Source: Propioniciclava soli (lineage in GTDB: Bacteria; Actinomycetota; Actinomycetes; Propionibacteriales; Propionibacteriaceae). From it: 64,000 bases of DNA. Below are positions 1 through 64,000 of this stretch, in pieces. The notes under the pieces are model-generated. The model searched no databases. It was not told where the DNA came from and was given only the letters and a program-made list of their open reading frames with translations. Position 1 is the first letter of the stretch. Every line of letters starts with the position of its first letter. The stretch spans positions 1 through 64,000 of the forward strand of contig NZ_JACYOT010000005.1 of the NCBI RefSeq assembly GCF_014858005.1, given 5' to 3'. The translations under genes and the position numbers were made by a program.

Positions 1-30
1 CTCACCTCGCCGCTACACCCTCAACTGTGA

Positions 31-56
31 TGAGCCCTTTTAGCGCGTCGGGCTCA
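31..56 (-). terminator. Possible hairpin at end of thymidylate synthase-like gene
   Basis: A 7-bp inverted repeat (TGAGCCC at 31-37, GGGCTCA at 50-56) with a 12-nt loop overlaps the stop codon of the leftward gene. No clear U-tract follows in the leftward direction, so termination is only a guess. Confidence 0.3.
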
Positions 57-1043
57 GTGCTGCAACCGTTGAGGTCGTTGGAGATATTCGCGCGCGGCGG
101 CGGCGAGCCGGCTGTCTCCAAGTTCAGCCAGCTTGTCGCCTAGGACCCCAGGTTCGGCTCCACTTTGCGCGGCCCAATATAGATCGATCATTCGAATGTA
201 TGCGAGCAGGAGCGGGTCGGTGAGGTTGCAGTCGAGCGCCGAGAGGTCTTGGCCAGAGCGGATGCTGGCCTCCAGTCGCAACCACTCGGTCCACGCCGCG
301 GAGGCGTCCTCCCAATCTGTGTCGAATTGCGGCGCCTGTGTCGCTCCGGACGCCGCCGGGCTCGGTTGATTGGCGAGAAGTCGTGAAGCCCGGTTGAAGT
401 GGCGCTCGTAGAGATGTAGGGAAGAGCTAAAAATGACCAGTCGCCCAGGCATGCATTGGAGCCACCGCGACATCACTTCAAGCAGTAGTGTCCACTCGAA
501 GGCGTTGATGCCTGAGAATCCCCACCAAATGTCAGTGCTGCGGGCGGCCACGTGGAGGTCGAGATGCCCATCCCTCATAAGGAAGTGAAGCCAGTTGTTG
601 CATGGGATATCTCGACTCTCGACGAAGTCGCGATCGGGATCGTAGATGCTCGCGACGGCACGGCGCGAGAGCGGATCTTTCCGGAGAATTTTCATAATCT
701 CCGCGAGTTGATCCACGCCGTTCCAATTTCGGAGACGGAGGCCGTACCCAGCGCGCCATGTAAGGCCATCATCCGAAAAGTCGACCGCGCGCTCTAGATA
801 GGCGGTGAGAAAGCTCAAGTCGTTTCGGCCTGCCAGCACCCACATGCTCTCCGCTATCGAGGCAAAAACGTTATTGTTTCGGTGGGGGAGTACAACGTGG
901 CGAGACCGAATGTCAGACACCTCGATGAGTCGCGCCCGCAGCTCCCGGGTCCGCTCTCCGCGGACCTCAACCGGGTCTCCAGAGTCAACAACGGCATCCA
1001 ACTCGGCTAAGAATGCCTGCTCCACATCTCGATAGACGGCCAC
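54..1043 (-). CDS. Thymidylate synthase family protein (accessory, possibly defence-linked)
   Basis: 329 aa with the thymidylate synthase fold signature. Visible are the Arg-pair segment (DPLSRRAVAS, about 124-133), the nucleophile Cys148 in DIPCNNWLHF, the phosphate-binding RSTD (about 169-171), Asn180 in GINAFEW, the HLY segment (LHLYERH), and Glu65 in AESMWVL matching the catalytic Glu of ThyA. All key residues are retained, so it should act on dUMP or dCMP, either methylating or hydroxymethylating. Sequence between motifs diverges from housekeeping ThyA and no DHFR gene is adjacent. The start is GTG, 6 bp after the kinase gene stop, so the two form an operon. The neighbouring TIR-like and SLATT genes make a nucleotide-signalling or DNA-modification role more likely than dTMP supply. 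Exact substrate unknown. Confidence 0.8.
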   Translation of the reverse strand: MAVYRDVEQAFLAELDAVVDSGDPVEVRGERTRELRARLIEVSDIRSRHVVLPHRNNNVFASIAESMWVLAGRNDLSFLTAYLERAVDFSDDGLTWRAGYGLRLRNWNGVDQLAEIMKILRKDPLSRRAVASIYDPDRDFVESRDIPCNNWLHFLMRDGHLDLHVAARSTDIWWGFSGINAFEWTLLLEVMSRWLQCMPGRLVIFSSSLHLYERHFNRASRLLANQPSPAASGATQAPQFDTDWEDASAAWTEWLRLEASIRSGQDLSALDCNLTDPLLLAYIRMIDLYWAAQSGAEPGVLGDKLAELGDSRLAAAAREYLQRPQRLQH

Positions 1044-1049
1044 CGCGCC

Positions 1050-1670
1050 TCATTGATTCTCAACTCGAGCAAGTCCGCGATTCAGAAGCGTCTGAGTTAC
1101 AAACGAGTGTGTCTCTTCTTCGTTCGCTTTCGGGACGACAACCGTGGACTTGGAGTATTCGTTCAAGAGTGCTCGATAGCCGTCCTGTACGCCCGGAACG
1201 TTGTTCGGGTCGAGATGGTGGGGTTCGAGAAAAACGAACACGATAGACGGCTTGATTGGTGACCAGATCGTGTCGATGAGTTCCTTGAAGCTCGTTTCAG
1301 GGAGTCCTGACTGCTTCACTGATCCGCCGCACCAGCCGTAAGCGAGGGTGGACCACCACCAACGATCCAGGATCAAAGATCGCGTCTCCGCAGCTCGCTT
1401 GAGATCGGGCACGGACTCCGCATGGCACGCGAGGTGCGCTAGCTGCTGGGCGAGGCCTGACGTGGGCTTCTCGTCAGGGGTCTCGCCCTCCAGTGCTCTG
1501 TACACACGTTCGGTGAACATAGTGAAGCCGCTTGGCATGTGAGCGAACACCGTGGACTTCTCGTCGAGCGAGCCACGGAGGCGGTTCAACTGAGTCGACT
1601 TACCAGTCTGATCGAGGCCCTCGAACACGATGACCGCACCGCGGCGGATGGTGAGATCAGTCTTGGCCAT
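1050..1670 (-). CDS. Thymidylate kinase-like P-loop nucleotide kinase
   Basis: 206 aa, the usual dTMP-kinase length. The Walker A FEGLDQTGKSTQ lies near residues 16-27 and the DR motif in LDRWWWSTLAYG matches the DRY/DRW segment of thymidylate kinases; a LID-type basic loop is not obvious. ATG at 1670 has GGAG six bases upstream; GTG at 1673 is the alternative. It is the first gene of the leftward operon, followed at once by the thymidylate synthase-like gene. The pair would make and phosphorylate a (modified) deoxypyrimidine nucleotide. It is divergent from the zinc-ribbon/TIR/SLATT arm across a gap of about 70 bp that must hold both promoters. Less GC-rich than the backbone, which suggests transfer. 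Confidence 0.8.
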   Translation of the reverse strand: MAKTDLTIRRGAVIVFEGLDQTGKSTQLNRLRGSLDEKSTVFAHMPSGFTMFTERVYRALEGETPDEKPTSGLAQQLAHLACHAESVPDLKRAAETRSLILDRWWWSTLAYGWCGGSVKQSGLPETSFKELIDTIWSPIKPSIVFVFLEPHHLDPNNVPGVQDGYRALLNEYSKSTVVVPKANEEETHSFVTQTLLNRGLARVENQ

Positions 1671-1738
1671 CACCAGCTCCTTCGCTCCGCCCAGCGTGGC
1701 TCCCGGGATGTGTTAGCGGTCAGCCCGAGCATCAAGCT

Positions 1739-2545
1739 ATGCGACAGAAGCGGGCTCACGAGGGAGGTGCAGCGGCGCGTCGCCTCGGCGAGCCGTGGCG
1801 CGAGCTCCCCGATGCCGGCCGCGGCTACCTGTCTGTCTACTTCTCTGAGCCCCTTGCCCGATGGCCAGTTCGCGAGATCACCCGACGTGCGGATAACAAG
1901 AGCGATCCAAACATCGAGACCGGAACATACGGCCTGTTCTCCACCTGCGAGCCGTCCATGCGAAATCGGATCGTTCTCGATGGCGCGGCCACCATCTTCT
2001 TCCTCACGACACGCAAGCCGCACCAGGGGAGAGTGATCTCCGGGTACTACCACGTTGGCTGGTACACGGAAGGCACCCAGGGTGCGGTTAACCGTGACTA
2101 CGCCCTCGCTGCCGACAACTTGCACTTCATAGACCCCATCCTCGCGAGCGATCTGCCAGAGCCGTTAGCAGCGATCTGTTCTCCGCAGTTCCGCACGATG
2201 AAACCGATCGATGTTGAGACTGTGGCGTCTCTTCGCCGGATATGCGACGAGCGCCCTGACCGCACGGCCGAATACTTGGGAGAAGTCGAGCGAGTCGAAG
2301 CGTTCGCGCGGGCTCGATCGGGCTACGCGTATCCGTCGTGGGGGCGGGAGGCTGGATTTTGCTGGGAAGATGCCCCCGAATACTACCAGACAGACGCTGA
2401 GCTCTCGAAGGTGCCCAACAGTTCCAGGAACCGCAAGTGGCGATGCCGAGAGTGCGGATATGTCATCAACAGCGGCGCACTGCTGAAGAAGTGTCCGTTG
2501 TGCAAGCAGATGGCAACGCTCGCTCCCACCGAGGAGGGCGCATGA
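1739..2545 (+). CDS. Uncharacterised protein with C-terminal zinc ribbon
   Basis: 268 aa. The last 35 residues form a rubredoxin-like zinc ribbon (Cys236, Cys239, Cys252, Cys255; CRECGY and CPLCKQ). The body has a conserved-looking block around residues 60-110 (TGTYGLFSTCEP, then GYYHVGWY) whose alternating strand pattern resembles PUA/EVE/ASCH-type folds that read modified bases; that resemblance is inference. The first 28 residues look poorly conserved, and ATG 1739 is chosen only because no better in-frame start exists; no good ribosome binding site is visible. It opens the rightward arm of the cassette and overlaps the TIR-like gene by 4 bp. Family not recognised with certainty. Confidence 0.65.
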   Translation: MRQKRAHEGGAAARRLGEPWRELPDAGRGYLSVYFSEPLARWPVREITRRADNKSDPNIETGTYGLFSTCEPSMRNRIVLDGAATIFFLTTRKPHQGRVISGYYHVGWYTEGTQGAVNRDYALAADNLHFIDPILASDLPEPLAAICSPQFRTMKPIDVETVASLRRICDERPDRTAEYLGEVERVEAFARARSGYAYPSWGREAGFCWEDAPEYYQTDAELSKVPNSSRNRKWRCRECGYVINSGALLKKCPLCKQMATLAPTEEGA

Positions 2546-3003
2546 CCCGTCGAGTCTTTATCAGTTACCAGCATGCCGATCAGATGAAAGCCCGTGGCTT
2601 GAACCTGATGACGTACAACAAGAACGTCAACGTTGACTTCACGGGACGGCACCTGCTCGATCCGGTGAAGAGCCAGGACGCGGATTACATCAGCCGAAAA
2701 ATCAAGGAGCGGATCAAAGGGTCATCGGCGACAGTCGTTCTCATTGGAAAAGATACCTCCCAAAGTGAGTGGGTTGAGAAAGAGCTCCAGTGGAGTAAGG
2801 AACAGGGAAAGGGCATCATTGGGATTCGTATCGATCCCGACGCCCCAGTCCCCGAAGGGTTGACAGAGTACGGCGCTGAAATTCTCGACTGGAACACTCC
2901 AGCAGATGTCAATCAGTTTGACGATGGCATCGAGCGAGCGATCGCAGCGACGAGCCGCGGCAGGTCGATGCCCACCAACACGATGAGTACATGCACGCGA
3001 TGA
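2542..3003 (+). CDS. TIR-like domain protein (ThsB/MTH538 type)
   Basis: 153 aa, almost wholly a TIR-like domain of the DUF1863/Thoeris-ThsB type. It opens with RRVFISYQHADQ, followed by VDF at 31-33, a helix before SSATVVLIGKDTSQSEWV (61-78), Glu81 in EKELQWS at the position of the TIR catalytic glutamate, and GIIGIRID. Proteins of this family cleave NAD or make ADP-ribose-derived signals in antiphage defence. The ATG overlaps the upstream stop as ATGA and GAGGAGG lies just upstream; a longer in-frame extension (from 2437) would only be shadow of the previous gene. It is translationally coupled to the SLATT gene, which suggests a signal producer paired with a membrane effector. Confidence 0.85.
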   Translation: MTRRVFISYQHADQMKARGLNLMTYNKNVNVDFTGRHLLDPVKSQDADYISRKIKERIKGSSATVVLIGKDTSQSEWVEKELQWSKEQGKGIIGIRIDPDAPVPEGLTEYGAEILDWNTPADVNQFDDGIERAIAATSRGRSMPTNTMSTCTR

Positions 3004-3923
3004 GCAGTCACAACAACTCCCGCGGGCCAGGGAAAATCACGTTGCCCGTTATCCACGATGCGGCAAGCGAAGCGTCAGGGCGCGGACAAACAGCGTACGT
3101 CCGACTAAGCGCCTCCCGGCTAGTTGCGCTTCTAATCGCAACGCTCGCCGCGGCGCTGGGCATTGCCATCGGAAGTTGCGACTTCTCTGGCCTTGTAGTG
3201 CTTCTCGCGTTCGTAGTAGCCGCACTAGCCGAATTAGCTCTGATCCGGTTTCAGCCCGAACGTGACTGGTACGCCGGACGCGCGGTCGCAGAGTCCACCA
3301 AGACGCTCGCATGGCGGTTCGCCGTCCAGGGAGAGCCCTTCGGTCCGACTCTCACTGAACAAGACGCTGAGGCACTGCTTCGAACCCGAGTCAGCGAAGT
3401 CTTGCATCGTGGCAAGGACCGAATCAACGTGGGTCCTGGCGATGCGGTGCTCACAGAGAGCATGCTCGATCTCCGTCGGTCTCCATTCTCCGAACGCAGA
3501 GACGCTTATCTCGAGCAAAGGACAGAAGAACAGCGCGCCTGGTACTCGTCCAACGCCCGGAAGAACGAGGTCCGTGCTACGGCGTGGCGTTATGTTCTTC
3601 TTCTTGGTGAGTTGTTGGCAATCGTAGCTGCTGCTCTTTCCCTAGGTCGCGACGAGCCGTTCGACTTCGCCGGCATCGTCGCTGCGTTCGTTGCAGGAGG
3701 AGCCGCCTGGCTGGCGATCAAGCAACACTCCCAACTGACCTCTGCGTACAGGGTGGCGGCAGGTGAACTGGCCGTTCAAGCAGATGTTCTCCGCGGGGTG
3801 AGCGCTGAGGACTGGCCGCAAGCGGTGGCGGATGCTGAGGAAGCGATCAGTCGGGAGCACACAATGTGGCTGGCAACCCGCGGCGAGGAGCCGTTGCCGC
3901 CTCCCCACATAAGCAGGGCTTGA
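3000..3923 (+). CDS. SLATT-type (DUF4231-like) membrane effector candidate
   Basis: 307 aa with two pairs of predicted membrane helices, about residues 41-59/62-82 and 197-215/223-240. The segment after the first pair (ERDWYAGRAVAESTKTLAWR, 87-106) and the charged linker before the second pair (EEQRAWYSSNARKNEV) match SLATT (SMODS- and SLOG-associating 2TM) proteins, which are thought to open pores when a nucleotide signal is sensed. ATG 3000 overlaps the TIR-like stop (ATGA); ATG 2991 is an alternative three codons upstream. Last gene of the cassette; the ISL3 element lies 38 bp downstream. Effector function is inferred from family and context. Confidence 0.75.
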   Translation: MSSHNNSRGPGKITLPVIHDAASEASGRGQTAYVRLSASRLVALLIATLAAALGIAIGSCDFSGLVVLLAFVVAALAELALIRFQPERDWYAGRAVAESTKTLAWRFAVQGEPFGPTLTEQDAEALLRTRVSEVLHRGKDRINVGPGDAVLTESMLDLRRSPFSERRDAYLEQRTEEQRAWYSSNARKNEVRATAWRYVLLLGELLAIVAAALSLGRDEPFDFAGIVAAFVAGGAAWLAIKQHSQLTSAYRVAAGELAVQADVLRGVSAEDWPQAVADAEEAISREHTMWLATRGEEPLPPPHISRA

Positions 3924-3953
3924 TCGAGACTTCGGTCGCAACATGAGGTCCGG

Positions 3954-3961
3954 GCATTGTG
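3954..3961. repeat. 8-bp target site duplication, left copy (ISL3-type IS)
   Basis: GCATTGTG directly abuts the left inverted repeat and is repeated exactly at 5450-5457. Eight bp is the usual duplication length for the ISL3 family. Confidence 0.9.
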
Positions 3962-5449
3962 GGCTCTTCGTACCTGCGGTGGGTGTGAGGGACTCGTTCG
4001 TGTGAGCTGAGGCCGGGAAGGGGTCGAGGCCTTTCAAGATCGGGAGCGACCAAGCCACCCGTTCCGGAAGGCCTCGACGGCGTCCGAGCTTACGGCGTGT
4101 TCTCGCGCGCGCTCTCGTCCCGATCCATCCGCTGATCCCTCGTACTGGGACCGCTGCGATCTGCTCGTCGGCCTGGACGGGTTCCAAGTCCTGGAGGTCG
4201 CCGAGCAGCCCGGCCGGATGAAGGTGGTGGTCGAGTCGACGCCGGTGCCGATGGGCCGCCTGACCTGCCTGCGGGGTTCTCGTCGGCAGCCGCGGTCGCC
4301 GCGACGTTGCCTTGATCGACGTGCACTGCTTCGGCCGCCCGGTCCGCCTGGTGTGGCGCAAGCGGACCTGGCGCTGCGCGGAGGACGCGTGCACCGGCAA
4401 AGCGTTCACCGAGCAGCACGCCGACCTGGCCCCGCCGCGCGCGCTGCTGACCACCCGGGCGGCCTGGTGGGCGGTCTGGCAGCTGCGCCGCGAGCAGGCC
4501 TAGGTCGCCGGGATCGCCGCCAGCTGGGCACGAGCTGGCGCACGGTGTGCGGTCGATCCGCCCCCTGCTGGAGGCGATGGCCGCCGACGAGACCCACTTC
4601 GCCGGCGTCACCTCCCTCGGCGTGGACGAGCACATCTGGCATTACGTCTCCACCAAGCCCGAGACCGAGGGCGGCCGGGGCCGCAAGGAGCTGACCGGCA
4701 TGGTTGACCTCACCGTGACTCCGACGGACGTGTCAGGGCCCGGCTGCTGGACCTGGTGCCGGGACGGTCGGGGAAGGCCTACGCCGACTGGCTGAACGCC
4801 CGCGGCGACGCGTTCCGCTCCCGAGTGCAGGTGGCCACCCTCGACCCCTTCAACGGCTACAAGAACGCATTCGACGACCAGCTGGAGGACGCCACCGCTG
4901 TGCTGGACGCCTTCCACGTCGTCAAGCTCGGCACCGACGCGGTCGACCGCTGCCGGCGCCGCGTCCAGGAGATCCACGGCCACCGCGGCCGCAACAACGA
5001 TCCGCTCTACGGCATCCGCACCACGCTGCGAGCCGGCGCGGAGAATGTCACCGACCGGCAGTGGGCACGGCTGCAGACCGCCTTCGACGCCGACGAGCGA
5101 CACCTTCCGGTGTGGCTGGCCTGGTCCTGCGCGCAGCAGCTCCGGTCGGCTTACCGGCACGAGCGCACAGCCGAGGGCCGCACGATCGCCGAGAAGGTCA
5201 TCGACTCCTTCCCGACCTGCCCCGTGCCCGAGATGGCTGCCTCGGCCGGACGCTGAAGCAGTGGCGTGAAGCGTTCCTGGCCTACCTCGACACTGACCGC
5301 GCCAGCAACGGCGGCACCGGAGTCGTCAACGGCCTCATCGAGCTCCACCGCCGCATCACCCGCGGCTTCCGCAACCGCAACAACTACCGGCTACACATGC
5401 TCCTGATCGCCGGCGGCCTATCCAGCCCCCACCTCAAGTAAGAAGAGCC
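3962..5449. mobile_element. ISL3-family insertion sequence, 1488 bp, decayed
   Basis: The ends are imperfect inverted repeats: GGCTCTTCGTACCTGCGGTG from 3962 inward and GGCTCTTCTTACTTGAGGTG reading inward from 5449, about 20 of 24 positions matching. An exact 8-bp direct repeat flanks the element, so it inserted as a unit and both ends are complete. Inside is a single transposase reading frame broken by several frameshifts and one nonsense codon. It sits 38 bp after the SLATT gene and so marks the right border of the accessory cassette. It cannot move by itself but could still be mobilised by a related transposase. Confidence 0.92.
4100..5441 (+). pseudogene. ISL3-family transposase, multiply frameshifted
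   Basis: The product can be followed across frames. A piece ending VLEVAEQPGRMKVVVE (to about 4260) continues in another frame as ALIDVHCFGRPVRLVWRK, reaches an in-frame TAG at 4501, then resumes as QLGTSWRTV, RSIRPLLEAMAADE and LGVDEHIW. It continues as PGRSGKAYADWLNARGDAFR, ATLDPFNGYKNA and DAFHVVKLG, and after a shift near 5245 as LGRTLKQWREAFLAY to RNRNNYRLHMLLIAGG. At least five frameshifts and one stop are needed. The catalytic DDE residues fall in separate pieces, so no active transposase can be made. The 5' limit is approximate. Confidence 0.9.
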
Positions 5450-5457
5450 GCATTGTG
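5450..5457. repeat. 8-bp target site duplication, right copy
   Basis: GCATTGTG immediately after the right inverted repeat, identical to 3954-3961. Confidence 0.9.
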
Positions 5458-5862
5458 GTGCTATCGAGGAATCGCAAGGGCGCCCAGACATCTGCGGCGG
5501 GTGGATTCGGTTCATAGCACGCCGCAAGTGGGTTCGAAGGTGCGGCTGAGCGCCCTTGACCCGGTCAACCCCGGCCCGCCTCGGAATCTCATGCGCGGAC
5601 CCAATCTGGGTGCCGCACGGTGGCGGAGCCCGTGGGGGTCAGCGGTGACAAGGTGATGAGGGATGCTCCTGCTGACCTTGCGAGCCTCCACTGAACGTCG
5701 TCTTCTCCGAATTCGGACGAGAGGCATTGGCGAGAGGGCTCGAAGCGGGGGCATCGCGGTTCCCTCCTGAGATGGTCTGTGGGTAGGGTGCGCGCGATCG
5801 GCCAGAGAAATGTCAGTGCCGGGTGCGATCGTGGAGGCATGCGGGAGCGGACGGAGGAAGAC
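5458..5862. other. Non-coding gap, nothing clear
   Basis: No convincing gene. The only structure is a 9-bp inverted repeat (CAAGGGCGC at 5475-5483, GCGCCCTTG at 5550-5558). The 3' part must hold the promoter of the membrane protein gene, but no clear -35/-10 pair stands out. Confidence 0.4.
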
Positions 5863-6636
5863 ATGCTGGGAGCGATCAGAGCGATCCCGGAGACGATCAA
5901 GAACTGGCGAGAGAACCGAGTCATGCTGTATCAACTCGTCACGGGAATCTCAGCAGCACTCGTGGTGACCGCGCTTGCCGGCGGGAATCGACCGTCGGAC
6001 TCCCTCGCGGCGGTCGCTCACGGGCTTGGGATCACCCCCGTCGCGAACTGGTTGAGCACGAACGCACCGCCGGTGCTGGCCGGGAGTAGTCCGACGGTGC
6101 AGTCGGTCGCATTGTCTGCTGTCCTGTTGCTCGTGGCTGGCATGGTGATCGTCCCGCTCTGGCTGGGTCGTCACGACGACAATCAGACGTTCAGCTATGA
6201 GCCCCTACGCCTGATTGGCTCACCGGCGGCATCCACAATCTGGATTCTGTTGCTCATCGCGGCGCAGCAAGGCGACATCATCTCGACGCTCCAGCGCTGG
6301 GCAGACACGGCTGTGGCGGCGGCAGGCTGGACGATCGCAGGGCTGCTTGTCTTCGGTGTGCTGCACCTCATCGCGAACCGTCACGGACTCGATGAGCTGA
6401 CCAAGATGCTGTTCTGGCCCGTGGCGGCCGTGGCGTATCGCGGTGGTTACGGGCTCTGCGCGACGATCCTGGCGATCGCCCTCGCGGCCATCTCCCTGCC
6501 GCTGTCGATGATCGGTTGGATGAGTGCGTTGGAGTCCGACCACAGCCGCAAAGCTCGCTCCGAGATGGCGCGAGTACGCGCCGAGGGCGCGACACAGCCA
6601 TCCGGTGCAGTAGCCGTACCGATCCGGCCCAGCTGA
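5863..6636 (+). CDS. Uncharacterised multi-pass membrane protein
   Basis: 257 aa from ATG 5863, chosen because GGAGGAAGAC gives a ribosome binding site at good spacing; ATG 5839 has GGAGG too close, and earlier in-frame starts lack any site. A basic N-terminus (IKNWRENRVMLYQ) is followed by about five hydrophobic segments: residues 20-40, 75-100, 120-140, 155-178 and 195-225. The cytoplasmic tail is charged and Pro/Ala-rich. No known motif is visible and I do not recognise the family. It stands alone between the IS and the DUF2249-P450 pair; a hairpin at 6667-6689 probably ends its transcript. Confidence 0.6.
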   Translation: MLGAIRAIPETIKNWRENRVMLYQLVTGISAALVVTALAGGNRPSDSLAAVAHGLGITPVANWLSTNAPPVLAGSSPTVQSVALSAVLLLVAGMVIVPLWLGRHDDNQTFSYEPLRLIGSPAASTIWILLLIAAQQGDIISTLQRWADTAVAAAGWTIAGLLVFGVLHLIANRHGLDELTKMLFWPVAAVAYRGGYGLCATILAIALAAISLPLSMIGWMSALESDHSRKARSEMARVRAEGATQPSGAVAVPIRPS

Positions 6637-6666
6637 ATCACTTGAACCCAGCGGCACAACGGCAAC

Positions 6667-6689
6667 GCCGCCGCGTAAAACGCGGCGGC
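6667..6689 (+). terminator. Hairpin downstream of membrane protein
   Basis: A perfect 10-bp stem (GCCGCCGCGT / ACGCGGCGGC) with an AAA loop lies 30 bp after the stop at 6636. No U-tract follows on the plus strand. Confidence 0.5.
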
Positions 6690-6955
6690 CTGTCGGCCCA
6701 CCAGGAGACGAGGCCCGTAGGCGGCTTGGGTGACCGCTTGTTCGATCGCCGCGACCGCAGAGTCGAGTTCTCGGACGGTGGGTGAGGAGATGCCGGTGAG
6801 GCGTCTGCCTGCTGGCCATCGCGACACGGCGTAGCGAGTCGCTTCCGGGACGGGCTTGAGGTGGATTAGTTACACGTAGATGTGTGAAAATAGCGCGTGG
6901 GCAGTTTGCAGCGCCGGACGCAGCCTGCCCGCCGAACCCAGATCGAGGAGACACC
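6690..6955. other. Intergenic region upstream of DUF2249 gene
   Basis: No gene with convincing coding character. Near 6870-6888 there is an offset inverted repeat (TTACACGTAGATGTGTGAA) loosely like an FNR/CRP-class half-site pair, about 70 bp before the DUF2249 start, followed by an A-rich stretch (GAAAATA). An operator is possible but weakly supported. Confidence 0.3.
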
Positions 6956-7240
6956 ATGACCGACCTGCCCATCATCGAGAAGGTCAGCTGCGGATGCGGC
7001 GACCACGACGAGGAGTTGCCCGTCCTCGATGCCCGGGTGATTCCGCATGCTCTCCGGCATGCGGCCATTCTTGGGGCGGTCGCGTCCCTCGCGCCGGGGA
7101 AGGCTCTCGCTCTGGTTGCCCCGCACAACCCCCTGCCCCTGTTGGCGCAGGTGAGGGAGGCCCACGGTGAAGCCATCGAGGTCTCCTACCTGGACGAGGG
7201 CCCGGAGGCCTGGACGCTCAAGCTCGCGCGCGTCCAGTGA
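6956..7240 (+). CDS. DUF2249 domain protein
   Basis: 94 aa. GAGGAGACACC before ATG 6956 is a good ribosome binding site; the frame stays open upstream to 6884 but has no site. The compact fold carries LDARVIPHALRHAAILGAV, SLAPGKALALVAPHNP and TLKLARVQ, typical of DUF2249 small proteins (TusA-like alpha/beta layout). A short Cys-rich stretch lies near residues 11-16 (SCGCGDHD). DUF2249 genes often sit with heme or nitric-oxide-related genes; here the stop overlaps the GTG start of a cytochrome P450 by 4 bp, so the two are cotranslated. Biochemical role unknown. Confidence 0.8.
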   Translation: MTDLPIIEKVSCGCGDHDEELPVLDARVIPHALRHAAILGAVASLAPGKALALVAPHNPLPLLAQVREAHGEAIEVSYLDEGPEAWTLKLARVQ

Positions 7241-8385
7241 ACGACCACATTCCGGAAGATCTCGACCCTGCCGGGCGTGACCTGCGCGCCTACACCGACG
7301 AACTCCGCCCCGATCACCGGATGGTTCGCAACGCGCGGGGCGAGTGGGTGCTGCTGCGCCACGAGGACGTGGTCGCCGTGGCGCAGGACCCCGAGCGCTT
7401 CGCCAGCGGCGTCTCCCAGCACGTCCACGTGCCGAACGGTCTCGACGGGGACGCCCACCGTGCGGCCCGGCGAACGCTCGACCGCTACTTCGACGCAGAG
7501 GAGCTGCCGCCCTTCGAGCCCGCGTTCCGTGGCATCGCCCGGGCCCTGTTCGCACGCCTCGCGCGTGGAACGGCGGTGGACGCGGTGAACGACATCGGCG
7601 CCACGTTCGCCGTCCGTGCCCAGAGCGCCTGGCTGGGGTGGCCCGCCGAGATCGAGCCGCACCTGTTGACTTGGATGGCGGAGAACCATGCGGCGACGCG
7701 GTCGGGTGACCGGTCGCGGACGGCGGTGGTGGCGTCCGACTTCGACGCGATCATCCGCTCGGTGCTCCAGCCCCGGCGTGCCGGCGACGGCGTGCTCGGC
7801 GACGACGTCACCGCGCGGCTGATGCGCGACACCGTCGACGGGCGCCCGTTCACCGACGACGAGATCGTCTCCGTGCTGCGCAACTGGACCGGGGGAGACC
7901 TGGGTTCGATCGCGTTGTGCGTGGGCGTCCTGTTCGCGTTCCTGACGACCCATCCGGACGAGCAACGCCGGCTGCGTGCGGGCGTGTCGGACGCCGAGCT
8001 GGACGCCGTCATCGACGAGGTGCTGCGCATCGACGATCCGTTCGTGTCGAACCGTCGGGTCACGACCTGCCCGGTCCACATCGGCGGCGCCGACATTCCC
8101 GAGGGCGCACACGTCAAACTGCACTGGACGTCCGCCAACCGCGACGCTGAGGTGTTCGGCGACGCTGATCGATGCGATCCCCACGGCCATGCCGCGGCGA
8201 ACCTGGTGTACGGCACCGGCCCGCACGTGTGCCCGGGGCGTCCCCTGGCCACCATGGAACTCCGCATCGCCGTGCAGGAAGCTCTCGCCGCCACGACGTG
8301 GATCACCGCGGCGCCCGGCGAGGAGCCCGAGCGCGAGGTCGCACCCCTCGGCGGCTGGGCCCGGGTTCCCGTGCTGCTCGGCTGA
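7237..8385 (+). CDS. Cytochrome P450
   Basis: 382 aa, the length of a soluble class I bacterial P450. Signatures in order: I-helix segment RNWTGGDLGSI (normally AGxDT, here TGGDLGS), the ExxR helix DEVLRIDDPF, the SNRR beta segment, and the heme loop YGTGPHVCPGRPLATME with Cys332 as thiolate ligand. The I-helix acid-alcohol pair is altered (Asp kept, Thr replaced by Leu), which may change oxygen activation. GTG start at 7237 overlaps the DUF2249 stop. No ferredoxin or reductase gene is next to it. Substrate unknown. Confidence 0.9.
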   Translation: MNDHIPEDLDPAGRDLRAYTDELRPDHRMVRNARGEWVLLRHEDVVAVAQDPERFASGVSQHVHVPNGLDGDAHRAARRTLDRYFDAEELPPFEPAFRGIARALFARLARGTAVDAVNDIGATFAVRAQSAWLGWPAEIEPHLLTWMAENHAATRSGDRSRTAVVASDFDAIIRSVLQPRRAGDGVLGDDVTARLMRDTVDGRPFTDDEIVSVLRNWTGGDLGSIALCVGVLFAFLTTHPDEQRRLRAGVSDAELDAVIDEVLRIDDPFVSNRRVTTCPVHIGGADIPEGAHVKLHWTSANRDAEVFGDADRCDPHGHAAANLVYGTGPHVCPGRPLATMELRIAVQEALAATTWITAAPGEEPEREVAPLGGWARVPVLLG

Positions 8386-8638
8386 ACCGCACCCGCCCCA
8401 TCACGCTCCCGCCAGGATTTGGGCGGCCGTGTACCATGAATCATTGTCGCCGACCACCACGGTCGGCGCGGGAGCCGCAGCACAGCCCACAGCTGGGTGC
8501 ACTGCACGGCCCCGTCCGCACGAACCAGAGACATGGTCACCTGCGCCGTTCGTGGCGCCACGCCGCATGCCGGCGTCCGGGGGCCACATTGCACTGTCCG
8601 GCTCACCCCGGGCTGAGGAAAGAAGAAGGAAAGCACGC

Positions 8639-8782
8639 ATGATCACGAACACGGCGCACTGGCGCCTCACCGAGACCCCGCTCACCTGCGGCCACACCCT
8701 GGCCGTCCGCACCGGCGAGACCTTCGCCTGGTGCTCCTGGTGCGCGGCCACCCGGCCCGTGCTGCAGCACGCTGCGGCCTGA
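8639..8782 (+). CDS. 47-aa zinc-ribbon-like small protein
   Basis: A short frame with ATG at 8639 after AAGAAGGAAAGC. It holds TCGHT and WCSWCA, spaced like a minimal Cys/His zinc knuckle. A leader of about 250 nt without another gene precedes it, and a very strong hairpin follows (8800-8852), which supports a real expressed unit. The frame is continuous with antisense-like shadow upstream, so only the ATG-initiated part is called. Function unknown. Confidence 0.55.
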   Translation: MITNTAHWRLTETPLTCGHTLAVRTGETFAWCSWCAATRPVLQHAAA

Positions 8783-8799
8783 CGCCACCCCGACGACCG

Positions 8800-8852
8800 C
8801 CGCGCCGGTCAGGTGATGCCCTGGTGCACCGCCTGACCGGCGCGGCTCTTTC
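8800..8852 (+). terminator. Strong intrinsic terminator
   Basis: A perfect 14-bp stem (CCGCGCCGGTCAGG at 8800-8813, CCTGACCGGCGCGG at 8832-8845) is followed by CTCTTTC. It lies between the 47-aa gene and the convergent YqeY-like gene and may serve both. Confidence 0.8.
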
Positions 8853-8904
8853 GTGTCCGGGGTCAACCGCTGACGCTGCCGGGTCACGGAGCGTCAGCCG
8901 CCGC

Positions 8905-9372
8905 TCACTGCAACGCGGCCTTCACCTTGGCGGCCACCGCCGAGCCCTCCGCCCGGCCCGCGGCGCGCGCGTTGACGGCCTTGATCACCTGACCCATCTG
9001 GCGCATGCCGGGCTTCTCGCCCAGCGTCGCCTCCGCGGCCGCGACCTCCTCGGCCACCAGCGCATCCAGCTCGTCGTCGCTCAGCGAGGCGGGCAGGTAC
9101 ACGGCCAGCAACTCGGCCTCGGTGAGTTCCTTCTCGGCGAGCTCCGGGCGGCCGCCGTCGGTGTAGGCCTGCGCCGAGTCGCGCCGCGTCCGCACCTCAC
9201 GCTGCAGCACCGCGATCTCCTCCTGCTCGCTCAGCTCGCGCGCCTGCTTGCCCGCCACCTTCTCGTTCTTGATCGCCGCGATCGCCATCCGCAGCGTGGT
9301 CGTGCGCTCCCCGTCGCGGGCCTTCATGGCCGCGACCATGTCGCCGTGCAACGTGTCCTCGAGGGTTCCCAT
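8905..9372 (-). CDS. GatB/YqeY domain protein
   Basis: 155 aa, standard for YqeY-type proteins, a helical domain related to the tRNA-binding tail of GatB amidotransferase. Typical features are the N-terminal LHGDMVAAMKARDGERTTTL helix, IKNEKVA, EEIAVLQREVRTRRDS and the C-terminal MRQMGQVIKAVNARAAGRAE (KxMGxVMxxLKxxxxGRAD type). ATG 9372 is the natural start; the longer frame to 9441 is unsupported. Divergent from the RNA phosphodiesterase gene. Likely a tRNA-associated factor; precise role unclear for the family. Confidence 0.9.
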   Translation of the reverse strand: MGTLEDTLHGDMVAAMKARDGERTTTLRMAIAAIKNEKVAGKQARELSEQEEIAVLQREVRTRRDSAQAYTDGGRPELAEKELTEAELLAVYLPASLSDDELDALVAEEVAAAEATLGEKPGMRQMGQVIKAVNARAAGRAEGSAVAAKVKAALQ

Positions 9373-9431
9373 GCGTCTCGTCCTTTCGTCGCGTTCGATT
9401 CTGTCACAGGCCCGCCGTAGAGTCCGTGGGC

Positions 9432-10040
9432 ATGGGAGCACGCCTGTTCACCGCGGTCCTTCCGCCGCCCGAGCTCGTCGAGGAGCTCGACGCCTTCTGC
9501 CGCCCGAGGCGCGAGGCCGTCCCGCAGTTGCGCTGGACGCGGCCCGACACCTGGCACCTGACCACCGCCTTCATGGCCGACGTCGACGCCCGGCACCACG
9601 ACCGGTTGGTGGAGGGCCTGGCAGCCGCGGCTGCCCGCACGCCGGCGTTCGCGATCCGGCTCGGCGGGGGCGGCACCTTCGGCCCGCCCGAGGCGGCACG
9701 CCACCTGTGGCTGGGCCTGACCCGGGGAGCGGACGCCCTCGCCGCGCTGGCCGTCCGCTGCCGCAACGCGGCCGAACACGCCGGTGTCCGCACCGACGGC
9801 ACGAACTTCGTGCCGCACCTGACCCTGGCGCGGGGCACCCGGCACGCCGACCTGCGGCGGCTCCGCGCGGTGTTCGACACCTTCGACGCCGACGGCTGGG
9901 TGGCCGACGAACTGGTGCTCATCGAATCCCACCTCGCTGATCGGGCCAACCGCTACGAGGTCGTGGAACGCTTCACCCTGCCGCCAGCCGATACCACTAG
10001 CCTGAGGGCCGACACCACCAGCACCGAGGAGCCACGATGA
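9432..10040 (+). CDS. thpR: RNA 2',3'-cyclic phosphodiesterase (2'-5' RNA ligase family)
   Basis: 202 aa. Two HxT motifs define the 2H phosphoesterase family: WHLTTAF (near 42-48) and PHLTLAR (near 128-134). It opens with ARLFTAVLPPPELVEEL as in ThpR/LigT proteins. The enzyme hydrolyses 2',3'-cyclic phosphate RNA ends. ATG 9432 is preferred over an in-frame GTG two codons upstream. The C-terminal tail (TTSLRADTTSTEEPR) is a low-complexity extension. Its stop overlaps the metY start by 4 bp. Confidence 0.88.
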   Translation: MGARLFTAVLPPPELVEELDAFCRPRREAVPQLRWTRPDTWHLTTAFMADVDARHHDRLVEGLAAAAARTPAFAIRLGGGGTFGPPEAARHLWLGLTRGADALAALAVRCRNAAEHAGVRTDGTNFVPHLTLARGTRHADLRRLRAVFDTFDADGWVADELVLIESHLADRANRYEVVERFTLPPADTTSLRADTTSTEEPR

Positions 10041-11320
10041 GCGAACGCCGGTTCGAGACCCTGGCAGTCCACGCGGGCCAGGAGCACGCCGACCCCGCGA
10101 CGAACGCGCGGGCGGTGCCGATCTACCAGACGACGAGCTACGTCTTCGACGACACCCAGCACGCCGCCGACCTGTTCGCCCTGCGCACGCCGGGCAACAT
10201 CTACACCCGCATCATGAACCCCACCCAGGGCGTGCTCGAGGCGCGCGTGACCGCCTTGGAGGGGGGCCTGACGTCGCTGGCCACCGCCTCAGGTGCCGCG
10301 GCGATCACCTACGCGGTGCTGACGCTGGCCGGGGCCGGCGACAACATCGTCGCCTCGGCCAAGCTGTATGGCGGCACGTACGCCCTCTTCGCGCACACGC
10401 TGCCGCAGTTCGGCGTCCAGACGCGGTTCGTGGATCCCGACGACCCCGACGCGCTGGCCGAGCACGTCGACGACCGGACGCGGCTCGTCTTCGTCGAGTC
10501 GATCGGCAACCCGGCGCTCAACGTACTCGACGTGCCCGCCTGGGCGGACGCCGCGCACGCCCTCGGGCTGCCGCTGGTGGTGGACAACACGGTGCCCACG
10601 CCGTATCTCTGCCGGGTGCTCGACCACGGGGCCGACATCGCCGTGCACGCCACCACCAAGTACATGTCGGGCAACGGCACGTCGATGGGCGGGGTCATCG
10701 TCGACAGCGGCAGGTTCGACTGGGCGGCGCACGCCGAGCGCTTCCCCCAGCTGACGGGGCCCGACCACGCCTACCACGAGACCGTGTGGACGGACGCCGC
10801 CGGCCCGGCCGCCTACATCACCCGCGCCCGCACCGTGATGCTCCGCAACACCGGCGCCGCCATCGCGCCGATGAACGCCTTCCTCACCCTGCTCGGCACC
10901 GAGACCCTGCACCTGCGCATGGAGCGGCACAGCAGCAACGCGCTGGCCATCGCCGAGTACCTCGCCGCCGACGAGCGCGTGGCGTGGGTGCAATACCCCG
11001 GCCTGGCCGAGGACCGCTACCACGACGTGGCGAACCGGGTGCTCGAGGGGCGCGGCTACGGCGGGCTGGTGAGCTTCGGGCTGAAGACCGGCCGCGAGGG
11101 CGGCTCCCGGTTCATCGAGAGCCTCGGGCTGTTCAGCCACCTCGCCAACATCGGCGACGCCAAGAGCCTGGCGATCCACAACGCGACGACGACGCACTCG
11201 CAGCTCACCGAGTCCGAGCTCGTGGACGCCGGGGTGGCGCCCGAGGGCGTCCGGCTGAGCATCGGCATCGAGAACGCCGACGACCTGATCGCCGATCTGG
11301 ATCAGGCGCTGTCTGCGTGA
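10037..11320 (+). CDS. metY: O-acetylhomoserine sulfhydrylase (aminocarboxypropyltransferase)
   Basis: 427 aa, the length of MetY. A Cys/Met-metabolism PLP enzyme: the PLP lysine sits in HATTKYMSGNG, and ARVTALEGG, ASGAAAITYAV, FVESIGNPALNV and VVDNTVPTP are typical. It converts O-acetylhomoserine plus sulfide to homocysteine. ATG overlaps the thpR stop (ATGA), and its own stop overlaps the metX GTG, so metY-metX-metW form a coupled methionine operon. Confidence 0.95.
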   Translation: MSERRFETLAVHAGQEHADPATNARAVPIYQTTSYVFDDTQHAADLFALRTPGNIYTRIMNPTQGVLEARVTALEGGLTSLATASGAAAITYAVLTLAGAGDNIVASAKLYGGTYALFAHTLPQFGVQTRFVDPDDPDALAEHVDDRTRLVFVESIGNPALNVLDVPAWADAAHALGLPLVVDNTVPTPYLCRVLDHGADIAVHATTKYMSGNGTSMGGVIVDSGRFDWAAHAERFPQLTGPDHAYHETVWTDAAGPAAYITRARTVMLRNTGAAIAPMNAFLTLLGTETLHLRMERHSSNALAIAEYLAADERVAWVQYPGLAEDRYHDVANRVLEGRGYGGLVSFGLKTGREGGSRFIESLGLFSHLANIGDAKSLAIHNATTTHSQLTESELVDAGVAPEGVRLSIGIENADDLIADLDQALSA

Positions 11321-12480
11321 CGAGCCCCGTGACCCCCACCGCCGACGTGATGGCCGGCTCCGTCGGCCTCGTGGAGACGGAGACGGTGCGGCTCTTCACC
11401 GCCGCGCAGCCCCTGGTGCTGGTCAGCGGCGCCACCCTGGGCCCCGTCGACGTCGCCTACGAGACCTACGGCCGGTTGAACGCCGACCGCAGCAACGCGG
11501 TGTTCATCTGCCACGCCCTGACCGGGGACGCCCACGCCGCCGGCTGGCACGCCGGCGACCGGCACCCGGGGTGGTGGGACAACCTGATCGGGCCGGGGCG
11601 TCCGCTCGACACCGATCGCTTCTTCGTCGTGTGCGCCAACCTGCTGGGCGGCTGCCAGGGCACCACCGGCCCGTCGTCGCCCCATCCGGAGACGGGCCGC
11701 GCCTACGGTCTGGACTTCCCGCTGCTCGAGGTCGCTGACTTCGTCACCGTGCACCGCGCCCTGCTCGCCCACCTGGGCATCGAGCGCCTGCTCGCCGTGC
11801 TCGGCGGTTCGCTGGGCGGCATGCAAGCGCTGCAGTGGTCCCTCGACCACCCCGAGGATCTGGCGAACGCGCTCATCGTCGCGGCGTCCAGCCGGTTGAC
11901 GGCGCAGAACATCGCGTTCTCCGCAGTGGCCCGGCGGGCGATCATGTCCGACCGACAATTCCGCGACGGGCAGTACGCCGCGGAGGGCACGATGCCGGCC
12001 GTGGGCCTGGCGATCGCCCGCATGATGGCGCACATCACCTACCTCTCCGAGGACGCCTTCACCGCCAAGTTCGGCCGCACGTCGCAGTTCGAGACGCGGC
12101 GGCGGGGGTTCGGGATCGACTTCGCCGTGGAGAGCTACCTCGACCACCAGGGCACCACGTTCCTGGAGCGGTTCGACGCGCTGAGCTACCTCTACCTCAC
12201 CCGCGTCATGGACTACTTCGACCCCTTCGCCCGCCCGGACGCCCTCGCCGCCGTCGAACAGCGCCCGGTGAACCACCTCGTGCTGTCCTTCGACTCCGAC
12301 TGGCGGTTCTCGACCGACCACGCCCTGCGCATCACCCGCCGCCTGGAGCAGGCGCGCCTGCCGGTGACGTTCCGCGAGATCAGCTCGGCGTTCGGCCACG
12401 ACTCGTTCCTGTTGGCCGACCCGGTGTACCACGCGACGTTGCGCGCGTTCCTGGATCGGGCGCTGGAGGTGGGCACGTGA
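11317..12480 (+). CDS. metX: Homoserine O-acetyltransferase
   Basis: 387 aa from GTG 11317, which overlaps the metY stop (GTGA). Alpha/beta-hydrolase fold with the nucleophile elbow GGSLGGMQALQW, NLLGGCQGTTGPSS typical of MetX, catalytic Asp in FDSDWRF and His in FGHDSFLL. It acetylates homoserine with acetyl-CoA, supplying the substrate of the upstream MetY. The open frame runs far upstream only as shadow of metY. Substrate could be succinyl- rather than acetyl-CoA, as with some MetX proteins. Confidence 0.95.
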   Translation: MTSPVTPTADVMAGSVGLVETETVRLFTAAQPLVLVSGATLGPVDVAYETYGRLNADRSNAVFICHALTGDAHAAGWHAGDRHPGWWDNLIGPGRPLDTDRFFVVCANLLGGCQGTTGPSSPHPETGRAYGLDFPLLEVADFVTVHRALLAHLGIERLLAVLGGSLGGMQALQWSLDHPEDLANALIVAASSRLTAQNIAFSAVARRAIMSDRQFRDGQYAAEGTMPAVGLAIARMMAHITYLSEDAFTAKFGRTSQFETRRRGFGIDFAVESYLDHQGTTFLERFDALSYLYLTRVMDYFDPFARPDALAAVEQRPVNHLVLSFDSDWRFSTDHALRITRRLEQARLPVTFREISSAFGHDSFLLADPVYHATLRAFLDRALEVGT

Positions 12481-13133
12481 GCGCACCCTCTCCGCGGCGC
12501 GGTGCGGCCCGCCCCGCGTCCCTGCGCCCCGACTTGGCGCTCGTCTCCGACCAGATCGCGGCGGGCTCGCGCGTGCTCGACCTGGGGTGCGGGCAGGGCG
12601 ACCTGCTCCGCAGCCTGATGGACGCCAAGGACTGCACGGGCACGGGCGTCGAGATCGATCCCGACGCCGTGCTCGGGGCCATCCGCCGCGGCGTCCCGGT
12701 GATCGAACGCGACATCACGAGCGTGCTGGACGACCTCGCCGACCGGTCCTACGACGTCGTCGTTCTCTCCCGCACCCTGCAGACCATGTTGCAGCCGGCC
12801 ACGGTGCTCGCGGGCATGGCGCGGGTGGGGGAGCGCCTCGTGGTGTCGGTGCCGAACTTCGGCTACTACCGCAACCGCTTCCGGTTGCTGCTGGGCCGCA
12901 TGCCCATGAGCAAGGAGATCCCGTACTCCTGGTACGAGACGCCCAACCTGCGCTTCACCACGTTGGCCGACCTGGAGGATCTCTTCGACCGCCTCGGCCT
13001 GCGCATCGAGCGGCGCTTCACCTACACCGAGACCGGACGCCGCCTGCGGATGTACGGCCGTCTGTCGAACTGGGCCGCCGGCGCTGCCGTGTACGTGTTG
13101 TGCCCGATCGATGCCGGCCGGACGCGCGCCTGA
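12477..13133 (+). CDS. metW: Methionine biosynthesis protein MetW (SAM methyltransferase fold)
   Basis: 218 aa. The class I methyltransferase motif I is VLDLGCGQGDLL, followed by VEIDPDAV, YDVVVLSRTLQ and the MetW-typical VVSVPNFGYYRNRF and SWYETPNLRFT. MetW partners MetX in homoserine acylation in many bacteria. GTG 12477 overlaps the metX stop. It ends the operon and converges on the exonuclease gene. Confidence 0.92.
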   Translation: MSAPSPRRGAARPASLRPDLALVSDQIAAGSRVLDLGCGQGDLLRSLMDAKDCTGTGVEIDPDAVLGAIRRGVPVIERDITSVLDDLADRSYDVVVLSRTLQTMLQPATVLAGMARVGERLVVSVPNFGYYRNRFRLLLGRMPMSKEIPYSWYETPNLRFTTLADLEDLFDRLGLRIERRFTYTETGRRLRMYGRLSNWAAGAAVYVLCPIDAGRTRA

Positions 13134-13138
13134 CGGCC

Positions 13139-14035
13139 TCAGCGGGCCATGGCCTCCAGGATGCGTCGTGCGCTGCCGCCCAGATTCAGCAGCTCGCTGA
13201 GCTCGGCGAACTCACTCGGCCGAGCCGGCGCGGTGGGCAGGGTGAGGTCGGGCGTCCCGAGGTCGAGGTCGCGGACGGCGCCGACGACCTGGCGTGCCGG
13301 GCCGAGGTAGTCGATCGCGGCCGTCAGCGCCCGGGACACGGCGGGGGAGAGCGACCCGGCGTGGGCCACGATCCCGTCCAGGTCGCCGTACTTGGCGATG
13401 AGCTGCGCGGCCGTCTTCTCCCCGATGCCCTTGACGCCCGGCAGTCCGTCCGAAGGATCCCCCCGCATCACGGCGAAGTCGACGTAGCCGGCGCCGGAGA
13501 TGCCGTACTTCGCGGCCAGCCACGCGTCGTCGACGCGCTCGTGCTTCGCCACGCCGCGCGCCACGTACAGCACCCGGACGCCCTCGCCGTCCGACACGAG
13601 CTGGAAGAGGTCACGGTCGCCGGTCACCACGTCGACCGGGCCGGGGGCGCCCGTGGCCAGCGTCGCGATCACGTCGTCGGCCTCGTGGTCGGGGGCGCCC
13701 ACCACGGGTAGGCCGAGGGCGTCCAACACCGCGCGGATGAGCGGCACCTGCCCGGTGAGGGCCTCCGGCACCTCCTCGACGTGGCCGTGGGCCACGCGGT
13801 GCGCCTTGTAGGTCGGGACGAGGTCGACCCGCCAGGCGGGCCGCCAGTCGTCATCCCAGCAGCAGGCCAGGCGCTGGGGGGCGTACTCGGTGATGAAGCG
13901 GGCCAGGAAGTCGAGCAGCCCCCGCACCGCATTGACGGGTCGCCCGTCGGCCGCGGTGAGGGCGTCCGGCAGGCCGTGATAGGCCCGAAAATACAACGAC
14001 GCGGTGTCGAGCAGAAGTGTGCGGGGCGCGGTCAC
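13139..14035 (-). CDS. 5'-3' exonuclease (PolI N-terminal/flap nuclease type)
   Basis: 298 aa standalone exonuclease domain. Acidic metal ligands are visible in LLLDTASLYFRA, ACCWDD and HEADDVIATLA plus TGDRDLFQLV; the helix-3-turn-helix DNA clamp is GLPGVKGIGEKTAAQLI. Such paralogues of the PolI 5' nuclease occur in actinobacteria alongside full-length polA and are thought to process flaps or primers. The GTG start at 14035 precedes TAPRTLLLD; the much longer open frame upstream is antisense to the Lrp and dipeptidase genes and is not coding. Confidence 0.92.
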   Translation of the reverse strand: MTAPRTLLLDTASLYFRAYHGLPDALTAADGRPVNAVRGLLDFLARFITEYAPQRLACCWDDDWRPAWRVDLVPTYKAHRVAHGHVEEVPEALTGQVPLIRAVLDALGLPVVGAPDHEADDVIATLATGAPGPVDVVTGDRDLFQLVSDGEGVRVLYVARGVAKHERVDDAWLAAKYGISGAGYVDFAVMRGDPSDGLPGVKGIGEKTAAQLIAKYGDLDGIVAHAGSLSPAVSRALTAAIDYLGPARQVVGAVRDLDLGTPDLTLPTAPARPSEFAELSELLNLGGSARRILEAMAR

Positions 14036-14086
14036 ACCGGCCAGTGTGGCAGAGCACCTGCCCCGATCGGCGCACGATGTGAAACG

Positions 14087-14533
14087 ATGACGTCCATGGA
14101 GAGCACGGATCAGCAGATTCTCTCGTTGCTGGCCCGCGACGGACGGATGTCGTTCACCGACATCGGCAAGGCCACGGGGCTGTCCACGTCCGCCGCGCAG
14201 CAGCGGGTCCGCCGGCTGGAGCAGCGCGGCGTCATCACCGGCTACCGGGCGGTGGTGGACGCCGAAGCGCTCGACAGGATGCTCACCGCGTTCGTGTCCC
14301 TGCGCGTGCCGAACCCCGGTGACGACGAGGACATCCCTGCCAAGCTCGCCCCGATCGAGGGCATCGTCTCCTGCTACTCGGTGGCGGGGCGCTACAGCTA
14401 CCTGCTGAAGGTGCAGGTGGAGTCGCCGAAGGACCTCGAGCGGCTCCTGCAGGAGGTCGGCCAAGCCGCGAGCGTCTCGACCGAGACGACGCTGGTGCTG
14501 TCGGTGCCCTACGCCGATCGTCCGTTGGTCTGA
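14087..14533 (+). CDS. Lrp/AsnC-family transcriptional regulator
   Basis: 148 aa. N-terminal winged helix (DQQILSLLARDGRMSFTDIG, then GLSTSAAQQRVRRLEQRGVI) followed by an RAM/AsnC ligand domain (VAGRYSYLLKVQVESPKDLE). ATG 14087 or 14096 could be used; neither has a clear ribosome binding site, so it may be leaderless. Divergent from the exonuclease gene, convergent with the dipeptidase gene. Effector amino acid unknown. Confidence 0.9.
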   Translation: MTSMESTDQQILSLLARDGRMSFTDIGKATGLSTSAAQQRVRRLEQRGVITGYRAVVDAEALDRMLTAFVSLRVPNPGDDEDIPAKLAPIEGIVSCYSVAGRYSYLLKVQVESPKDLERLLQEVGQAASVSTETTLVLSVPYADRPLV

Positions 14534-14541
14534 CCCGCTCG

Positions 14542-15885
14542 TCACCCCCGCCCGACCGCAGCGCCCAGCTCGGCCAACAGCAGCGCCTCGGCCAGGCAGG
14601 CCTTGCCGAAGTCGCCCAGGTCGAGCGACTCGTCGATGCCGTGCATCCGGGAGTCGGGGTCGCACACACCGGTCACCAGCACGGTCGCGTCCGGGAAGGT
14701 GCGCTGGAAGTCGGCCACCATCGGGATCGACCCGCCCTGCCCCATCTGCACCGGGTCGGTGCCCCACGCCTGGGTGAACGCGGCGACCGCGGCGTCCGCC
14801 ACCGGCCCCTCCAGTGGGATCTGCGACCCGTGCCCGTAGTGCTCGGCACCGAAGGTCAGCCGGGCGCCCCACGGGGCGTGGGCGGTGAGATGGTCCTTGA
14901 GCGCGGTGAGCGCGGCCGGCCCGTTTTGGCCCGGCGCGAGCCGCACGCTGATCTTGGCCCGCGCCGTCGCGGTGAGCGTGTTGGACGCCTGCGCCACGCT
15001 CGGCGCGTCGACGGCGAGCACGGTGATGGCCGGCCGGGTCCACAGACGGTCGGCGAGCGGGCCGGTACCGAGGAGCTCCACCCCGTCGAGCACTCCGGCC
15101 TCCGCGCGCAGGCGGTCGGCGTCGTGCTCCAGGGGGAAGCCGTCGTCGCGCACCAGGCCGGCCACCGCGACGTCCCCGGCGTCGTCGTGCAGGGTCGCGA
15201 GCAGGCGCACCAGCGCGGTGAGGGCGTCCGGCGCGACGCCCCCATACTGGCCGGAGTGCAGCGCGTGGTCGAGCGTCGACACCTCGACCACAAGGTCGGC
15301 CAGCCCGCGCAGCGTGGTGGTGAACGCGGGCGTCCCGACCGCCCAGTTGGCCGAGTCGCAGATGACGTAGACGTCGGCGGCGAGCAGGTCGCGGTGGCGT
15401 TCGAGGATCGCCGCGAGCGTGGGGGAGCCGACCTCCTCCTCGCCCTCGACGAAGACGGTGACGCCGACCGGCGGCGTGCCGCCAAACGCGCGCAGCGCCG
15501 CGAGGTGCACGGCCACGCCCGCCTTGTCGTCCACGACGCCGCGGGCGTGCAGGCGTCCGCCGCGCTCGGTGACCTCGAACGGGGGCGACGTCCAGGCGTC
15601 CGGGTCACCGGTGGGCTGGACGTCGTGGTGGGCGTACAGACACACCGTCGGCGCGCCCTCGGGAGCCGGCCAGCGGCCGATCACCGCGGGCTGGCCGCCC
15701 TCGGCAACGATCCGGACGTCGGGGCAGCCGGCCCCGCGCAGGAGGCCGGCGACCGCGTCCGCGCTGGCGGACACGTCCCCGTGGTGCGCGGGCAGCGAAC
15801 TGACCGAGCGGATGGCGACGAGGTCGGTGAGGTCGGCGAGGACGCCGGGGAGCAGGTCGGACACGGTGCGGCGCAGGTCATTCAC
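14542..15885 (-). CDS. M20-family dipeptidase
   Basis: 447 aa. Zinc ligands and catalytic residues are in YAHHDVQPTGDPD, RGVVDDKAG (bridging Asp), FVEGEEEVGSP (general base Glu plus ligand Glu), CDSANW and SRMHGIDES near the C-terminus. A dimerisation lid domain lies between residues about 190 and 320. This set fits the ArgE/DapE/CPG2-type dipeptidases acting on cytosolic peptides. The GTG at 15885 keeps NDLRRTVSDLL as N-terminus; the ATG nearby is out of frame. Confidence 0.92.
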   Translation of the reverse strand: MNDLRRTVSDLLPGVLADLTDLVAIRSVSSLPAHHGDVSASADAVAGLLRGAGCPDVRIVAEGGQPAVIGRWPAPEGAPTVCLYAHHDVQPTGDPDAWTSPPFEVTERGGRLHARGVVDDKAGVAVHLAALRAFGGTPPVGVTVFVEGEEEVGSPTLAAILERHRDLLAADVYVICDSANWAVGTPAFTTTLRGLADLVVEVSTLDHALHSGQYGGVAPDALTALVRLLATLHDDAGDVAVAGLVRDDGFPLEHDADRLRAEAGVLDGVELLGTGPLADRLWTRPAITVLAVDAPSVAQASNTLTATARAKISVRLAPGQNGPAALTALKDHLTAHAPWGARLTFGAEHYGHGSQIPLEGPVADAAVAAFTQAWGTDPVQMGQGGSIPMVADFQRTFPDATVLVTGVCDPDSRMHGIDESLDLGDFGKACLAEALLLAELGAAVGRG

Positions 15886-15953
15886 CCCGGCGACGCTACC
15901 CCCTGGCGGGCGCGTGTGCCCAGACGGCCCGCAGCCGCGGGTAACCTGAGCGC

Positions 15954-17594
15954 GTGATCGTGTCCCGCCCGGTGAAGGAGCCGCTCCCCACCTGGTTGCT
16001 GCTCCCCGGCGCGATCGGCGGGGGACTGCTGGCCACCCTGGCCTTCGCCCCGTTCGGCTGGTGGCCACTCGCCTTCGTCGCGGTCGCCGCGCTCGCCGTG
16101 GTCGTCGGACGTGCCCGCCGCCTGGGAACGGCCATCGCGCTCGGCTACGCCTTTGGCCTGGCCTTCATGGGCACGTCGCTGCTGTGGCAGACCTCGATCC
16201 TCCTTCTCTCCTACACCGGGCTCACCCTTGCCACCGCCGCCGTCTACGCCGGGATCGCGGGCGTCATCCGCGTCACCCGACGTCTCCCGGGGGCCCCCGT
16301 CTGGGGCGCGGCGGGCTGGGGGTTCGGCGAGTGGGTGCTCTCGGTGTTCCCGTTCGACGGCTTCGCCTGGATGCGGCTGGGCTACTCCCAGGTGGACGGC
16401 CCGCTCGCGGGTTTCTACCCGTTCGTCGGGGCGGCCTTCGTGTCCTTCCTCGTCGCCCTCATCGGGCACCTGCTGGCGTGGGTGGCCGAGTCGGTGGTGG
16501 CCGGACGCCTCCGCGCCGGCCGCCGCCGGCCGCTCGGCGTCACCGCGGTGGTCGTGGTGGTCCTGCTGGGTGTGGGCTGGCTTGGCACGCGCTGGGACGC
16601 GCCCCGCTCCGGTGCCGGCACGGTCGAGGTCGGTTGGGTGCAGGGCGGCGCGCCCGGTGGGGGCGTCTACGGGCTGGGCCCCGCCCGCACGATCACGACC
16701 AACCAGGCCACCCAGACCGCGGGCCTCATGAACGCCGTCGCGGCCGGGCAGTTCCCGGCCCCGGACTTCGTCGTGTGGCCCGAGAACTCCACGGACATGG
16801 ATCCGCGCGCGGACGCCACCACCCGGTGGCTCGTGGAGCAGGCGGTGGCGGACGCCGGCGTCCCGATCCTGGTCGGCTCCATCTACGAGGACCCCGAGCG
16901 CGAGGAACGCCAGACCGTCGCGTTGTGGTGGGACGCCGACGGCGTCGAGGCGAGCTACGCCAAGCGCAACCTGGTGCCGTTCGGGGAGTGGATCCCGTTC
17001 CGCTCGCTGCTGCTGCCCCTGGTGCCCGAGTTGCGCTACGTGGGAAACCAGTCGGTGCCCGGCACGGAGCCCGGTGTGTTGCCGGTGAGCCTGCCGGACG
17101 GGCGGAGCGTCGACGTCGGCGTCGCCATCTGTTACGAGGTGATCTTTCCCCAGACGCTGTACGAGGCGGCCCGGGCGGGCGCTGAGGTCTTCATCGTCCA
17201 GAGCAGCAACGCGATGTACCAGGGCACCACCCAGATCGACCAGCAGTTCGCCGCCACCCGGGTGCGCGCCGCCGAGATGCGCAGCGACGTCCTCGTCGTC
17301 ACGACGTCGGGCGTCTCGGGCCGCATCGGCACGCACGGGGAGGTCCTCACCGTGGTGCCCGAGTCCGTCGGCGCCTTCGGCGTCGAGACCATGCCCCTGG
17401 CCCGGGCCCAGACCCCGGCCATGGTGCTGGGTCGCCTGCCCGAGGCCCTCGTCGTGCTGACCGCGGCGGTGGCGCTGGCGCTCGGATTGGTGGCGACCAA
17501 GGCCCCACGGCGCGGCGGGTTGGCGCGGAGCGGTGGAACCGGGCACCACGGTGGAAGAATGGAACGCACGCCGGCGCACGACGCAGGCGAGTGA
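15954..17594 (+). CDS. lnt: Apolipoprotein N-acyltransferase
   Basis: 546 aa with about seven N-terminal membrane helices (residues 15-210) followed by a periplasmic nitrilase/CN-hydrolase domain. The catalytic triad is visible: Glu in VVWPENSTDMD, Lys in AKRNLVPFGEW and Cys in VAICYEVIFP. It adds the third acyl chain to lipoproteins. A last hydrophobic segment near 495-515 is followed by a short basic tail. The next gene, 13 bp downstream, encodes Ppm1; in some actinobacteria the two are fused, so this is the split form of the same module. Confidence 0.95.
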   Translation: MIVSRPVKEPLPTWLLLPGAIGGGLLATLAFAPFGWWPLAFVAVAALAVVVGRARRLGTAIALGYAFGLAFMGTSLLWQTSILLLSYTGLTLATAAVYAGIAGVIRVTRRLPGAPVWGAAGWGFGEWVLSVFPFDGFAWMRLGYSQVDGPLAGFYPFVGAAFVSFLVALIGHLLAWVAESVVAGRLRAGRRRPLGVTAVVVVVLLGVGWLGTRWDAPRSGAGTVEVGWVQGGAPGGGVYGLGPARTITTNQATQTAGLMNAVAAGQFPAPDFVVWPENSTDMDPRADATTRWLVEQAVADAGVPILVGSIYEDPEREERQTVALWWDADGVEASYAKRNLVPFGEWIPFRSLLLPLVPELRYVGNQSVPGTEPGVLPVSLPDGRSVDVGVAICYEVIFPQTLYEAARAGAEVFIVQSSNAMYQGTTQIDQQFAATRVRAAEMRSDVLVVTTSGVSGRIGTHGEVLTVVPESVGAFGVETMPLARAQTPAMVLGRLPEALVVLTAAVALALGLVATKAPRRGGLARSGGTGHHGGRMERTPAHDAGE

Positions 17595-17607
17595 GGAGAA
17601 CAACCCC

Positions 17608-18513
17608 ATGCCGGACGCCGACGCGTCACTCGGCCGCATCCTGGTGATCATCCCGACGTACAACGAGATCGACAACCTCGACATGATCACCACGCGCCTG
17701 CGGCAGGCCACCCCCGAGGTGCACATCCTGGTCGTGGACGACAACTCCCCGGACGGCACGGGTCGCCGCGCCGACGCCCTGGCCGCGTCCGACGACCACA
17801 TCCACGTGCTGCACCGCGCGGGCAAGGAGGGCCTCGGCGCCGCCTACCTCGCCGGGTTCGCCTGGGGCCTGGAGGCGGGCTACGACGTCCTGGTCGAGTT
17901 CGACGCCGACGGCAGCCACCAACCGGAGCAGTTGCCGCGTGTGCTCGCGGCCCTCCACCACGCCGACATGGTGAAGGGCAGCCGCTGGGTCCGCGGCGGC
18001 CGCGTCGTCGACTGGGCATTGCACCGGGAGCTGCTGTCCCGCGGCGGCAGCATCTACACCCGCCTGATGCTCGGCGTGCCGGTGAAGGACATCACGGGCG
18101 GGTTCAACGCCTTCCACGCCGACACCCTGCGCGCCGTCCTCAGCGAACGGATCGACCAGCACGGCTACGGCATCCAGCGCGACCTCACGTGGCACGCCCA
18201 CCGGCTCGGCAAGACCATCGTCGAGGTGCCCATCGAGTTTCGCGAGCGCCAGCGCGGCGCGTCCAAGATGAGCGGCGCGGTGGTGAAGGAGGCGATGCGC
18301 TCCACCACCCGGCTGGGTGTGGAACACCGCGGGCGGCAGGCCCGTGCCCTGGCGACCGAGCTGGGTCGGCGCGCCCAACGTGCGGGTGAGACGGCGAGGC
18401 GGGTCGCGGGCTCCCTCGCCCGCTCGGCCGGCGCCGCCCTCGGTGCGGCACGTCACCGCGACGCCCGACCGGACCCGACCGTCCCGGCCCAGCGCCCGGA
18501 GGATCGGCCATGA
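17608..18513 (+). CDS. ppm1: Polyprenol monophosphomannose synthase
   Basis: 301 aa. GT2 fold: VIIPTYNEIDNL, VVDDNSPDGTG, EFDADGSHQPEQ (DXD) and VKDITGGFNAF, RERQRGASKMSG are diagnostic for dolichol/polyprenol-phosphate mannose synthases. It transfers mannose from GDP-mannose to polyprenyl phosphate for lipoglycan and protein mannosylation. GAGGAGAACAACCCC before ATG 17608 is a strong site. Unlike archetypal Ppm1 it has an 80-residue basic, Ala/Arg-rich tail (from about residue 225) of unknown role. The stop overlaps fxsA by 4 bp. Confidence 0.93.
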   Translation: MPDADASLGRILVIIPTYNEIDNLDMITTRLRQATPEVHILVVDDNSPDGTGRRADALAASDDHIHVLHRAGKEGLGAAYLAGFAWGLEAGYDVLVEFDADGSHQPEQLPRVLAALHHADMVKGSRWVRGGRVVDWALHRELLSRGGSIYTRLMLGVPVKDITGGFNAFHADTLRAVLSERIDQHGYGIQRDLTWHAHRLGKTIVEVPIEFRERQRGASKMSGAVVKEAMRSTTRLGVEHRGRQARALATELGRRAQRAGETARRVAGSLARSAGAALGAARHRDARPDPTVPAQRPEDRP

Positions 18514-19058
18514 GCCGGTTCTGGCTGGTCGTGGCCGCCCTGCTGGGCGGGGCGGTGCTCGAGATCGCGGTGCTGTGGTGGCTGGCCGACACGATCGGGG
18601 CCGGGTGGACGCTGCTCGTGCTCGTCATCAGCGCCGTCGTCGGGGTGCTGCTGTTCCGCCGCGAGGGCGTCCGGACGTTCGCGTCGCTCCTCCAGGCTCC
18701 GCCGGAACCCGACCAGATCGGCCAGCGGGTCACCGACACCTTCTTGGTGATGCTGGGCGGCTTGCTGCTGCTGCTGCCCGGCCTGATCAGTGACGTGCTC
18801 GGCCTGATGTGCCTCGTGCCATTCACCCGGGCGATCGCGCGGCGCGGCGTCCAGGCGCTGGTGGGGCAACTGACGCGCCCCTACCGCGACCGCGCCGACC
18901 TCATCGACCTCCACCTGCGACCCGACACCGTGGTGCCGGGCCAGACGGTCAGCGGCGAGTCGACGGGCAACGGCGGCGGGGCGACCGCGGCCGACGACCG
19001 GACGCATCGGCCCCGCCCCGACGACCCCACCGTCATCCGCGGCGAGATCGAGCCCTGA
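18510..19058 (+). CDS. fxsA: FxsA-family membrane protein
   Basis: 182 aa. Two membrane helices at the N-terminus (FWLVVAALLGGAVLEIAVLW, then WTLLVLVISAVVGVLLFRREG) and a third and fourth around 75-105 (LVMLGGLLLLLPGLISDVLG) match FxsA, originally the suppressor of F exclusion of T7. The polar tail is low complexity. ATG overlaps the ppm1 stop. Family role in actinobacteria is not defined. Confidence 0.9.
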   Translation: MSRFWLVVAALLGGAVLEIAVLWWLADTIGAGWTLLVLVISAVVGVLLFRREGVRTFASLLQAPPEPDQIGQRVTDTFLVMLGGLLLLLPGLISDVLGLMCLVPFTRAIARRGVQALVGQLTRPYRDRADLIDLHLRPDTVVPGQTVSGESTGNGGGATAADDRTHRPRPDDPTVIRGEIEP

Positions 19059-19095
19059 CCCGGGACTGAGCGGGAGCCAGGAGGGCCGGCATCGT

Positions 19096-19428
19096 TCAGT
19101 CCTGGGTGCGGATCTCCTGGAGCCGTTCGGCGAGGATGCCCTCCAGCTCCTCGATCGAGCGCCGCTCGCGCAGCATGTCCCAGTGGGTGCGGGGGGCCTT
19201 GCCCTCCTTCACCTCGGGCTCGACCCCGTCGGCCCGGCGTGCCTCGGTGCCGCAGCGGGGGCACTCCCACAGGGTGGGGAGCTCTGCCTCGGCGGCGAAG
19301 GTCAGGCTGAACTCATGGTCATTGGGGCAGATGAATGCGACGTCCTGCCGGGCGGCGAGTTCGACGCCGGCCGAGTCGGCCAAGCTCTTGCCACCGAGGC
19401 CCTGGCCCCGGAGTGTCTTGTCTGGCAT
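19096..19428 (-). CDS. rbpA: RNA polymerase-binding protein RbpA
   Basis: 110 aa. The zinc core is FICPNDHEF ... LWECPRCGTEA, preceded by the RGQGLGGKSLADSAGVE N-terminal tail and followed by the basic linker and sigma-interacting helix THWDMLRERRSIEELEGI. RbpA binds sigma-A and stabilises the open complex; it is restricted to Actinobacteria, which dates the window to that phylum. Convergent with fxsA. Confidence 0.97.
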   Translation of the reverse strand: MPDKTLRGQGLGGKSLADSAGVELAARQDVAFICPNDHEFSLTFAAEAELPTLWECPRCGTEARRADGVEPEVKEGKAPRTHWDMLRERRSIEELEGILAERLQEIRTQD

Positions 19429-19488
19429 GCGTCCTCCTTCGTTCGCACCTCAACGCTACCGGGCCACCGCAATGTTCCCGGTGGTGGG

Positions 19489-20829
19489 TCAGCCGCCCGG
19501 AACGATGTCGGCGGGCTCCCGCACGGGGATCAGCACGAGCAGGCCGGCCAGCAGCACCACGACGATGCCGAGGATGCCCCAGTACTGCGTGTTCTCCTCA
19601 CCCGTGACCCAGGCACCGAGCAGGATCGCCAGGGCGAAGAAGGTGGGCGCCAGGAACGAGATGGCGCGGCCGGTGGTGGCGTAGAGCCCGAAGATCTCGC
19701 CGGACTTGCCCTCGGGGATCAGCCGCGCCAGGTAGGAGCGAGACGCCGCCTGCGCCGGCCCCACGAACGCCGTCATCGCCATGCCCAGGGTCCAGAAGAC
19801 GATCTGGCCGCGGTCGTGGAGGAAGAAGATCCCGAGCCCCAGGGCCACCAGCGCCGTCAGGGAGAACAGGATGACCTTCTTGGGGCCGATCCGGTCGTCC
19901 ACGACCCCGAACGCGATCGTGGAGACCCCGGCGATGACGTTGGCGAGCGCGCCGAAGATGATGACGTCGCCCGGCTCGAACCCGAACGTGCCTGCCGCAA
20001 TCACGGCCCCGAAGGCGAACACCCCAGACAGGCCGTCGCGGAACAGTGCGGAGGCGGCGAGGAAGAACACCGTGTGCGGGCTCTGGCGCCAGAGGTCCAC
20101 CAGGGAGCGGAACAGCAGTACGTAGGACTGGGCGACGCCGACGCGCGGCGGCGCCGGTTTCGGCCGGTCGCGCAGGGTGAGAAAGGTGGGGAGCGTGAAC
20201 ACCGCGATCCACATGCCGCAGACCACCATGGACGCGCGGATGTCGAGCCCGTCGGTGCTCGACACCCCGAACAGGCCGACCTCGGGGGCGATGAACCCGA
20301 AGTTGAGCGCGAGGAGGGCCACGATGCCGCCGAGATAGCCCAGCCCCCAGCCGAACCCGGAGACCCGCCCCACGTTCTGCTTGGTCGAGACCTCGTCGAT
20401 GAGGGCGTAGTAGTTCACGTTCGCGATCTCGCCGACGATGGACGCCACCGCGAGGATGCCCAGCCCCAGCCACAGGAAGGTGGGATCGGGGCGCACGAAG
20501 AACAGGGCAGCCGCCAGGGCGGCGATGACCCACGTCTGCCAGCGCAGGTTGCGCACGGTGCGGCCCGTGCGGTCGGAGTTCTGCCCCAGCACCGGGGCGA
20601 TGACGGCGACCACGAGGCCGGCCAAGGCCGTGGACACGGCCAGCGCGAGGGAGGTGACGTTGCGGTCGCCGAAGGCGGCGCTGGTGATGTAGACGCTGAA
20701 GACGAAGGTGATGATGACGGTGTTGAGGGGCTGGGTGCCCCAGTCCCACATCGCCCAGGCCACCACCGAGCGCCGGGGGACCTGCTTGGTGACCGCGAGC
20801 GCCGAGCCCTCGGGTGCGATCTCGGTCAC
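19489..20829 (-). CDS. MFS transporter, UMF1/Atg22-like
   Basis: 446 aa with about 12 hydrophobic segments. VAWAMWDWGTQPLNTVIITF near the N-terminus and ANVNYYALIDEV, VSGFGWGLGYLGG match the bacterial UMF1 (vacuole effluxer Atg22-like) family, whose substrates are mostly unknown. GTG start at 20829 overlaps the GDPD stop, so it is cotranslated after the phosphodiesterase. It may move a product of glycerophosphodiester breakdown, but that is only context. Confidence 0.9.
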   Translation of the reverse strand: MTEIAPEGSALAVTKQVPRRSVVAWAMWDWGTQPLNTVIITFVFSVYITSAAFGDRNVTSLALAVSTALAGLVVAVIAPVLGQNSDRTGRTVRNLRWQTWVIAALAAALFFVRPDPTFLWLGLGILAVASIVGEIANVNYYALIDEVSTKQNVGRVSGFGWGLGYLGGIVALLALNFGFIAPEVGLFGVSSTDGLDIRASMVVCGMWIAVFTLPTFLTLRDRPKPAPPRVGVAQSYVLLFRSLVDLWRQSPHTVFFLAASALFRDGLSGVFAFGAVIAAGTFGFEPGDVIIFGALANVIAGVSTIAFGVVDDRIGPKKVILFSLTALVALGLGIFFLHDRGQIVFWTLGMAMTAFVGPAQAASRSYLARLIPEGKSGEIFGLYATTGRAISFLAPTFFALAILLGAWVTGEENTQYWGILGIVVVLLAGLLVLIPVREPADIVPGG

Positions 20830-21620
20830 GGCTGGCCCTCCCAGAGGTCGCGGTCGATCAGGACGGAGCGCAGCGTCACCAGGTCGTCGCTGACCAGGCC
20901 GTCGACGCCGGCGTCGATGAGCCGTTCCATGGTGGGCCTGTCGTTGACGGTCCACACGTGCACCTGGGCGCCGCGGTGGTGGGCGTCCGCGATCATCCCC
21001 GGGCTGAGGAGCCGCAGGCCGGTCTGCGGGTGGTGCTCGGGAATCTGGAACACCTGCCCGCGCAGCGGCCAGACCCGGCGCAACCCCGGCGCCAGCCCGA
21101 AGACGGCCGACTCGACCGGGGACGCCGCGGTGGCGACCCGGCCCTGCGTGAGCCGCCGGAAGCGCTCGATGCGCGCCTGACCGAAGCTGCCCACGCACAC
21201 CCGGTCGTGGGCGCCCAGCCGGTCCAGCGTCGCCACGAGGGCGTCGACGGCCCCGCTGGCCTTGAGGTCGATGTTGAAGCGGGCGCCCGGGAGGGCGTCC
21301 ATGAGTTCGTCGAGCCGGGGGATCGGCTCCTGCCCACCGATCCGGGCGCGCGCCACCTCGGCCCACGGCAGGTCGGCGAGCCGGCCGGCGGCGTCCGTCA
21401 CCCGGTCGAGCACCTCGTCGTGGAACGCGACCAGCACGCCGTCGCCGGTCACGTGCACGTCGGTCTCGAGGTACCGGAAGCCCGCCGCCCACGCCGCCGC
21501 GAACCCGCGCAGGCTGTTCTCGACCTCGGCGGGCGCGTCGTCGGTGACGCCGCCACGGTGGGCCAGGGCAACAAAGCGTCCCTCGAAGTAGGCGAAGTCG
21601 TCCGCCCGGCGCGCAACCAT
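20826..21620 (-). CDS. Glycerophosphodiester phosphodiesterase
   Basis: 264 aa. Catalytic TIM barrel of the GDPD family: ALAHRGG, then ENSLRGFAAA, LETDVHVTGDGVLVAFHD and NIDLKASGA; the C-terminal VHVWTVNDRPTMERLIDAGV is typical. It hydrolyses deacylated phospholipids to glycerol-3-phosphate and an alcohol. ATG 21620 is called; ATG 21632 is a four-codon longer alternative. First gene of a two-gene unit with the UMF1 transporter. No signal peptide, so probably cytosolic. Confidence 0.93.
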   Translation of the reverse strand: MVARRADDFAYFEGRFVALAHRGGVTDDAPAEVENSLRGFAAAWAAGFRYLETDVHVTGDGVLVAFHDEVLDRVTDAAGRLADLPWAEVARARIGGQEPIPRLDELMDALPGARFNIDLKASGAVDALVATLDRLGAHDRVCVGSFGQARIERFRRLTQGRVATAASPVESAVFGLAPGLRRVWPLRGQVFQIPEHHPQTGLRLLSPGMIADAHHRGAQVHVWTVNDRPTMERLIDAGVDGLVSDDLVTLRSVLIDRDLWEGQP

Positions 21621-21713
21621 GGGGGTCAGCATAGGGAGCGCGACTGACGCTGGGGTGAACGGCGGGTTCGACACGCGTGCGTCGCGGCCCGTGCCGGGGC
21701 AGAATGGCCCACC

Positions 21714-22568
21714 GTGACCACGATTCTCTCGATCCAGTCCAGCGTGGCCTATGGCCACGTCGGCAACAGCGCCGCGACGTTCCCCCTGATGCGGGTGGGG
21801 TGTGAGGTGTGGCCGGTGTTGACGGTGCACTTCTCGAACAACACCTCCTACCCGTCCAAGCGCGGCCCGTTGCTGCGGCCAGAAGACGTCCACGAGGTCG
21901 TCGAGGGCATCGACGAGCTGGGCGTGCTCGGCCGGGTGGACGCCGTGCTCACGGGCTACCAGGGCGCGCCGGCCATGGGGGCGGAGATCCTGCGCGTCGT
22001 GGAGCGGGTGAAGCAGGCCAACCCGGCGGCGATCTACTGCTGCGACCCCGTGATGGGTGACGTCGGGCGCGGCATGTACGTGCTGCCCGGCATTCCGGAG
22101 TTCGTGCGCGACCACGTCGTCGCGGCGGCCGATGTGCTGACGCCGAACCACTTCGAACTGAACTTCCTCACCGGTCGCGACGCCACGACCCTGCCCGAGG
22201 TGCTCGAGGCGGCGGACGCCCTGCGCGCGGCCGGGCCGGACGTCGTGCTCGTCACCTCGGTGGTGGTGGACGGCGCCGACCCCGACACGGTGATGATGGT
22301 GGCGGTCACGGACGCCGGTGCCTGGTCGGTCACCACGCCGCTGCTGGGCCGCACGTTCACCGGCTCGGGCGACCTGACCGCAGCGATGTTCCTCGCCGCG
22401 CTGCTCGAGACGGGCTCACCCGAGCAGGCCGTGGGCCAGACCGCCGACATCGTCTACTCGGTGCTGGAGCGCACCACCGACCTCGACCAGCGGGAGCTGG
22501 CCCTCGTGGCCGCGCAGGAGGACCTGGTCGCCCCGCGCTTCGGCTTCGAGGTCTCCCGGCTGCGCTGA
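21714..22568 (+). CDS. pdxY: Pyridoxal kinase
   Basis: 284 aa ribokinase-superfamily protein. ILSIQSSVAYGHVGNSAATF at the start, GYQGAPAMGAEIL, YCCDPVMGDVGRGMYV and the catalytic TFTGSGDLTAAMFLA (GxGD) identify PdxY/PdxK. It phosphorylates pyridoxal in PLP salvage. GTG start. Monocistronic, between the GDPD and MurA-like genes on the opposite strand. Confidence 0.95.
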   Translation: MTTILSIQSSVAYGHVGNSAATFPLMRVGCEVWPVLTVHFSNNTSYPSKRGPLLRPEDVHEVVEGIDELGVLGRVDAVLTGYQGAPAMGAEILRVVERVKQANPAAIYCCDPVMGDVGRGMYVLPGIPEFVRDHVVAAADVLTPNHFELNFLTGRDATTLPEVLEAADALRAAGPDVVLVTSVVVDGADPDTVMMVAVTDAGAWSVTTPLLGRTFTGSGDLTAAMFLAALLETGSPEQAVGQTADIVYSVLERTTDLDQRELALVAAQEDLVAPRFGFEVSRLR

Positions 22569-22605
22569 GCACGCCGGGAGCGCGCAGCGGAGGGACGGGC
22601 CGGGC

Positions 22606-24129
22606 TCAGTCGAAGAAGACCTGGACGTCGGCTCCCAGCTTGGTGAGCCGGTTGGCCAGGTCCTCATAACCACGGTTGATGACGTAGACGTCGCGCAGCA
22701 CGGTGACGCCGCGCGCCGCGAGGCTCGCCAGCAACAGGCACACCGCCGGCCGCAGGGCGGGCGGGCAGACCAGCTCCTGGCTGCGCCAGCGGGTGGGCCC
22801 GTCGACGACGAGGCGGTGCGGGTCGAGGAGCTGCGTCTGGGCGCCGAGCTTGTTCAGATCGAGCAGGTGGATCGCGCGGTTCTCGTAGACCCAGTCGTGG
22901 ATCAGCGTCCGCCCCTGCGCCTCCGCGGCGATCACCGCGAAGAAGGGCAGGTTGTCGATGTTCAACCCCGGGAACGGCATCGGGTGGATCTTGTCCTGCG
23001 CCGCGACCAGGTCGCTCGGGTACACCGTGATGTCCACCAGCCGCGTGCGCCCGTTGGCCGCCGGGTATTCCTCGCTCAGGTCAAACCGTAGGCCCATGTC
23101 GGCCAGGATCGCGAGTTCGATCTCAAGGAACTCGATCGGCGCCCGTCGCACGGTCACCATCGACTTGGTGACCACCGCGGCGGTGATGAGGCTCATGGCC
23201 TCGATGGGATCCTCGGACGGCGCGACGCGGACGTCGGCCTCGATGCGCTCCACGCCGCGGATGCGCAGGGTCGTCGAGCCGATGCCCTCGATCGCGACGC
23301 CCAGGCTCTCCAGGAAGAAGCAGACATCCTGCACCATGTAGTTCGGCGAGGCGTTGCGGATCACGGTCTCGCCCGGGTAGAGCGCGGCGGCCATGAGCAC
23401 GTTCTCGGTGACGGTGTCGCCCCGCTCGGTGAGCGTGATGTGGCGGACGCCCTCGGCGGGCTCGCGGACGTGAGCGTGGTACCAGCCGTCGGTGGCCTTC
23501 ACGTCGAGCCCGAAGTACTGCAGCGCCTGCAGGTGGGGCGTCACGGTCCGTGCCCCCAGGTTGCAGCCGCCGGCGTAGGGCAGCTGGAAGTCGGGCAGCA
23601 TGTGGAGCAGCGGGCCGAGGAACATGATGACGCTGCGGGTGCGGCGGGCGGCGTCGACGTCCATGCCGCCGAGGTCGAGCACCTCGGGGCGAACCAGCTC
23701 GAGCTCGCTGCGGTCGTCGGACCAGGTCACCTGGACGCCGATGCTCTCCAGCACCTCGAGAATACGGTTGACCTCCTCGATGCGGGCGATGCCCTCGAGC
23801 ACCGTCAGGCCCTTGTTGAGCAGGGAGGCGCACAGCAACGCGACGGCGGCGTTCTTCGAGCTGCGCACGTCGATGCTGCCCGACAGCTTGGTCGGACCCT
23901 TGACGCGCAGGTGCATGGTGCGCCCCACGGGGGCGAGCGCCGGATCCTGCAGAACGTCCGCGATGCGGGCGATGCCGCTCACGTCGAGGTCCTGCGTGCC
24001 GTGCTCGATGTCGCGGACGACCGTGGGCTCGACCTCCAGGGCCGAGGCAACCTGCTCGGGGGAGAGGCCACGCTGGAGGCGGGCGTCGCGGATCAGGCGG
24101 CCCACGCTGGCGGGTGTGTTCTGGGTCAC
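22606..24129 (-). CDS. murA: HTH-MurA fusion (XRE domain + UDP-GlcNAc 1-carboxyvinyltransferase)
   Basis: 507 aa. Residues 9-58 form an XRE-type helix-turn-helix ([20 protein letters not shown], then VVRDIEHG). From about 72 the chain is a complete EPSP/MurA fold: SSKNAAV (Lys92-Asn93), [10 protein letters not shown] with Cys189 at the fosfomycin-target position, and INRGYEDL near the end (Arg-containing loop). The usual FPTD loop is altered to [12 protein letters not shown]. MurA commits UDP-GlcNAc to peptidoglycan. A DNA-binding head could make it autoregulatory. The GTG start at 24129 is chosen because it is adjacent to the divergent lpdA promoter region; ATG 24186 would overlap lpdA. Confidence 0.85.
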
Positions 24130-24184
24130 GAGGAGCCAGCCTACTCGACACCCGCGCGTCGGTCGGTGCTCTAGAGTTGGGGCC

Positions 24185-25585
24185 ATGAGCTCTCACTTCG
24201 ACGTTGTCGTGCTCGGCGCCGGCCCCGGTGGTTACGTGGCCGCAATCCGGGCCTCCCAGTTGGGCAAGAAGGTCGCCATCATCGAGAAGGAGTACTGGGG
24301 CGGTGTCTGCCTCAACGTCGGCTGCATCCCGGCGAAGTCCCTGTTGCGCAACGCGGAGCTCGCCCACGTCGTGACCCGTGAGGCCGACAAGTTCGGCATC
24401 GGTGGTGACATCAGCCTGGACTACGGGAAGGCCTTCTCCCGCAGCCGGGACGTTTCCGGGCGCATGGTGAAGGGCGTCCACTTCCTCATGAAGAAGAACA
24501 AGATCACCGAGTTCAGCGGGTGGGGCACCTTCACCGACGCGAAGACGATCGAGGTCGCCGCCGAGGACGGGTCGACGCAGACGGTGACGTTCGACAACGC
24601 CATCCTCGCCGTCGGCGCCACCACGAAGCTGCTGCGCGGCACCGAGCTGAGCGAGAACGTGATCACCTACAAGGAGCAGATCCTCACCGACAACCTGCCG
24701 AAGTCGATCATCATCGGCGGGTCGGGGGCGATCGGTACGGAGTTCGCGTACATCCTCAACAACTACGGCGTCGAGGTGACGATCGTGGAGTACCTCGACC
24801 GGTTGGTGCCGAACGAGGATCCGGAGATCAGCAAGGAACTCGCGAAGGCCTACAAGAAGCTCGGCATCAAGGTCCTGACCTCCACGGCCGTCACCTCGGT
24901 GGTCGACACCGGCTCGGGCGTCCGCGTCACGGTGACGCCCGCCAAGGGCGGCGACTCGACGATCCTCGAGGCCGACAAGATGATGCAGGCGATGGGTTTC
25001 AGCCCGCGGCTGGAGGGCTACGGCCTGGAGAACACGGGCGTGACGGTGTCCGAGCGCGGCCTCATCGAGATCGACGACTTCATGCGCACCAACGTCGACG
25101 GCATCTACGCCATTGGCGACTGCACCGGCAAGCTCATGCTGGCCCACACGGCCGAGGCGCAGGGCGTCGTCGCGGCCGAGACGATCGCCGGCGCCGAGAC
25201 GCTGCCGATCAACTACGACATGATCCCGCGCGCCACCTACTGCCAGCCCCAGATCGGCTCGTTCGGCTACACCGAGGCCCAGGCGAAGGAGAAGGGCTTC
25301 AACGTCAAGGTCGGCAAGTTCCCGTTCTCGGCGAACGGCAAGGCCTGGGGCCTGGGCGACGGCGTCGGGTTCGTCAAGATCGTGGCGGACGCCGAGCACA
25401 ACGAGATTCTCGGCGCCCACATGATCGGGCCGGACGTGACCGAGTTGCTGCCCGAGCTGATCCTGGCCCAGATGTGGGATCTCACCGCCGACGAGGTCGG
25501 CCGGACGATCCACGCCCACCCCACCCTCTCGGAGGCCATCAAGGAGGCCGCCGAGGGCGTCGGCGGGCACATGATCAACTTCTGA
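24185..25585 (+). CDS. lpdA: Dihydrolipoyl dehydrogenase
   Basis: 466 aa, standard length. FAD-binding [19 protein letters not shown], redox-active disulfide in [19 protein letters not shown]-binding [13 protein letters not shown], second FAD motif YAIGDCTG, and the C-terminal His-Glu pair in [10 protein letters not shown]. It is the E3 subunit of pyruvate and 2-oxoglutarate dehydrogenase complexes. Divergent from the HTH-MurA gene; an intrinsic terminator lies at 25669-25695. Confidence 0.97.
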
Positions 25586-25668
25586 GGATGGGGCCGCGAC
25601 CGACTCGCGCACCACAGCGCAGCTGCGCTGGCAGGGTCGGTCGACAGATGCGGCCCGGCCCGGCGGGC

Positions 25669-25695
25669 AGGAGACCACGTGTGGTCGCCTTTCTT
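25669..25695 (+). terminator. Intrinsic terminator of lpdA
   Basis: A 10-bp stem with one mismatch, AGGAGACCAC / GTGGTCGCCT, with a GT loop, followed by TTCTT. Confidence 0.7.
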
Positions 25696-25736
25696 GCGGC
25701 CCATGCGGTCGTGACATCTCTCTTACTGGAGCCCGG

Positions 25737-25976
25737 TCAGCGCTTGTCGTGCGGCATCGCTCTGGCAGGATCGTCCGGCACCCACTCCAGGAGGTCGCCC
25801 GGCTGGCAGTCGAGCACCTCGCACATCGCCTCCAGGGTGCTGAAGCGCACCGCCTTGGCCCGGCCGTTCTTGAGGACGGCCACGTTGGCCGGGGTGATGC
25901 CGACCCGCTCGGCGAACTCGCCGACCGAAATCTTGCGCCGGGCGAGCTCCACATCGATCCGGATGACGATCGCCAT
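25737..25976 (-). CDS. Small XRE/YozG-type HTH regulator
   Basis: 79 aa. One HTH domain: IDVELARRKISVGEFAERVG, then ITPANVAVLKNGRAKAVRF and LEAMCEVLDCQPGDLLEW, the layout of YozG-like regulators. Its ATG overlaps the stop of the DUF2975 membrane protein (ATGA), the usual partner. A perfect palindrome upstream of the pair is the likely self-operator. Confidence 0.92.
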   Translation of the reverse strand: MAIVIRIDVELARRKISVGEFAERVGITPANVAVLKNGRAKAVRFSTLEAMCEVLDCQPGDLLEWVPDDPARAMPHDKR

Positions 25977-26446
25977 CAGATGACCGCCTCCCTCTCCGTG
26001 CGTAGGCCGGTGGCCTGCACGAGCAGGGAGCGCATGAGCAGCGCCAACCCGACGCCCATCGCCACGCCGCACAGGAGCAGGAACATCCACGGCGGTGGGC
26101 CGCCGACGGTGAACGACTGGTAGACGATCGTGGCCAGGCAGACCGTGCCGCCGCCAAGGAAGGCCAGCGTCAGCCCGTCGACCCAGCGCAGCGCCTGCGG
26201 GGTGAAGACCTCGTCGCGCGAGGTCAGGCCCAGCAGGAGAAAGGTGCAGACGATCCCCACCTGGACGCAGCCCAGGCCGAGGATCGCGAAGGTCAGGATG
26301 GGCCAGCGCATGTAGGCCTCTGCGGGCAGGTCGCGAGCCACTTCCCCGGAGAGCAAGGGCAGGACCACGACCTGGATCAAGGCGATGACGCCGAAGGCTC
26401 CGGCGAGGAGAGCCCGGAGGACACCGGTCACAAGAAGGCGTTTCAT
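25976..26446 (-). CDS. DUF2975 membrane protein
   Basis: 156 aa from ATG 26446 with four hydrophobic segments (about 5-28, 48-70, 90-110, 122-145). VFTPQALRWVDGL is the DUF2975 hallmark between helices 2 and 3. GTG 26464 would add six residues; neither start has a clean ribosome binding site. DUF2975/YozG pairs are widespread, often linked to stress or sporulation-like regulation, but their task is unknown. Confidence 0.85.
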   Translation of the reverse strand: MKRLLVTGVLRALLAGAFGVIALIQVVVLPLLSGEVARDLPAEAYMRWPILTFAILGLGCVQVGIVCTFLLLGLTSRDEVFTPQALRWVDGLTLAFLGGGTVCLATIVYQSFTVGGPPPWMFLLLCGVAMGVGLALLMRSLLVQATGLRTEREAVI

Positions 26447-26464
26447 AGATCGATCTTCGGTCAC

Positions 26465-26487
26465 GATCTATTGAAAGTCAATAGATC
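26465..26487. promoter_or_regulatory. Operator palindrome upstream of DUF2975-XRE pair
   Basis: A perfect inverted repeat GATCTATTGA-AAG-TCAATAGATC, 18 bp before ATG 26446. A second shorter palindrome AGATCGATCT lies at 26447-26456. Both are AT-rich against the background and placed where the XRE protein would repress its own operon. Confidence 0.65.
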
Positions 26488-26574
26488 GGGTCGGCCTTGC
26501 TGGCCTGCTCGCTCGGTGGGCCGCGCACCGCTCGCCCGATCGCGCGTCGGGGCGTGCGGCGGCGGACCCGCCTC

Positions 26575-27150
26575 TCAGGCGGGGGATTCGTTGGTGCGGA
26601 TCACCTTCGCCGGGACGCCGGCGACGATCGCGTTCGCCGGCACGTCCTTGGTGACGACGGCGCCGGCTCCGACGATCGCACCGTCGCCGATCGTGACGCC
26701 CGGAACGACGGTGACGGAGGCCCCCAGCCACGCCTTGCGTCCGATGCGGATGGGTGCGGGCAGGGTGTCGGCTCGCCGCGCCGGGTCGACGGGATGGTTC
26801 AACGTGGTCAGGGTGCAGCCGTGCCCGATGAGGGCGTCCTCACCGATGGTGATGCCACCGGTGTCCTGGAACCGGCACCCCATGTTGATGAAGACACCCG
26901 GGCTCAGCGTGAGGTTCTTGCCGAACTCGGTGTAGAAGGGCGGGAACAGACCCACCGAGTCCGGGATCTCCTTGCCCGTCAGTTCGGCGAGCAGGGCGCG
27001 CACCTGATCGGGGGCGACGTACCCGGAGTTGAGCCTGGCCGTGACCGCCAACGCTTCTTGGGCGGCGGCGTGCATGAACGCGTGCTCCTCCGAGCCGCCG
27101 ATCACCGGCGCGCCGCTGTTGATGTGGGCAAGGAAATCGTGGAGGTCCAT
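26575..27150 (-). CDS. Sugar/maltose O-acetyltransferase (LacA/Maa type)
   Basis: 191 aa hexapeptide-repeat acyltransferase. [20 protein letters not shown] and [32 protein letters not shown] (catalytic His) and [16 protein letters not shown] are typical of galactoside/maltose acetyltransferases. ATG 27150 has AGG in reach; GTG 27159 is possible. Last gene of a four-gene leftward run (SDR, phosphatase, SCO1664, acetyltransferase). Acceptor sugar unknown. Confidence 0.92.
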
Positions 27151-27187
27151 GGCCGGCACGTTACCGGGGAAGCCGCAACGGCGGGCC

Positions 27188-27904
27188 TCAGACGAGGGGC
27201 CAGGGATAGGCGTAGTCGGTGGTGGGGTAGGGCAGCACGGGGTCGCGCAGCAGGCGTCGGACGCGGCGGCGCACGAGCTCGGCCTCGTGGTCGTCCAGCA
27301 ACTCGGCGACCTCGGGCGGCAGCCCGTCGGCCAAGGGGGCGAGATCCACCAGCACGTCGTCGGGGAGCGGATCGCCCGCGAAGTCCCAGATCACGGTGCG
27401 GAGCCGGGCGAACGCGCCGAAGCACAGCCCGTGGTCGATGCCCCAGACGCGACGGTCGGCGTCCAGCAACACGTGGCCGCTCTTGCGGTCGGTGTTGTTG
27501 GTGATGACGTCGAACACGGCCAAGCGGCGCAAGGCGTCGTGGGTGTCGGCGTGGCCGTCCCACAAGGTGAAGTAGTGCTCGCCGTCGTTCTCCACGAACC
27601 ACTGCACCGACCCGACGCCGGCAGGGGCGTCCGAACGCACCACGGTGGGGGGAACGAGGTGCCAGCCGAGGGACTCGCTCAGCAGGAACGCTGCCCGTTC
27701 GCGGGCGTGGAGGCCGGGCGGGAAGTCGTGCAGCGGGCGCTCACCCACCTCGGGCTTGTAGACGCCCCAGGCGTAGTCGTCGTCGCTGCCGAACTCGACG
27801 ACGAAGGTCAGGTTGCTACTCTCCGTGACGCGCCCGATGATGGTCAGCTCTTGGGTGGCCAGCAGGTCCAGCTCGCGGGTGAACGGCGGCTCAGGGCGGG
27901 TCAT
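27188..27904 (-). CDS. SCO1664 family protein (kinase-like fold)
   Basis: 238 aa. Matches the actinobacterial SCO1664 family: [35 protein letters not shown] (a phosphotransferase-like Lys in the YKP motif) and [21 protein letters not shown], which resemble the catalytic D and metal-binding residues of PI3/4-kinase-like folds. It follows the MSMEG_4193-type phosphatase by 4 bp, the usual neighbour, so both probably act in one pathway. No substrate is known. Confidence 0.9.
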
Positions 27905-27908
27905 GGGC

Positions 27909-28565
27909 TCAGGCGTCCGCCGCGGGAGGAGCGGCGGGACGGAGCTCGCGGAGCGATCCGGTGGTCGTGTTCGTGTGCAGGACGCCGACGCTGCCGTCCG
28001 CGTGACGCGCGATCACCGACACCGAGGCGGGGTTGACCCAGATGCGCTGGAAGGAATCCAACGGCGTGCCCAGCGCGTGGGCCAGGGCAGCCTTGAGGGG
28101 GTCGGCGTGGCTGAAACAGGCCACCACCTCGCCGGGGTGCGCGGCAGCGATGTCATCCAGCGCGCCGACGATGCGCTCGGACATCTCGGTGAAGCTCTCC
28201 CCGCCGGGGAAGCGGAACTCCGACGGCTTCTGCTGCACGGTTTGCCACTCGGGCAGCTTCGAGAGCTCATCGAGGCGGGCACCGGTCCAGTCGCCGAAGT
28301 CGCACTCCAGCAGGCCGTCATGACCTCTGGCCTCCAGCCCGAAGCGCACCGCGGTGGGCGCGGCGGTCTCGCGGGTGCGCTCCAACGGGGAGGTGTAGAT
28401 CGCCGTCACCGGCAGCTTCTCCAGCCGCTTGGCGACCTTCTCGGCCTGGGCGAGCCCGGCCTCGGCCAAGTGCAGGCCCGGGGCGCGTCCGGGCAGCACC
28501 TGCCCGGTCGTCGGGGTGACGCCGTGCCGGACGAGCAGCAGGAGGGTCGGCAGGTTGGTGCTCAT
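27909..28565 (-). CDS. Histidine phosphatase, MSMEG_4193 family
   Basis: 218 aa. Phosphoglycerate-mutase-like catalytic RHG in LLLVRHGVTPTTG, SPLERTRETA, the proton donor LLECDFGDW and second His in ACFSHADP. This is the MSMEG_4193 group of histidine phosphatases. Followed closely by the SCO1664 gene. Substrate unknown. Confidence 0.92.
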   Translation of the reverse strand: MSTNLPTLLLLVRHGVTPTTGQVLPGRAPGLHLAEAGLAQAEKVAKRLEKLPVTAIYTSPLERTRETAAPTAVRFGLEARGHDGLLECDFGDWTGARLDELSKLPEWQTVQQKPSEFRFPGGESFTEMSERIVGALDDIAAAHPGEVVACFSHADPLKAALAHALGTPLDSFQRIWVNPASVSVIARHADGSVGVLHTNTTTGSLRELRPAAPPAADA

Positions 28566-28585
28566 GGGCTCCGGAGATTACCCCC

Positions 28586-29362
28586 TCACGAGCTCAGCGC
28601 CGCCAGGTCTTCCCGGACGGACGCCGGCTCGTCGGCCAGCGGCAGCGTGTCGGGGTCGAGCGCGCCGTCGGTCGCATCGGCGGCGTCGGGGGTCAGGGCC
28701 GCGAAGAGTGGTGCCAGGTCGTCCTGCTCGGGGCCGCGCTCGGCGACCAGCTCGAGGGTGAGCCGTTCGGCGTCCGCTGTCAGGCCGGCCAGCAGGACGC
28801 GGGCGATCTGGTCGCGGGCGATGACGCCGTCGCTGGAGTCCCCGGCCCTGCGACCGTCACCCTGGAGGAACACGAGGTGCCGCTCATCGGCGTCGTTGTA
28901 GTCGAACCACCCCGGCCGCACGACGGTGTAGGGGTGACCGCTGCGCCGGACGAGCCGCTCCGCGCGCCGCTTCTGGTCGTGCGAACCGAGCTGCCGGTTG
29001 TAGGGCGAGTCGTGCACGGTCACACCGATCGCGGTCATCAGCGCGATGCGGATGTCCCGGCCGCGCGCCGCGTCCAGCACCGAGCGCACGAAGCCATAGT
29101 CGACACGCTCGACCTCGGCCGCGCTCGCGTGGGTGCCGTGGGTGAACACCACGGCGTCCATCCCCTCCACCGCAGCGGCGGCGGTGGCGGGATCACCGGG
29201 GTCGCCCACCAGCAGTTCGACGGCGTCGGGCAGGGTGCGGGCGGCGCGCTCCGCGTCCCGCACCACCGCGCGCACCCGCAGGCCGGCGTCCACCGCCTGC
29301 TGGGCGACGAGGCGTCCGATGCTGCCCGTGCCGCCCACCAGCAGGACTGTCGAGATGGTCAT
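28586..29362 (-). CDS. NAD(P)-binding SDR/NmrA-like protein
   Basis: 258 aa. Rossmann motif LLVGGTGSIGRLVAQQA at the N-terminus, then GDPGDPATAAAAVEGMDAVV; the atypical-SDR/NmrA style pattern (VVRPGWFDYND) replaces a classic YxxxK. ATG 29362 has GAGGAGCACGC upstream. It lies 20 bp ahead of the phosphatase gene and may share its transcript. Likely a sugar-nucleotide or quinone reductase-type enzyme, or a redox sensor; not resolved. Confidence 0.88.
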   Translation of the reverse strand: MTISTVLLVGGTGSIGRLVAQQAVDAGLRVRAVVRDAERAARTLPDAVELLVGDPGDPATAAAAVEGMDAVVFTHGTHASAAEVERVDYGFVRSVLDAARGRDIRIALMTAIGVTVHDSPYNRQLGSHDQKRRAERLVRRSGHPYTVVRPGWFDYNDADERHLVFLQGDGRRAGDSSDGVIARDQIARVLLAGLTADAERLTLELVAERGPEQDDLAPLFAALTPDAADATDGALDPDTLPLADEPASVREDLAALSS

Positions 29363-29499
29363 GCGTGCTCCTCGCGCCGAAGGGTCTGAATCCACCAGTT
29401 CCACCAGCGTCGCGCCCGGGCGCGCGAGGGGGAAGGCCCTGACCAGCGGGGTACCGCTGGAACCCCCCAGCCTCTTGCGCCCCGGGTTAGGTTGGCGGT

Positions 29500-30885
29500 G
29501 TGAGCGAACGCCCCCAGATCAGCACGGCCGGCGCCCTCCGAGCCTCCGGCCTCACCGTGAAGACCCTGCGCGAGGAGCTGCGCGCCAACCTGCTCGCGCG
29601 GCTGGCGTCCGGGGAGAACCCCTGGCCGGGGCTGCACGGCCTCAGCCGCACGGTGTTGCCGCAGCTCGAACGAGCCCTCATCGCGGGGCACGACGTCGTG
29701 CTGCTGGGCGAGCGCGGGCAGGGCAAGACGCGCCTGCTGCGGACGCTCGTCGGGCTGCTCGACGAGTGGACGCCCGCCGTCGAGGGCTCCGAGCTGCGCG
29801 AGCACCCGTTCAACCCGATCACGGACGCCACCCGCGCCCGCATCGAGGCCGAGGGCGACGACCTGCCGATCGTCTGGGTGCACCGCGACGAGCGGTACGC
29901 CGAAAAGCTGGCGACGCCGGACACGTCCGTGGCCGACCTCATCGGCGACGTCGACCCCATGCGCGTGGCCGAGGGCCGCCGCCTGGGTGACCCCGAGACC
30001 ATCCACTTCGGCCTGATCCCGCGCTCGAACCGCGGCATCGTCGCCATCAACGAGCTGCCCGACCTCGCCGAGCGCATCCAGGTCGCCATGCTCAACGTGA
30101 TGGAGGAGCGCGACATCCAGATTCGCGGCTACGTGCTGCGGCTGCCGCTGGACGTGCTCGTCGTCGCGTCCGCCAACCCGGAGGACTACACCAACCGCGG
30201 CCGCATCATCACGCCGCTGAAGGACCGTTTCGGCGCCGAGATCCGCACGCACTACCCGATCGAACTCGCCGACGAGGTCGCCGTGATCGAGCAGGAGGCC
30301 GAACTGGTGGCAACCGTGCCGCCGGTGATCCTCGAGATCCTGGGCCGGTTCACGCGCGCGCTGCGGGAGTCGCCGTCGGTGAACCAGCGCTCCGGTGTGT
30401 CGGCGCGGTTCTCGATCGCGGGCGCCGAGACCGTGGCGGCCGCCGCTCGGCACCGCGCCACCGTGCGCGGTGAGGCGGACGCCGTCGCCCGGCTGGTCGA
30501 CCTCGAGGCGGCCGTCGACGTGCTCGGCGGCAAGATCGAGTTCGAGTCCGGCGAGGAGGGCCGCGAGTGGGATGTGCTCGCCCACCTGGTGCGCACCGCC
30601 ACCGCGGACGCCGTGCGTGCCCACCTGCGCGGGCTCGACCTTGGGCCCCTCGTCGCGGCGCTCGACGGCTCCCGCACCGTGGTGACGGGGGAGCAGGTCA
30701 CCGCCCGCGAACTGCTGGACGCCCTGCCCGAGGTGCCCGGCGGACTGTACGACGCCGTCGCCGAGCGCTTCGACGCGGGCAACGACGGCGAACGCGCCAG
30801 CGCGATCGAGCTGGCGTTGGAGGGGCTGTACCTGGCCCGCCGCATCAGCAAGGAGTCCGACGACGGGGAGACCATCTACGGGTGA
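29500..30885 (+). CDS. MoxR/ChlI-type AAA+ ATPase
   Basis: 461 aa. Walker A LLGERGQGKTRLL (near 67-79), Walker B in GIVAINELPDLAERIQ, sensor-1 VVASANPEDYTNRG, and an arginine-finger region (ITPLKDRFGAEI). It is the ATPase of a MoxR-VWA pair; the VWA protein is the next gene, 87 bp downstream. Such pairs act as metal-chelatase-like or complex-remodelling machines. GTG start after a C-rich leader. Confidence 0.92.
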   Translation: MSERPQISTAGALRASGLTVKTLREELRANLLARLASGENPWPGLHGLSRTVLPQLERALIAGHDVVLLGERGQGKTRLLRTLVGLLDEWTPAVEGSELREHPFNPITDATRARIEAEGDDLPIVWVHRDERYAEKLATPDTSVADLIGDVDPMRVAEGRRLGDPETIHFGLIPRSNRGIVAINELPDLAERIQVAMLNVMEERDIQIRGYVLRLPLDVLVVASANPEDYTNRGRIITPLKDRFGAEIRTHYPIELADEVAVIEQEAELVATVPPVILEILGRFTRALRESPSVNQRSGVSARFSIAGAETVAAAARHRATVRGEADAVARLVDLEAAVDVLGGKIEFESGEEGREWDVLAHLVRTATADAVRAHLRGLDLGPLVAALDGSRTVVTGEQVTARELLDALPEVPGGLYDAVAERFDAGNDGERASAIELALEGLYLARRISKESDDGETIYG

Positions 30886-30972
30886 TCCCCGCCGCTGGTC
30901 AGCGCGTCGCGCACCGCACGCCACCCACGCACAGGCTCACGCAGAGGCCACCCACGCACAGGAGGTGAACCG

Positions 30973-32976
30973 ATGGCAGGTCCCCAGCACCACCGGGCCC
31001 GGTACGGGCGTTACGCCGGCGGTCCCGATCCGCTGGCCCCGCCGGTCGATCTCGCGGAGGCGCTGGACGCCATCGCCGACGACGTCATGGCCGGCTACTC
31101 CCCGGAGCGGGCGCTGCGCGAGTTCCTGCGCCGTGGCGGGGAGCGGCAGCAGGGCTTCGACGACCTGGCGCGCCGCGTCCAGCAGCGCCGACGCGACCTG
31201 CTGAATCGGCACAACCTCGACGGCACGTTCCAGCAGGTGAAGGAGCTGCTCGACGAGGCCGTCCTGGCTGAGCGCAAGCAGCTCGCCCGCGACGCGATGA
31301 TGGACGACGACGACCGGGCCTTCCGCGAGATGCGGCTCGACAACTTGCCTGCGTCCACCGCCGCCGCGGTGAACGAGCTCGCGTCCTACGACTGGCAGTC
31401 CAGCGACGCCCGGGAGTCCTACGAGCAGATCAAGGACCTGCTGGGACGCGAGCTGCTCGACCAGCGGTTCGCCGGGATGAAGCAGGCCCTGCAGAGCGCC
31501 ACGGACGAGGACCGCCAGGCCGTCGCCGAGATGCTCGGTGACCTGAACGAGCTGCTCGACAAGCACCGCCGCGGTGAGGACACGCCCGAGGACTTCGACG
31601 CCTTCATGGCCAAGCACGGCGAGCACTTCCCCGAGAACCCCCGCACCGTGGACGAGCTGATCGACGCCCTCGCCCAGCGGGCGGCCGCGGCGCAGCGCCT
31701 GCTGAACTCGATGACGCCCGAGCAGCGGCGCGAGCTCATGGAGCTCTCGGCGCAGGCGTTCGGTTCGGCGTCCCTCATGGCACAACTGGACGCCCTCGAC
31801 GGCAACCTGCAGGCGCTGCGCCCCGGGTTGGACTGGACCGGTTCGGAGAATTTCCGCGGCAACGAGGGCATGGGGCTCGGCGACGGCACCGGCGTCGTCC
31901 AGGACCTCGCCGAGCTGGATGCCCTGGCCGAGCAGCTCCAGCAGGACTACAGCGGCGCGCGTGCCTCCGACATCGACGTGGACGCCGTGATGCGCCGGCT
32001 GGGCGAGGACGCCGCCGTCTCGGCGCGCACGTTGGCGCAGCTCGAACGGGCGCTGCGGGAGGGCGGGCTGTTGCGCCGCTCGGCCGACGGCTCGCTCCGG
32101 CTGTCACCGCAGGCGATGCGCCGGCTCGGCAAGGCGCTGCTGGCGGACGCCGCGAAGCAGCTGTCGGCGCGCACGGGCGCCCGTGATGCGCGGACGGCGG
32201 GCGCGGCGGGCGAAGCCACCGGTGCGACACGGCCGTGGGAGTTCGGCGACGCCCAGCCCTGGGACGTGACGCGGAGCCTCACCAACGCGATCCTGCGCAC
32301 CGCGTCGGAGGGCGGCGACCCGGGCGCGGGCGTCCGGCTGGACGTGCGCGACGTCGAAGTGGTCGAGACCGAGGCGCGGACGCAGTCGGCGGTCGTGCTG
32401 CTCGTCGACACCTCGTACTCGATGGCTGCCGAGGGTCGCTGGGTGCCGATGAAGCGGACGGCCCTCGCCCTGCACCACCTCGTCTCGACCCGCTTCCGGG
32501 GCGACCAGCTCCAGCTGATCGGCTTCGGACGCCTCGCCCAGAGCCGCAGCATCGATGAATTGACCGCCTTGCCGCCGGTGCGCGAGCAGGGCACCAACCT
32601 GCACCACGCCCTGCTGCTCGCCGAGCGGTTCTTCGCCGCCCACCCGAGCATGGATCCGGTGCTGCTCGTGGTCACCGACGGCGAGCCCACGGCGCATCTG
32701 GAGAGCTACGGCGATGCCTGGTTCAACTGGCCCCCGGAGCCGGAGACGATCCGCCGGACGGTGACGCAGCTCGACCGGGTGACCCGACGGGGGACCCGCA
32801 CGACGTTCTTCCGGCTGGGCGACGACCCGGGGTTGCGGCACTTCCTTGACCAGCTGGCCGACCGGGTCGGCGGCCGGGTCATCGCGCCGGAGCTGGACGA
32901 CCTCGGCGCCGCGGTGGTGGGGGAGTACCTCCGGTTCCGCCGCGCCGGCTACGACGACCTGGAGTGGGAGGCCTGA
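30973..32976 (+). CDS. VWA-domain protein, partner of MoxR-type ATPase
   Basis: 667 aa. Long helical N-terminal half (residues 20-420, rich in Glu/Arg/Gln, possibly coiled coil) and a C-terminal von Willebrand A domain with MIDAS VLLVDTSYSMA, plus TNLHHALLLAE and LVVTDGEPTA. GGAGGTGAACCG before ATG 30973 is a strong site. Works with the AAA+ protein upstream, as in magnesium-chelatase ChlI/ChlD. Client unknown. Confidence 0.92.
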   Translation: MAGPQHHRARYGRYAGGPDPLAPPVDLAEALDAIADDVMAGYSPERALREFLRRGGERQQGFDDLARRVQQRRRDLLNRHNLDGTFQQVKELLDEAVLAERKQLARDAMMDDDDRAFREMRLDNLPASTAAAVNELASYDWQSSDARESYEQIKDLLGRELLDQRFAGMKQALQSATDEDRQAVAEMLGDLNELLDKHRRGEDTPEDFDAFMAKHGEHFPENPRTVDELIDALAQRAAAAQRLLNSMTPEQRRELMELSAQAFGSASLMAQLDALDGNLQALRPGLDWTGSENFRGNEGMGLGDGTGVVQDLAELDALAEQLQQDYSGARASDIDVDAVMRRLGEDAAVSARTLAQLERALREGGLLRRSADGSLRLSPQAMRRLGKALLADAAKQLSARTGARDARTAGAAGEATGATRPWEFGDAQPWDVTRSLTNAILRTASEGGDPGAGVRLDVRDVEVVETEARTQSAVVLLVDTSYSMAAEGRWVPMKRTALALHHLVSTRFRGDQLQLIGFGRLAQSRSIDELTALPPVREQGTNLHHALLLAERFFAAHPSMDPVLLVVTDGEPTAHLESYGDAWFNWPPEPETIRRTVTQLDRVTRRGTRTTFFRLGDDPGLRHFLDQLADRVGGRVIAPELDDLGAAVVGEYLRFRRAGYDDLEWEA

Positions 32977-32984
32977 CGCGAGCG

Positions 32985-33566
32985 TCAGCAGGGTTGCGCA
33001 ATCGCCTCTTCCTCCATGACGAGCAACCGTCCACTGATGTCCTGCACCGTATAACGCCACAGGGTCGTCGCCGGCTCGTCTGGGGCGGCCACGGATCGAC
33101 CCTCCTGATCCACCACCTCGATGGCCGACGTGTCGAGGCAGGCCTCGACATCGTAGGACGCATCCTCTCCGGTCACGTCACGAATCTCTACCGCTGTCGT
33201 TCCAGTCCAGATGAACTCATTGACGTGCAGCTGCTGAAGCGCTCGGAGTTGCCCTCGAGCAGCCTCGCCCGATGCGGCCTCATAGAGCGAGTCGAGCGGG
33301 ATGGTCCGATCAGCGGCGATGCGATCCATGAGTCCCACGTAGCGCTCCACCACGGCGGCCGCCTCTGCTTGGCCGGCGTCGAGGGTGACGGTGGGCGTTG
33401 GGGTCACCACGGGTGTCGGGGTCGGCGTCGCCGTGGTGGGAGCCGGTGTTGCCAGGGAAGGAGCCGACGTGGGCGAAGGTGGCGCGGGATCATTGCCACT
33501 ACAGGCGCTCAGCACCCCCGCGGCGGCAAAAGCCACGGTCGTCACGATCACGCATCGTTTCCGCAC
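32985..33566 (-). CDS. Secreted lipoprotein
   Basis: 193 aa. Signal peptide MRKRCVIVTTVAFAAAGV ending in lipobox LSAC (Cys22), then a Pro/Thr-rich spacer (residues 28-60) and a small soluble domain (VERYVGLMDRIAADRTIPLD, LWRYTVQDISGRLLVM). A role in the wall envelope is likely, with lipid attachment completed by Lnt from the 15954 gene. Not in an operon. Function unknown. Confidence 0.85.
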   Translation of the reverse strand: MRKRCVIVTTVAFAAAGVLSACSGNDPAPPSPTSAPSLATPAPTTATPTPTPVVTPTPTVTLDAGQAEAAAVVERYVGLMDRIAADRTIPLDSLYEAASGEAARGQLRALQQLHVNEFIWTGTTAVEIRDVTGEDASYDVEACLDTSAIEVVDQEGRSVAAPDEPATTLWRYTVQDISGRLLVMEEEAIAQPC

Positions 33567-33810
33567 GAGTCGGCCTCCTTTGCCGCTTGCCCCACGCCCG
33601 CCAGGGCAACGGAGCTGTTCACACGGTCACACGTGGCGCTCGCGGGGTGGGCGGCCCCGGGGTGGGTTGCTGAGAAGCAGGCTAGGCGCCACCACTCCGC
33701 ACGCACCGACGTGTCACCACCTGAGACCCGCAGTGTGGCTTGACGAGGTCGCGACGGGAGGCGCGCGTGTCGCTCGTCTGAGGCGGGGGAGCCTTCCCTA
33801 GCCTGTCGAG

Positions 33811-34734
33811 GTGACCACCACCCGCTACCGCTGGCAGCTGCAACCGCGGTTCTTCGTCATCCTGGGCGTGCTGGTGGCCCTCATCCTCGGCATCTGGGGC
33901 GTCTCGGCCCTCGTCGGGGTGGTGACCGCGCCGCGTCCGGCCGAGTTGCCGCGCGGGGGCCGCACGATCTTCCCTGAGTACCGCCTGTACGGCTATTCCG
34001 GCTACCCGGGCTCGTCGGCCCTCGGACGGCTGGGCACCGGTGACCTCGACGAGCGGATGACCGAGATCGAGCAGACGGGCGCCGACTATGTGGGGGACAG
34101 GGAGCTGCTGCCGGTCATGGAGCTCATCGCCGTCACGGTGCACGGGACGCCCCAGGCCGACGGCCTGTACCGCACGAGGACGTCCGATGAGATCATCCAG
34201 AGCTGGCTGGACGCGGCGCGGCGCCACGAGGCGCTGTTGCTGCTGAACATCCAGCCGGGCCGGGCGTCGATGCTGGACGAGGTGAAGCACCTGGAGAAGT
34301 GGCTGGTCGAGCCGGACGTGGGCCTGGCGCTGGACCCGGAGTGGGCGGTGAGTGGCGACGAGATTCCCGGGCGGGTGTTCGGCCACACCACGGGGGCGGA
34401 GCTGAACGAGATCGCCGACTGGACCGCCGCGTTGGTCGCCGAGCACGACCTGCCGGAGAAGGTGCTGCTGTACCACCAGCTCCACGAGAACATCGTGTCG
34501 GACGAGGCAGCGCTCGTGCCGCACGAGGGTGTGGTGCTGATCAAGTCCATCGACGGCATCGGGACGCCCCGGGCCAAGACCAACACCTACGAGCGCATCG
34601 TCGCGACGACGCCCGAGTACGTCCACTTGGGGTTCAAGCTGTTCTTCGAGGAGGACGCCCGCCACGGCCCGCTGATGACGGCCGAGGAGGTCATGGCGTT
34701 GACCCCGCAGCCGGAGTATGTGCTCTGGGAATGA
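33811..34734 (+). CDS. Membrane-anchored hydrolase-like protein (TIM-barrel candidate)
   Basis: 307 aa. One membrane helix at residues 13-38 (FFVILGVLVALILGIWG), then an extracytoplasmic domain with YRLYGYSGYPGSSALGRLG, PVMELIAVTVHGTPQADGLY, ALLLLNIQPGRASMLDE and VGLALDPEWAV, a strand-loop pattern of a glycoside-hydrolase-like barrel with Asp/Glu in the barrel-end positions. GTG start. Substrate and catalytic pair cannot be fixed from sequence; family not recognised with certainty. Confidence 0.7.
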   Translation: MTTTRYRWQLQPRFFVILGVLVALILGIWGVSALVGVVTAPRPAELPRGGRTIFPEYRLYGYSGYPGSSALGRLGTGDLDERMTEIEQTGADYVGDRELLPVMELIAVTVHGTPQADGLYRTRTSDEIIQSWLDAARRHEALLLLNIQPGRASMLDEVKHLEKWLVEPDVGLALDPEWAVSGDEIPGRVFGHTTGAELNEIADWTAALVAEHDLPEKVLLYHQLHENIVSDEAALVPHEGVVLIKSIDGIGTPRAKTNTYERIVATTPEYVHLGFKLFFEEDARHGPLMTAEEVMALTPQPEYVLWE

Positions 34735-34744
34735 GGCTCGGAGC

Positions 34745-35185
34745 TCAGCCGGCGCCGGGGGCGTGCCAGCGCTCGACGCCGACGCCCGCAGCGGTGAGGA
34801 TCGCCGCGCCCGAGGGCAGGCCGGAGGTCGCGCGCACCTCCTCGGTGTAGGTGGTCTCGAAGACGACCCGGCGGCTGTTGACGATGAGCCGCGCGCAGGT
34901 GGCGCAGGGCTCGTGGGTGACGTAGAGGGTGTGCTGTTCACCGTTCCAGTTGGCCGCGAGCAGGGCGTTCACCTCGGCGTGGATGAACCCGCTGAGCCCC
35001 TGGTCGAGCGACTCGCGCTCGTTGGGCTCGCCGGCGGCCCGGCCGTTGTAGCCGACGCCCACCACGCGGTGGAAGTGTTCGAGCAGGCAGGCGCCGACGC
35101 GCACCTTGGCGTCCGCGCTGCGGGAGGCCCACAGCCGGGCCGTCGCGATACCCAGTTCGTCGAAGCTCGGGCGGTTCGTCGTCAT
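34745..35185 (-). CDS. Cytidine/dCMP deaminase family protein
   Basis: 146 aa. Zinc and catalytic motif HAEVNAL and PCATCAR; the first half (DELGIATARLWASRSADAKV) and the GYNGRAAGEPNERESLDQGL insert resemble dCMP deaminases. It deaminates a cytidine-type nucleotide, supplying dUMP for thymidylate. Convergent with the barrel-protein gene. CMP/dCMP versus another base is not resolved. Confidence 0.9.
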   Translation of the reverse strand: MTTNRPSFDELGIATARLWASRSADAKVRVGACLLEHFHRVVGVGYNGRAAGEPNERESLDQGLSGFIHAEVNALLAANWNGEQHTLYVTHEPCATCARLIVNSRRVVFETTYTEEVRATSGLPSGAAILTAAGVGVERWHAPGAG

Positions 35186-35220
35186 GGCGGCAACCTAGCG
35201 GGAGGTGGGCGCAGGCGGGG

Positions 35221-37434
35221 TCAGTGCTCCAGAGGTGGGTGCAGGTCGCTCATCCGGAACCGCTGGCGAGCCATGACGGCCAGCACGTCCAGCACGAGGG
35301 CGGCCGCCCCGATGCCCACCAGCACCGCGACGTCACCCATCAGATGGGCCCACTGCCCTCCGGAGATGACGACGCGGAAGGCGTCGATGGTGTAGCTGAT
35401 CGGCATGAACGGGTGGATCCAGGCGAAGAAGGGCGGCAGCACCTCGACCGGATAGGTTCCCCCGGTCGCCGAAAGCTGCAACACCAGCCACACGAGCAGG
35501 AGCGCGGAACCGGGCAACCCCAGCGCCATGCGCATGAGGTGCGCGATGCCGGAGAACACGAGGGCTCCCAGGGCCGTCAGGAGCACGGTCGCCACGGGGT
35601 GGACGGGGTCGAGCCCCATGCCCCACCAGGTGATGCCGAGCATGAGCAGGGCGCCCGCCAGCGCCACGGTTCCGAACGGCAGCCAGGCGCTCACCGCGAG
35701 GCGCAGGGGGTGGAGCCGGCCGGCCAGCAGGCGTCCGGAGATCGGTCGCATGACGAGGAAGCCCGAGATCCCGAAGACCCACATGGCGATCGAGAAGAAC
35801 AGGGGCGCCAGGCCGCGGCCGTAGTAGGTGGCCGGGTTCAGCACGTCCATGCCGACCTGGACGGGGGAGGACAGGACGAGCGCGGCGGCGTCCTGCTGGT
35901 CCTCGGTCAGCAGCGGAATCTGTCGGACGCCGGACGCGAGTCCGTCCCGCAACGTCTGGGCCCCCTCAAGCAGGCGGCCGAGCCCTGTTTCCAGTTGCTC
36001 GGACCCCGTCACGAGGCGGGTGAGGCCCTCGTCGAGTTGCTGCCCGCCGTCCACGAGCCGGTCCAACCCCGTCGCGAGGCTGCCCGAGCCGTCCGCCAGC
36101 TGGTCCACGGCGTCCGCAACTTGGCCCACGCCAGAGGCCACCGAGCCGGCGCCGTCGGCGGCCCGGCCGGCGCCCGCCGTCAGGTCGTCGGCACCGGACG
36201 CGACCCGGTGGGCCCCGTCGTTCAGCGCCGTGAGATCGTCGCGGGCCTGCTGGGCCTTGTCGTCCGCGACGAACGACTGCACCTTCTGGTTCACGGTGGC
36301 CGAGTCGGCCGCCACCGTGGCCACGGCGCTCTCGATCGTGCCCGCCCGGTCAGCTGCCCGCTCGAGCGCGGCCCGGGCGTCGGCGAACTGGGGGGAGTCG
36401 GCGATGTCGGGGTTGGCCTCGGCCAACGCGTCCAGCCGCGCGGACGCCGCGCTGAGTTCTGCCGAGAGCGCTGCGGCCGCGGAGTCGCCCTGGACGGTGT
36501 CGTTGATCTGCTGGACGCGGTCGTCGATGGCCTGCACGTCCGTCGCCACCGTCTGCTGCACGGAGATCGCGGTGTCGAGCACGGGGAGCACGGTGTCATT
36601 GAGCCGCTGGGTGCCGTCGGCCACCTGGTGCGCACCGTCGGCCAGCGTCGAGGAGCCGGCCGTCAGCTGGTCCAGCCCCGTGTGCACCTGGTCGGCGCCG
36701 GACTTCAGTTGGGGCAGCTTGCGATCGAGCTCGGACGCGCCCGCCGCGAGCCGGCCGGCGCCGGCGTCCGCCTGGCGCAGGCCGGCGAGGAGGTCGCCCG
36801 AGCCGGACTGGGCGGTCTCCAATCCGGTCGTCAGGTCAGCCGAGCCGGTGTGGGCGTCGGCGAGCCCGGACGCCAGCTGGTCGGCCCCGGAGGCGGCGGA
36901 ATCCATGCCTTCTCGAATCGTGGCGAGATTCTTGAAGACCGCCTTGAAGTAGGCGTCCACGGCCGCCTTGTCGACCGCATTCTCGATCTTGGTCTGCGCC
37001 GATCCGGTCACCGACCCGATGACGAAGCCGTTGGCGTCATTGCGCCGAAGCGTGATCTGGGCCCGCTGGGGGTCGGCGCTCTGGCCGCTCACGAGATCCT
37101 CGCTGAAGTCCTCCGGAATCTCCATGACGAGGTAGTAGCGGCCCTCGACCAGACCGGCCTCGGCGTCGGCGCGCGAGGTCACCCGCCAGTCGAACGTGTG
37201 TTGCTCGAGAATCTCCCGCTGGACGTCGTCGCCGGCGGCGATCGTCTCGTCGTTCAGGGTGACGGGGGAGTCCTCGTTCACCAGCGCCACGGGCAGCTTC
37301 GTCAGGTTCCCGTACGGATCCCAATTGGCGTAGAGGTAGACCGCGCCGTAGATCACGGGCACCAGGAGGGCGAACAGCAGCGCCAGGACAGGCAGGACGC
37401 CGCGGAAGCGGCGAAGTTCATAGCGCGAAAGCAC
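35221..37434 (-). CDS. YhgE/Pip-family transporter-like protein
   Basis: 737 aa. N-terminal helix (VLPVLALLFALLVPVIYGAV) followed by the phage-infection-protein-like periplasmic region; residues 190-530 are tandem 'GLxxAxxGSxxL' repeats (for example GSGDLLAGLRQADAGAGRLA), a long helical stalk. The C-terminal 550-735 holds five membrane helices of ABC-2 type (FSIAMWVFGISGFLVM ... VLVGIGAAALVLDVLAVM). Starts with GTG one base after the ATPase stop, so the pair forms an exporter or surface-complex module; TetR likely regulates it. Confidence 0.88.
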   Translation of the reverse strand: MLSRYELRRFRGVLPVLALLFALLVPVIYGAVYLYANWDPYGNLTKLPVALVNEDSPVTLNDETIAAGDDVQREILEQHTFDWRVTSRADAEAGLVEGRYYLVMEIPEDFSEDLVSGQSADPQRAQITLRRNDANGFVIGSVTGSAQTKIENAVDKAAVDAYFKAVFKNLATIREGMDSAASGADQLASGLADAHTGSADLTTGLETAQSGSGDLLAGLRQADAGAGRLAAGASELDRKLPQLKSGADQVHTGLDQLTAGSSTLADGAHQVADGTQRLNDTVLPVLDTAISVQQTVATDVQAIDDRVQQINDTVQGDSAAAALSAELSAASARLDALAEANPDIADSPQFADARAALERAADRAGTIESAVATVAADSATVNQKVQSFVADDKAQQARDDLTALNDGAHRVASGADDLTAGAGRAADGAGSVASGVGQVADAVDQLADGSGSLATGLDRLVDGGQQLDEGLTRLVTGSEQLETGLGRLLEGAQTLRDGLASGVRQIPLLTEDQQDAAALVLSSPVQVGMDVLNPATYYGRGLAPLFFSIAMWVFGISGFLVMRPISGRLLAGRLHPLRLAVSAWLPFGTVALAGALLMLGITWWGMGLDPVHPVATVLLTALGALVFSGIAHLMRMALGLPGSALLLVWLVLQLSATGGTYPVEVLPPFFAWIHPFMPISYTIDAFRVVISGGQWAHLMGDVAVLVGIGAAALVLDVLAVMARQRFRMSDLHPPLEH

Positions 37435-38352
37435 TCACGACTCCTGGGTGATGACGCGGGGGCGCAGGTGCCCGAACGAGAGGGAGAGGGCTTCCCGCGT
37501 CTGCGGGGGTGGCAGGTGCAGGACGGCTGCGCCGCGGGGGAGCGCGGAGGACTCCAAGGCGCTCACCACGAAGGAGTGCCCGAGCGCGCCCAGGAGATCC
37601 ATGGCCCGATACAGCTCCTGGAGCTGCGGCACGGTGAGTGCGTCGTCGACGTCGTCGAGGACGATGTGGTGGGCCGGCCGCTGGCAGGCCAGGAGTGCAG
37701 CCAACAGGGTCCGCTCGTAGGCGCTCAGGGTGTCGACCCGGGCCGACGGAGCGAAGTGGTGGTCGATCGCCTCCTGCAGCGCCATGAACGACTCCCGCCC
37801 ACGGCGCACCCCGATGCCGTCGGCCAGCGCGTGTTCGTCGGCGGCCTCGGCGACGGTGAGATCCGGTTCGAGCTCCACGAGGTCGGTGATCCTGGCGACC
37901 GCGGAGCGGTGGCGCAGCAGCCGGGGTTGGCGCAGGCCATCGAGGTCGCCCACGCGCAGGGTGCCCGTCAGGCCACGCATGCGCCCGGTGATCGCGAGCA
38001 GGAACGCCGACCTCCCCGACCCCTGCACCCCGAGCACGGCCCCGTGGGTGCGCGGCGGCAGTACCCAATCGACAGGGCCGAAGACGCGGCCGTGCGGCGT
38101 GGTGAGTTCAAGGCCCTGCGCCACGAGCGCCTGACCCTCATGGGTCACGCCCCGTGCAGCATGCCGGGGCGCCGTCCTCGGCGCTGGAGATGCGGTCGTC
38201 ATCGGTTCGGCGTGATCGGCAGCAGGCTCACTGCTGGCCTCAGGAGTGGCCTCGGGCGCGGGCACCTCGCGGGGAGTGTCGTCCGAGGCCGGCTCGGGCA
38301 GGGCATCGGGTGAGGTCTCGGGCCCGTCGTCAGCAGGCTCACTGTCGTTCAT
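37435..38352 (-). CDS. Degenerate ABC-type ATPase of YhgE module
   Basis: 305 aa. After an 85-residue Pro/Ala/Glu-rich leader, it has Walker A GVQGSGRSAFL, a signature-like LSAYERTLLAALLA instead of LSGGQ, and Walker B IVLDDVDDALTV (no catalytic Glu after Asp). ATG 38352 is chosen since CCCGGAG sits at the right distance; ATG 38358 would be too close. Cotranscribed with the YhgE gene. ATP hydrolysis is doubtful given the altered signature and B motif, so it may be a structural subunit. Confidence 0.75.
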   Translation of the reverse strand: MNDSEPADDGPETSPDALPEPASDDTPREVPAPEATPEASSEPAADHAEPMTTASPAPRTAPRHAARGVTHEGQALVAQGLELTTPHGRVFGPVDWVLPPRTHGAVLGVQGSGRSAFLLAITGRMRGLTGTLRVGDLDGLRQPRLLRHRSAVARITDLVELEPDLTVAEAADEHALADGIGVRRGRESFMALQEAIDHHFAPSARVDTLSAYERTLLAALLACQRPAHHIVLDDVDDALTVPQLQELYRAMDLLGALGHSFVVSALESSALPRGAAVLHLPPPQTREALSLSFGHLRPRVITQES

Positions 38353-38386
38353 CGTCATCTCCGGGAGTTGCGGCGTCTGTCAGCTA

Positions 38387-38419
38387 CGATACCATCAGTA
38401 TCGAATCCCAGTGGTATCG
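38387..38419. promoter_or_regulatory. TetR operator in divergent promoter region
   Basis: CGATAC-CATCA-GTATCG (38387-38403) is a perfect inverted repeat, and CGATACCA pairs again with TGGTATCG at 38412-38419. It lies between the ABC/YhgE start (38352) and the TetR start (38430), placed to control both. Confidence 0.75.
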
Positions 38420-38429
38420 AGGAGTTCGG

Positions 38430-39059
38430 ATGACAGAGGGCACAGGGGCAGGGCGGCCCAGCCGGCCGAAGCGAGCCCAAGTACGCGCCGACATCGTGTC
38501 GGCCGCCACGTCAGCCTTTGAATCCGCAGGCTATGCCGACACCTCCGTGGACGCCGTCGCGGCGGCCGCGGGGTACACGAAGGGTGCTGTCTACTCGAAC
38601 TTCGGCAGCAAACCCGAGCTGTTCGCCGAGGCCTGCGCCGAGAGACTCGCCGCCATCAGCGCCGACCTGCTCGAACGGGTGGCGCCGGTGCTCGATGCGG
38701 GGGGCGAGCGAGACGAGCTCGTGCGGCCCCTGGCCGAGGCGGTCGTGGCCGCCACCCTGGACACCCCGTTGCGGTGGCAGCTGCTGCTCAACGAGTTCCG
38801 GGGCGTGGCGCTGCGCGACCCGGCCGTCGACGCGGCCTATCAGAAGCTGTCCGCGCGTCGCGTCGCTGTCCTCGTCGAGCTGCTGAGCTCCAACGCCTAC
38901 CTGGCCCGCTTGGCGCCGGCCGCTCTGCAGCGTTCGGTGCTGGTGCTGCTCACCTTGGTGAACGCGCTCGCCCTGGAGCATGCGGCGGCCCCCGAGACTG
39001 TCGATGCCTCGACGGTCACCCACATCGTAACGGCGTTCTTCGACGTCGTCCTGCCCTGA
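38430..39059 (+). CDS. TetR-family transcriptional regulator
   Basis: 209 aa. N-terminal TetR HTH: RAQVRADIVSAATSAFESAG, then TSVDAVAAAAGYTKGAVYSN and FGSKPELF. The helical C-terminal ligand domain follows. ATG 38430 follows GAGGAGTTCGG. Divergent from the degenerate ABC/YhgE genes with a double palindrome between, so it should repress both itself and the exporter module. Inducer unknown. Confidence 0.93.
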   Translation: MTEGTGAGRPSRPKRAQVRADIVSAATSAFESAGYADTSVDAVAAAAGYTKGAVYSNFGSKPELFAEACAERLAAISADLLERVAPVLDAGGERDELVRPLAEAVVAATLDTPLRWQLLLNEFRGVALRDPAVDAAYQKLSARRVAVLVELLSSNAYLARLAPAALQRSVLVLLTLVNALALEHAAAPETVDASTVTHIVTAFFDVVLP

Positions 39060-39106
39060 GTCCTTGCTCGGGCGGGGGGCCGAGCCACCTGGCGCCATGG
39101 GGTGCG

Positions 39107-39234
39107 ACGTGGCGCAGCGGACCACCACGTGGCGCAGTGGAACTCACGTGGAGGGCCTTGCACGGGCCGCCACGTGAGCTGCACCGCGCCACATGAAGCG
39201 GAGCTGCGCCACGTGCGTTTGCGCTGCGCCACGT
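39107..39234. repeat. REP-like inverted repeat cluster
   Basis: ACGTGGCGCAG at 39107-39117 and 39127-39137 is mirrored by CTGCGCCACGT at 39204-39214 and 39224-39234. Between them is a 9-bp stem CTCACGTGG (39143-39151) / CCACGTGAG (39170-39178). The whole could fold into a large cruciform or hairpin. It fills the gap between TetR and the HIT-DinB gene; no ORF is credible here. Confidence 0.8.
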
Positions 39235-39256
39235 CGCGAGCGGCTACCATCACGTC

Positions 39257-40444
39257 GTGGATTCCGGGGACCCCGCCGACTGTGTGTTTTGCGCCATCGT
39301 CGCTGGGACCGTCCCGTGCGCCAAAGTGGCCGAGGACGAACTCACCTTCGCCTTCATGGACGTCGATCCGGGCACAGACGGCCACCTGCTGGTCATTCCG
39401 AAGCGGCACAGCGCCGATCTGCTCGACGTTGATGCCGATGATCTGACCGCGACCGTGCTGGCTGCCCAGCGGATCAGCAGGGCTGTGGTGTCCGAGCTGG
39501 GCGCGGACGGTGTGAACCTGCTGAACTGCAGCGGCAAGGCCGCCTGGCAGACCGTCTTCCACGTCCACCTACACGTGATCCCGAGGTACGACGATCGGAG
39601 CAGGGATCGGATGGAGCTCCCGTTCGAGCCGGGGATGCCGGCCGACGCCGCGGCCATCGCCGAGCACGCCAGGTTGCTGGCTGCTGCTCTGATCCCCGAG
39701 AAGAACGCGTCTGGCAAGGAGTTCGTCGACGCTGATCTGTCGGGAGCACGTTTTGTGCGCTCCAACCTTGCCCGTGCCGTGATGCGAGGGGTTGACGTGG
39801 CCGGCCTGGACGTGGACGCCCCGTGGCTGCTGGACGGGGAGAGCTCGCTGAGGGTCAACGGTGTGGACGTGGCCCCGTTGGTTGACGCCGAGTTGGATCG
39901 TCGGTTTCCCGGCCGGGCACTGCGCCGAGCGGAGGATCCTGACGGCCTTCGCGCGGCCTGGGCTGCTGTTGAGCGGGCGTGGGATACGACACTGGAGCGG
40001 GCCCAGGCGTTGCCCGAGAACAGCGTCGACATCCAGGTCGACGGGGAATGGTCCTTCGCCCAGACCCTGCGTCACCTCGTCATGGCGATCGACACGTGGC
40101 TCGGGCGCGCAGTGTTGCGTCAAGGGCGAGAGGCCTACCATCCGATCGGTCAGCCCAATATCGAGTTCGAGGCCGACGGCGGCGACATGTCGATCTTCAG
40201 TCGCACCGAGCCGACCTTCGCCGAGGTCCTCACCGTACGCGCCGATCGGGTCGCCATGGTCCGGGACTTCTTGGAGCAGGTGACGCCCGAGGTCCTGATG
40301 GCCGAACGGGTCAACCCGTGGGCGCCCGGACACTCCGAGACTGTCCTTGCCTGCCTGCACACCATCCTCGAGGAGGAATGGGAACACCACCGGTACGCCG
40401 TGCGTGACCTGGAGTCGATCCAGGTTCTCGCGCCGGATGCCTGA
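39257..40444 (+). CDS. HIT-DinB fusion protein with pentapeptide-like link
   Basis: 395 aa. Residues 9-115 are a HIT nucleotide hydrolase/transferase domain, with CVFCAIVAGTVPCAKV and the histidine triad HVHLHVIPR (His102, 104, 106). A short pentapeptide-like strip (FVDADLSGARFVRSNLARAV, about 157-176) leads to a DinB-type helical bundle (TLRHLVMAIDTWLGRA). GTG start. The fusion suggests processing of a nucleotide-linked metabolite. The stop codon overlaps the dif-like site, and the Tn7-like element begins 61 bp downstream of the stop. Confidence 0.85.
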   Translation: MDSGDPADCVFCAIVAGTVPCAKVAEDELTFAFMDVDPGTDGHLLVIPKRHSADLLDVDADDLTATVLAAQRISRAVVSELGADGVNLLNCSGKAAWQTVFHVHLHVIPRYDDRSRDRMELPFEPGMPADAAAIAEHARLLAAALIPEKNASGKEFVDADLSGARFVRSNLARAVMRGVDVAGLDVDAPWLLDGESSLRVNGVDVAPLVDAELDRRFPGRALRRAEDPDGLRAAWAAVERAWDTTLERAQALPENSVDIQVDGEWSFAQTLRHLVMAIDTWLGRAVLRQGREAYHPIGQPNIEFEADGGDMSIFSRTEPTFAEVLTVRADRVAMVRDFLEQVTPEVLMAERVNPWAPGHSETVLACLHTILEEEWEHHRYAVRDLESIQVLAPDA

Positions 40445-40470
40445 GTCCGATAATGCACATTATGTCAGAT
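40443..40470. other. dif: dif-like XerC/XerD recombination site
   Basis: 28 bp: 11-bp arm GAGTCCGATAA, 6-bp centre TGCACA, 11-bp arm TTATGTCAGAT. It shares the overall layout of E. coli dif (ATAA, centre, TTATGT), with 9 of 11 bases matching in the right arm. From memory, the core CCGATAAT-CA-CATTATGTCA is close to the actinobacterial dif consensus. It overlaps the HIT-DinB stop. If correct, this is the chromosome-dimer resolution site and marks the terminus. Confidence 0.75.
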
Positions 40471-40499
40471 TCCACCAGGACTGCCAGGGTGGTGTTGCA

Positions 40500-40504
40500 C
40501 AGTC
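40500..40504. repeat. 5-bp target site duplication, left copy (Tn7-like)
   Basis: CAGTC directly before TGTCCC of the left end, repeated exactly at 56100-56104. Five bp is characteristic of Tn7-like transposition. Confidence 0.9.
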
Positions 40505-40622
40505 TGTCCCCTCTTGCTCTAACCTGCACATCTCCTGGTCTACCTTGCACCTGCTATAGTAAGAACCTCACTTCTCGCCAGAACATGCATCTTCGCCTCT
40601 GGCTCCAGCGCAAGGAGGTTCG
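40505..40622 (+). repeat. Left end with TnsB-type binding sites
   Basis: The terminus TGTCCCCTCTTGC is inverted at the right end (TGTCCCGTCTCGC reading inward from 56099). Two repeats follow: AACCTGCACA (40521-40530) and TACCTTGCAC (40541-40550); the latter is exactly inverted at 56006-56015. The tnsA promoter must lie between here and 40622, with AAGGAGG just ahead of the GTG. Confidence 0.8.
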
Positions 40623-41417
40623 GTGCCGAAGGTCAAGACCGAGACGCCGCCGCCTGGCTCGTTGCCGCGCAACTCCAACCCCGAGCGCTCGATGATCCTC
40701 GCTCGGATCGCTGGGCAGCCGGTGTCCGAGGTTGTGCTGGACGACCAGGCTGTGTCCCTGATCCGCTTCGAGGACGCTGAGCCCATCAGGAAGTTCTACG
40801 CCTGGCCTCATCGGAGGGTCTACGACGGCCTCTACTGGTCCTCCACGACGCGCACCCATGTCGAGTTCGCGTCGCTGCTGGAGCGCGAGTTCCTCATGAA
40901 GAGCGACTTCGACATCGAGGTTGCCGACATCTCGGCCCAGCCCTTGGCGATCCTGTGGCCCTACCGTAAGCACGGTCCGCGTGACCATGTGCCCGACTAC
41001 TTCGTTCGTCTCACCGATGGTTCAGGCCGCGTGGTGGATGTCCGTCGCCCGGACAAGGCCCAGGACAACGAGCAGTTCGCCATGACCCGCCGCCTGTGCG
41101 CTCAGATCGGCTGGGACTACGAGGTCTTCACCGGGCTGTCGGCGCAGCGGGAGGCGAACCTGCGCTTCATGGCAGGCTTCCGGGCCGACCGCTATCAGCC
41201 CGAGGGGTCGCTCATCCGAGTGATCCAGGACTGCTACTCCCCTGCCACCTCGTTCAGGGCTGGACTGCTGCGAGCGGTGCGGTCGACCAAGTTGGCCAAG
41301 GAGCAGGTGCATGGGCATGTCCTGTGGATGATCTTCCACTCCCTCCTGGTGCTCGATCTCGATGCGGCGATCTCGATGGAGACCCAGGTGCACAACCCTC
41401 GCGAGGTGGCCCCGTGA
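40623..41417 (+). CDS. tnsA: TnsA-like transposon endonuclease
   Basis: 264 aa. The PD-(D/E)XK core is visible: Glu81 (THVEFASLLERE), Gln106-Pro107, Asp125 in HVPDYFVRL, then VVDVRRPDK where the catalytic Lys of E. coli TnsA is Arg141 or Arg142. TnsA cuts the 5' ends to allow cut-and-paste. GTG 40623 has AAGGAGG upstream. Its stop overlaps tnsB by 4 bp. Confidence 0.88.
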   Translation: MPKVKTETPPPGSLPRNSNPERSMILARIAGQPVSEVVLDDQAVSLIRFEDAEPIRKFYAWPHRRVYDGLYWSSTTRTHVEFASLLEREFLMKSDFDIEVADISAQPLAILWPYRKHGPRDHVPDYFVRLTDGSGRVVDVRRPDKAQDNEQFAMTRRLCAQIGWDYEVFTGLSAQREANLRFMAGFRADRYQPEGSLIRVIQDCYSPATSFRAGLLRAVRSTKLAKEQVHGHVLWMIFHSLLVLDLDAAISMETQVHNPREVAP

Positions 41418-43438
41418 CCTCGGTGCGGCTCTTCGACTTCATCGAGTTCGACGGCCAGGCATGGCAGGTCGTCGCTCAGGACGGCACCGAACTGGCCCTG
41501 CGGAACCTCGGGACCAACCGCATCCGTAAGGTCCCAGTGCTCGACCTCCTTCAGGACGACTCGCTCCTGCCCGACGACGGGTCCCGGGACACCCGCCTGG
41601 ACGACCTGTCCGTGTTGGACACCGTGCCAGCACCAGCCGCCGACCGCGCGCTCTTCGTGCACCGACACGTCTACGAGGTCCTGAACGGGTTCCCCCCACC
41701 ATGGACGCACCTGGACGACGAGAAGGTCGTGGTCGAGCCAAACCCCGACTACGACCCGGCCAACACCTTGGAGTCACGGATCGAGGCGAAGGTCGAGGAA
41801 CTGCGAGCGGCGGGCACTCCCCTGGCCAAGCGCACCCTGAAGGGCTACCTCGCCCGGTACCGGGACGAGGGCCTGGCGGGACTGGTGGACAAGCGGATGA
41901 CGCAACCCGTCTCCCGCACCGGGACGATGGACCCGCGCACCGTGGCCCTGCTGGAGCAGATCATCGAGCGTCAGGGCACCATCTCCACCGGCTCCAAGAG
42001 CAGGATCATCGGGCAAGTTCGTCTGGAGGCGGCGGCGCTGGGGCTACCGCTGAAGTTGGCGGACTCGACCCTCTACCGGATCATCTCTCAGGTGGGCCGA
42101 GCGTCCCTGCACACCTTCGGCAACGCCACCACACGCCGGACACAGGCCAACAAGCCGGGTCGCTCGTACGGGGCCCAGAAGCCCATCCGACCCGGTGAAC
42201 TCGTGGAGATCGACAGCACGCCGTTCGACGTGATGGTGGTGATGCCGGACGGCTCCGTCAGCCGTCCCACGCTCGTCGGGATGATCGACATAGCCACCCG
42301 CACCGTCTGCGGTGCTCGGCTGGCCCCGGGGCCGACCAAGGGCGTGGATCTTGCTGCTGCTGTCCTCGGACGCTCGCTCACTCCTCTGGAGATGGTGCCG
42401 GGCTGGAGCGAGTCGATGTCGTTGACCCGCTCGATCCTGCCCGCAGGGATGATCGAGCCCGACGAGGAGTTGCACGCTTCCCTGGCGGCACGACCGATCA
42501 TCTTCCCCACCTCGATCACGATTGACCGTGGCAAGGACTACATGTCCAAGGTCTTCATGGATGCCTGCGAGTACCTCCAGATCGACGTGGTTCGGGCCAA
42601 CCCCCGGACCCCGACCGACAAACCGCACATCGAACGCACCTTCGCGGCGATCAACTCCGGCTTCACTCAGTTCCTCAACGGCTACGTCGGGCAGCACGTC
42701 GTGCGTCGGGGCTCCTCCCCCGACCAGGAGGCTGTAATCACCCTTCAGCAGGCTCAGGACCTCTTGGACGGCTGGCTGGTGAAGGTCTGGCAGAACCGCG
42801 CCCACGACGGGCTGCGGCACCCGGCTGCGCCCGGGAAGACGCTGACCCCGAACGAGATGTATCGCGCCCTGGCAGGCGTGGCTCCGACCGTGCCACGGAC
42901 CCTGACGCGCGATGACTACATCGCACTGCTCCCGCGTCGTTGGAACCGCATCCAGCCCTACGGGGTCAAGGTGGCCAACCTGCGATACTCCGCCGAGGAA
43001 CTGCGCCCCTTCATCGGGCAGGACAGCGGCCTGAAGGGCGTCGCCAACGGTCGGTGGGAGGTCCACTACGACCCGTGGGCCATGAACAGCGTGTTCGTGC
43101 GCGACCACCACCAGGGCCGATGGATCGAGGCCGTCTGGCAGCCGGGACAGTCAGCACTGGCTCCGTTCTCCATGGAAGTGCTCCAGGCAGCGATCAAGGC
43201 GGCGCAGGGCCGCGACCCCCACGCGACCCCGATGGACTACCTGGCCGAGATCAACCGCATCCAGACCACTTCCGGTCCGATGACGCGGGCCGAGAAGAAG
43301 GCGTCGCGATCCCAGCGTCCGGCCATGGTTCCGGTTGAGCCCGCTCTCGACGTGGACGAACTGGCCGATGAGCCCGAGCCCACCCCGCCGACCCCCATCC
43401 GCAAGCCTGCTCGCAAGAGCATGCCGCTGCTCGACTAG
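41414..43438 (+). CDS. tnsB: TnsB-like DDE transposase (Mu/rve type)
   Basis: 674 aa. N-terminal helix-turn-helix DNA-binding part (KRTLKGYLARYRDEGLAGLV), then an rve catalytic core with Asp267 (EIDSTPFDVMV), Asp371 (TIDRGKDYMS) and Glu407 (DKPHIERTF), a DD(35)E spacing. A Mu-C-like barrel follows (WEVHYDPWAMNSVFVRD), and the acidic/Pro-rich tail from 620 is the probable TnsC contact. GTG 41414 overlaps the tnsA stop. Confidence 0.95.
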   Translation: MTSVRLFDFIEFDGQAWQVVAQDGTELALRNLGTNRIRKVPVLDLLQDDSLLPDDGSRDTRLDDLSVLDTVPAPAADRALFVHRHVYEVLNGFPPPWTHLDDEKVVVEPNPDYDPANTLESRIEAKVEELRAAGTPLAKRTLKGYLARYRDEGLAGLVDKRMTQPVSRTGTMDPRTVALLEQIIERQGTISTGSKSRIIGQVRLEAAALGLPLKLADSTLYRIISQVGRASLHTFGNATTRRTQANKPGRSYGAQKPIRPGELVEIDSTPFDVMVVMPDGSVSRPTLVGMIDIATRTVCGARLAPGPTKGVDLAAAVLGRSLTPLEMVPGWSESMSLTRSILPAGMIEPDEELHASLAARPIIFPTSITIDRGKDYMSKVFMDACEYLQIDVVRANPRTPTDKPHIERTFAAINSGFTQFLNGYVGQHVVRRGSSPDQEAVITLQQAQDLLDGWLVKVWQNRAHDGLRHPAAPGKTLTPNEMYRALAGVAPTVPRTLTRDDYIALLPRRWNRIQPYGVKVANLRYSAEELRPFIGQDSGLKGVANGRWEVHYDPWAMNSVFVRDHHQGRWIEAVWQPGQSALAPFSMEVLQAAIKAAQGRDPHATPMDYLAEINRIQTTSGPMTRAEKKASRSQRPAMVPVEPALDVDELADEPEPTPPTPIRKPARKSMPLLD

Positions 43439-43446
43439 GAGACACC

Positions 43447-44532
43447 ATGACGGACTTCGACACCGAGACCTGGGTTCCCGACACCATCGACAAGTGGCGG
43501 CAGTGGGTGGCCTACGCCCCGGTGAAGCCGACCATCCTGACCACGAAGGAGGCCGAGCGCCTCAGCGAGGACGACCGTGAGGACTACCGGGATGCCCGGC
43601 TCGCGTGGCTGAACTCCAGCCACGTGCTGGCCACTCCGGATGTGCTCCGGCTCCGCCGCGAGTTCGACATCACCACGGCGATGAACTCCGGGCAGTCCTT
43701 CACGGCTCGGCAGGCTCTGGCGGTCAGCGGCACCCAGACCATGGGCAAGAGCACGGCGGTACTGCACCTGGGGAAGAACTACGAGCGCAAGATGATGCGT
43801 AAGTCACCGCACGCCAAAGACCCGTCGTACGTGCCTGTCATCTACTTGGCCCTGCCGGAGACGAGCACACCGAAGGCCCTGATGCGCGCGTTCGCACGGA
43901 CCCTTGGTGCTGACTACCGGGACCGGACCTCCACCGATGTCCTGACCGACCGGATTGCCGAACTCCTCCGGGAGAAGACAAGAACCTCCCTGGTGATCCT
44001 TGACGAGGTGCAGCGCCTGACGACGAAGCAGATCGCGGGCAGCGAGGCCGCAGGGGCGCTGAAGGGCTTCATGGAGAAGGTGCCTGCATCCTTCGTCCTC
44101 GTCGGCGTCGATCTACCTCGCAGCGACCTGCTGGGAGGACCGTTCGCAGACGAGATCGCAGGGCGGGTGACGATGCACGAGATGCGTCACCACGGCATCG
44201 GCACAGCCGAGCAGCGTGAGGACTGGGACACCCTGCTGCACGCCATCGAGGAGAACATCCTCCCGCTGGCCGATCATGAACTGGGGTCCTTGGAGGCCCG
44301 AGCCGGATGGCTGCATGACCTCACGGGCGGCAACATCGGTTCGCTCATGCTGCTCCTACGTCGTGCCACGACGACGGCTCTCATCGACGGCGACGAACAA
44401 CTGACGGACGAGCACCTGGATCAGACCGTGCCCGACTACCGCGCCGCCCTCACCCACAGGAACAAGGCCAAGGAGCGAGCCCAAGCGGAGGCCAGGGCCC
44501 GCTACCGTCAGCCCGCGAAGAGTGCTGGATGA
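43447..44532 (+). CDS. tnsC: TnsC/TniB-like AAA+ regulator
   Basis: 361 aa. Walker A SGTQTMGKSTAV (residues 94-105), Walker B LVILDEVQRL (182-191), sensor and C-terminal helical region. It forms filaments that link TniQ-bound target to TnsAB. AGGAGACACC before ATG 43447. Its stop overlaps the tniQ start. Confidence 0.92.
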   Translation: MTDFDTETWVPDTIDKWRQWVAYAPVKPTILTTKEAERLSEDDREDYRDARLAWLNSSHVLATPDVLRLRREFDITTAMNSGQSFTARQALAVSGTQTMGKSTAVLHLGKNYERKMMRKSPHAKDPSYVPVIYLALPETSTPKALMRAFARTLGADYRDRTSTDVLTDRIAELLREKTRTSLVILDEVQRLTTKQIAGSEAAGALKGFMEKVPASFVLVGVDLPRSDLLGGPFADEIAGRVTMHEMRHHGIGTAEQREDWDTLLHAIEENILPLADHELGSLEARAGWLHDLTGGNIGSLMLLLRRATTTALIDGDEQLTDEHLDQTVPDYRAALTHRNKAKERAQAEARARYRQPAKSAG

Positions 44533-45401
44533 TCGCTCCGCTGCCAGTGAGGACCAGGTTGATCGGTGGCGAGGGACTGCCCACCTACCGGACGCGCCAC
44601 GCTGCCAACAACCTGACCACTGTTGCCGACGTGGAGCGCTACGTCGAGGAGCAGAGCGGACAGCGCCTGAGCAAGTCCTCTCGTCACGCGGAGGTCCTCC
44701 AGGCGTGGCGGGAACTCGGCAGCCTGCACCAGCGTGCCTTCACCGAGCCGCAGGTCGTCTCGGGCAACTGGGTCATCGACCGAGACCTGTGCGAGCGCTG
44801 CGTACCTCCCTACGAAGGTGCCCACGGGCGACTCCCCTGGGTCGGCTGGGTCTGTCTGAAGCACAAGCGCTGGATCAAGGATGACGAACAGACGGACCTG
44901 TGCCGCTTCGGAGAGGCACTCGTGGCCGAGCGGCACTGGCGCGGGCGGCTCACGCCACGACGAGTCGTCGTGGACTCCCCGCTGCTGCTCCTCGCGGAGG
45001 AGTCCGCCACGGTGGGCATCTCCAAGGCCGTCCTGGAGGAGCGCGCTGAGCGAGTTGCGTCCCCCTCCCCTGGTCTGCTCGTCTATCCCGAGACCGTGAG
45101 GATCGCCCGCCTCCTCTCGCGGCCCTCGTTCCTCGACGCGATCCTCAGCGATGCTCCCAGTCTGTGGAAACGCGCCTTGGTCGAGCGCGAGGTCAAGGCG
45201 ATCCTGCCCGACGCTGAGGACGCGGAGATGTGGCGTGCGCTCGCCCGAGTCTGGGACTTCGTTCTGAGCCTCCAGGACGTTGTGCGGGATGCCCGCTGGC
45301 TCGGGCAGGTTCCGGAGGATCGGTGGAACGTCCTGCGGTACTGGTCAGGCTTTGCGGAGTTTGAGCGCGTTGAAGTCGTCCAGACTCACCCGCTGGTGTA
45401 G
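44529..45401 (+). CDS. tniQ: TniQ-family target-selection protein
   Basis: 290 aa, shorter than Tn7 TnsD (about 500 aa) and nearer TniQ of Tn5053. N-terminal TniQ domain (RLIGGEGLPTYRTRH), zinc finger with Cys88, Cys91, Cys109, His112 (CERC ... VCLKHKRW), then a helical DNA-binding half. It probably chooses the target, for which the adjacent dif-like site is the candidate. ATG overlaps tnsC (ATGA). Its last 57 bp overlap the antisense end of the GIY-YIG-like gene. Confidence 0.9.
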   Translation: MIAPLPVRTRLIGGEGLPTYRTRHAANNLTTVADVERYVEEQSGQRLSKSSRHAEVLQAWRELGSLHQRAFTEPQVVSGNWVIDRDLCERCVPPYEGAHGRLPWVGWVCLKHKRWIKDDEQTDLCRFGEALVAERHWRGRLTPRRVVVDSPLLLLAEESATVGISKAVLEERAERVASPSPGLLVYPETVRIARLLSRPSFLDAILSDAPSLWKRALVEREVKAILPDAEDAEMWRALARVWDFVLSLQDVVRDARWLGQVPEDRWNVLRYWSGFAEFERVEVVQTHPLV

Positions 45402-46136
45402 GTACCGCCGCCGCAGGGCACCCACCATCTCGGGGTCATCGTGGAGGAGCACCCGCCACCGGGTCTGACCTTCGTTGATCGGCTCGATGGCCTCAGCCAC
45501 CCAGACGCCGAAGACAAAGCCTCCCGGGATCACGCCGCGCCCTGTCCGGCCCTCGGCAACCAATAAGAGCGGCAGTGGCCCACCTTCCCTCAAAGCCTTG
45601 GCCACCGTCTTGGGGGCGGTGCTCCCCTCGATCACGGCGAGGCTCTCCCCGAAGAGCGACTGCTCGTCCAGGACTGGCAACTGGCCAATGGGAGTTGGTC
45701 CGGTGTGCGTCCTCAGGATGGCCCCGTCCTCGGGCAGGGGGACGAACTGTGCCCGCTCAACGGTCTGCACCAACGTGCCTGGCCAACGGACGCTCTTCAT
45801 CCGCTCGTTCAGGGGTGCAGGGTGCAAGCAGGCGCAGAGAGTGCCAACGGTGCGTGCGAGGTGGCCCGATTCGGCGCTCGGCCAGGCTTGCTCCGGCACT
45901 ACCTCCACGATCACCCGGATTCCCGCCTGGCTCAACTTCCCCAGTCGCTCACGCGCTGCTCCCTCGCCCTCGGGAAGCGACTCGGGCTCAGTGGCTTCGC
46001 GCAGGTCCACGGGCTGCGGAAGTTCGTGCCGCAGCCCCACGTAGAAGATCGTCCCCAGGGCGTGGTTGCTCGGCCCGGTGGTCGGGTCGATCAGTAGGTA
46101 GATTCGCCACGGGACGGCTTCTCGGGTGACGGGCAT
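45345..46136 (-). CDS. GIY-YIG-like domain protein, cargo
   Basis: 263 aa from ATG 46136. The N-terminus has RIYLLIDPTTG and IFYVGLRHE, the two strands of a GIY-YIG fold (here LLI/YVG), as in LEM-3-type GIY-YIG proteins. The rest (AGIRVIVEVVPEQAWPSAES, VFGVWVAEAIEPINEGQTRW) is a uncharacterised alpha/beta domain. Convergent with tniQ, overlapping it by 57 bp. Nuclease activity is possible but the catalytic Arg/Glu set is incomplete. Defence or transposon control are both guesses. Confidence 0.6.
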   Translation of the reverse strand: MPVTREAVPWRIYLLIDPTTGPSNHALGTIFYVGLRHELPQPVDLREATEPESLPEGEGAARERLGKLSQAGIRVIVEVVPEQAWPSAESGHLARTVGTLCACLHPAPLNERMKSVRWPGTLVQTVERAQFVPLPEDGAILRTHTGPTPIGQLPVLDEQSLFGESLAVIEGSTAPKTVAKALREGGPLPLLLVAEGRTGRGVIPGGFVFGVWVAEAIEPINEGQTRWRVLLHDDPEMVGALRRRYLHQRVSLDDFNALKLRKA

Positions 46137-46409
46137 GAGTTGGGTGGCCGGCCTTCCGGTTCTTGTCGGTCTCTCTGTCCCGCAGTCTAGGGGCTGGCCA
46201 CACCTCCCCTGGCTGGTCATGGACGTCCGCGACACGCCCAAGCGTCGAAAGAATCCCGAGACGCACTCTCCGTGCTCGTCACTGAGGTTCTTCGGCGTAC
46301 CAACGGCTGAATAGCAGGGTCTCCACCCCGAGAGAAATGCCGCGAAGGGCGAATAGGACTGGCTATGAGCGAAGGAAACTACTTCTCACACGACTTAGGA
46401 GGTGGACGA

Positions 46410-46613
46410 ATGGCTCGGAGCCGTTCCGCATTCGTGGACAAGATCAAGAGAACCGTCGCCATGAGGCCGGACATTTACAACCGGCTCACCGAGATGGCCG
46501 GTGCCGAGCGTCGTTCGATCTCGTCGCAGATCGAGACCCTGATCGAGGACGGCGTAGCGCGCTGGGAGAAGCAGCAGCGACGCGAAGAGGCAGCGAGGGC
46601 GAAGGTCCAGTAA
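46410..46613 (+). CDS. Arc-type ribbon-helix-helix regulator
   Basis: 67 aa. KRTVAMRPDIYNRLTEMAGA with ERRSISSQIETLIEDGVARW is a typical RHH fold (beta strand then two helices). TTAGGAGGTGGACGA before ATG 46410 is an excellent site; upstream ATG 46365 lacks one. It probably regulates the cargo or tns genes. Confidence 0.85.
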   Translation: MARSRSAFVDKIKRTVAMRPDIYNRLTEMAGAERRSISSQIETLIEDGVARWEKQQRREEAARAKVQ

Positions 46614-46618
46614 CAGGA

Positions 46619-46655
46619 CGAAGCGCCCCCTTGCTTGGCGGCGGAGGGCGCTTCG
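46619..46655 (+). terminator. Hairpin between RHH and winged-helix genes
   Basis: A perfect 10-bp stem CGAAGCGCCC / GGGCGCTTCG with a 17-nt loop directly after the RHH stop. No U-run, so it may be an attenuator rather than a terminator. Confidence 0.6.
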
Positions 46656-46678
46656 TGAAGTCCGTTAGGAGGACACTG

Positions 46679-47746
46679 ATGACGATAGCACCTGGGTCTG
46701 ACCAGGCTGATAAGCCGCCGGGGAGCGTGTCGCGGCCCGGGCACTCAGAGGCCGTGAACCGGCTCGTGAGCACCCGGGCACAGATCATCGCGCTGATGCG
46801 TGACCCCCGACTGCCCCCGCTGGCGAAGCAGGTCGGCTCTCTCCTCTGGGCGATCACGGAGACCTGGGAGCGCGGGGAGACCAAGACACTCACCTACCAG
46901 CAGTTGGCCGAGCAGATCGTCTGGGAATCCCGAGATGGTGTCGTGCAGACCGCCTCGGCAGAGGGCGTGCGCAAGGCCGTGAAGGCACTCCGTGAGGCGG
47001 GCTACGTAGCGGTGGCCTCCGTGCAGCACCCCGGCAACGGCAAGCCCTCCGGCATGCAGTGCATCCCGAGGGCGACCAGTGACGCCCTCACACACGACGA
47101 GTCGGGGCCCTTCCGAGTCTGGACCAACGGCACCTTCTCGCAAAGTGCCGGTTCCTGGGAACCGGGAGTTTCCCCTAGTTACGACGAAGTGCCGGTCCCC
47201 CGGAACCGGGAGTCTGAAAGTGGCGGTTCTGGGGAACCGGGAGTTGGCAAGGTGCCCGTTCCGGGGAACCGCCCTAGTAAGGAGACCTCCTGGAAGAGCA
47301 CCTCCCTGGATGAAGACGACCAACTGACACCCCCTCCTCGCGGCGATGCCGCTGATGCCGCCGCCCTGGAGAGCGTGGACTGGGACTCCCTCACGACCGC
47401 CTCGGACGTCGTGAGCCTGCTGGAGAAGGCTCTGACGCCTCATGGGCAGTGCGAGGTACGCAAGCGCACGAAGCGCCGCGAGATCGAGGCCAGCGTCGCA
47501 GCGCTCCTCGCGGAGGACTGGGACATGCCCCGGGTGGTCGCAGGCGTCGGGCTCTGGGCCGGTGATCGGGAACTGAGGAACGCGGACGTGCTGCACCAGA
47601 TCGCCAAGCGCCTGGTGCGCACCCAACTCGCCTCCCCCGCCCGACTGGTTCTGCACAGCCCTATGGACCTTCTCCGCCAGTCCTTCGCGCTGGGCGTGGA
47701 GGTGCGCAAGGAGCGTGAGTCGGATGCAGGCACCACCGGGGAGTGA
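46679..47746 (+). CDS. Winged-helix (replication-initiator-like) protein, cargo
   Basis: 355 aa from ATG 46679 (TTAGGAGGACACTG upstream). Residues 30-110 hold an HTH (LPPLAKQVGSLLWAITETWE, then SAEGVRKAVKALREAGYVAV), and a C-terminal helical region (EIEASVAALLAEDWDMPRVV) follows a Pro/Gly/Ser-rich linker. The layout resembles RepA/plasmid-type initiators and phage HTH proteins. The linker DNA contains four palindromes (47148-47272) that may be binding sites of this or another protein. Role in the element unknown. Confidence 0.65.
   Translation: MTIAPGSDQADKPPGSVSRPGHSEAVNRLVSTRAQIIALMRDPRLPPLAKQVGSLLWAITETWERGETKTLTYQQLAEQIVWESRDGVVQTASAEGVRKAVKALREAGYVAVASVQHPGNGKPSGMQCIPRATSDALTHDESGPFRVWTNGTFSQSAGSWEPGVSPSYDEVPVPRNRESESGGSGEPGVGKVPVPGNRPSKETSWKSTSLDEDDQLTPPPRGDAADAAALESVDWDSLTTASDVVSLLEKALTPHGQCEVRKRTKRREIEASVAALLAEDWDMPRVVAGVGLWAGDRELRNADVLHQIAKRLVRTQLASPARLVLHSPMDLLRQSFALGVEVRKERESDAGTTGE
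47148..47272. repeat. Four palindromes inside winged-helix gene
   Basis: 18-bp units centred on GGTTCC-NN-GGAACC: 47148-47165 (perfect, CCGGTTCC-TG-GGAACCGG), 47192-47209, 47223-47240 and 47255-47272 (one to two mismatches each). Spacing is 44, 31 and 32 bp. They encode GNREs/EPG-like repeated residues, but strength of symmetry suggests DNA-level selection: iteron or operator set. Confidence 0.7.
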
Positions 47747-47865
47747 GTCCGCCGCGAGTGGACTGAGGCTCAACACGTGGCTTCGGCCCCGCCTGGCCGG
47801 TTCTGTCGGCCTGGCCACCTACTATCAGAAGAAGCCTGACACAAGCACGAGATCGGACGTAACGC

Positions 47866-49470
47866 ATGGCCCCACGTGGGACGAAGACAGCCTCGCTCGG
47901 ACTGGAGGACGCCCTCTGGAAGGCAGCCAACCAACTCCGCTCCAACATGGAGTCCTCGGAGTACAAGCACGTCGTGCTGGGGCTGCTGTTCCTGAAGTAC
48001 GTCTCCGACAGGTTCGAGTTGCACCGCTCTCGGCTGGAGGCGCTGACCAAGGACGAATCCAGCGACTACTTCATGCCGACCGACGAGGCGCGTGAGGCAC
48101 TCCTGGAGGACCGCGACGAGTACACCGCCGAGGGCGTGTTTTGGGTCCCGGAGGGGCACCGCTGGAGCGACCTCCAGAAGGTCGCCAAGCAGCCCGTCAT
48201 CGGTGCGCGCATCGACGCCGCCATGGAGGCAATCGAGAAGGAGAACCCCACGCTGAAGGGCGTGCTCCCGAAGAACTTCAACCGTCGCGAACTTTCACCG
48301 ACCACGCTCGGCGGCTTGATCGACACGTTCTCCCGGGACGATCTCGCCGCAGCCGAGCACGAAGGCATGGATGTGCTCGGGCGGGTCTACGAATACTTCC
48401 TGGCCCAGTTCGCCTCAGACGAGGGCAAGAACGGCGGAGAGTTCTACACGCCCCGGTCGGTGGTCTCGCTGCTGGTGGAGATGCTGCGCCCCTACAACGG
48501 GCGGGTCTTCGACCCCTGCTGCGGCTCTGGTGGCATGTTCGTCCAAGCCGAACACTTCGTCAGCCATCACGGAGGATCGAAGAACGACATCTCCGTGTTC
48601 GGCCAGGAGATGAACCCGACCACGTGGCGGCTGGCCCAGATGAACCTCGCCATCCGTGGCATCGAAGCCAACCTGGGGCCCGAGTGGGGTGACTCGTTCC
48701 ATGATGACAAGCACCCCGACCTGCGGGCTGACTTCATCATGGCCAACCCACCGTTCAACATCTCTGAGTGGGGTGGGGAGCGGCTGACCGACGACAAGCG
48801 GTGGGTCTACGGCACACCGCCTCGCGGGAACGCCAACTACGCCTGGCTCCAGCACATGCTCCACCATCTCTCGCCCACGGGGACGATGGGTGTGGTGCTC
48901 GCCAACGGTTCGCTGGTGGTCGACCAGTCCGGTCAGGGTGAGATTCGCAAGCGCATGGTCGAGGACGACGTGGTGGAGTGCATCGTCGCGCTGCCTTCGC
49001 AGTTGTTCTACTCCGTACAGATTCCTGTGACCCTGTGGTTCCTGACCAAGGACAAGACGGCCCGGAAGGTGAAGTCCGAGCGCACACAACGTGACCGTCG
49101 AGGCGAGGTGCTCTTCATCGACGCCCGCGAGATGGGCCACATGGAGTCGCGCACTCACCGCAATCTGTCGCCCGAGGACGCGGCGAAGATCGCGGACACC
49201 TACAACGCCTGGCGAGGTGACCCGGACCTTCAGCCCTACGAGGACGTGCCCGGCTTCTGCGTATCAGCGACGACTCAGCAGGTGTCGGAGGCGGGATATG
49301 CGCTGAGCCCGGGGCGGTACGTGGGAACTGAAGCAATCGAGGACGACGGCATCCCAGTCGCGGAGAAGATTGCCCTCCTCACGGAAGAAGTTCGCTCGGG
49401 ATTCGCCACGCGGGCAGACCTCCAGACTGCTGTGGTTGCGGCGCTTACTTCGCTGGAGGAAGTGGAGTGA
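47866..49470 (+). CDS. hsdM: Type I restriction-modification DNA methyltransferase subunit
   Basis: 534 aa. N-terminal HsdM helical domain (LEDALWKAANQLRSNM), SAM motif I DPCCGSGGMF (216-225), catalytic NPPF at 294-297 (N6-adenine type). Methylates the HsdS-defined site to protect host DNA. Starts at ATG 47866, the first gene of hsdMSR with its own promoter in the 120 bp before. Stop overlaps hsdS by 4 bp. Confidence 0.96.
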   Translation: MAPRGTKTASLGLEDALWKAANQLRSNMESSEYKHVVLGLLFLKYVSDRFELHRSRLEALTKDESSDYFMPTDEAREALLEDRDEYTAEGVFWVPEGHRWSDLQKVAKQPVIGARIDAAMEAIEKENPTLKGVLPKNFNRRELSPTTLGGLIDTFSRDDLAAAEHEGMDVLGRVYEYFLAQFASDEGKNGGEFYTPRSVVSLLVEMLRPYNGRVFDPCCGSGGMFVQAEHFVSHHGGSKNDISVFGQEMNPTTWRLAQMNLAIRGIEANLGPEWGDSFHDDKHPDLRADFIMANPPFNISEWGGERLTDDKRWVYGTPPRGNANYAWLQHMLHHLSPTGTMGVVLANGSLVVDQSGQGEIRKRMVEDDVVECIVALPSQLFYSVQIPVTLWFLTKDKTARKVKSERTQRDRRGEVLFIDAREMGHMESRTHRNLSPEDAAKIADTYNAWRGDPDLQPYEDVPGFCVSATTQQVSEAGYALSPGRYVGTEAIEDDGIPVAEKIALLTEEVRSGFATRADLQTAVVAALTSLEEVE

Positions 49471-50654
49471 GCGCATGGCAGCAGGGACAACTGGGCGACC
49501 TATGCCGCTTCGTCGGAGGCCAGGGTTTCTCTCCAGAGTTTCAGGGCAGCCAAGCGGGAGACGTGCCGTTCATCAAGGTGAGCGACATGGAGTTGCCGGG
49601 GAACGAAAGGCGCATCACGGCTGCGAACAACTGGGTGACATACGAGGTCGTCTCCACGGCTAGGTTCAAGACTCAGCCAGTCGATTCAATCGTATTTGCA
49701 AAGATCGGGGAGGCAATCAAGCGAGAGCGAGTGCGCTTGCTCACCCGCCCAACGATCATCGACAACAACATGATGGCAGCGATCCCTAACCTGAACACCT
49801 GCACTCCGGGCTTCCTCTACTATCTGTTCCAGTTCACTCCGTTCTCAAAGGACCACGGAGGCACGTCGTTGCCGTACCTTCGGGCCGGAGACATGGTGAA
49901 CATCGGAGTTTCATACCCGCCACTCGATGAGCAGCAGCGCATCGCGGGTGTGCTCGGGGCCTTCGATGACCTCATCGAGACGAACCGAAATACGCAGCGC
50001 TCGATGGAGGCGCTGGCCCACGCCCTATTCGCTCGTGAGGGTTTCGACGCACTTCCTTCGGGCGACATGGTGAGCCTGGGTGAGGTGATCGAGGTCAATC
50101 CGAGGGTGAGCAAGCCGAAGGGCCAAGCGCCCTATGTGGACATGGCCGCGCTGCCCGCTGATTCGGCGCTGCTCGGTCCTGCATCCGCCCGAGAGGCCGC
50201 GGGTGGAGCCAAGTTCCACAACGGGGACACCCTGCTGGCTCGCATCACCCCATGCTTGGAGAATGGGAAGACAGCCTTCGTCACGAATCTTCCCGACCAG
50301 TCAACAGGTGTGGGTTCCACCGAGTTCATCGTCCTTCGGGGCTCTCGCGATACAGGTTCCTTCTGGCCTTACTGCCTCGCACGGAGTCCACGGTTTCGGG
50401 CCTTCGCCATCCAACAGTTGGGTGACGGAACCTCCGGGCGTCAAAGGGTGTCAGCAGGCGCAGTCTCTGAGTACGTGATCCCCGTTCCGGGGCAGAAGCC
50501 CCTGCGGCGCTTCAGGGAAGCAGTCGAACCACTCGTTGAAGGCATGATCGCGCTGCACGAGGAAGCGCTTGATCTCACCCGCCAGCGCGACAAACTGCTC
50601 CCGCTCCTCATGTCGGGCAAGGTGCGGGTGTCTGATCTGGAGGGAGTCGCCTGA
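49467..50654 (+). CDS. hsdS: Type I restriction-modification specificity subunit
   Basis: 395 aa. Two target-recognition domains (about 1-155 and 205-340) separated and followed by conserved helices: the first, LDEQQRIAGVLGAFDDLIET, and the second, EEALDLTRQRDKLLPLLMSG. Sets DNA sequence specificity for HsdM and HsdR. GTG start overlaps hsdM; recognition site cannot be read from sequence. AT-richer than hsdM, as usual for swapped recognition domains. Confidence 0.95.
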   Translation: MSAWQQGQLGDLCRFVGGQGFSPEFQGSQAGDVPFIKVSDMELPGNERRITAANNWVTYEVVSTARFKTQPVDSIVFAKIGEAIKRERVRLLTRPTIIDNNMMAAIPNLNTCTPGFLYYLFQFTPFSKDHGGTSLPYLRAGDMVNIGVSYPPLDEQQRIAGVLGAFDDLIETNRNTQRSMEALAHALFAREGFDALPSGDMVSLGEVIEVNPRVSKPKGQAPYVDMAALPADSALLGPASAREAAGGAKFHNGDTLLARITPCLENGKTAFVTNLPDQSTGVGSTEFIVLRGSRDTGSFWPYCLARSPRFRAFAIQQLGDGTSGRQRVSAGAVSEYVIPVPGQKPLRRFREAVEPLVEGMIALHEEALDLTRQRDKLLPLLMSGKVRVSDLEGVA

Positions 50655-53600
50655 TGCAGTTTGCCGAGTCAGACTTGGAGGACTGGGTTCTGGAGATGCT
50701 GGCCGAGCAAGGCTGGCAGACCGCCCATGGCCCGGACATCGCACCCGACACGCTCTTGGCCGAACGTGCGGACTACCGAGAGGTGGTGCTCTCCGACCGG
50801 CTCCGCAACGCGATCAGCGACCTAAACCCCGACCTGCCCACCGATGCTGTCGAGGATGCCGTGCGGACGGCGTTGCGTCCTGAGTCTGCGGTCATACAGA
50901 GCGAGAACTGGCGCGCCTACCAGTTGCTCGTCATGGGCGTCCCCGTGGATTACCGGGACTCAGACGGCACGCCACGGACCGCTCGGGCACGCCTGGTCAA
51001 CTGGGAGACCCCGACCGCCAATGACCTGCTGGCGGTAAACCAGTTCACGATCCGGGGTCCGAAGAGGGAGCGTCGTCCTGACGTGGTGCTTTTCGTGAAC
51101 GGGCTGCCGCTGGGTCTGTTCGAGTTGAAGAAGCCTGGCGACGAGAACGCCACGGTGGCCGGGGCCTACAAGCAGGTGCAGACGTACAAGGCCCAGATTC
51201 CCGACCTGTTCACGTGGAACCAAGGCATCGTCGTCTCGGACGGGCATCTGGCCCGGATGGGCACGCTCACGGCTCCCCCGAACCACTTCCAAGCATGGAA
51301 GACGATCCACGGCTCCGATCTCGCTGGCAAGTACCAGCCTGAGATCGAGGTCGTGATCGCCGGGTACCTGCGCCCCGAAGTCTTCCTGGACTGGGTGCGC
51401 TACTTCATCGCCTTCAAGGGCGACGGCGAGAAGGCCATCAAGATCGGCGCGAAGTACCACCAATACTGGGCCGTGACCAAGGCGGTTAACGAGACCGTGG
51501 AGGCCATGGAGAACGACGGGCGTGCCGGGATCGTCTGGCACACCCAGGGTTCGGGAAAGTCGTTCGAGATGGCGTGGTACGCGGGCAAGTTGATGCAGCA
51601 CCCCGCGATGGAGAACCCGACGCTGGTAGTGCTCACTGACCGCAACGACCTCGACAACCAACTCTTCGAGGAGACCTTCGCGGCCACCAAGCCCCGCGCC
51701 CCTCTTCCGGAGGCTCCGGTGCAGGCCGACTCGCGCAAGCACCTGAAGGACCTGCTGGTCGGTCGCCAGACGGGCGGGATCATCTTCTCCACGATCCAGA
51801 AGTTCGGCCTGACCAAGGACGAGCGCGATGCTGGGAAGCGGTTCCCGCTGCTCTCGGATCGGCTGAACATCGTCGTCATCGTGGACGAGGCCCACCGCTC
51901 GAACTACGACTTCATCGACGGCTTCGCACGCAACCTGCGCGACGGCCTGCCCAATGCCACCTACATCGGCTTTACCGGCACCCCCATCGAGGCCAAGGAC
52001 CGCTCCACCACCGCAGTGTTCGGGGATGTCATCGACACCTACGACCTCACTCAGGCTGTTGAGGATGGGGCCACGGTCAAGGTCCTCTACGAGGCGCGAC
52101 TGGCCAAGGTACGGCTCCCCGAGAACGCCCTGGACGAGATTGACGACGCCTTCGCCGTGGCCGTGTCCGGCAGTGAGGAGGAGGCTCAGGAGCGCCTGAA
52201 GTCCAAGTGGTCCCGGGTGGAGGCCATCGTCGGTGCCGACGACCGGCTCGATGAGTTGGCGCGAGACATCGTGGCCCACTGGGAGGCCCGCAAGCAGGTT
52301 ATGCCCGAGGCCAAGTGCATGGTCGTGGCCATGTCCAGGCGCATCGCTGTGGCCCTGCACGACAAGTTCCGCGTGCTGCGTCCGGACTGGTACTCCGCAG
52401 AGGACGAGCAGGGCCGGATGAAGGTCGTCATGTCTGGCTCTGCCAGTGACGATGAGCACTGGCAGGAGCACCTGCGCTCCAAGGAGGCGACACGGAGGCT
52501 GAAGGTCCGCGCCTCCGACCCGGAGGACCCGCTGGACATGCTGATCGTTCGCGACATGTGGCTGACCGGCTTCGACTCCCCGTCCATGACCACGATGTAC
52601 GTCGACAAGCCCATGGCTGGCGTCTCGCTCATGCAGGCCATCACCCGGGTGAACCGGACGTTCAAGGACAAGCCCGCTGGGCTCATCGTGGACTACATCG
52701 GCATCGCTGAGGACTTGAAGACCGCTCTGGGCGACTACACGAAGCGCGATCAGGACAACGAGAACGTCGGAGCCGACATCGAGAAGACGGCCATCCCCGA
52801 GATGGTCAAGGAGCACGAGATCGTCTGCTCGATCCTGCACGGCTTCTCGTGGCGTCCGCTTCTGGAGGACACGTCCGCGAAGGCATACATCAACGCCGTC
52901 GCAGCGGGCGTCGAGTGGCTACTGGAGCAGGAGCACCACCAAGACCCCACCGAGGGACTGGGCGAGCCCCAGGAGGGCACGCAGAAGCCCCTGACGACCA
53001 AGCAGCGGTTCATGGCCCACACCAAGAGGCTGCGGTCCTTCTTCGTGATGGCTCCAGCCTCTCCCCAGGCCACCTCGATCCGCGATGACGTGGCCTACTT
53101 CGACGCCGTGCGTGCCGCCATCAGCAAGATCGAGAACGCTGGCCGAGGCGCGGGCGACGCTGACGCAGAACTCGACACCGCCATCCGCCAGATCGTGAGC
53201 GAGAGCATGACGGGCATGGGCGTGGTGGACATCTACGCCGAAGCCGGGATCGCCAACCCCGACATCTCCCTCATTGACGAGGGCTTCGTAGAGCAGATCA
53301 CCAAGTCCAAGCGGCCCAACCTCCAGATGGAGGCCCTTAAGCGCCTGCTCGCGAGCGAGATCAAGGCCATCGCCAAGCGCAACGTCGTCAAGGGACGCGA
53401 GTTCTCCGAGATGCTCGGTGACTCACTGCTGCGCTACCAGAACCGCAGCCTCGACACCGCGACCGTGGTGGCCGAACTCGTGCGGCTCGCAAAGGCGCTG
53501 AAGGCCGAGCACGACCGAGGTGCCCAGACGGGTCTCAGTGAGGACGAACTGGCCTTCTACGACGCCCTTCGCACCAACGGCTCCGCGCTGGAGGTCATGA

Positions 53601-53818
53601 AGGACGACACCATGAAGGTCATCGCCCACGAACTCACCGAGATCGTCCGCCGCGATGCCAAGACGGACTGGGCTGTGAAGGAGCAGGTCAGGGCCAAGTT
53701 GCGCACCACCATCAAGCGACTGCTTCTGAGGCACGGCTATCCGCCCGACAAGGCTCCCGACGCCACGGAACTGATCCTGAAGCAGGCCGAGGTCCTGGGT
53801 GAGAGGCAGGAGGGCTGA
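50654..53818 (+). CDS. hsdR: Type I restriction enzyme, HsdR helicase-nuclease subunit
   Basis: 1054 aa. N-terminal nuclease with Asp143 (RPDVVLF), Glu157-x-Lys159 (LFELKKPGDE), then SF2 helicase motifs: Walker A HTQGSGKS (296-303), DEAH (411-414), FTGTPIEAKD and the C-terminal RVNRTF. Long helical C-terminus. It translocates DNA and cuts unmethylated targets. ATG shares bases with the hsdS stop (TGATG). All catalytic motifs are intact. Confidence 0.96.
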   Translation: MQFAESDLEDWVLEMLAEQGWQTAHGPDIAPDTLLAERADYREVVLSDRLRNAISDLNPDLPTDAVEDAVRTALRPESAVIQSENWRAYQLLVMGVPVDYRDSDGTPRTARARLVNWETPTANDLLAVNQFTIRGPKRERRPDVVLFVNGLPLGLFELKKPGDENATVAGAYKQVQTYKAQIPDLFTWNQGIVVSDGHLARMGTLTAPPNHFQAWKTIHGSDLAGKYQPEIEVVIAGYLRPEVFLDWVRYFIAFKGDGEKAIKIGAKYHQYWAVTKAVNETVEAMENDGRAGIVWHTQGSGKSFEMAWYAGKLMQHPAMENPTLVVLTDRNDLDNQLFEETFAATKPRAPLPEAPVQADSRKHLKDLLVGRQTGGIIFSTIQKFGLTKDERDAGKRFPLLSDRLNIVVIVDEAHRSNYDFIDGFARNLRDGLPNATYIGFTGTPIEAKDRSTTAVFGDVIDTYDLTQAVEDGATVKVLYEARLAKVRLPENALDEIDDAFAVAVSGSEEEAQERLKSKWSRVEAIVGADDRLDELARDIVAHWEARKQVMPEAKCMVVAMSRRIAVALHDKFRVLRPDWYSAEDEQGRMKVVMSGSASDDEHWQEHLRSKEATRRLKVRASDPEDPLDMLIVRDMWLTGFDSPSMTTMYVDKPMAGVSLMQAITRVNRTFKDKPAGLIVDYIGIAEDLKTALGDYTKRDQDNENVGADIEKTAIPEMVKEHEIVCSILHGFSWRPLLEDTSAKAYINAVAAGVEWLLEQEHHQDPTEGLGEPQEGTQKPLTTKQRFMAHTKRLRSFFVMAPASPQATSIRDDVAYFDAVRAAISKIENAGRGAGDADAELDTAIRQIVSESMTGMGVVDIYAEAGIANPDISLIDEGFVEQITKSKRPNLQMEALKRLLASEIKAIAKRNVVKGREFSEMLGDSLLRYQNRSLDTATVVAELVRLAKALKAEHDRGAQTGLSEDELAFYDALRTNGSALEVMKDDTMKVIAHELTEIVRRDAKTDWAVKEQVRAKLRTTIKRLLLRHGYPPDKAPDATELILKQAEVLGERQEG

Positions 53819-53819
53819 C

Positions 53820-55436
53820 ATGCGCCTGAAGGAACTCCGATTCGTAGGCTTTCGACGGTTCACAGACCTGACTATCACGGACCTGCCAGACACGGCTCGT
53901 TTGATCGTTCTCGCTGGCCCAAACGGCACCGGCAAGTCGTCCATCTTCGACGGATTGAGAACCTGGCAGTTCACTCTCGGATTCAACTACGGGTGGGATG
54001 AGACCTACGGGCACAAGAAGGGATCGCCGAAGGTCGATTGGACACAACATGTGCGGGTGGCCTTTCACGGCGACCAGCACCCCAAGCATGGTGATGTTGC
54101 TGGACTCATCTACCTTCGCTCAGCATTCCGTCACGATCCAGACTTCTCGCTTGCAAATGTGTCGGTCATGCCCGATCCAACTCAGAATCAACGCACGATG
54201 AAGACCATCGACCATGACGCAAGCGTTTCCGAGAACTACCAGCGCCTCATCATGCAGTCCTTGGAGATGGTGTTTGAGGAGAATCCTGAAACGGAGCAGA
54301 TGCCTCGCAAGGAACTCAGGGACGCCATTTTGGGAGAGGTCCGCAGGTCAATGTCAAACGTGTTCGATGACCTTACGGTCGAGGAGGTGAGCGGTATCGG
54401 TAAACCTAGCAGTCCGGCCACTTTCCTGTTCAGCAAGGGACAGTCGAAGCGTTTCCTGTACAAGAACCTTTCCGCAGGAGAGAAGGCGCTGTTTGACCTG
54501 ATTCTGGACATCGTGATAAAGCGTTCCCACTTCAGCGATTCGGTCTGGTGCATTGACGAACCTGAGGCCCACATCGGAACTCGCGCACAGGCTCGCCTCC
54601 TGCGTGAGATGTACCGGCTACTTCCTGTCGGTTCGCAACTGATCCTCGCATCACACAGCATCGGACTAATGAAGGAGGCGGTTCGTATCGGGGCCGAGCG
54701 GCCAGGTGCAGTCGTCTTCCTCGACATGGATGGACACGACTTCGATGCGGTGACCGTGATCCGACCCACAGTTCCGGATCGAGCATTCTGGCAACGCTCG
54801 CTGGATGTAGCCCTTGATGACCTTGCCGCACTCGTCTCGCCGCGTGAAGTCGTGATGTGTGAGGGCAGACCAGGAGCAAGCAAGGGGAAGAATGCAGATT
54901 TCGACGCCAAGTGCTACCGCACGATATTTCATCCGCAGTTCCCCGACACAGACTTTCTTTCTGTCGGAAACAGCGATGATGCCAGCAACGACACACTGGG
55001 CTTAGGTGTAGCGCTCCAAACGCTGACTCCTGGAACAGAGATCATTCGCCTCATCGACCGCGATCTTCGAACTGACGAAGAGATTGACCTTGCAGGGAAG
55101 CAAGGAGTCCAGGTCTTGTCCAGACGTCACATTGAGTCGTTCCTATATGACGATGAGGTCCTGACGGCGCTGTGCCATCAATATGGAAGATCAGACTTAG
55201 TGAGTGAGATCGTCTCGTTAAAGCAAGATGCCATAAAGGCGGCAACGGCCCGAGGCAAGGATGCTGACGACATTAAGGCTGCCGCGGGTGATATTTACAA
55301 CGGAGTCAGGACCAAACTCAACATCCGTCAACCAGGAAGCAACCAATACGCATTCGCTACCGCGATGCTGGCCCCGCTTATTCGGCCCGGGATGTCCGTC
55401 TATGACGAACTAAGGAAGTGCATCTTCGCTTCGTAA
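53820..55436 (+). CDS. AAA-ATPase with TOPRIM-like C-terminus (OLD/PARIS-like)
   Basis: 538 aa. SMC-like ABC ATPase: Walker A LAGPNGTGKSSIFDG (33-40 core), signature NLSAGEKALFD (216-226), Walker B VWCIDEPEAH (242-251), H-loop SQLILASHS. The C-terminal third has a TOPRIM/DUF4435-like nuclease: Glu348 (VVMCEGRP), LIDRD (411-415), RRHIESFLYDDEVL. This matches OLD or fused AriA-AriB (PARIS) organisation. CAGGAGGGCTGAC precedes ATG 53820. Lower GC than hsdR, so probably a separate acquisition into the RM module, giving a second defence layer. Confidence 0.75.
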   Translation: MRLKELRFVGFRRFTDLTITDLPDTARLIVLAGPNGTGKSSIFDGLRTWQFTLGFNYGWDETYGHKKGSPKVDWTQHVRVAFHGDQHPKHGDVAGLIYLRSAFRHDPDFSLANVSVMPDPTQNQRTMKTIDHDASVSENYQRLIMQSLEMVFEENPETEQMPRKELRDAILGEVRRSMSNVFDDLTVEEVSGIGKPSSPATFLFSKGQSKRFLYKNLSAGEKALFDLILDIVIKRSHFSDSVWCIDEPEAHIGTRAQARLLREMYRLLPVGSQLILASHSIGLMKEAVRIGAERPGAVVFLDMDGHDFDAVTVIRPTVPDRAFWQRSLDVALDDLAALVSPREVVMCEGRPGASKGKNADFDAKCYRTIFHPQFPDTDFLSVGNSDDASNDTLGLGVALQTLTPGTEIIRLIDRDLRTDEEIDLAGKQGVQVLSRRHIESFLYDDEVLTALCHQYGRSDLVSEIVSLKQDAIKAATARGKDADDIKAAAGDIYNGVRTKLNIRQPGSNQYAFATAMLAPLIRPGMSVYDELRKCIFAS

Positions 55437-55505
55437 TCTTCGTACACCTGTGCGCCTACTCTCGCTAGCACCCAGTCACCCAAGGCCGATCCGAGAGGGA
55501 CCGTC

Positions 55506-55697
55506 ATGAACCAGCCCCGCAAGCCCGACGCCGCCCGTCAGGCTGACCTGGAGCGCCTCGACGCCCAGTTCGCCGCCGAGGACCGCGAGGACCGCCGCAA
55601 GGAGGCAGAGCGCCGCCGCAAGGGCCTCCCGGAGCCCAAGCGCGATCTCCGCGCCTTCGAGGGCTTCGCGGACGGTGGAGCGGCTCCGCGCGACTGA
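55506..55697 (+). CDS. Small highly charged protein
   Basis: 63 aa, rich in Arg, Glu, Asp, Ala (ADLERLDAQFAAEDREDRRK, then EAERRRKGLPEPKRDLR), a single amphipathic helix with charged heptads. GAGAGGGACCGTC before ATG gives a fair site. Convergent with the 53-aa gene next door by 3 bp. Function unknown. Confidence 0.55.
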   Translation: MNQPRKPDAARQADLERLDAQFAAEDREDRRKEAERRRKGLPEPKRDLRAFEGFADGGAAPRD

Positions 55698-55700
55698 TCG

Positions 55701-55862
55701 TCAGCGGTTCGCCTCCCACGACTCTTCCAGCAGCACGCTCGCGATGGCGTACTCGGCGCGGTCCCGGTCGAGGTCGGGGACGAGGTGGGTGAGGTTGTCC
55801 GTGGCACGCTCGGCTGCCTCGAAGACGGCGGTGATGATCTGCTGGCTGGTCGCTCTCTTCAT
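55701..55862 (-). CDS. 53-aa hypothetical protein
   Basis: Reads MKRATSQQIITAVFEAAERA, then TDNLTHLVPDLDRDRAEYAI, ASVLLEESWEANR. Two predicted helices. Starts 1 bp inside the right-end region; codon use fits the backbone. Convergent with the 63-aa gene. No family recognised. Confidence 0.5.
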   Translation of the reverse strand: MKRATSQQIITAVFEAAERATDNLTHLVPDLDRDRAEYAIASVLLEESWEANR

Positions 55863-56099
55863 GCGCCTGGACTGTAGCCAGGACCAATGACATCCGATAG
55901 CGGTTGCGGATCGTCTGCTCTTGCGGCAAACAACCGTTCTTGCTGGCGCACCAGCCGCAGCCCGCCTCTTCTCGCCCTACTCTGCACAAGTCGATGTCGG
56001 ATGTTGTGCAAGGTAGCAAGAGACGAACGGACCGTGATGCCTCTCGTTCTATCCTGCATATCTCCTAGTTGTCAGTGCATGGTGCCGCGAGACGGGACA
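55863..56099. repeat. Right end with TnsB-type binding sites
   Basis: No gene. GTGCAAGGTA at 56006-56015 is the exact inverse of 40541-40550; further TGCA-centred relatives are CTGCACAAG (near 55982), CCTGCATATC (near 56054) and GTGCATGG (near 56075). The end TGTCCCGTCTCGC reads inward from 56099. Confidence 0.75.
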
Positions 56100-56104
56100 C
56101 AGTC
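56100..56104. repeat. 5-bp target site duplication, right copy (Tn7-like)
   Basis: CAGTC, identical to 40500-40504, immediately after GGGACA. Confidence 0.9.
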
Positions 56105-56198
56105 TGTCAGTCCCCACCGGCGCCCCTCCCCCCGCACGGCCACTGGCAGAGCTAGAAGCCCGCCTCCGACCGGCTCGGACCACGGTGGACGCGGTACA

Positions 56199-56456
56199 TC
56201 ATCGATAGACGTCTGCGCGGTGCTCGATGGCCGCGATCGCCACGCGGGTGTCAATTCGATAGATGACGCGGTAGTCACCGCGGCGTGCGCTGTGCAGACC
56301 CTCCAGGTTGATGCGCAGCGCTTTGCCGGCCCGTTGAGGATTGCTGGCCAGAGGTCCGTAGATGAACTCGATGACCGCTGCAGCGACCTTCTCGGGCAGC
56401 CGATGCAGGGCACGCCTGGCCGCGGGGGTCCACGAAATCTCATACGTGTCAGCCAT
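56199..56456 (-). CDS. relE: RelE/ParE-family toxin
   Basis: 85 aa. EISWTPAARRALHRLPEKVA, then INLEGLHSARRGDYRVIYRI and HRADVYR are RelE/ParE toxin features (Arg and His near the C-terminus). Overlaps the antitoxin stop by 4 bp. Toxin acts on ribosome-bound mRNA or gyrase; which is not clear. Confidence 0.9.
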   Translation of the reverse strand: MADTYEISWTPAARRALHRLPEKVAAAVIEFIYGPLASNPQRAGKALRINLEGLHSARRGDYRVIYRIDTRVAIAAIEHRADVYR

Positions 56457-56737
56457 CAGCGGCCAAGCGTCGCGAGAAGCTCTTCCTTGCTCATGACCTC
56501 GGCCCGGCCTGCGAGCAGCTCGGCAAGACTCTCCCGAACCTGGCCCACCAGCTCAGGACGGCTCATGACCTCGAGCGTCTCCTCCAGCGAAGCCAGATCA
56601 TCGGTGCTGATCACCACTGCAGCTGGTTTGCCGTGGCGGGTGATCACCACCCGGTCATGCTGGTGCTCAACTTGGTCGACCACCTCGGACAGGTGGTTCT
56701 TCACATCCCTGAGTGCCATGGTTGCATCCGCGCTCAT
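56456..56737 (-). CDS. Phd/YefM-family antitoxin
   Basis: 93 aa. MALRDVKNHLSEVVDQVEHQ with TRHGKPAAVVISTDDLASLE is the Phd fold; the C-terminal helix (ELLAGRAEVMSKEELL) wraps the toxin. ATG 56737 is called; an in-frame ATG at 56719 is possible. Overlapping palindromes lie right at its start, giving classic conditional self-repression. Just outside the Tn7-like element. Confidence 0.9.
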   Translation of the reverse strand: MSADATMALRDVKNHLSEVVDQVEHQHDRVVITRHGKPAAVVISTDDLASLEETLEVMSRPELVGQVRESLAELLAGRAEVMSKEELLATLGR

Positions 56738-56738
56738 G

Positions 56739-56756
56739 GCTACAAGTGTAGCTACA
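56739..56756. promoter_or_regulatory. Antitoxin operator palindromes
   Basis: GCTACA-AG-TGTAGC at 56739-56752 and overlapping TGTAGCTACA at 56747-56756, ending 1 bp before the antitoxin ATG. Typical arrangement for YefM/Phd autorepression. Confidence 0.7.
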
Positions 56757-56773
56757 ACGAGGCGTGTCGCCCC

Positions 56774-56968
56774 ATGCTGCTCGTGGTGTTCGGCCCGCCG
56801 GCCGTGGGGAAGATGACGGTTGGCCGCGCGCTGGCCGAGTCTGGTCGCTTCCGGCTGTTCCACAACCACATGACGATCGAGCCCCTGCTCGAAACCTTCG
56901 GGTTCGAGACGCCGCCGTTCGACACGCTCAACAGCGAGTTCCGGCGGCGGGTCCTGGAGGCCTCTCGC
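56774..56968 (+). pseudogene. Truncated P-loop kinase fragment
   Basis: The first 65 codons (MLLVVFGPPAVGKMTVGRAL, then HNHMTIEPLLETFGF) look like an AAA/shikimate-kinase-type ATP-binding protein with Walker A GPPAVGKMT. After EASRP the frame turns into an unrelated low-quality tail (to 57103), so the gene is cut short. Possibly broken by an old insertion or recombination near the transposon. Not functional. Confidence 0.55.
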
Positions 56969-57099
56969 CCTCGTCTCACCGGCCTGTGCAGCCCGTCGCC
57001 GAGAGACATCTCCCAGCCCTGGACGTGTCTGCGCTCCCCGAGCCAACACCGGGGTGGTCAGGAAAGACGCCGCTGTCAGAGCCGATTAGAGTGGCTCCC

Positions 57100-58440
57100 A
57101 TGACCCGGTTGAGCATGTGGCATGCCCAAGACACGATCGAAGGCCGCAAGATCAGTCGGGCCAAGGGCGTCCTCATCGCGCTGATCGCTGTGACGTCGCT
57201 GCTCCCGCTGGTGTTCGTCTCCCCCGACGACGCTCCCCTGCTGGTCAACGTTTACAAGTACGTGGCCAAGACGGGCGCGTTCGTCGGCAGCATGCTGCTC
57301 ATCTGGCAGTTCATCCTGGGCTTCCGCGGGGCCCTGTCGTCGTTCTTCCCCGATCTCACGTGGATCGTCGAACTCCACAAGACACTCGGGCAGTGGGGCG
57401 TCCCGATCATCCTGCTGCATCCCGTGTTCATCGGCCTCTACTACCTCGAGACGCGCGGGCAGAACATCTACGCCCTGGACCTGGGTGACAGCTTCTCCCA
57501 GCTCGTGCTGCTCGGCATGGTCACGCTGGCCGTCATCGCGTTCGTCGTCGTGACGAGCGTGTGGTTCCGCGGCCGCCTGGGCTTCTACCCGTGGCTCTAC
57601 ACCCACATGTCGGCCTACGTCGTGCCGCCGTTCCTGTTCATCCACAGCTTCCTGCTCGGCCCGACGATCCAGGGCACCTTCCTGCAGTACTACTGGTGGT
57701 TCTTCACCGCCGTCATCGCGGCCCTGTTCGTCTACCGCATCCTGCACAAGCTGGGCCTGTTCAGCGCGCGCTACCGCGTGGCCACCACCCGGACGGTGGC
57801 CGACTCCACCACCGAGATCACGATGGACGCCGTGCACCGCCGCATCGTGCCCGCGCCGGGGCAGTTCATCTACCTGCGCCACAACCTGGCGGAAAACTCG
57901 CACCCCTACACCGTCTCGACCTACGACGAGGAGCGGAAGCGCCTCGGCATCACCGCCAAGCAGGAGGGCGACCAGACGGCTGCGCTCCAGAAGGCCCAGG
58001 AGGGTGACCTCTTCATCATTGACGGCCCGTACGGCGTGTTCACGCGCCCGGCGCGGGAGGCCGCTCTCCCCCTCGTCGTGATCGCCGGCGGCATCGGCAT
58101 CACGCCGTTTCGCCGCCTCTGGCAGGACGCCGAGCGGCGGCAGAACCGCGAGGTGCACGTCTTCTACGCCAACGAGACGTTCGACGAGATCTCCTACCGC
58201 GACGAGCTGGACGCCCTTGAGCACGTCCAGGTCGTCCACGTGTTGAACGACGAGCCGGACTTCGACGGCGAGACCGGTCTGGTGGACGTCGACGTGCTGG
58301 AGCGGAACCTGCCCCGGGACATCACGGACTACCAGTACCTGCTCTGCGGTCCCCCGCCGATGATCACCTCGCTGGAGGAGGAACTGCTCGAGGCCGGCGT
58401 CCCCGACGACCAGGTGAGCCACGAGCTGTTCGCCACCTGA
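57100..58440 (+). CDS. Ferric-reductase-like flavoprotein oxidoreductase
   Basis: 446 aa. Six membrane helices in residues 22-235 (ferric-reductase-like heme/TM domain with GFYPWLYTHMSAYVVPPFL His), then an FAD/NAD(P)H reductase module: ENSHPYTVST, DGPYGVFTRP, VIAGGIGITPFRRLWQ and YLLCGPPPM. Resembles bacterial NOX/ferric reductase-type ferredoxin reductases. ATG 57100; ATG 57115 is possible. Followed by a strong palindrome. Confidence 0.9.
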   Translation: MTRLSMWHAQDTIEGRKISRAKGVLIALIAVTSLLPLVFVSPDDAPLLVNVYKYVAKTGAFVGSMLLIWQFILGFRGALSSFFPDLTWIVELHKTLGQWGVPIILLHPVFIGLYYLETRGQNIYALDLGDSFSQLVLLGMVTLAVIAFVVVTSVWFRGRLGFYPWLYTHMSAYVVPPFLFIHSFLLGPTIQGTFLQYYWWFFTAVIAALFVYRILHKLGLFSARYRVATTRTVADSTTEITMDAVHRRIVPAPGQFIYLRHNLAENSHPYTVSTYDEERKRLGITAKQEGDQTAALQKAQEGDLFIIDGPYGVFTRPAREAALPLVVIAGGIGITPFRRLWQDAERRQNREVHVFYANETFDEISYRDELDALEHVQVVHVLNDEPDFDGETGLVDVDVLERNLPRDITDYQYLLCGPPPMITSLEEELLEAGVPDDQVSHELFAT

Positions 58441-58486
58441 TCGGCACGCAGCATGATCGGCGCGCAGCAGGATCGAGCCCGCCACG

Positions 58487-58524
58487 CAGCAGGGCCCCGG
58501 GACGCGCGTCCCGGGGCCCTGCTG
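58487..58524. terminator. 38-bp perfect palindrome, bidirectional terminator
   Basis: Two 19-bp arms with no spacer (left arm begins CAGCAGGGCCCCGG, centre GACGCGCGTC) between convergent genes. No clean U-run, but stem stability is extreme. Confidence 0.75.
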
Positions 58525-58554
58525 ATGTCTGTCGAAAACGACAGGCGAGACCGG

Positions 58555-58833
58555 TCAGACCTCGTCCTGGCGCACCTCGCGCTCGACGACCTGGTTGTTC
58601 ACCGGGCCGCCGGCGACACCGCCGGTGCCCTGCACGTCGGTACGCTCGCTGGTGACGCGCGTGCGGGGGCGGTTCACGAGGAGACCCACCACGAGCCAGA
58701 TCGCCGCAGCGACCATGAGAATGAGGCCGATCATGGCCGTGTCGACGCCCTCGATCATGTCGGACAGGGCGAAGTACAAGATGGCACCGATCACGGCCAG
58801 GGTGATCGGGCCGCCGATGTTCGCGACGCGCAT
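58555..58833 (-). CDS. DUF6458 membrane protein
   Basis: 92 aa with two helices (ITLAVIGAILYFALSDMIEG and MIGLILMVAAAIWLVVGLLV) and a polar tail. Matches DUF6458 (actinobacterial two-TM protein). Role unknown; single gene. Confidence 0.85.
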   Translation of the reverse strand: MRVANIGGPITLAVIGAILYFALSDMIEGVDTAMIGLILMVAAAIWLVVGLLVNRPRTRVTSERTDVQGTGGVAGGPVNNQVVEREVRQDEV

Positions 58834-58937
58834 GGTTCTTGCCTTTCGGGCTGGAGGTCCCAGCGACCTCCGGTCGGTTCACTGTAACGGGTGGTTGAGC
58901 CTTCATCCAGAACGCGCGCGGGTGACACGCCGCCCCC

Positions 58938-60539
58938 TCAACCCGCGTGAACCAGCTCCCCCCGCAGCCACGTCTGTGCCACGCGCACGTCGCCCAGCTG
59001 AGCCGCTGGGAGGGCGAACGGGTCGGCGTCCAGCACCACGAACGAGGCGTCGTAGCCGGGCGCGAGGCGTCCGACGCCCCGCAGCTGCGTGATCTGGGCG
59101 GCGCGGCCGGTGTACAGCTCGAGCGCCTCGCCGACGCCGATCGCCTGGGACGGGGTGAACGCCGAGCCGTCCCACGTCCGCCGGTCGACCGCCGCGCGGA
59201 TGGAGGTGAACGGGTTGTCGCAGTCCACCCAGGTCGTGGCCGGCGAGTCGGACGCCAGCGCGACGGTCGCGCCGGCATCCAGCAGGCGCCGCAGCGGGTA
59301 GGCGTGCTCGGCGGCGCTCGGGTTCAGGTTGGCCCGGTAGGACTCCCACTCGGCGAAGAAGAAGATCGTGTGCGTCACGAGCCCGAACCGCATGCGCGCG
59401 GCGGCGATCCGCGCGAGCATGGCGGGCGTCACGAGCGTGCAGTGCTCGAACACGATCGAGGGCCGCTCGGCCAGCCACGGCGTGGCGTCGGCGAAGAGGT
59501 CCAGCAGGTGCGTGATGCCCCGATCCCCCATCACGTGGATGCGGCACTGGACGCCGTTCGCGCGCGCCCAGTCGGCCGCGGCCCGAAGGTCGTCGTCCGT
59601 CGCCGTGGCCAGGCCGTGGTCGTGGCTGCCCGGGTAGCACTCCTCCACCCAGGCCGTCCGGGAGGAGTAGGCCCCGTCCATGAAGACCTTGACCCCGCCG
59701 ATGCGAATCTGGCCGGTGCGGTCGGCGTCCGTCACCGGGGGCATCGCGTCCGGATCCCACCCGAAGAACACCGCGACCTGCGGCAGGAAGCCGCGCTCCA
59801 CGGCCAGCCGGTACACCGTCAGCGGATCGTCGACGAACGTCGCGAGCAGGTCGTCGAGCGCCACCAGCCCGAAGCCGAGGAAGTGGTCGTTCAGCGCGAC
59901 CAACCGGTCCGCCAGGTCGGACGCGGTGGGCGCCGGTTGGTGCCTGGCCACCAGGTCGACCGCCGCGCTCTCGATGAGACGGCCGTCGAGGTGGCCGTCG
60001 GCGTCGCGCCCGAGGCGTCCGCCGGCGGGGTCGGGGCTCGCGTCGTCCAGGCCCGCCCGGGCCAGCGCGACCGAGTTCACCAGCGCGTTGTGGCCGTCGG
60101 CGCGGCGCAGCAGCACCGGCTGGGTGCTGGTGAGCGCGTCCAGGTCGACGCGCGTGGGCCCGCCGTCGGGGTAGGCGTCCTCGTTGTAGCCGAAACCGGA
60201 CACCCAGGCGTCCGGCCCCGCGCCCCACCCCGGGTGGGCGCGCAGCGCGGCGAGGACGTCGGCCTTCGACCGGCAGGTCGGGGGCAACAGGTTGGTCGCA
60301 TCCGCGAGCAGCGCCATGAACAGCGGATGGGTGTGCACGTCGAGCATCCCGGGCAGCACGCGCGCTCCCCCGAGGTCGATCACGTCGTCGGACGCCGCCG
60401 CCTCCGCCGGCACGTCCCCGACCGGCCCCACCCAGGTGATGCGTCCGTCCGCCACGGTGAAGGCGCACAGGGCCTCAGGGTCGACCGTCGGGTCGGCCAG
60501 GAGTCCGGTGAACAGCCGCGCGTGGGTGAACGTCGTCAT
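58938..60539 (-). CDS. Amidohydrolase family protein (YtcJ/Amidohydro_3 type)
   Basis: 533 aa. Metal-binding MLDVHTHPLFM near the N-terminus and the FMDGAYSSRTAW, HVMGDRGITHLLDLFADATPW, FEHCTLVTP and ALASDSPATTW segments identify a YtcJ-like metal-dependent hydrolase. Its ATG overlaps the stop of the DUF-type gene upstream by 4 bp. Substrate unknown. Confidence 0.92.
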   Translation of the reverse strand: MTTFTHARLFTGLLADPTVDPEALCAFTVADGRITWVGPVGDVPAEAAASDDVIDLGGARVLPGMLDVHTHPLFMALLADATNLLPPTCRSKADVLAALRAHPGWGAGPDAWVSGFGYNEDAYPDGGPTRVDLDALTSTQPVLLRRADGHNALVNSVALARAGLDDASPDPAGGRLGRDADGHLDGRLIESAAVDLVARHQPAPTASDLADRLVALNDHFLGFGLVALDDLLATFVDDPLTVYRLAVERGFLPQVAVFFGWDPDAMPPVTDADRTGQIRIGGVKVFMDGAYSSRTAWVEECYPGSHDHGLATATDDDLRAAADWARANGVQCRIHVMGDRGITHLLDLFADATPWLAERPSIVFEHCTLVTPAMLARIAAARMRFGLVTHTIFFFAEWESYRANLNPSAAEHAYPLRRLLDAGATVALASDSPATTWVDCDNPFTSIRAAVDRRTWDGSAFTPSQAIGVGEALELYTGRAAQITQLRGVGRLAPGYDASFVVLDADPFALPAAQLGDVRVAQTWLRGELVHAG

Positions 60540-61810
60540 GCCCCCATCGTCCCCGGTCGCGCCGGCTCAGGCCAACCACCGCTGCACGAACGAGGGGGCT
60601 CGACGCCGAGGTCCTTCCACACGAACCCGGGGACCCGGCCGAAGAAGCCGCGGGCGAACGACAGCCAGGCCTCGACCGTGGCGACGTCGCCGTCGTGCTC
60701 GACCTCGAACCGGTCGCCGATCACCTGGAACGCCGCGGGCCGTCGTCGCTGCAGGTACTCCATCTGGCGGGGGTGGAACACGGCGCTCGCGAACCGGCCG
60801 TCCGCGCAGCGCACGGTGAACTCGCGGTTGAAGTCCTCCGACTCGAACCGGACGCGACCCCGCCCCCAGTCGCCGCGGGTGTTCACCGTGAGATCGACGA
60901 AGGGGAAGCCGAGCACCAGCTCGCACAGGTGTTCCTCGTGGTCGTCGACGACCGTGCGGGTCTGCATCTTGCCGTCGGGGCCGGTCTCGGTGACGGTCCG
61001 CCTGGTCCGCCACGTGTGTCGCAGGGCGATGGCCCCGAGCTCCGGGTCGGGGGCGATGACGACGTCGTGCGCCTCGTGGTCGAAGCCGCCCCCGGTGGCA
61101 CGCACCGCGGCCAGCTTGGCGTCGTCGCGGGCCCGGTAGATCCAGCTCGGGTGGTCGGTGAAGCTCAGCTCGCGGGGCACCGGAGGCCCGGTGAAACCGC
61201 CGCCCCCCGCGGCACCCGGCGTGGCCTCCACCAGCGCGGCAGCCGCCCGGCCGAGCTGGGGCACGAACGCGGCCAGGGCGTCCGCGTCGCGGGGGCACCC
61301 GAGACCCACGAGCGCCGCGCCGTCCACGCTGAGGGCGGCACCGCGCTCGGCGGTCAGCGCCGCGAGGGTCGGCGCCAGGATGGGCAGCGCGACGCTCGCC
61401 CACGCCGGATCGGACGCCCACGCCGCCCGACCCGCGGGTGCGGGGACGGGGGCGCCGGCGAGGCGGCTGGGGAGCGCGTCCGGCGAGCCGACGACCAGCG
61501 GCGGCAGCGAGCGCGGCAGCGCCACGATGACGGCGTACCCGGTGACCCGCTCCCGGTCGGTCTCGTAGGCCACCGCCGTGAACGCCACCCCCTCGACCGT
61601 GCCGCGCACCACCTCGCCCACGCGGCGGCCGAGGTCGCGACCGAAGGGCGGATGGTTGAGCCCGAAGACGGGCTGCTCACCAGGGTTGCGCTCGAACGTC
61701 CACCCACGGCCGGTGAACTGGCGGGCATGGGCGATGCGCAGGCCACCCCAGATCGCCGCGCCGGCCGCGCCCAGCCCCAACGCGGCCCACAGCACCATGA
61801 TCGGGTCCAC
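60536..61810 (-). CDS. Uncharacterised membrane-anchored protein (possible C-terminal frameshift)
   Basis: 424 aa. One helix at residues 5-25, then a large soluble domain (WTFERNPGEQPVFGLNHPPF, ESEDFNREFTVRC, FHPRQMEYLQRR). The C-terminus SCSGGWPEPARPGTMGA is odd. Inserting one C into the C5 run (plus-strand G5 near 60593-60597) would give PPSFVQRWLA and a stop at 60567. That ending reads more naturally and removes the overlap with the next gene. GTG 61810 start. Family not recognised. Confidence 0.7.
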   Translation of the reverse strand: MDPIMVLWAALGLGAAGAAIWGGLRIAHARQFTGRGWTFERNPGEQPVFGLNHPPFGRDLGRRVGEVVRGTVEGVAFTAVAYETDRERVTGYAVIVALPRSLPPLVVGSPDALPSRLAGAPVPAPAGRAAWASDPAWASVALPILAPTLAALTAERGAALSVDGAALVGLGCPRDADALAAFVPQLGRAAAALVEATPGAAGGGGFTGPPVPRELSFTDHPSWIYRARDDAKLAAVRATGGGFDHEAHDVVIAPDPELGAIALRHTWRTRRTVTETGPDGKMQTRTVVDDHEEHLCELVLGFPFVDLTVNTRGDWGRGRVRFESEDFNREFTVRCADGRFASAVFHPRQMEYLQRRRPAAFQVIGDRFEVEHDGDVATVEAWLSFARGFFGRVPGFVWKDLGVEPPRSCSGGWPEPARPGTMGA

Positions 61811-61872
61811 GGCCCGCCTTCCCCTCGGTTGACCCCATCATGCCCCGTCGGCGTCCGCGTAGGGTCAAGGAC

Positions 61873-63102
61873 ATGGCCACGTTCCTGTTCGCCACCACGC
61901 CGGTGCCCGCGCACACGTGGAACGCCCAGACGTTCGCCGCCGGGCTGACCGCCGCCGGCCACCGCGTCGTCTGGTACGCCGGGGACGCCTTCGCCCGCGA
62001 CGTCGCCCGCACCGGCGCGGAGTTCCGGCCCTTCCGGCGCGCCACCCAGCCGACGACCCGGGGCCTCGACCAGCTCAACACACCCCTGGACGTGCTCGAC
62101 GCCTTCCGCTCCTACTTCATCGGCGACGCCGCGGCGCGGGCGTCCGACCTGACGTCCCTCATCCACTCCGAACGCCCCGACGCCCTGTTCACCGAGAGCC
62201 TGTGCTTCGGCGCCGGCCTGGCCGCCGAGGCCGCCGGGCTGCCGTGGGCGTCCTTCGGGGACGGCCCGCTGATGTACGCCGAGGCCGACACCCCGCCGTT
62301 CGGTTCCGGCCTGCCCTTTCGCACGGAACCCCGCCACCTGCGGCGCAACCGCGTCGTGTCCGGCGTGGTCCGTCGGGGCATGCGACCCGCCCGGCGCTCC
62401 TACGACCGCGCGAGGGCGGACGCCGGCCTGCCGCCCCAGCGTGGCCCGGTGCTCCAGGCCAACCAGTCACCGCACCTGCACCTCCACGCGGCGGTGCCCG
62501 GATTCGAGTACCCGCGGGCGCACCTGCCGGCGCACGTCCACTTCATCGGAGCCATCCAGCCGTTCCGGCCCGAGCCGTTCGAGCCGCCGCCCGGTTGGGC
62601 GGAGCTGGTCGCCGGTCGGCGTCGGTTGGCCGTGATCACCCAGGGGACGCTGCGCGACGACCCGCGCGAGCTGATCCGCCCCGCGCTTCGGGCGCTCGCG
62701 CGGCTGGACGTCGACGTCCTGGTGCTCACCTCCCGCCCGTCGGAGGCCCCGCCGGGCGTGACCGCCGCCTACGTGCCCTACGAGCAGGCCCTGCCCCATG
62801 CCTCCGTGCTCCTGACCAACGGCGGTTTCACCGGGGTGACGATGGCTCTCGCGCACGGCGTCCCCGTCGTGCAGGCGGGTGTCACGGAGGAGAAGTCCGA
62901 CATCGGGGCGCGTGTCGCCTGGTCGGGCGCCGGCGTCCGGTTGGGAACCTCGCGCCCGAGTGCGCGCGCGGTGAGGCGGGCGGTGCGCCGGGTGCTCGAG
63001 GACCCGCAGTACGCCACACGCGCCGCGGTTCTGCAGGAGGAGTTTGCGCGGTACGACTCGGGGCAGCTCGCGATCACGCTGTTGGAGGATCTGATCCGGT
63101 GA
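61873..63102 (+). CDS. GT1-type glycosyltransferase (MGT/UGT)
   Basis: 409 aa. FLFATTPVPAHTWNAQTFAA at the start, HFIGAIQPFRPEP, and the donor-binding TNGGFTGVTMALAHGVPVVQ pattern are GT1 (macroside/UGT-type). Uses an NDP sugar on a small acceptor. ATG 61873 is the start; upstream ATG 61840 lacks a site. Stop overlaps the next glycosyltransferase (GTGA). Confidence 0.9.
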   Translation: MATFLFATTPVPAHTWNAQTFAAGLTAAGHRVVWYAGDAFARDVARTGAEFRPFRRATQPTTRGLDQLNTPLDVLDAFRSYFIGDAAARASDLTSLIHSERPDALFTESLCFGAGLAAEAAGLPWASFGDGPLMYAEADTPPFGSGLPFRTEPRHLRRNRVVSGVVRRGMRPARRSYDRARADAGLPPQRGPVLQANQSPHLHLHAAVPGFEYPRAHLPAHVHFIGAIQPFRPEPFEPPPGWAELVAGRRRLAVITQGTLRDDPRELIRPALRALARLDVDVLVLTSRPSEAPPGVTAAYVPYEQALPHASVLLTNGGFTGVTMALAHGVPVVQAGVTEEKSDIGARVAWSGAGVRLGTSRPSARAVRRAVRRVLEDPQYATRAAVLQEEFARYDSGQLAITLLEDLIR

Positions 63103-64000
63103 AGTACGTCCTGGTGAGCGTCGGCACGCGCGGCGACCTGCAGCCGTTCCTGGCCCTGGGCCGGCGGCTCGCGGCCCGGGGGGACGACGTGACGGTGACG
63201 GCGTTCGCGTCCCACCGCGCCCTGGTGACCGACGCCGGGTTGCGCCACGCGCCCCTGCCCGGCACCCCGGAGGGCACCCTGTGGCCCCGGGGACGCGCCG
63301 CGCTGCGGCTCGCGCTGTCGCAGCCGCTGGCGCTGTACGTCGCCCAGCGGACGGCCCTGCGTCGCGCCGCCCCGGGGCTGGCCCGGGCCCTCGCCGCGGC
63401 CGTGACGCCGGACGCGGTGGTCGTGGCCGGCACGGTGGGGGCGGGCGTTGCGGCCCTGCTGCAGCGCGACGGCCACCCCGCCGCGCTGGCGCTGTTCGCA
63501 CCCCTGCTGCCCGCCGGTGACCACCGGGCCACCCTCATGGCGGCCGGACGCCTCGGCGACGGCCCGGCCAACCGGGCGCTCAGCGGGCTGCTGTGGGGCA
63601 TGTCGAGCGGCTTCACGAGCGCCCTGGCCGGTGAATTCGCCCGGGTCACCGGGCGGCGACCCCCCGGCCCCGCGCGCGTGGCGCTGGCGTCCCTGCCCGT
63701 GCTGATGGCGACCAGCCCGGCGGTGTGCCCGCCGGCCGCTGAGTGGCCGGGCCGGGTGATTCAGACGGGGTTCTGGGCCGCGGCGCCGGACGCCCGGGTG
63801 CGCGACGGCGCGGGAACCCGCCCGCTGCTCGTGACCTTCGGCAGCAGCCCGGGCACCGACGTCGCCCGCGAGGGCGAGCTGGTGGTGGCCGCGGCCGACC
63901 GCGCCGGCGTCGACGTGCTGTGGCAGCACCCCGGCGCGTCGACCGGCCCACGATCCGACCGGGTTCGGGTGATCGGCGCGGCCGACCATGCCGACGTCGT
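63099..64000 (+). CDS. Second GT1-type glycosyltransferase, partial
   Basis: Open from GTG 63099 to the window end. Begins KYVLVSVGTRGDLQPFLALG, LRHAPLPGTPEGTL and has RPLLVTFGSSPGTD near 250, all typical of the same family as the upstream gene. The two tandem enzymes presumably decorate one acceptor in turn or form a pair. 3' end not in window. Confidence 0.9.
   Translation, partial: MKYVLVSVGTRGDLQPFLALGRRLAARGDDVTVTAFASHRALVTDAGLRHAPLPGTPEGTLWPRGRAALRLALSQPLALYVAQRTALRRAAPGLARALAAAVTPDAVVVAGTVGAGVAALLQRDGHPAALALFAPLLPAGDHRATLMAAGRLGDGPANRALSGLLWGMSSGFTSALAGEFARVTGRRPPGPARVALASLPVLMATSPAVCPPAAEWPGRVIQTGFWAAAPDARVRDGAGTRPLLVTFGSSPGTDVAREGELVVAAADRAGVDVLWQHPGASTGPRSDRVRVIGAADHADV

Follow-up and report, generated by a model that had tools for sequence, protein, structure and literature searches.

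Tn7-like transposons are known to use attachment sites that are mostly genes or the ends of genes or tRNAs. The dif site is present in most circular bacterial chromosomes, with one copy in each, is non-coding and serves segregation, and the recombinase complex of the host binds it at a defined time. Elements that home on recombination sites have also been studied, with IS1202 reportedly being the subject of Siguier et al. 2023 and the Tn5053-type 'res site hunters' said, by its title, to be that of Minakhina 1999. Homing of Tn7-like elements has been described at tRNA genes and comM (PMC10293859, available in part) and at glmS, with the TnsD footprint of Tn7 at attTn7 extending from +23 to +58 (PMC2918618, available in part). 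Harmer et al. described 'dif site hunters' of the IS1202 family (ISAjo2 group), which have a TnsB-like transposase and lack the other Tns proteins (PMC10132070, available in part). The author of the preliminary description of the DNA analysed here was not aware of any dif-targeting Tn7-like element having been described, and none was found in the literature searched, which was mostly limited to papers outside subscription and did not extend to bioRxiv preprints; the remark agrees with this literature, although the insertion sequences known as IS1202-family 'dif site hunters' call for a qualification (PMC10132070, in part). None of the whole words dif, XerC and XerD occurs in the available main texts of PMC10293859 (Faure et al.) and PMC8649781 (Benler et al.), and no dif-targeting Tn7-like element is described in the available parts of PMC12907356, PMC11187229, PMC4210621, PMC5993296, PMC8754128 and PMC7350765.

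The window, a stretch of 64,000 nt from Propioniciclava soli, contains an element of 15,595 bp with TGTCCC ends and a 5-bp duplication, located next to a dif site (Table 1). The element combines a TnsB-type DDE transposase, a TnsC-family AAA+ regulator, a TnsA endonuclease and a TniQ/TnsD selector, and TGT...ACA ends with a 5-bp duplication were found in the window as well as in four relatives, and by these features of its sequence it is a Tn7-like transposon. We consider it very probable that it belongs to an actinobacterial family of Tn7-like cut-and-paste transposons with dif as attachment site. It shares with Tn7/TnsD the tnsA-B-C genes with a TniQ/TnsD selector, the TGT...ACA ends, the 5-bp duplication and an insertion point a few tens of bp away from a conserved site that is left intact, and the geometry is close, with the TnsD site of Tn7 at +23 to +58 (PMC2918618, in part) and dif in the window, counted from the midpoint of the duplication, at +32 to +59. 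The target of Tn7 is a gene end (glmS), whereas the target of the window family is dif, of which either side is used; the TniQ of the window has 290 aa, and no TnsE was recognised in the element, without a dedicated TnsE search.

The IS1202 family resembles the window element in its TnsB-like transposase, TGT/ACA ends, 5-bp duplication and location beside dif or pdif, but consists of stand-alone 1.5-kb insertion sequences with one transposase gene and without TnsA, TnsC and TniQ, which are found in Acinetobacter at 5 bp from the XerC site in one orientation (PMC10132070, in part). In contrast, the window element is 15.6 kb in length with tnsA, tnsC and tniQ, and the elements of its family are located in Actinomycetota at 33–44 bp from the 28-bp site, on either side, with large cargo. 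The Tn5053/Tn402 'res site hunters' are similar in having a DDE transposase, an AAA regulator and a TniQ that seeks a recombination site, but target the res sites of plasmid and transposon resolvases, whereas the window family targets chromosomal dif (PMC7765201, available in part). The window element thus differs from the tniABQ-res-tniR arrangement without tnsA and with insertion in res, as it has tnsA and a dif target, and no resolvase was recognised among the element proteins scanned, which were a subset of the ORFs. Based on host range and gene order, it likely belongs to the Actinobacteria-dominated clade 2 of Tn7-like transposons, with which it also shares the defence cargo (PMC8649781, in part).

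Table 1. Coordinates of dif and of the features of the Tn7-like element in the window.
Feature	Position	Strand	Remarks
Chromosomal dif, identified from its sequence	40443..40470	+	XerC arm GAGTCCGATAA, spacer TGCACA, XerD arm TTATGTCAGAT
Spacer, dif to target-site duplication	40471..40499	.	
Target-site duplication CAGTC, copy 1	40500..40504	.	Repeated beyond far end
tnsA-proximal transposon end TGTCCCCTCTTGC...	40505..40560	.	Terminal inverted repeat with end at 56099
tnsA, TnsA-like endonuclease	40623..41417	+	Pfam PF08722, E 5.3e-7
tnsB, DDE transposase	41414..43438	+	Pfam Mu-transpos_C, E 4.6e-8
tnsC, AAA+ regulator	43447..44532	+	Pfam TniB, E 4.9e-14
tniQ, 290 aa, proposed dif selector	44529..45401	+	In tniQ position; profile of relatives
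Conserved gene convergent with tniQ	45345..46241	-	Start codon uncertain; tblastn
Cargo hsdM, type I RM methylase	47866..49470	+	
Cargo hsdS, type I RM specificity subunit	49467..50654	+	
Cargo hsdR, type I RM endonuclease	50654..53818	+	
Cargo AAA ATPase, PtuA/AriA-type defence ATPase-like	53799..55436	+	
Far transposon end (...GAGACGGGACA)	56000..56099	.	TnsB-site-like repeats, by eye
Target-site duplication CAGTC, copy 2	56100..56104	.	

The elements of the window family have tnsA, whereas Tn5053/Tn402 are not known to have TnsA; this endonuclease is common, though not universal, in Tn7-like transposons. A profile of tnsB (7 rows, including that of the window, for which a GTG start overlapping the tnsA stop was inferred by eye) matched the solved TnsB structures of Tn6677, CAST and Tn7, and a tnsC profile (8 rows) matched the solved structures VchTnsC and ShTnsC. 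The 290-aa protein gave no matches in Pfam; a profile of 21 relatives matched only TniQ chains among PDB entries at E≤1 (5/5, best E 0.039, each match being weak by itself), two distant relatives exceed the Pfam cut-off for TniQ, and C88, C91, C109 and H112, which form a zinc-finger-like C-x2-C...C-x2-H arrangement, are invariant across the 21 rows. Together, these profile matches, the relatives passing Pfam and the invariant residues indicate that the protein is a TniQ. Its AlphaFold2 model was of moderate confidence (pLDDT 76.9) and gave no significant matches with Foldseek, with a chain of a TnsB-TnsC-TniQ complex ranking third (E 2.8). The gene convergent with tniQ showed 92% identity in tblastn to a sequence in the Kocuria element described below, 58–60% to one in the family genome G177 and a weak match in G120, and no matches in Pfam or PADLOC.

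The preliminary description had placed an XerCD-like site beside the tns-proximal end, and both its coordinates and the gap of 34 bp (40471–40504) to the transposon end at 40505 were correct. The exact sequence of this 28-bp site, GAGTCCGATAATGCACATTATGTCAGAT, is the sole match at ≤3 mismatches in its own assembly (3.80 Mb, 65 contigs), and a control with the reversed pattern gave no matches in the same assembly at the same threshold. Its central 21 bases are identical to those of the Frankia alni dif reported by Kono et al. (CACGCCGATAATGCACATTATGTCAAGT; PMC3025954, available in part). The dif pattern was present at ≤3 mismatches in 20 of 21 family genomes, including that of the window, with a single match in 19 (the window's included), two in G078 and none in G110. 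The C-terminal domain of dnaA was located in 8/9 genomes searched, and we compared its position with that of dif in the six family genomes that are closed, or nearly so, and have both on one contig. In all six, dif was located opposite dnaA (48–56% round), at 50.0% of the chromosome in G068, 51.9% in G177, 48.9% in G004, 48.5% in G093, 52.6% in G005 and 56% in G003; these values are approximate, and three of the six use rounded genome sizes. This positional evidence comes from relatives, the assembly of the window itself being in 65 contigs. On the basis of its uniqueness in the assembly, the identity of its core to that of Frankia alni and the position opposite dnaA in relatives, the 28-bp site is dif, as proposed in the preliminary description, and a true dif elsewhere in the chromosome was not found for the genomes with a member of the close TniQ family. 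The same description had also called for a switch in GC skew at this point; the cumulative skew of the window does peak near 39–40 kb, but samples of 20 kb along the G177 chromosome were too noisy to be of use, and the position opposite dnaA in relatives is the better proof of dif. We also considered that the dif-like string might merely be a terminal TnsB-binding repeat, since TGCACATTATGTC resembles TGCACAGTCTGTC at 40496–40508, but rejected this because the same sequence also occurs by itself, across from dnaA, in genomes that lack the element, and because the terminal inverted repeats (TIR) and target-site duplication (TSD) set the transposon end at 40505.

The far end of the window element reads ...GACGGGACA, with its last base at 56099. 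TIR and a 5-bp TSD were found at five insertions, namely those in the window (CAGTC, 15,595 bp), G177 (CGCTA, 21,889 bp), Mycolicibacterium sp. CH28 (GCCTT, 26,105 bp), G1305 (ATCAG, 13,792 bp) and the conjugative plasmid pJ349-116 (ACTGC, 4,826 bp). Decoy left ends scored as high in 0/61 cases for the window, 0/45 for G177, 0/75 for Mycolicibacterium, 1/80 for G1305 and 0/79 for pJ349-116, with a small margin for G1305, which is tied by one decoy, and for the window, where the TIR and TSD score of 17.5 narrowly exceeds the decoy maximum of 17.2. A right end with a clean TSD was not found for Kocuria, G120, G1151, Arthrobacter, G1226, G890, G1004 and the elements cut by contig ends; for Arthrobacter, a TIR pair matching at 12/12 was present at 5,582 bp, without a duplication.

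A search of 197 genomes of the family with the window TniQ as query gave six genomes, including that of the window. In G177, dif is located 4.0 kb upstream of tniQ, with distance and polarity as in the window, and G120 has the same layout with 4.2 kb between dif and tniQ. A remnant of tniQ immediately adjoins dif in G082, and the dif contig of G056 has tnsA, tnsB and a partial tnsC, with tniQ starting another contig. In G078, tnsA adjoins dif near the start of a contig, on the opposite side of dif when compared with the window, and a tniQ fragment is present on a separate 3.2-kb contig. An order-level search (391 genomes) gave five matches, all already among the genomes of the family search. 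Scanning of 84,980 species genomes with a four-row alignment confirmed six loci, one of which was G056; the five loci outside the family, which are all those with enough sequence, had dif 4.0–5.5 kb upstream of tniQ (Kocuria carniphila, Mycolicibacterium sp. CH28, Arthrobacter sp. MA-N2, a Mycobacterium MAG and Dermacoccus abyssi), with dif being inverted relative to the element in the Arthrobacter locus. A phylum search (396 genomes) returned the window, Dermacoccus and one weak match, and searches around Mycolicibacterium (251 genomes) and Arthrobacter (245 genomes) added G1151, G1305 and G1077 at dif, as well as G1112. The dif contig of G1112 contains dif followed by 40 bases and then ~125 bases from the start of the transposon end. 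That same end opens a second contig, on which tnsABC-tniQ is located, and the two contigs overlap there. Viral contigs scanned with the TniQ alignment gave 47 pattern matches and no relatives.

We counted 13 genomes, including that of the window, in which a TniQ relative covers at least two thirds of the profile. In eleven of these, a single contig carries tniQ, tnsABC and dif, with tnsA closest to dif and dif 4.0–5.5 kb upstream of tniQ, and in the other two (G056 and G1112) there is a contig break between tniQ and dif, with the tnsA end adjoining dif; none of the 13 was located away from dif, which supports the suggestion made in the preliminary description of a TniQ element that seeks dif. 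Fragments were omitted from this count (G078 on its 3.2-kb contig, the remnant at dif in G082, G1240, G1042 and G416 C3), as were the plasmid copies (pJ349-116, pHiyo8-1 and Nocardia, and a Rhodococcus match covering 38% of the query), G1044, for which no tns genes were found in the region, and G879, in which a 98-kb contig has a truncated tnsC adjoining a dif-like site. G724 and G418 represent one Dermacoccus, and G834 and G468 one genome, as judged from identical coordinates, and each was counted once. The numbers of relatives are lower bounds, since the genome searches scored part of the first candidates and the scan of species genomes used two peptide patterns. The genera with elements at dif span at least four families, including Propionibacteriaceae, Micrococcaceae, Mycobacteriaceae and Dermacoccaceae.

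The distance from the 21-base core of dif to the TGT end was 37 bp in the window and G1151, 38 bp in G177, Kocuria, G1077 and G120, 39 bp in G056, 40 bp in G1112, 41 bp in G1305, 42 bp in Mycolicibacterium and 47 bp in the Mycobacterium MAG, with Dermacoccus at 36, 39 or 42 bp. Where dif is inverted relative to the element, it was 37 bp (G078) or 40 bp (Arthrobacter and pJ349-116). Overall, the element ends are located 36–47 bp from the dif core (33–44 bp from the 28-bp site), five of these ends being backed by TIR and TSD and the remainder read by eye. The preliminary description had looked to the same tnsABC-tniQ beside dif in other genomes, and such insertions are indeed present on both sides of dif, with differing neighbouring genes.

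One reading of the window is that the element targets the upstream gene at its 3′ end, or another neighbouring sequence, with dif as a bystander, and the overlap of two bases between the stop codon of the upstream HIT-DinB gene and dif does look like the layout of glmS and attTn7. At 16 loci, excluding G056 and G1112, we compared as much as 2.5 kb of the flank that lies across dif from the element. Among the 120 flank pairs, 13 blastn matches reached the last 420 bases, of which 12 were stretches of 21–27 bases at dif and one was a stretch of 54 bases at dif (G1004 and G890). Without a limit on position there was one further pair, Arthrobacter and G1004, sharing a coding stretch at 0.7–1.7 kb from dif, which is the single pair that might speak for a gene target. 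Beside the insertion sites the flanks have only dif in common, and none of the other 15 contains the HIT-DinB gene of the window. The neighbouring gene is therefore not the target; together with insertions at comparable distances on either side of dif, this makes a gene target very unlikely, and the flank comparison already contradicts it as a general rule. Certain phages and integrative elements integrate at dif via Xer, and the element could likewise have been integrated at dif by the host XerC/XerD (IMEX-like) with its tns genes as passengers, in line with the presence of other mobile genes beside dif in G068, a family genome without this element. Such integration is expected to leave two dif-like sites, one on each side of the element, with a junction that falls within dif. 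The window, however, has one intact dif at 34 bp from the element, and its junctions read TGT...ACA and have 5-bp duplications, and we hold this origin to be even less likely than a gene target. There might also be no targeting at all, with insertions piling up in the terminus because foreign DNA is tolerated there, and terminus regions are sometimes rich in mobile DNA. However, the spacing at the level of bases, the polarity with tnsA first towards dif, and the finding that more distant Tn7-like elements (G468, G492 twice and G503) are not near the identified dif speak against this, and we regard it as the least likely of these explanations, with hardly any probability.

In the mechanism that we propose, the short TniQ would mark dif, the assembly of TnsC would start from the marked site, and TnsAB would insert the element at a near-constant distance, with the tnsA end towards dif and a 5-bp duplication, which would leave dif intact. 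We infer that TniQ may be the component that senses dif, since TniQ/TnsD selects the target in known Tn7-like elements and insertion at dif is common to the close TniQ group, and that transposition presumably proceeds via the Tn7 pathway of TnsABC with a selector. Rather than responding to the dif DNA, TnsABC-TniQ might respond to the complex of XerC/XerD (or XerC/XerD and FtsK) with dif, as Tn5053-type elements do at res occupied by resolvase, a reading which is plausible and yet somewhat short of probable. The 14 aligned close TniQs have 220–312 aa, and are close to the common core of ~300 aa (PMC10293859, in part), leaving little room for a TnsD-like C-terminal DNA-binding extension; furthermore, dif is used in both orientations at nearly equal spacing, the target on plasmid pJ349-116 retains both dif arms with a different spacer, and the Tn5053-type 'res site hunters' provide a precedent (PMC7765201, in part). 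The short TniQs, the use of both sides of dif and this precedent make XerC/XerD-bound dif a serious option as the target, but since dif is quasi-palindromic, direct binding to dif would explain the use of both sides and orientations equally well. We tentatively suggest that the small TniQ could recognise XerC/XerD, perhaps together with FtsK, on dif, with a nucleoprotein complex present once per chromosome serving as target; a whole lineage of Tn7-like elements would then be guided by the chromosome-dimer-resolution machinery of the host, and, if TniQ did so, plasmids carrying dif may, with a similar degree of reserve, be viewed as vehicles. Reading of XerC/XerD-dif by TniQ might couple insertion to terminus segregation and cell division.

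As an attachment site, dif would offer the element one safe landing place per genome. A clade of dif-homing TniQs lets one ask how a site can be located by a TniQ that is short and has no evident DNA-binding extension, whether a nucleoprotein complex can steer transposition, and what effect a multi-gene cargo beside dif has on dimer resolution. Genetic tools for actinomycetes are limited, and such elements could possibly be used for single-copy integration in these bacteria.

The preliminary description took related elements far from dif as evidence against dif targeting, and this expectation was answered in part, as the close TniQ genomes included none, whereas two of the three plasmid relatives examined and some distant relatives are located away from dif. 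Four plasmid records were matched by tblastn, of which pJ349-116 carries a minimal element 40 bp from a dif-like site. In pHiyo8-1 the tns genes are interrupted and the nearest dif-like site is ~4 kb away, and the Nocardia plasmid copy has no adjoining dif-like site and no tnsABC was found there. A search for more distant relatives of TnsB in 296 genomes sampled from the phylum gave 13 matches in nine genomes, including the window; the four loci in three genomes with dif (G468, G492 twice and G503) were not near it, and a further eight loci are located in five genomes without a match to the dif pattern. In a tree of 21 TniQ rows, which does not include the pHiyo8-1 and Nocardia plasmid copies, the 14 close rows form one group (99/98), each of them located at dif or at a dif-like site, and the other rows are a mixture of those at dif and away from dif. 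The label 'at dif' requires three changes on this tree, which was equalled by 109/500 shuffles, so that a single origin of the dif habit is not shown by the tree. Among the weak TniQ relatives (E 1e-8 to 1e-3), G988, G834, both copies in G1009 and the second copy in G415 were away from dif, G879, G1044, G1042 and G1240 were fragments or ambiguous loci, and three with tnsABC were located at dif, at 64 bp in G1226, 61 bp in G890 and perhaps 52 bp in G1004.

A palindrome resembling TTCATCWGATGAA (three mismatches or fewer) was detected 16–18 bases past the dif core, the central 21 bases of the XerC/XerD site, in 9 of the 45 distinct dif contexts, and in every instance it was located on the XerD side of dif. 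The contexts with this palindrome include loci L057, L068 (genome G004), L069 (G068), L133, L138 (G1077), L139, L140, L141 and L144 (Mycolicibacterium). The palindrome occurs at dif both with and without a Tn7-like transposon, and may represent a host accessory site or, alternatively, the trace of another dif-using element. Separately, the relaxase and transposase genes found at L069 (see table) hint at another mobile element adjoining dif.

A different palindrome, CGTCACAGTGACG, was present roughly 45–60 bp, as judged by eye, from both of two near-identical sister Tn7-like elements found in two genomes (L160, the first copy in G1009, and L162, the second copy in G415), and was absent from a third copy (L161). 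The TniQ of these sister elements may target another palindromic site. A palindrome similar to CGTCACAGTGACG was also observed near dif in G1004 (L168), one of the genomes with a more distant TniQ relative at dif.

The additional tnsA fragment in G1151 (see table) perhaps marks a repeat insertion at this dif. The arrangement of the divergent tnsABC sets in G988, which carries a more distant TniQ relative, suggests two elements on either side of one target.

Features in and beside the Tn7-like element of the window and at loci of the compared genomes
Feature	Locus	Position	Strand	Remarks
Conserved gene convergent with tniQ	Window	45345-46241	-	92% identity in the Kocuria element
Antitoxin/RelE-like toxin pair	Window	56180-56740	-	Identified by eye; immediately beyond the element's far end
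TrwC-type relaxase gene and transposase	L069 (G068)	15125-17614		XerD side of dif; genome without Tn7-like element
Second tnsA fragment	L155 (G1151)	17963-18313		Opposite side of dif, directed away; 69% identity to G177 tnsA
Two tnsABC sets	L159 (G988)	4360-13898		Divergent, separated by about 600 bp
dif-like site	L169 (G879)	6715-6735		Directly against truncated tnsC; 98-kb contig

The best dif match of G879 was on a different contig from the dif-like site listed for this genome. In G128 (L041), TGTCCCCTTCTCG, which is similar to the transposon end in the window, was separated from the dif core by about 39 bases, with no tnsA nearby, and is perhaps a remnant. Finally, a single 353-kb contig of Arthrobacter sp. 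MA-N2, possibly a plasmid, contained a decayed tniQ fragment and two more sites resembling dif, one with 1 mismatch and the other with 2.
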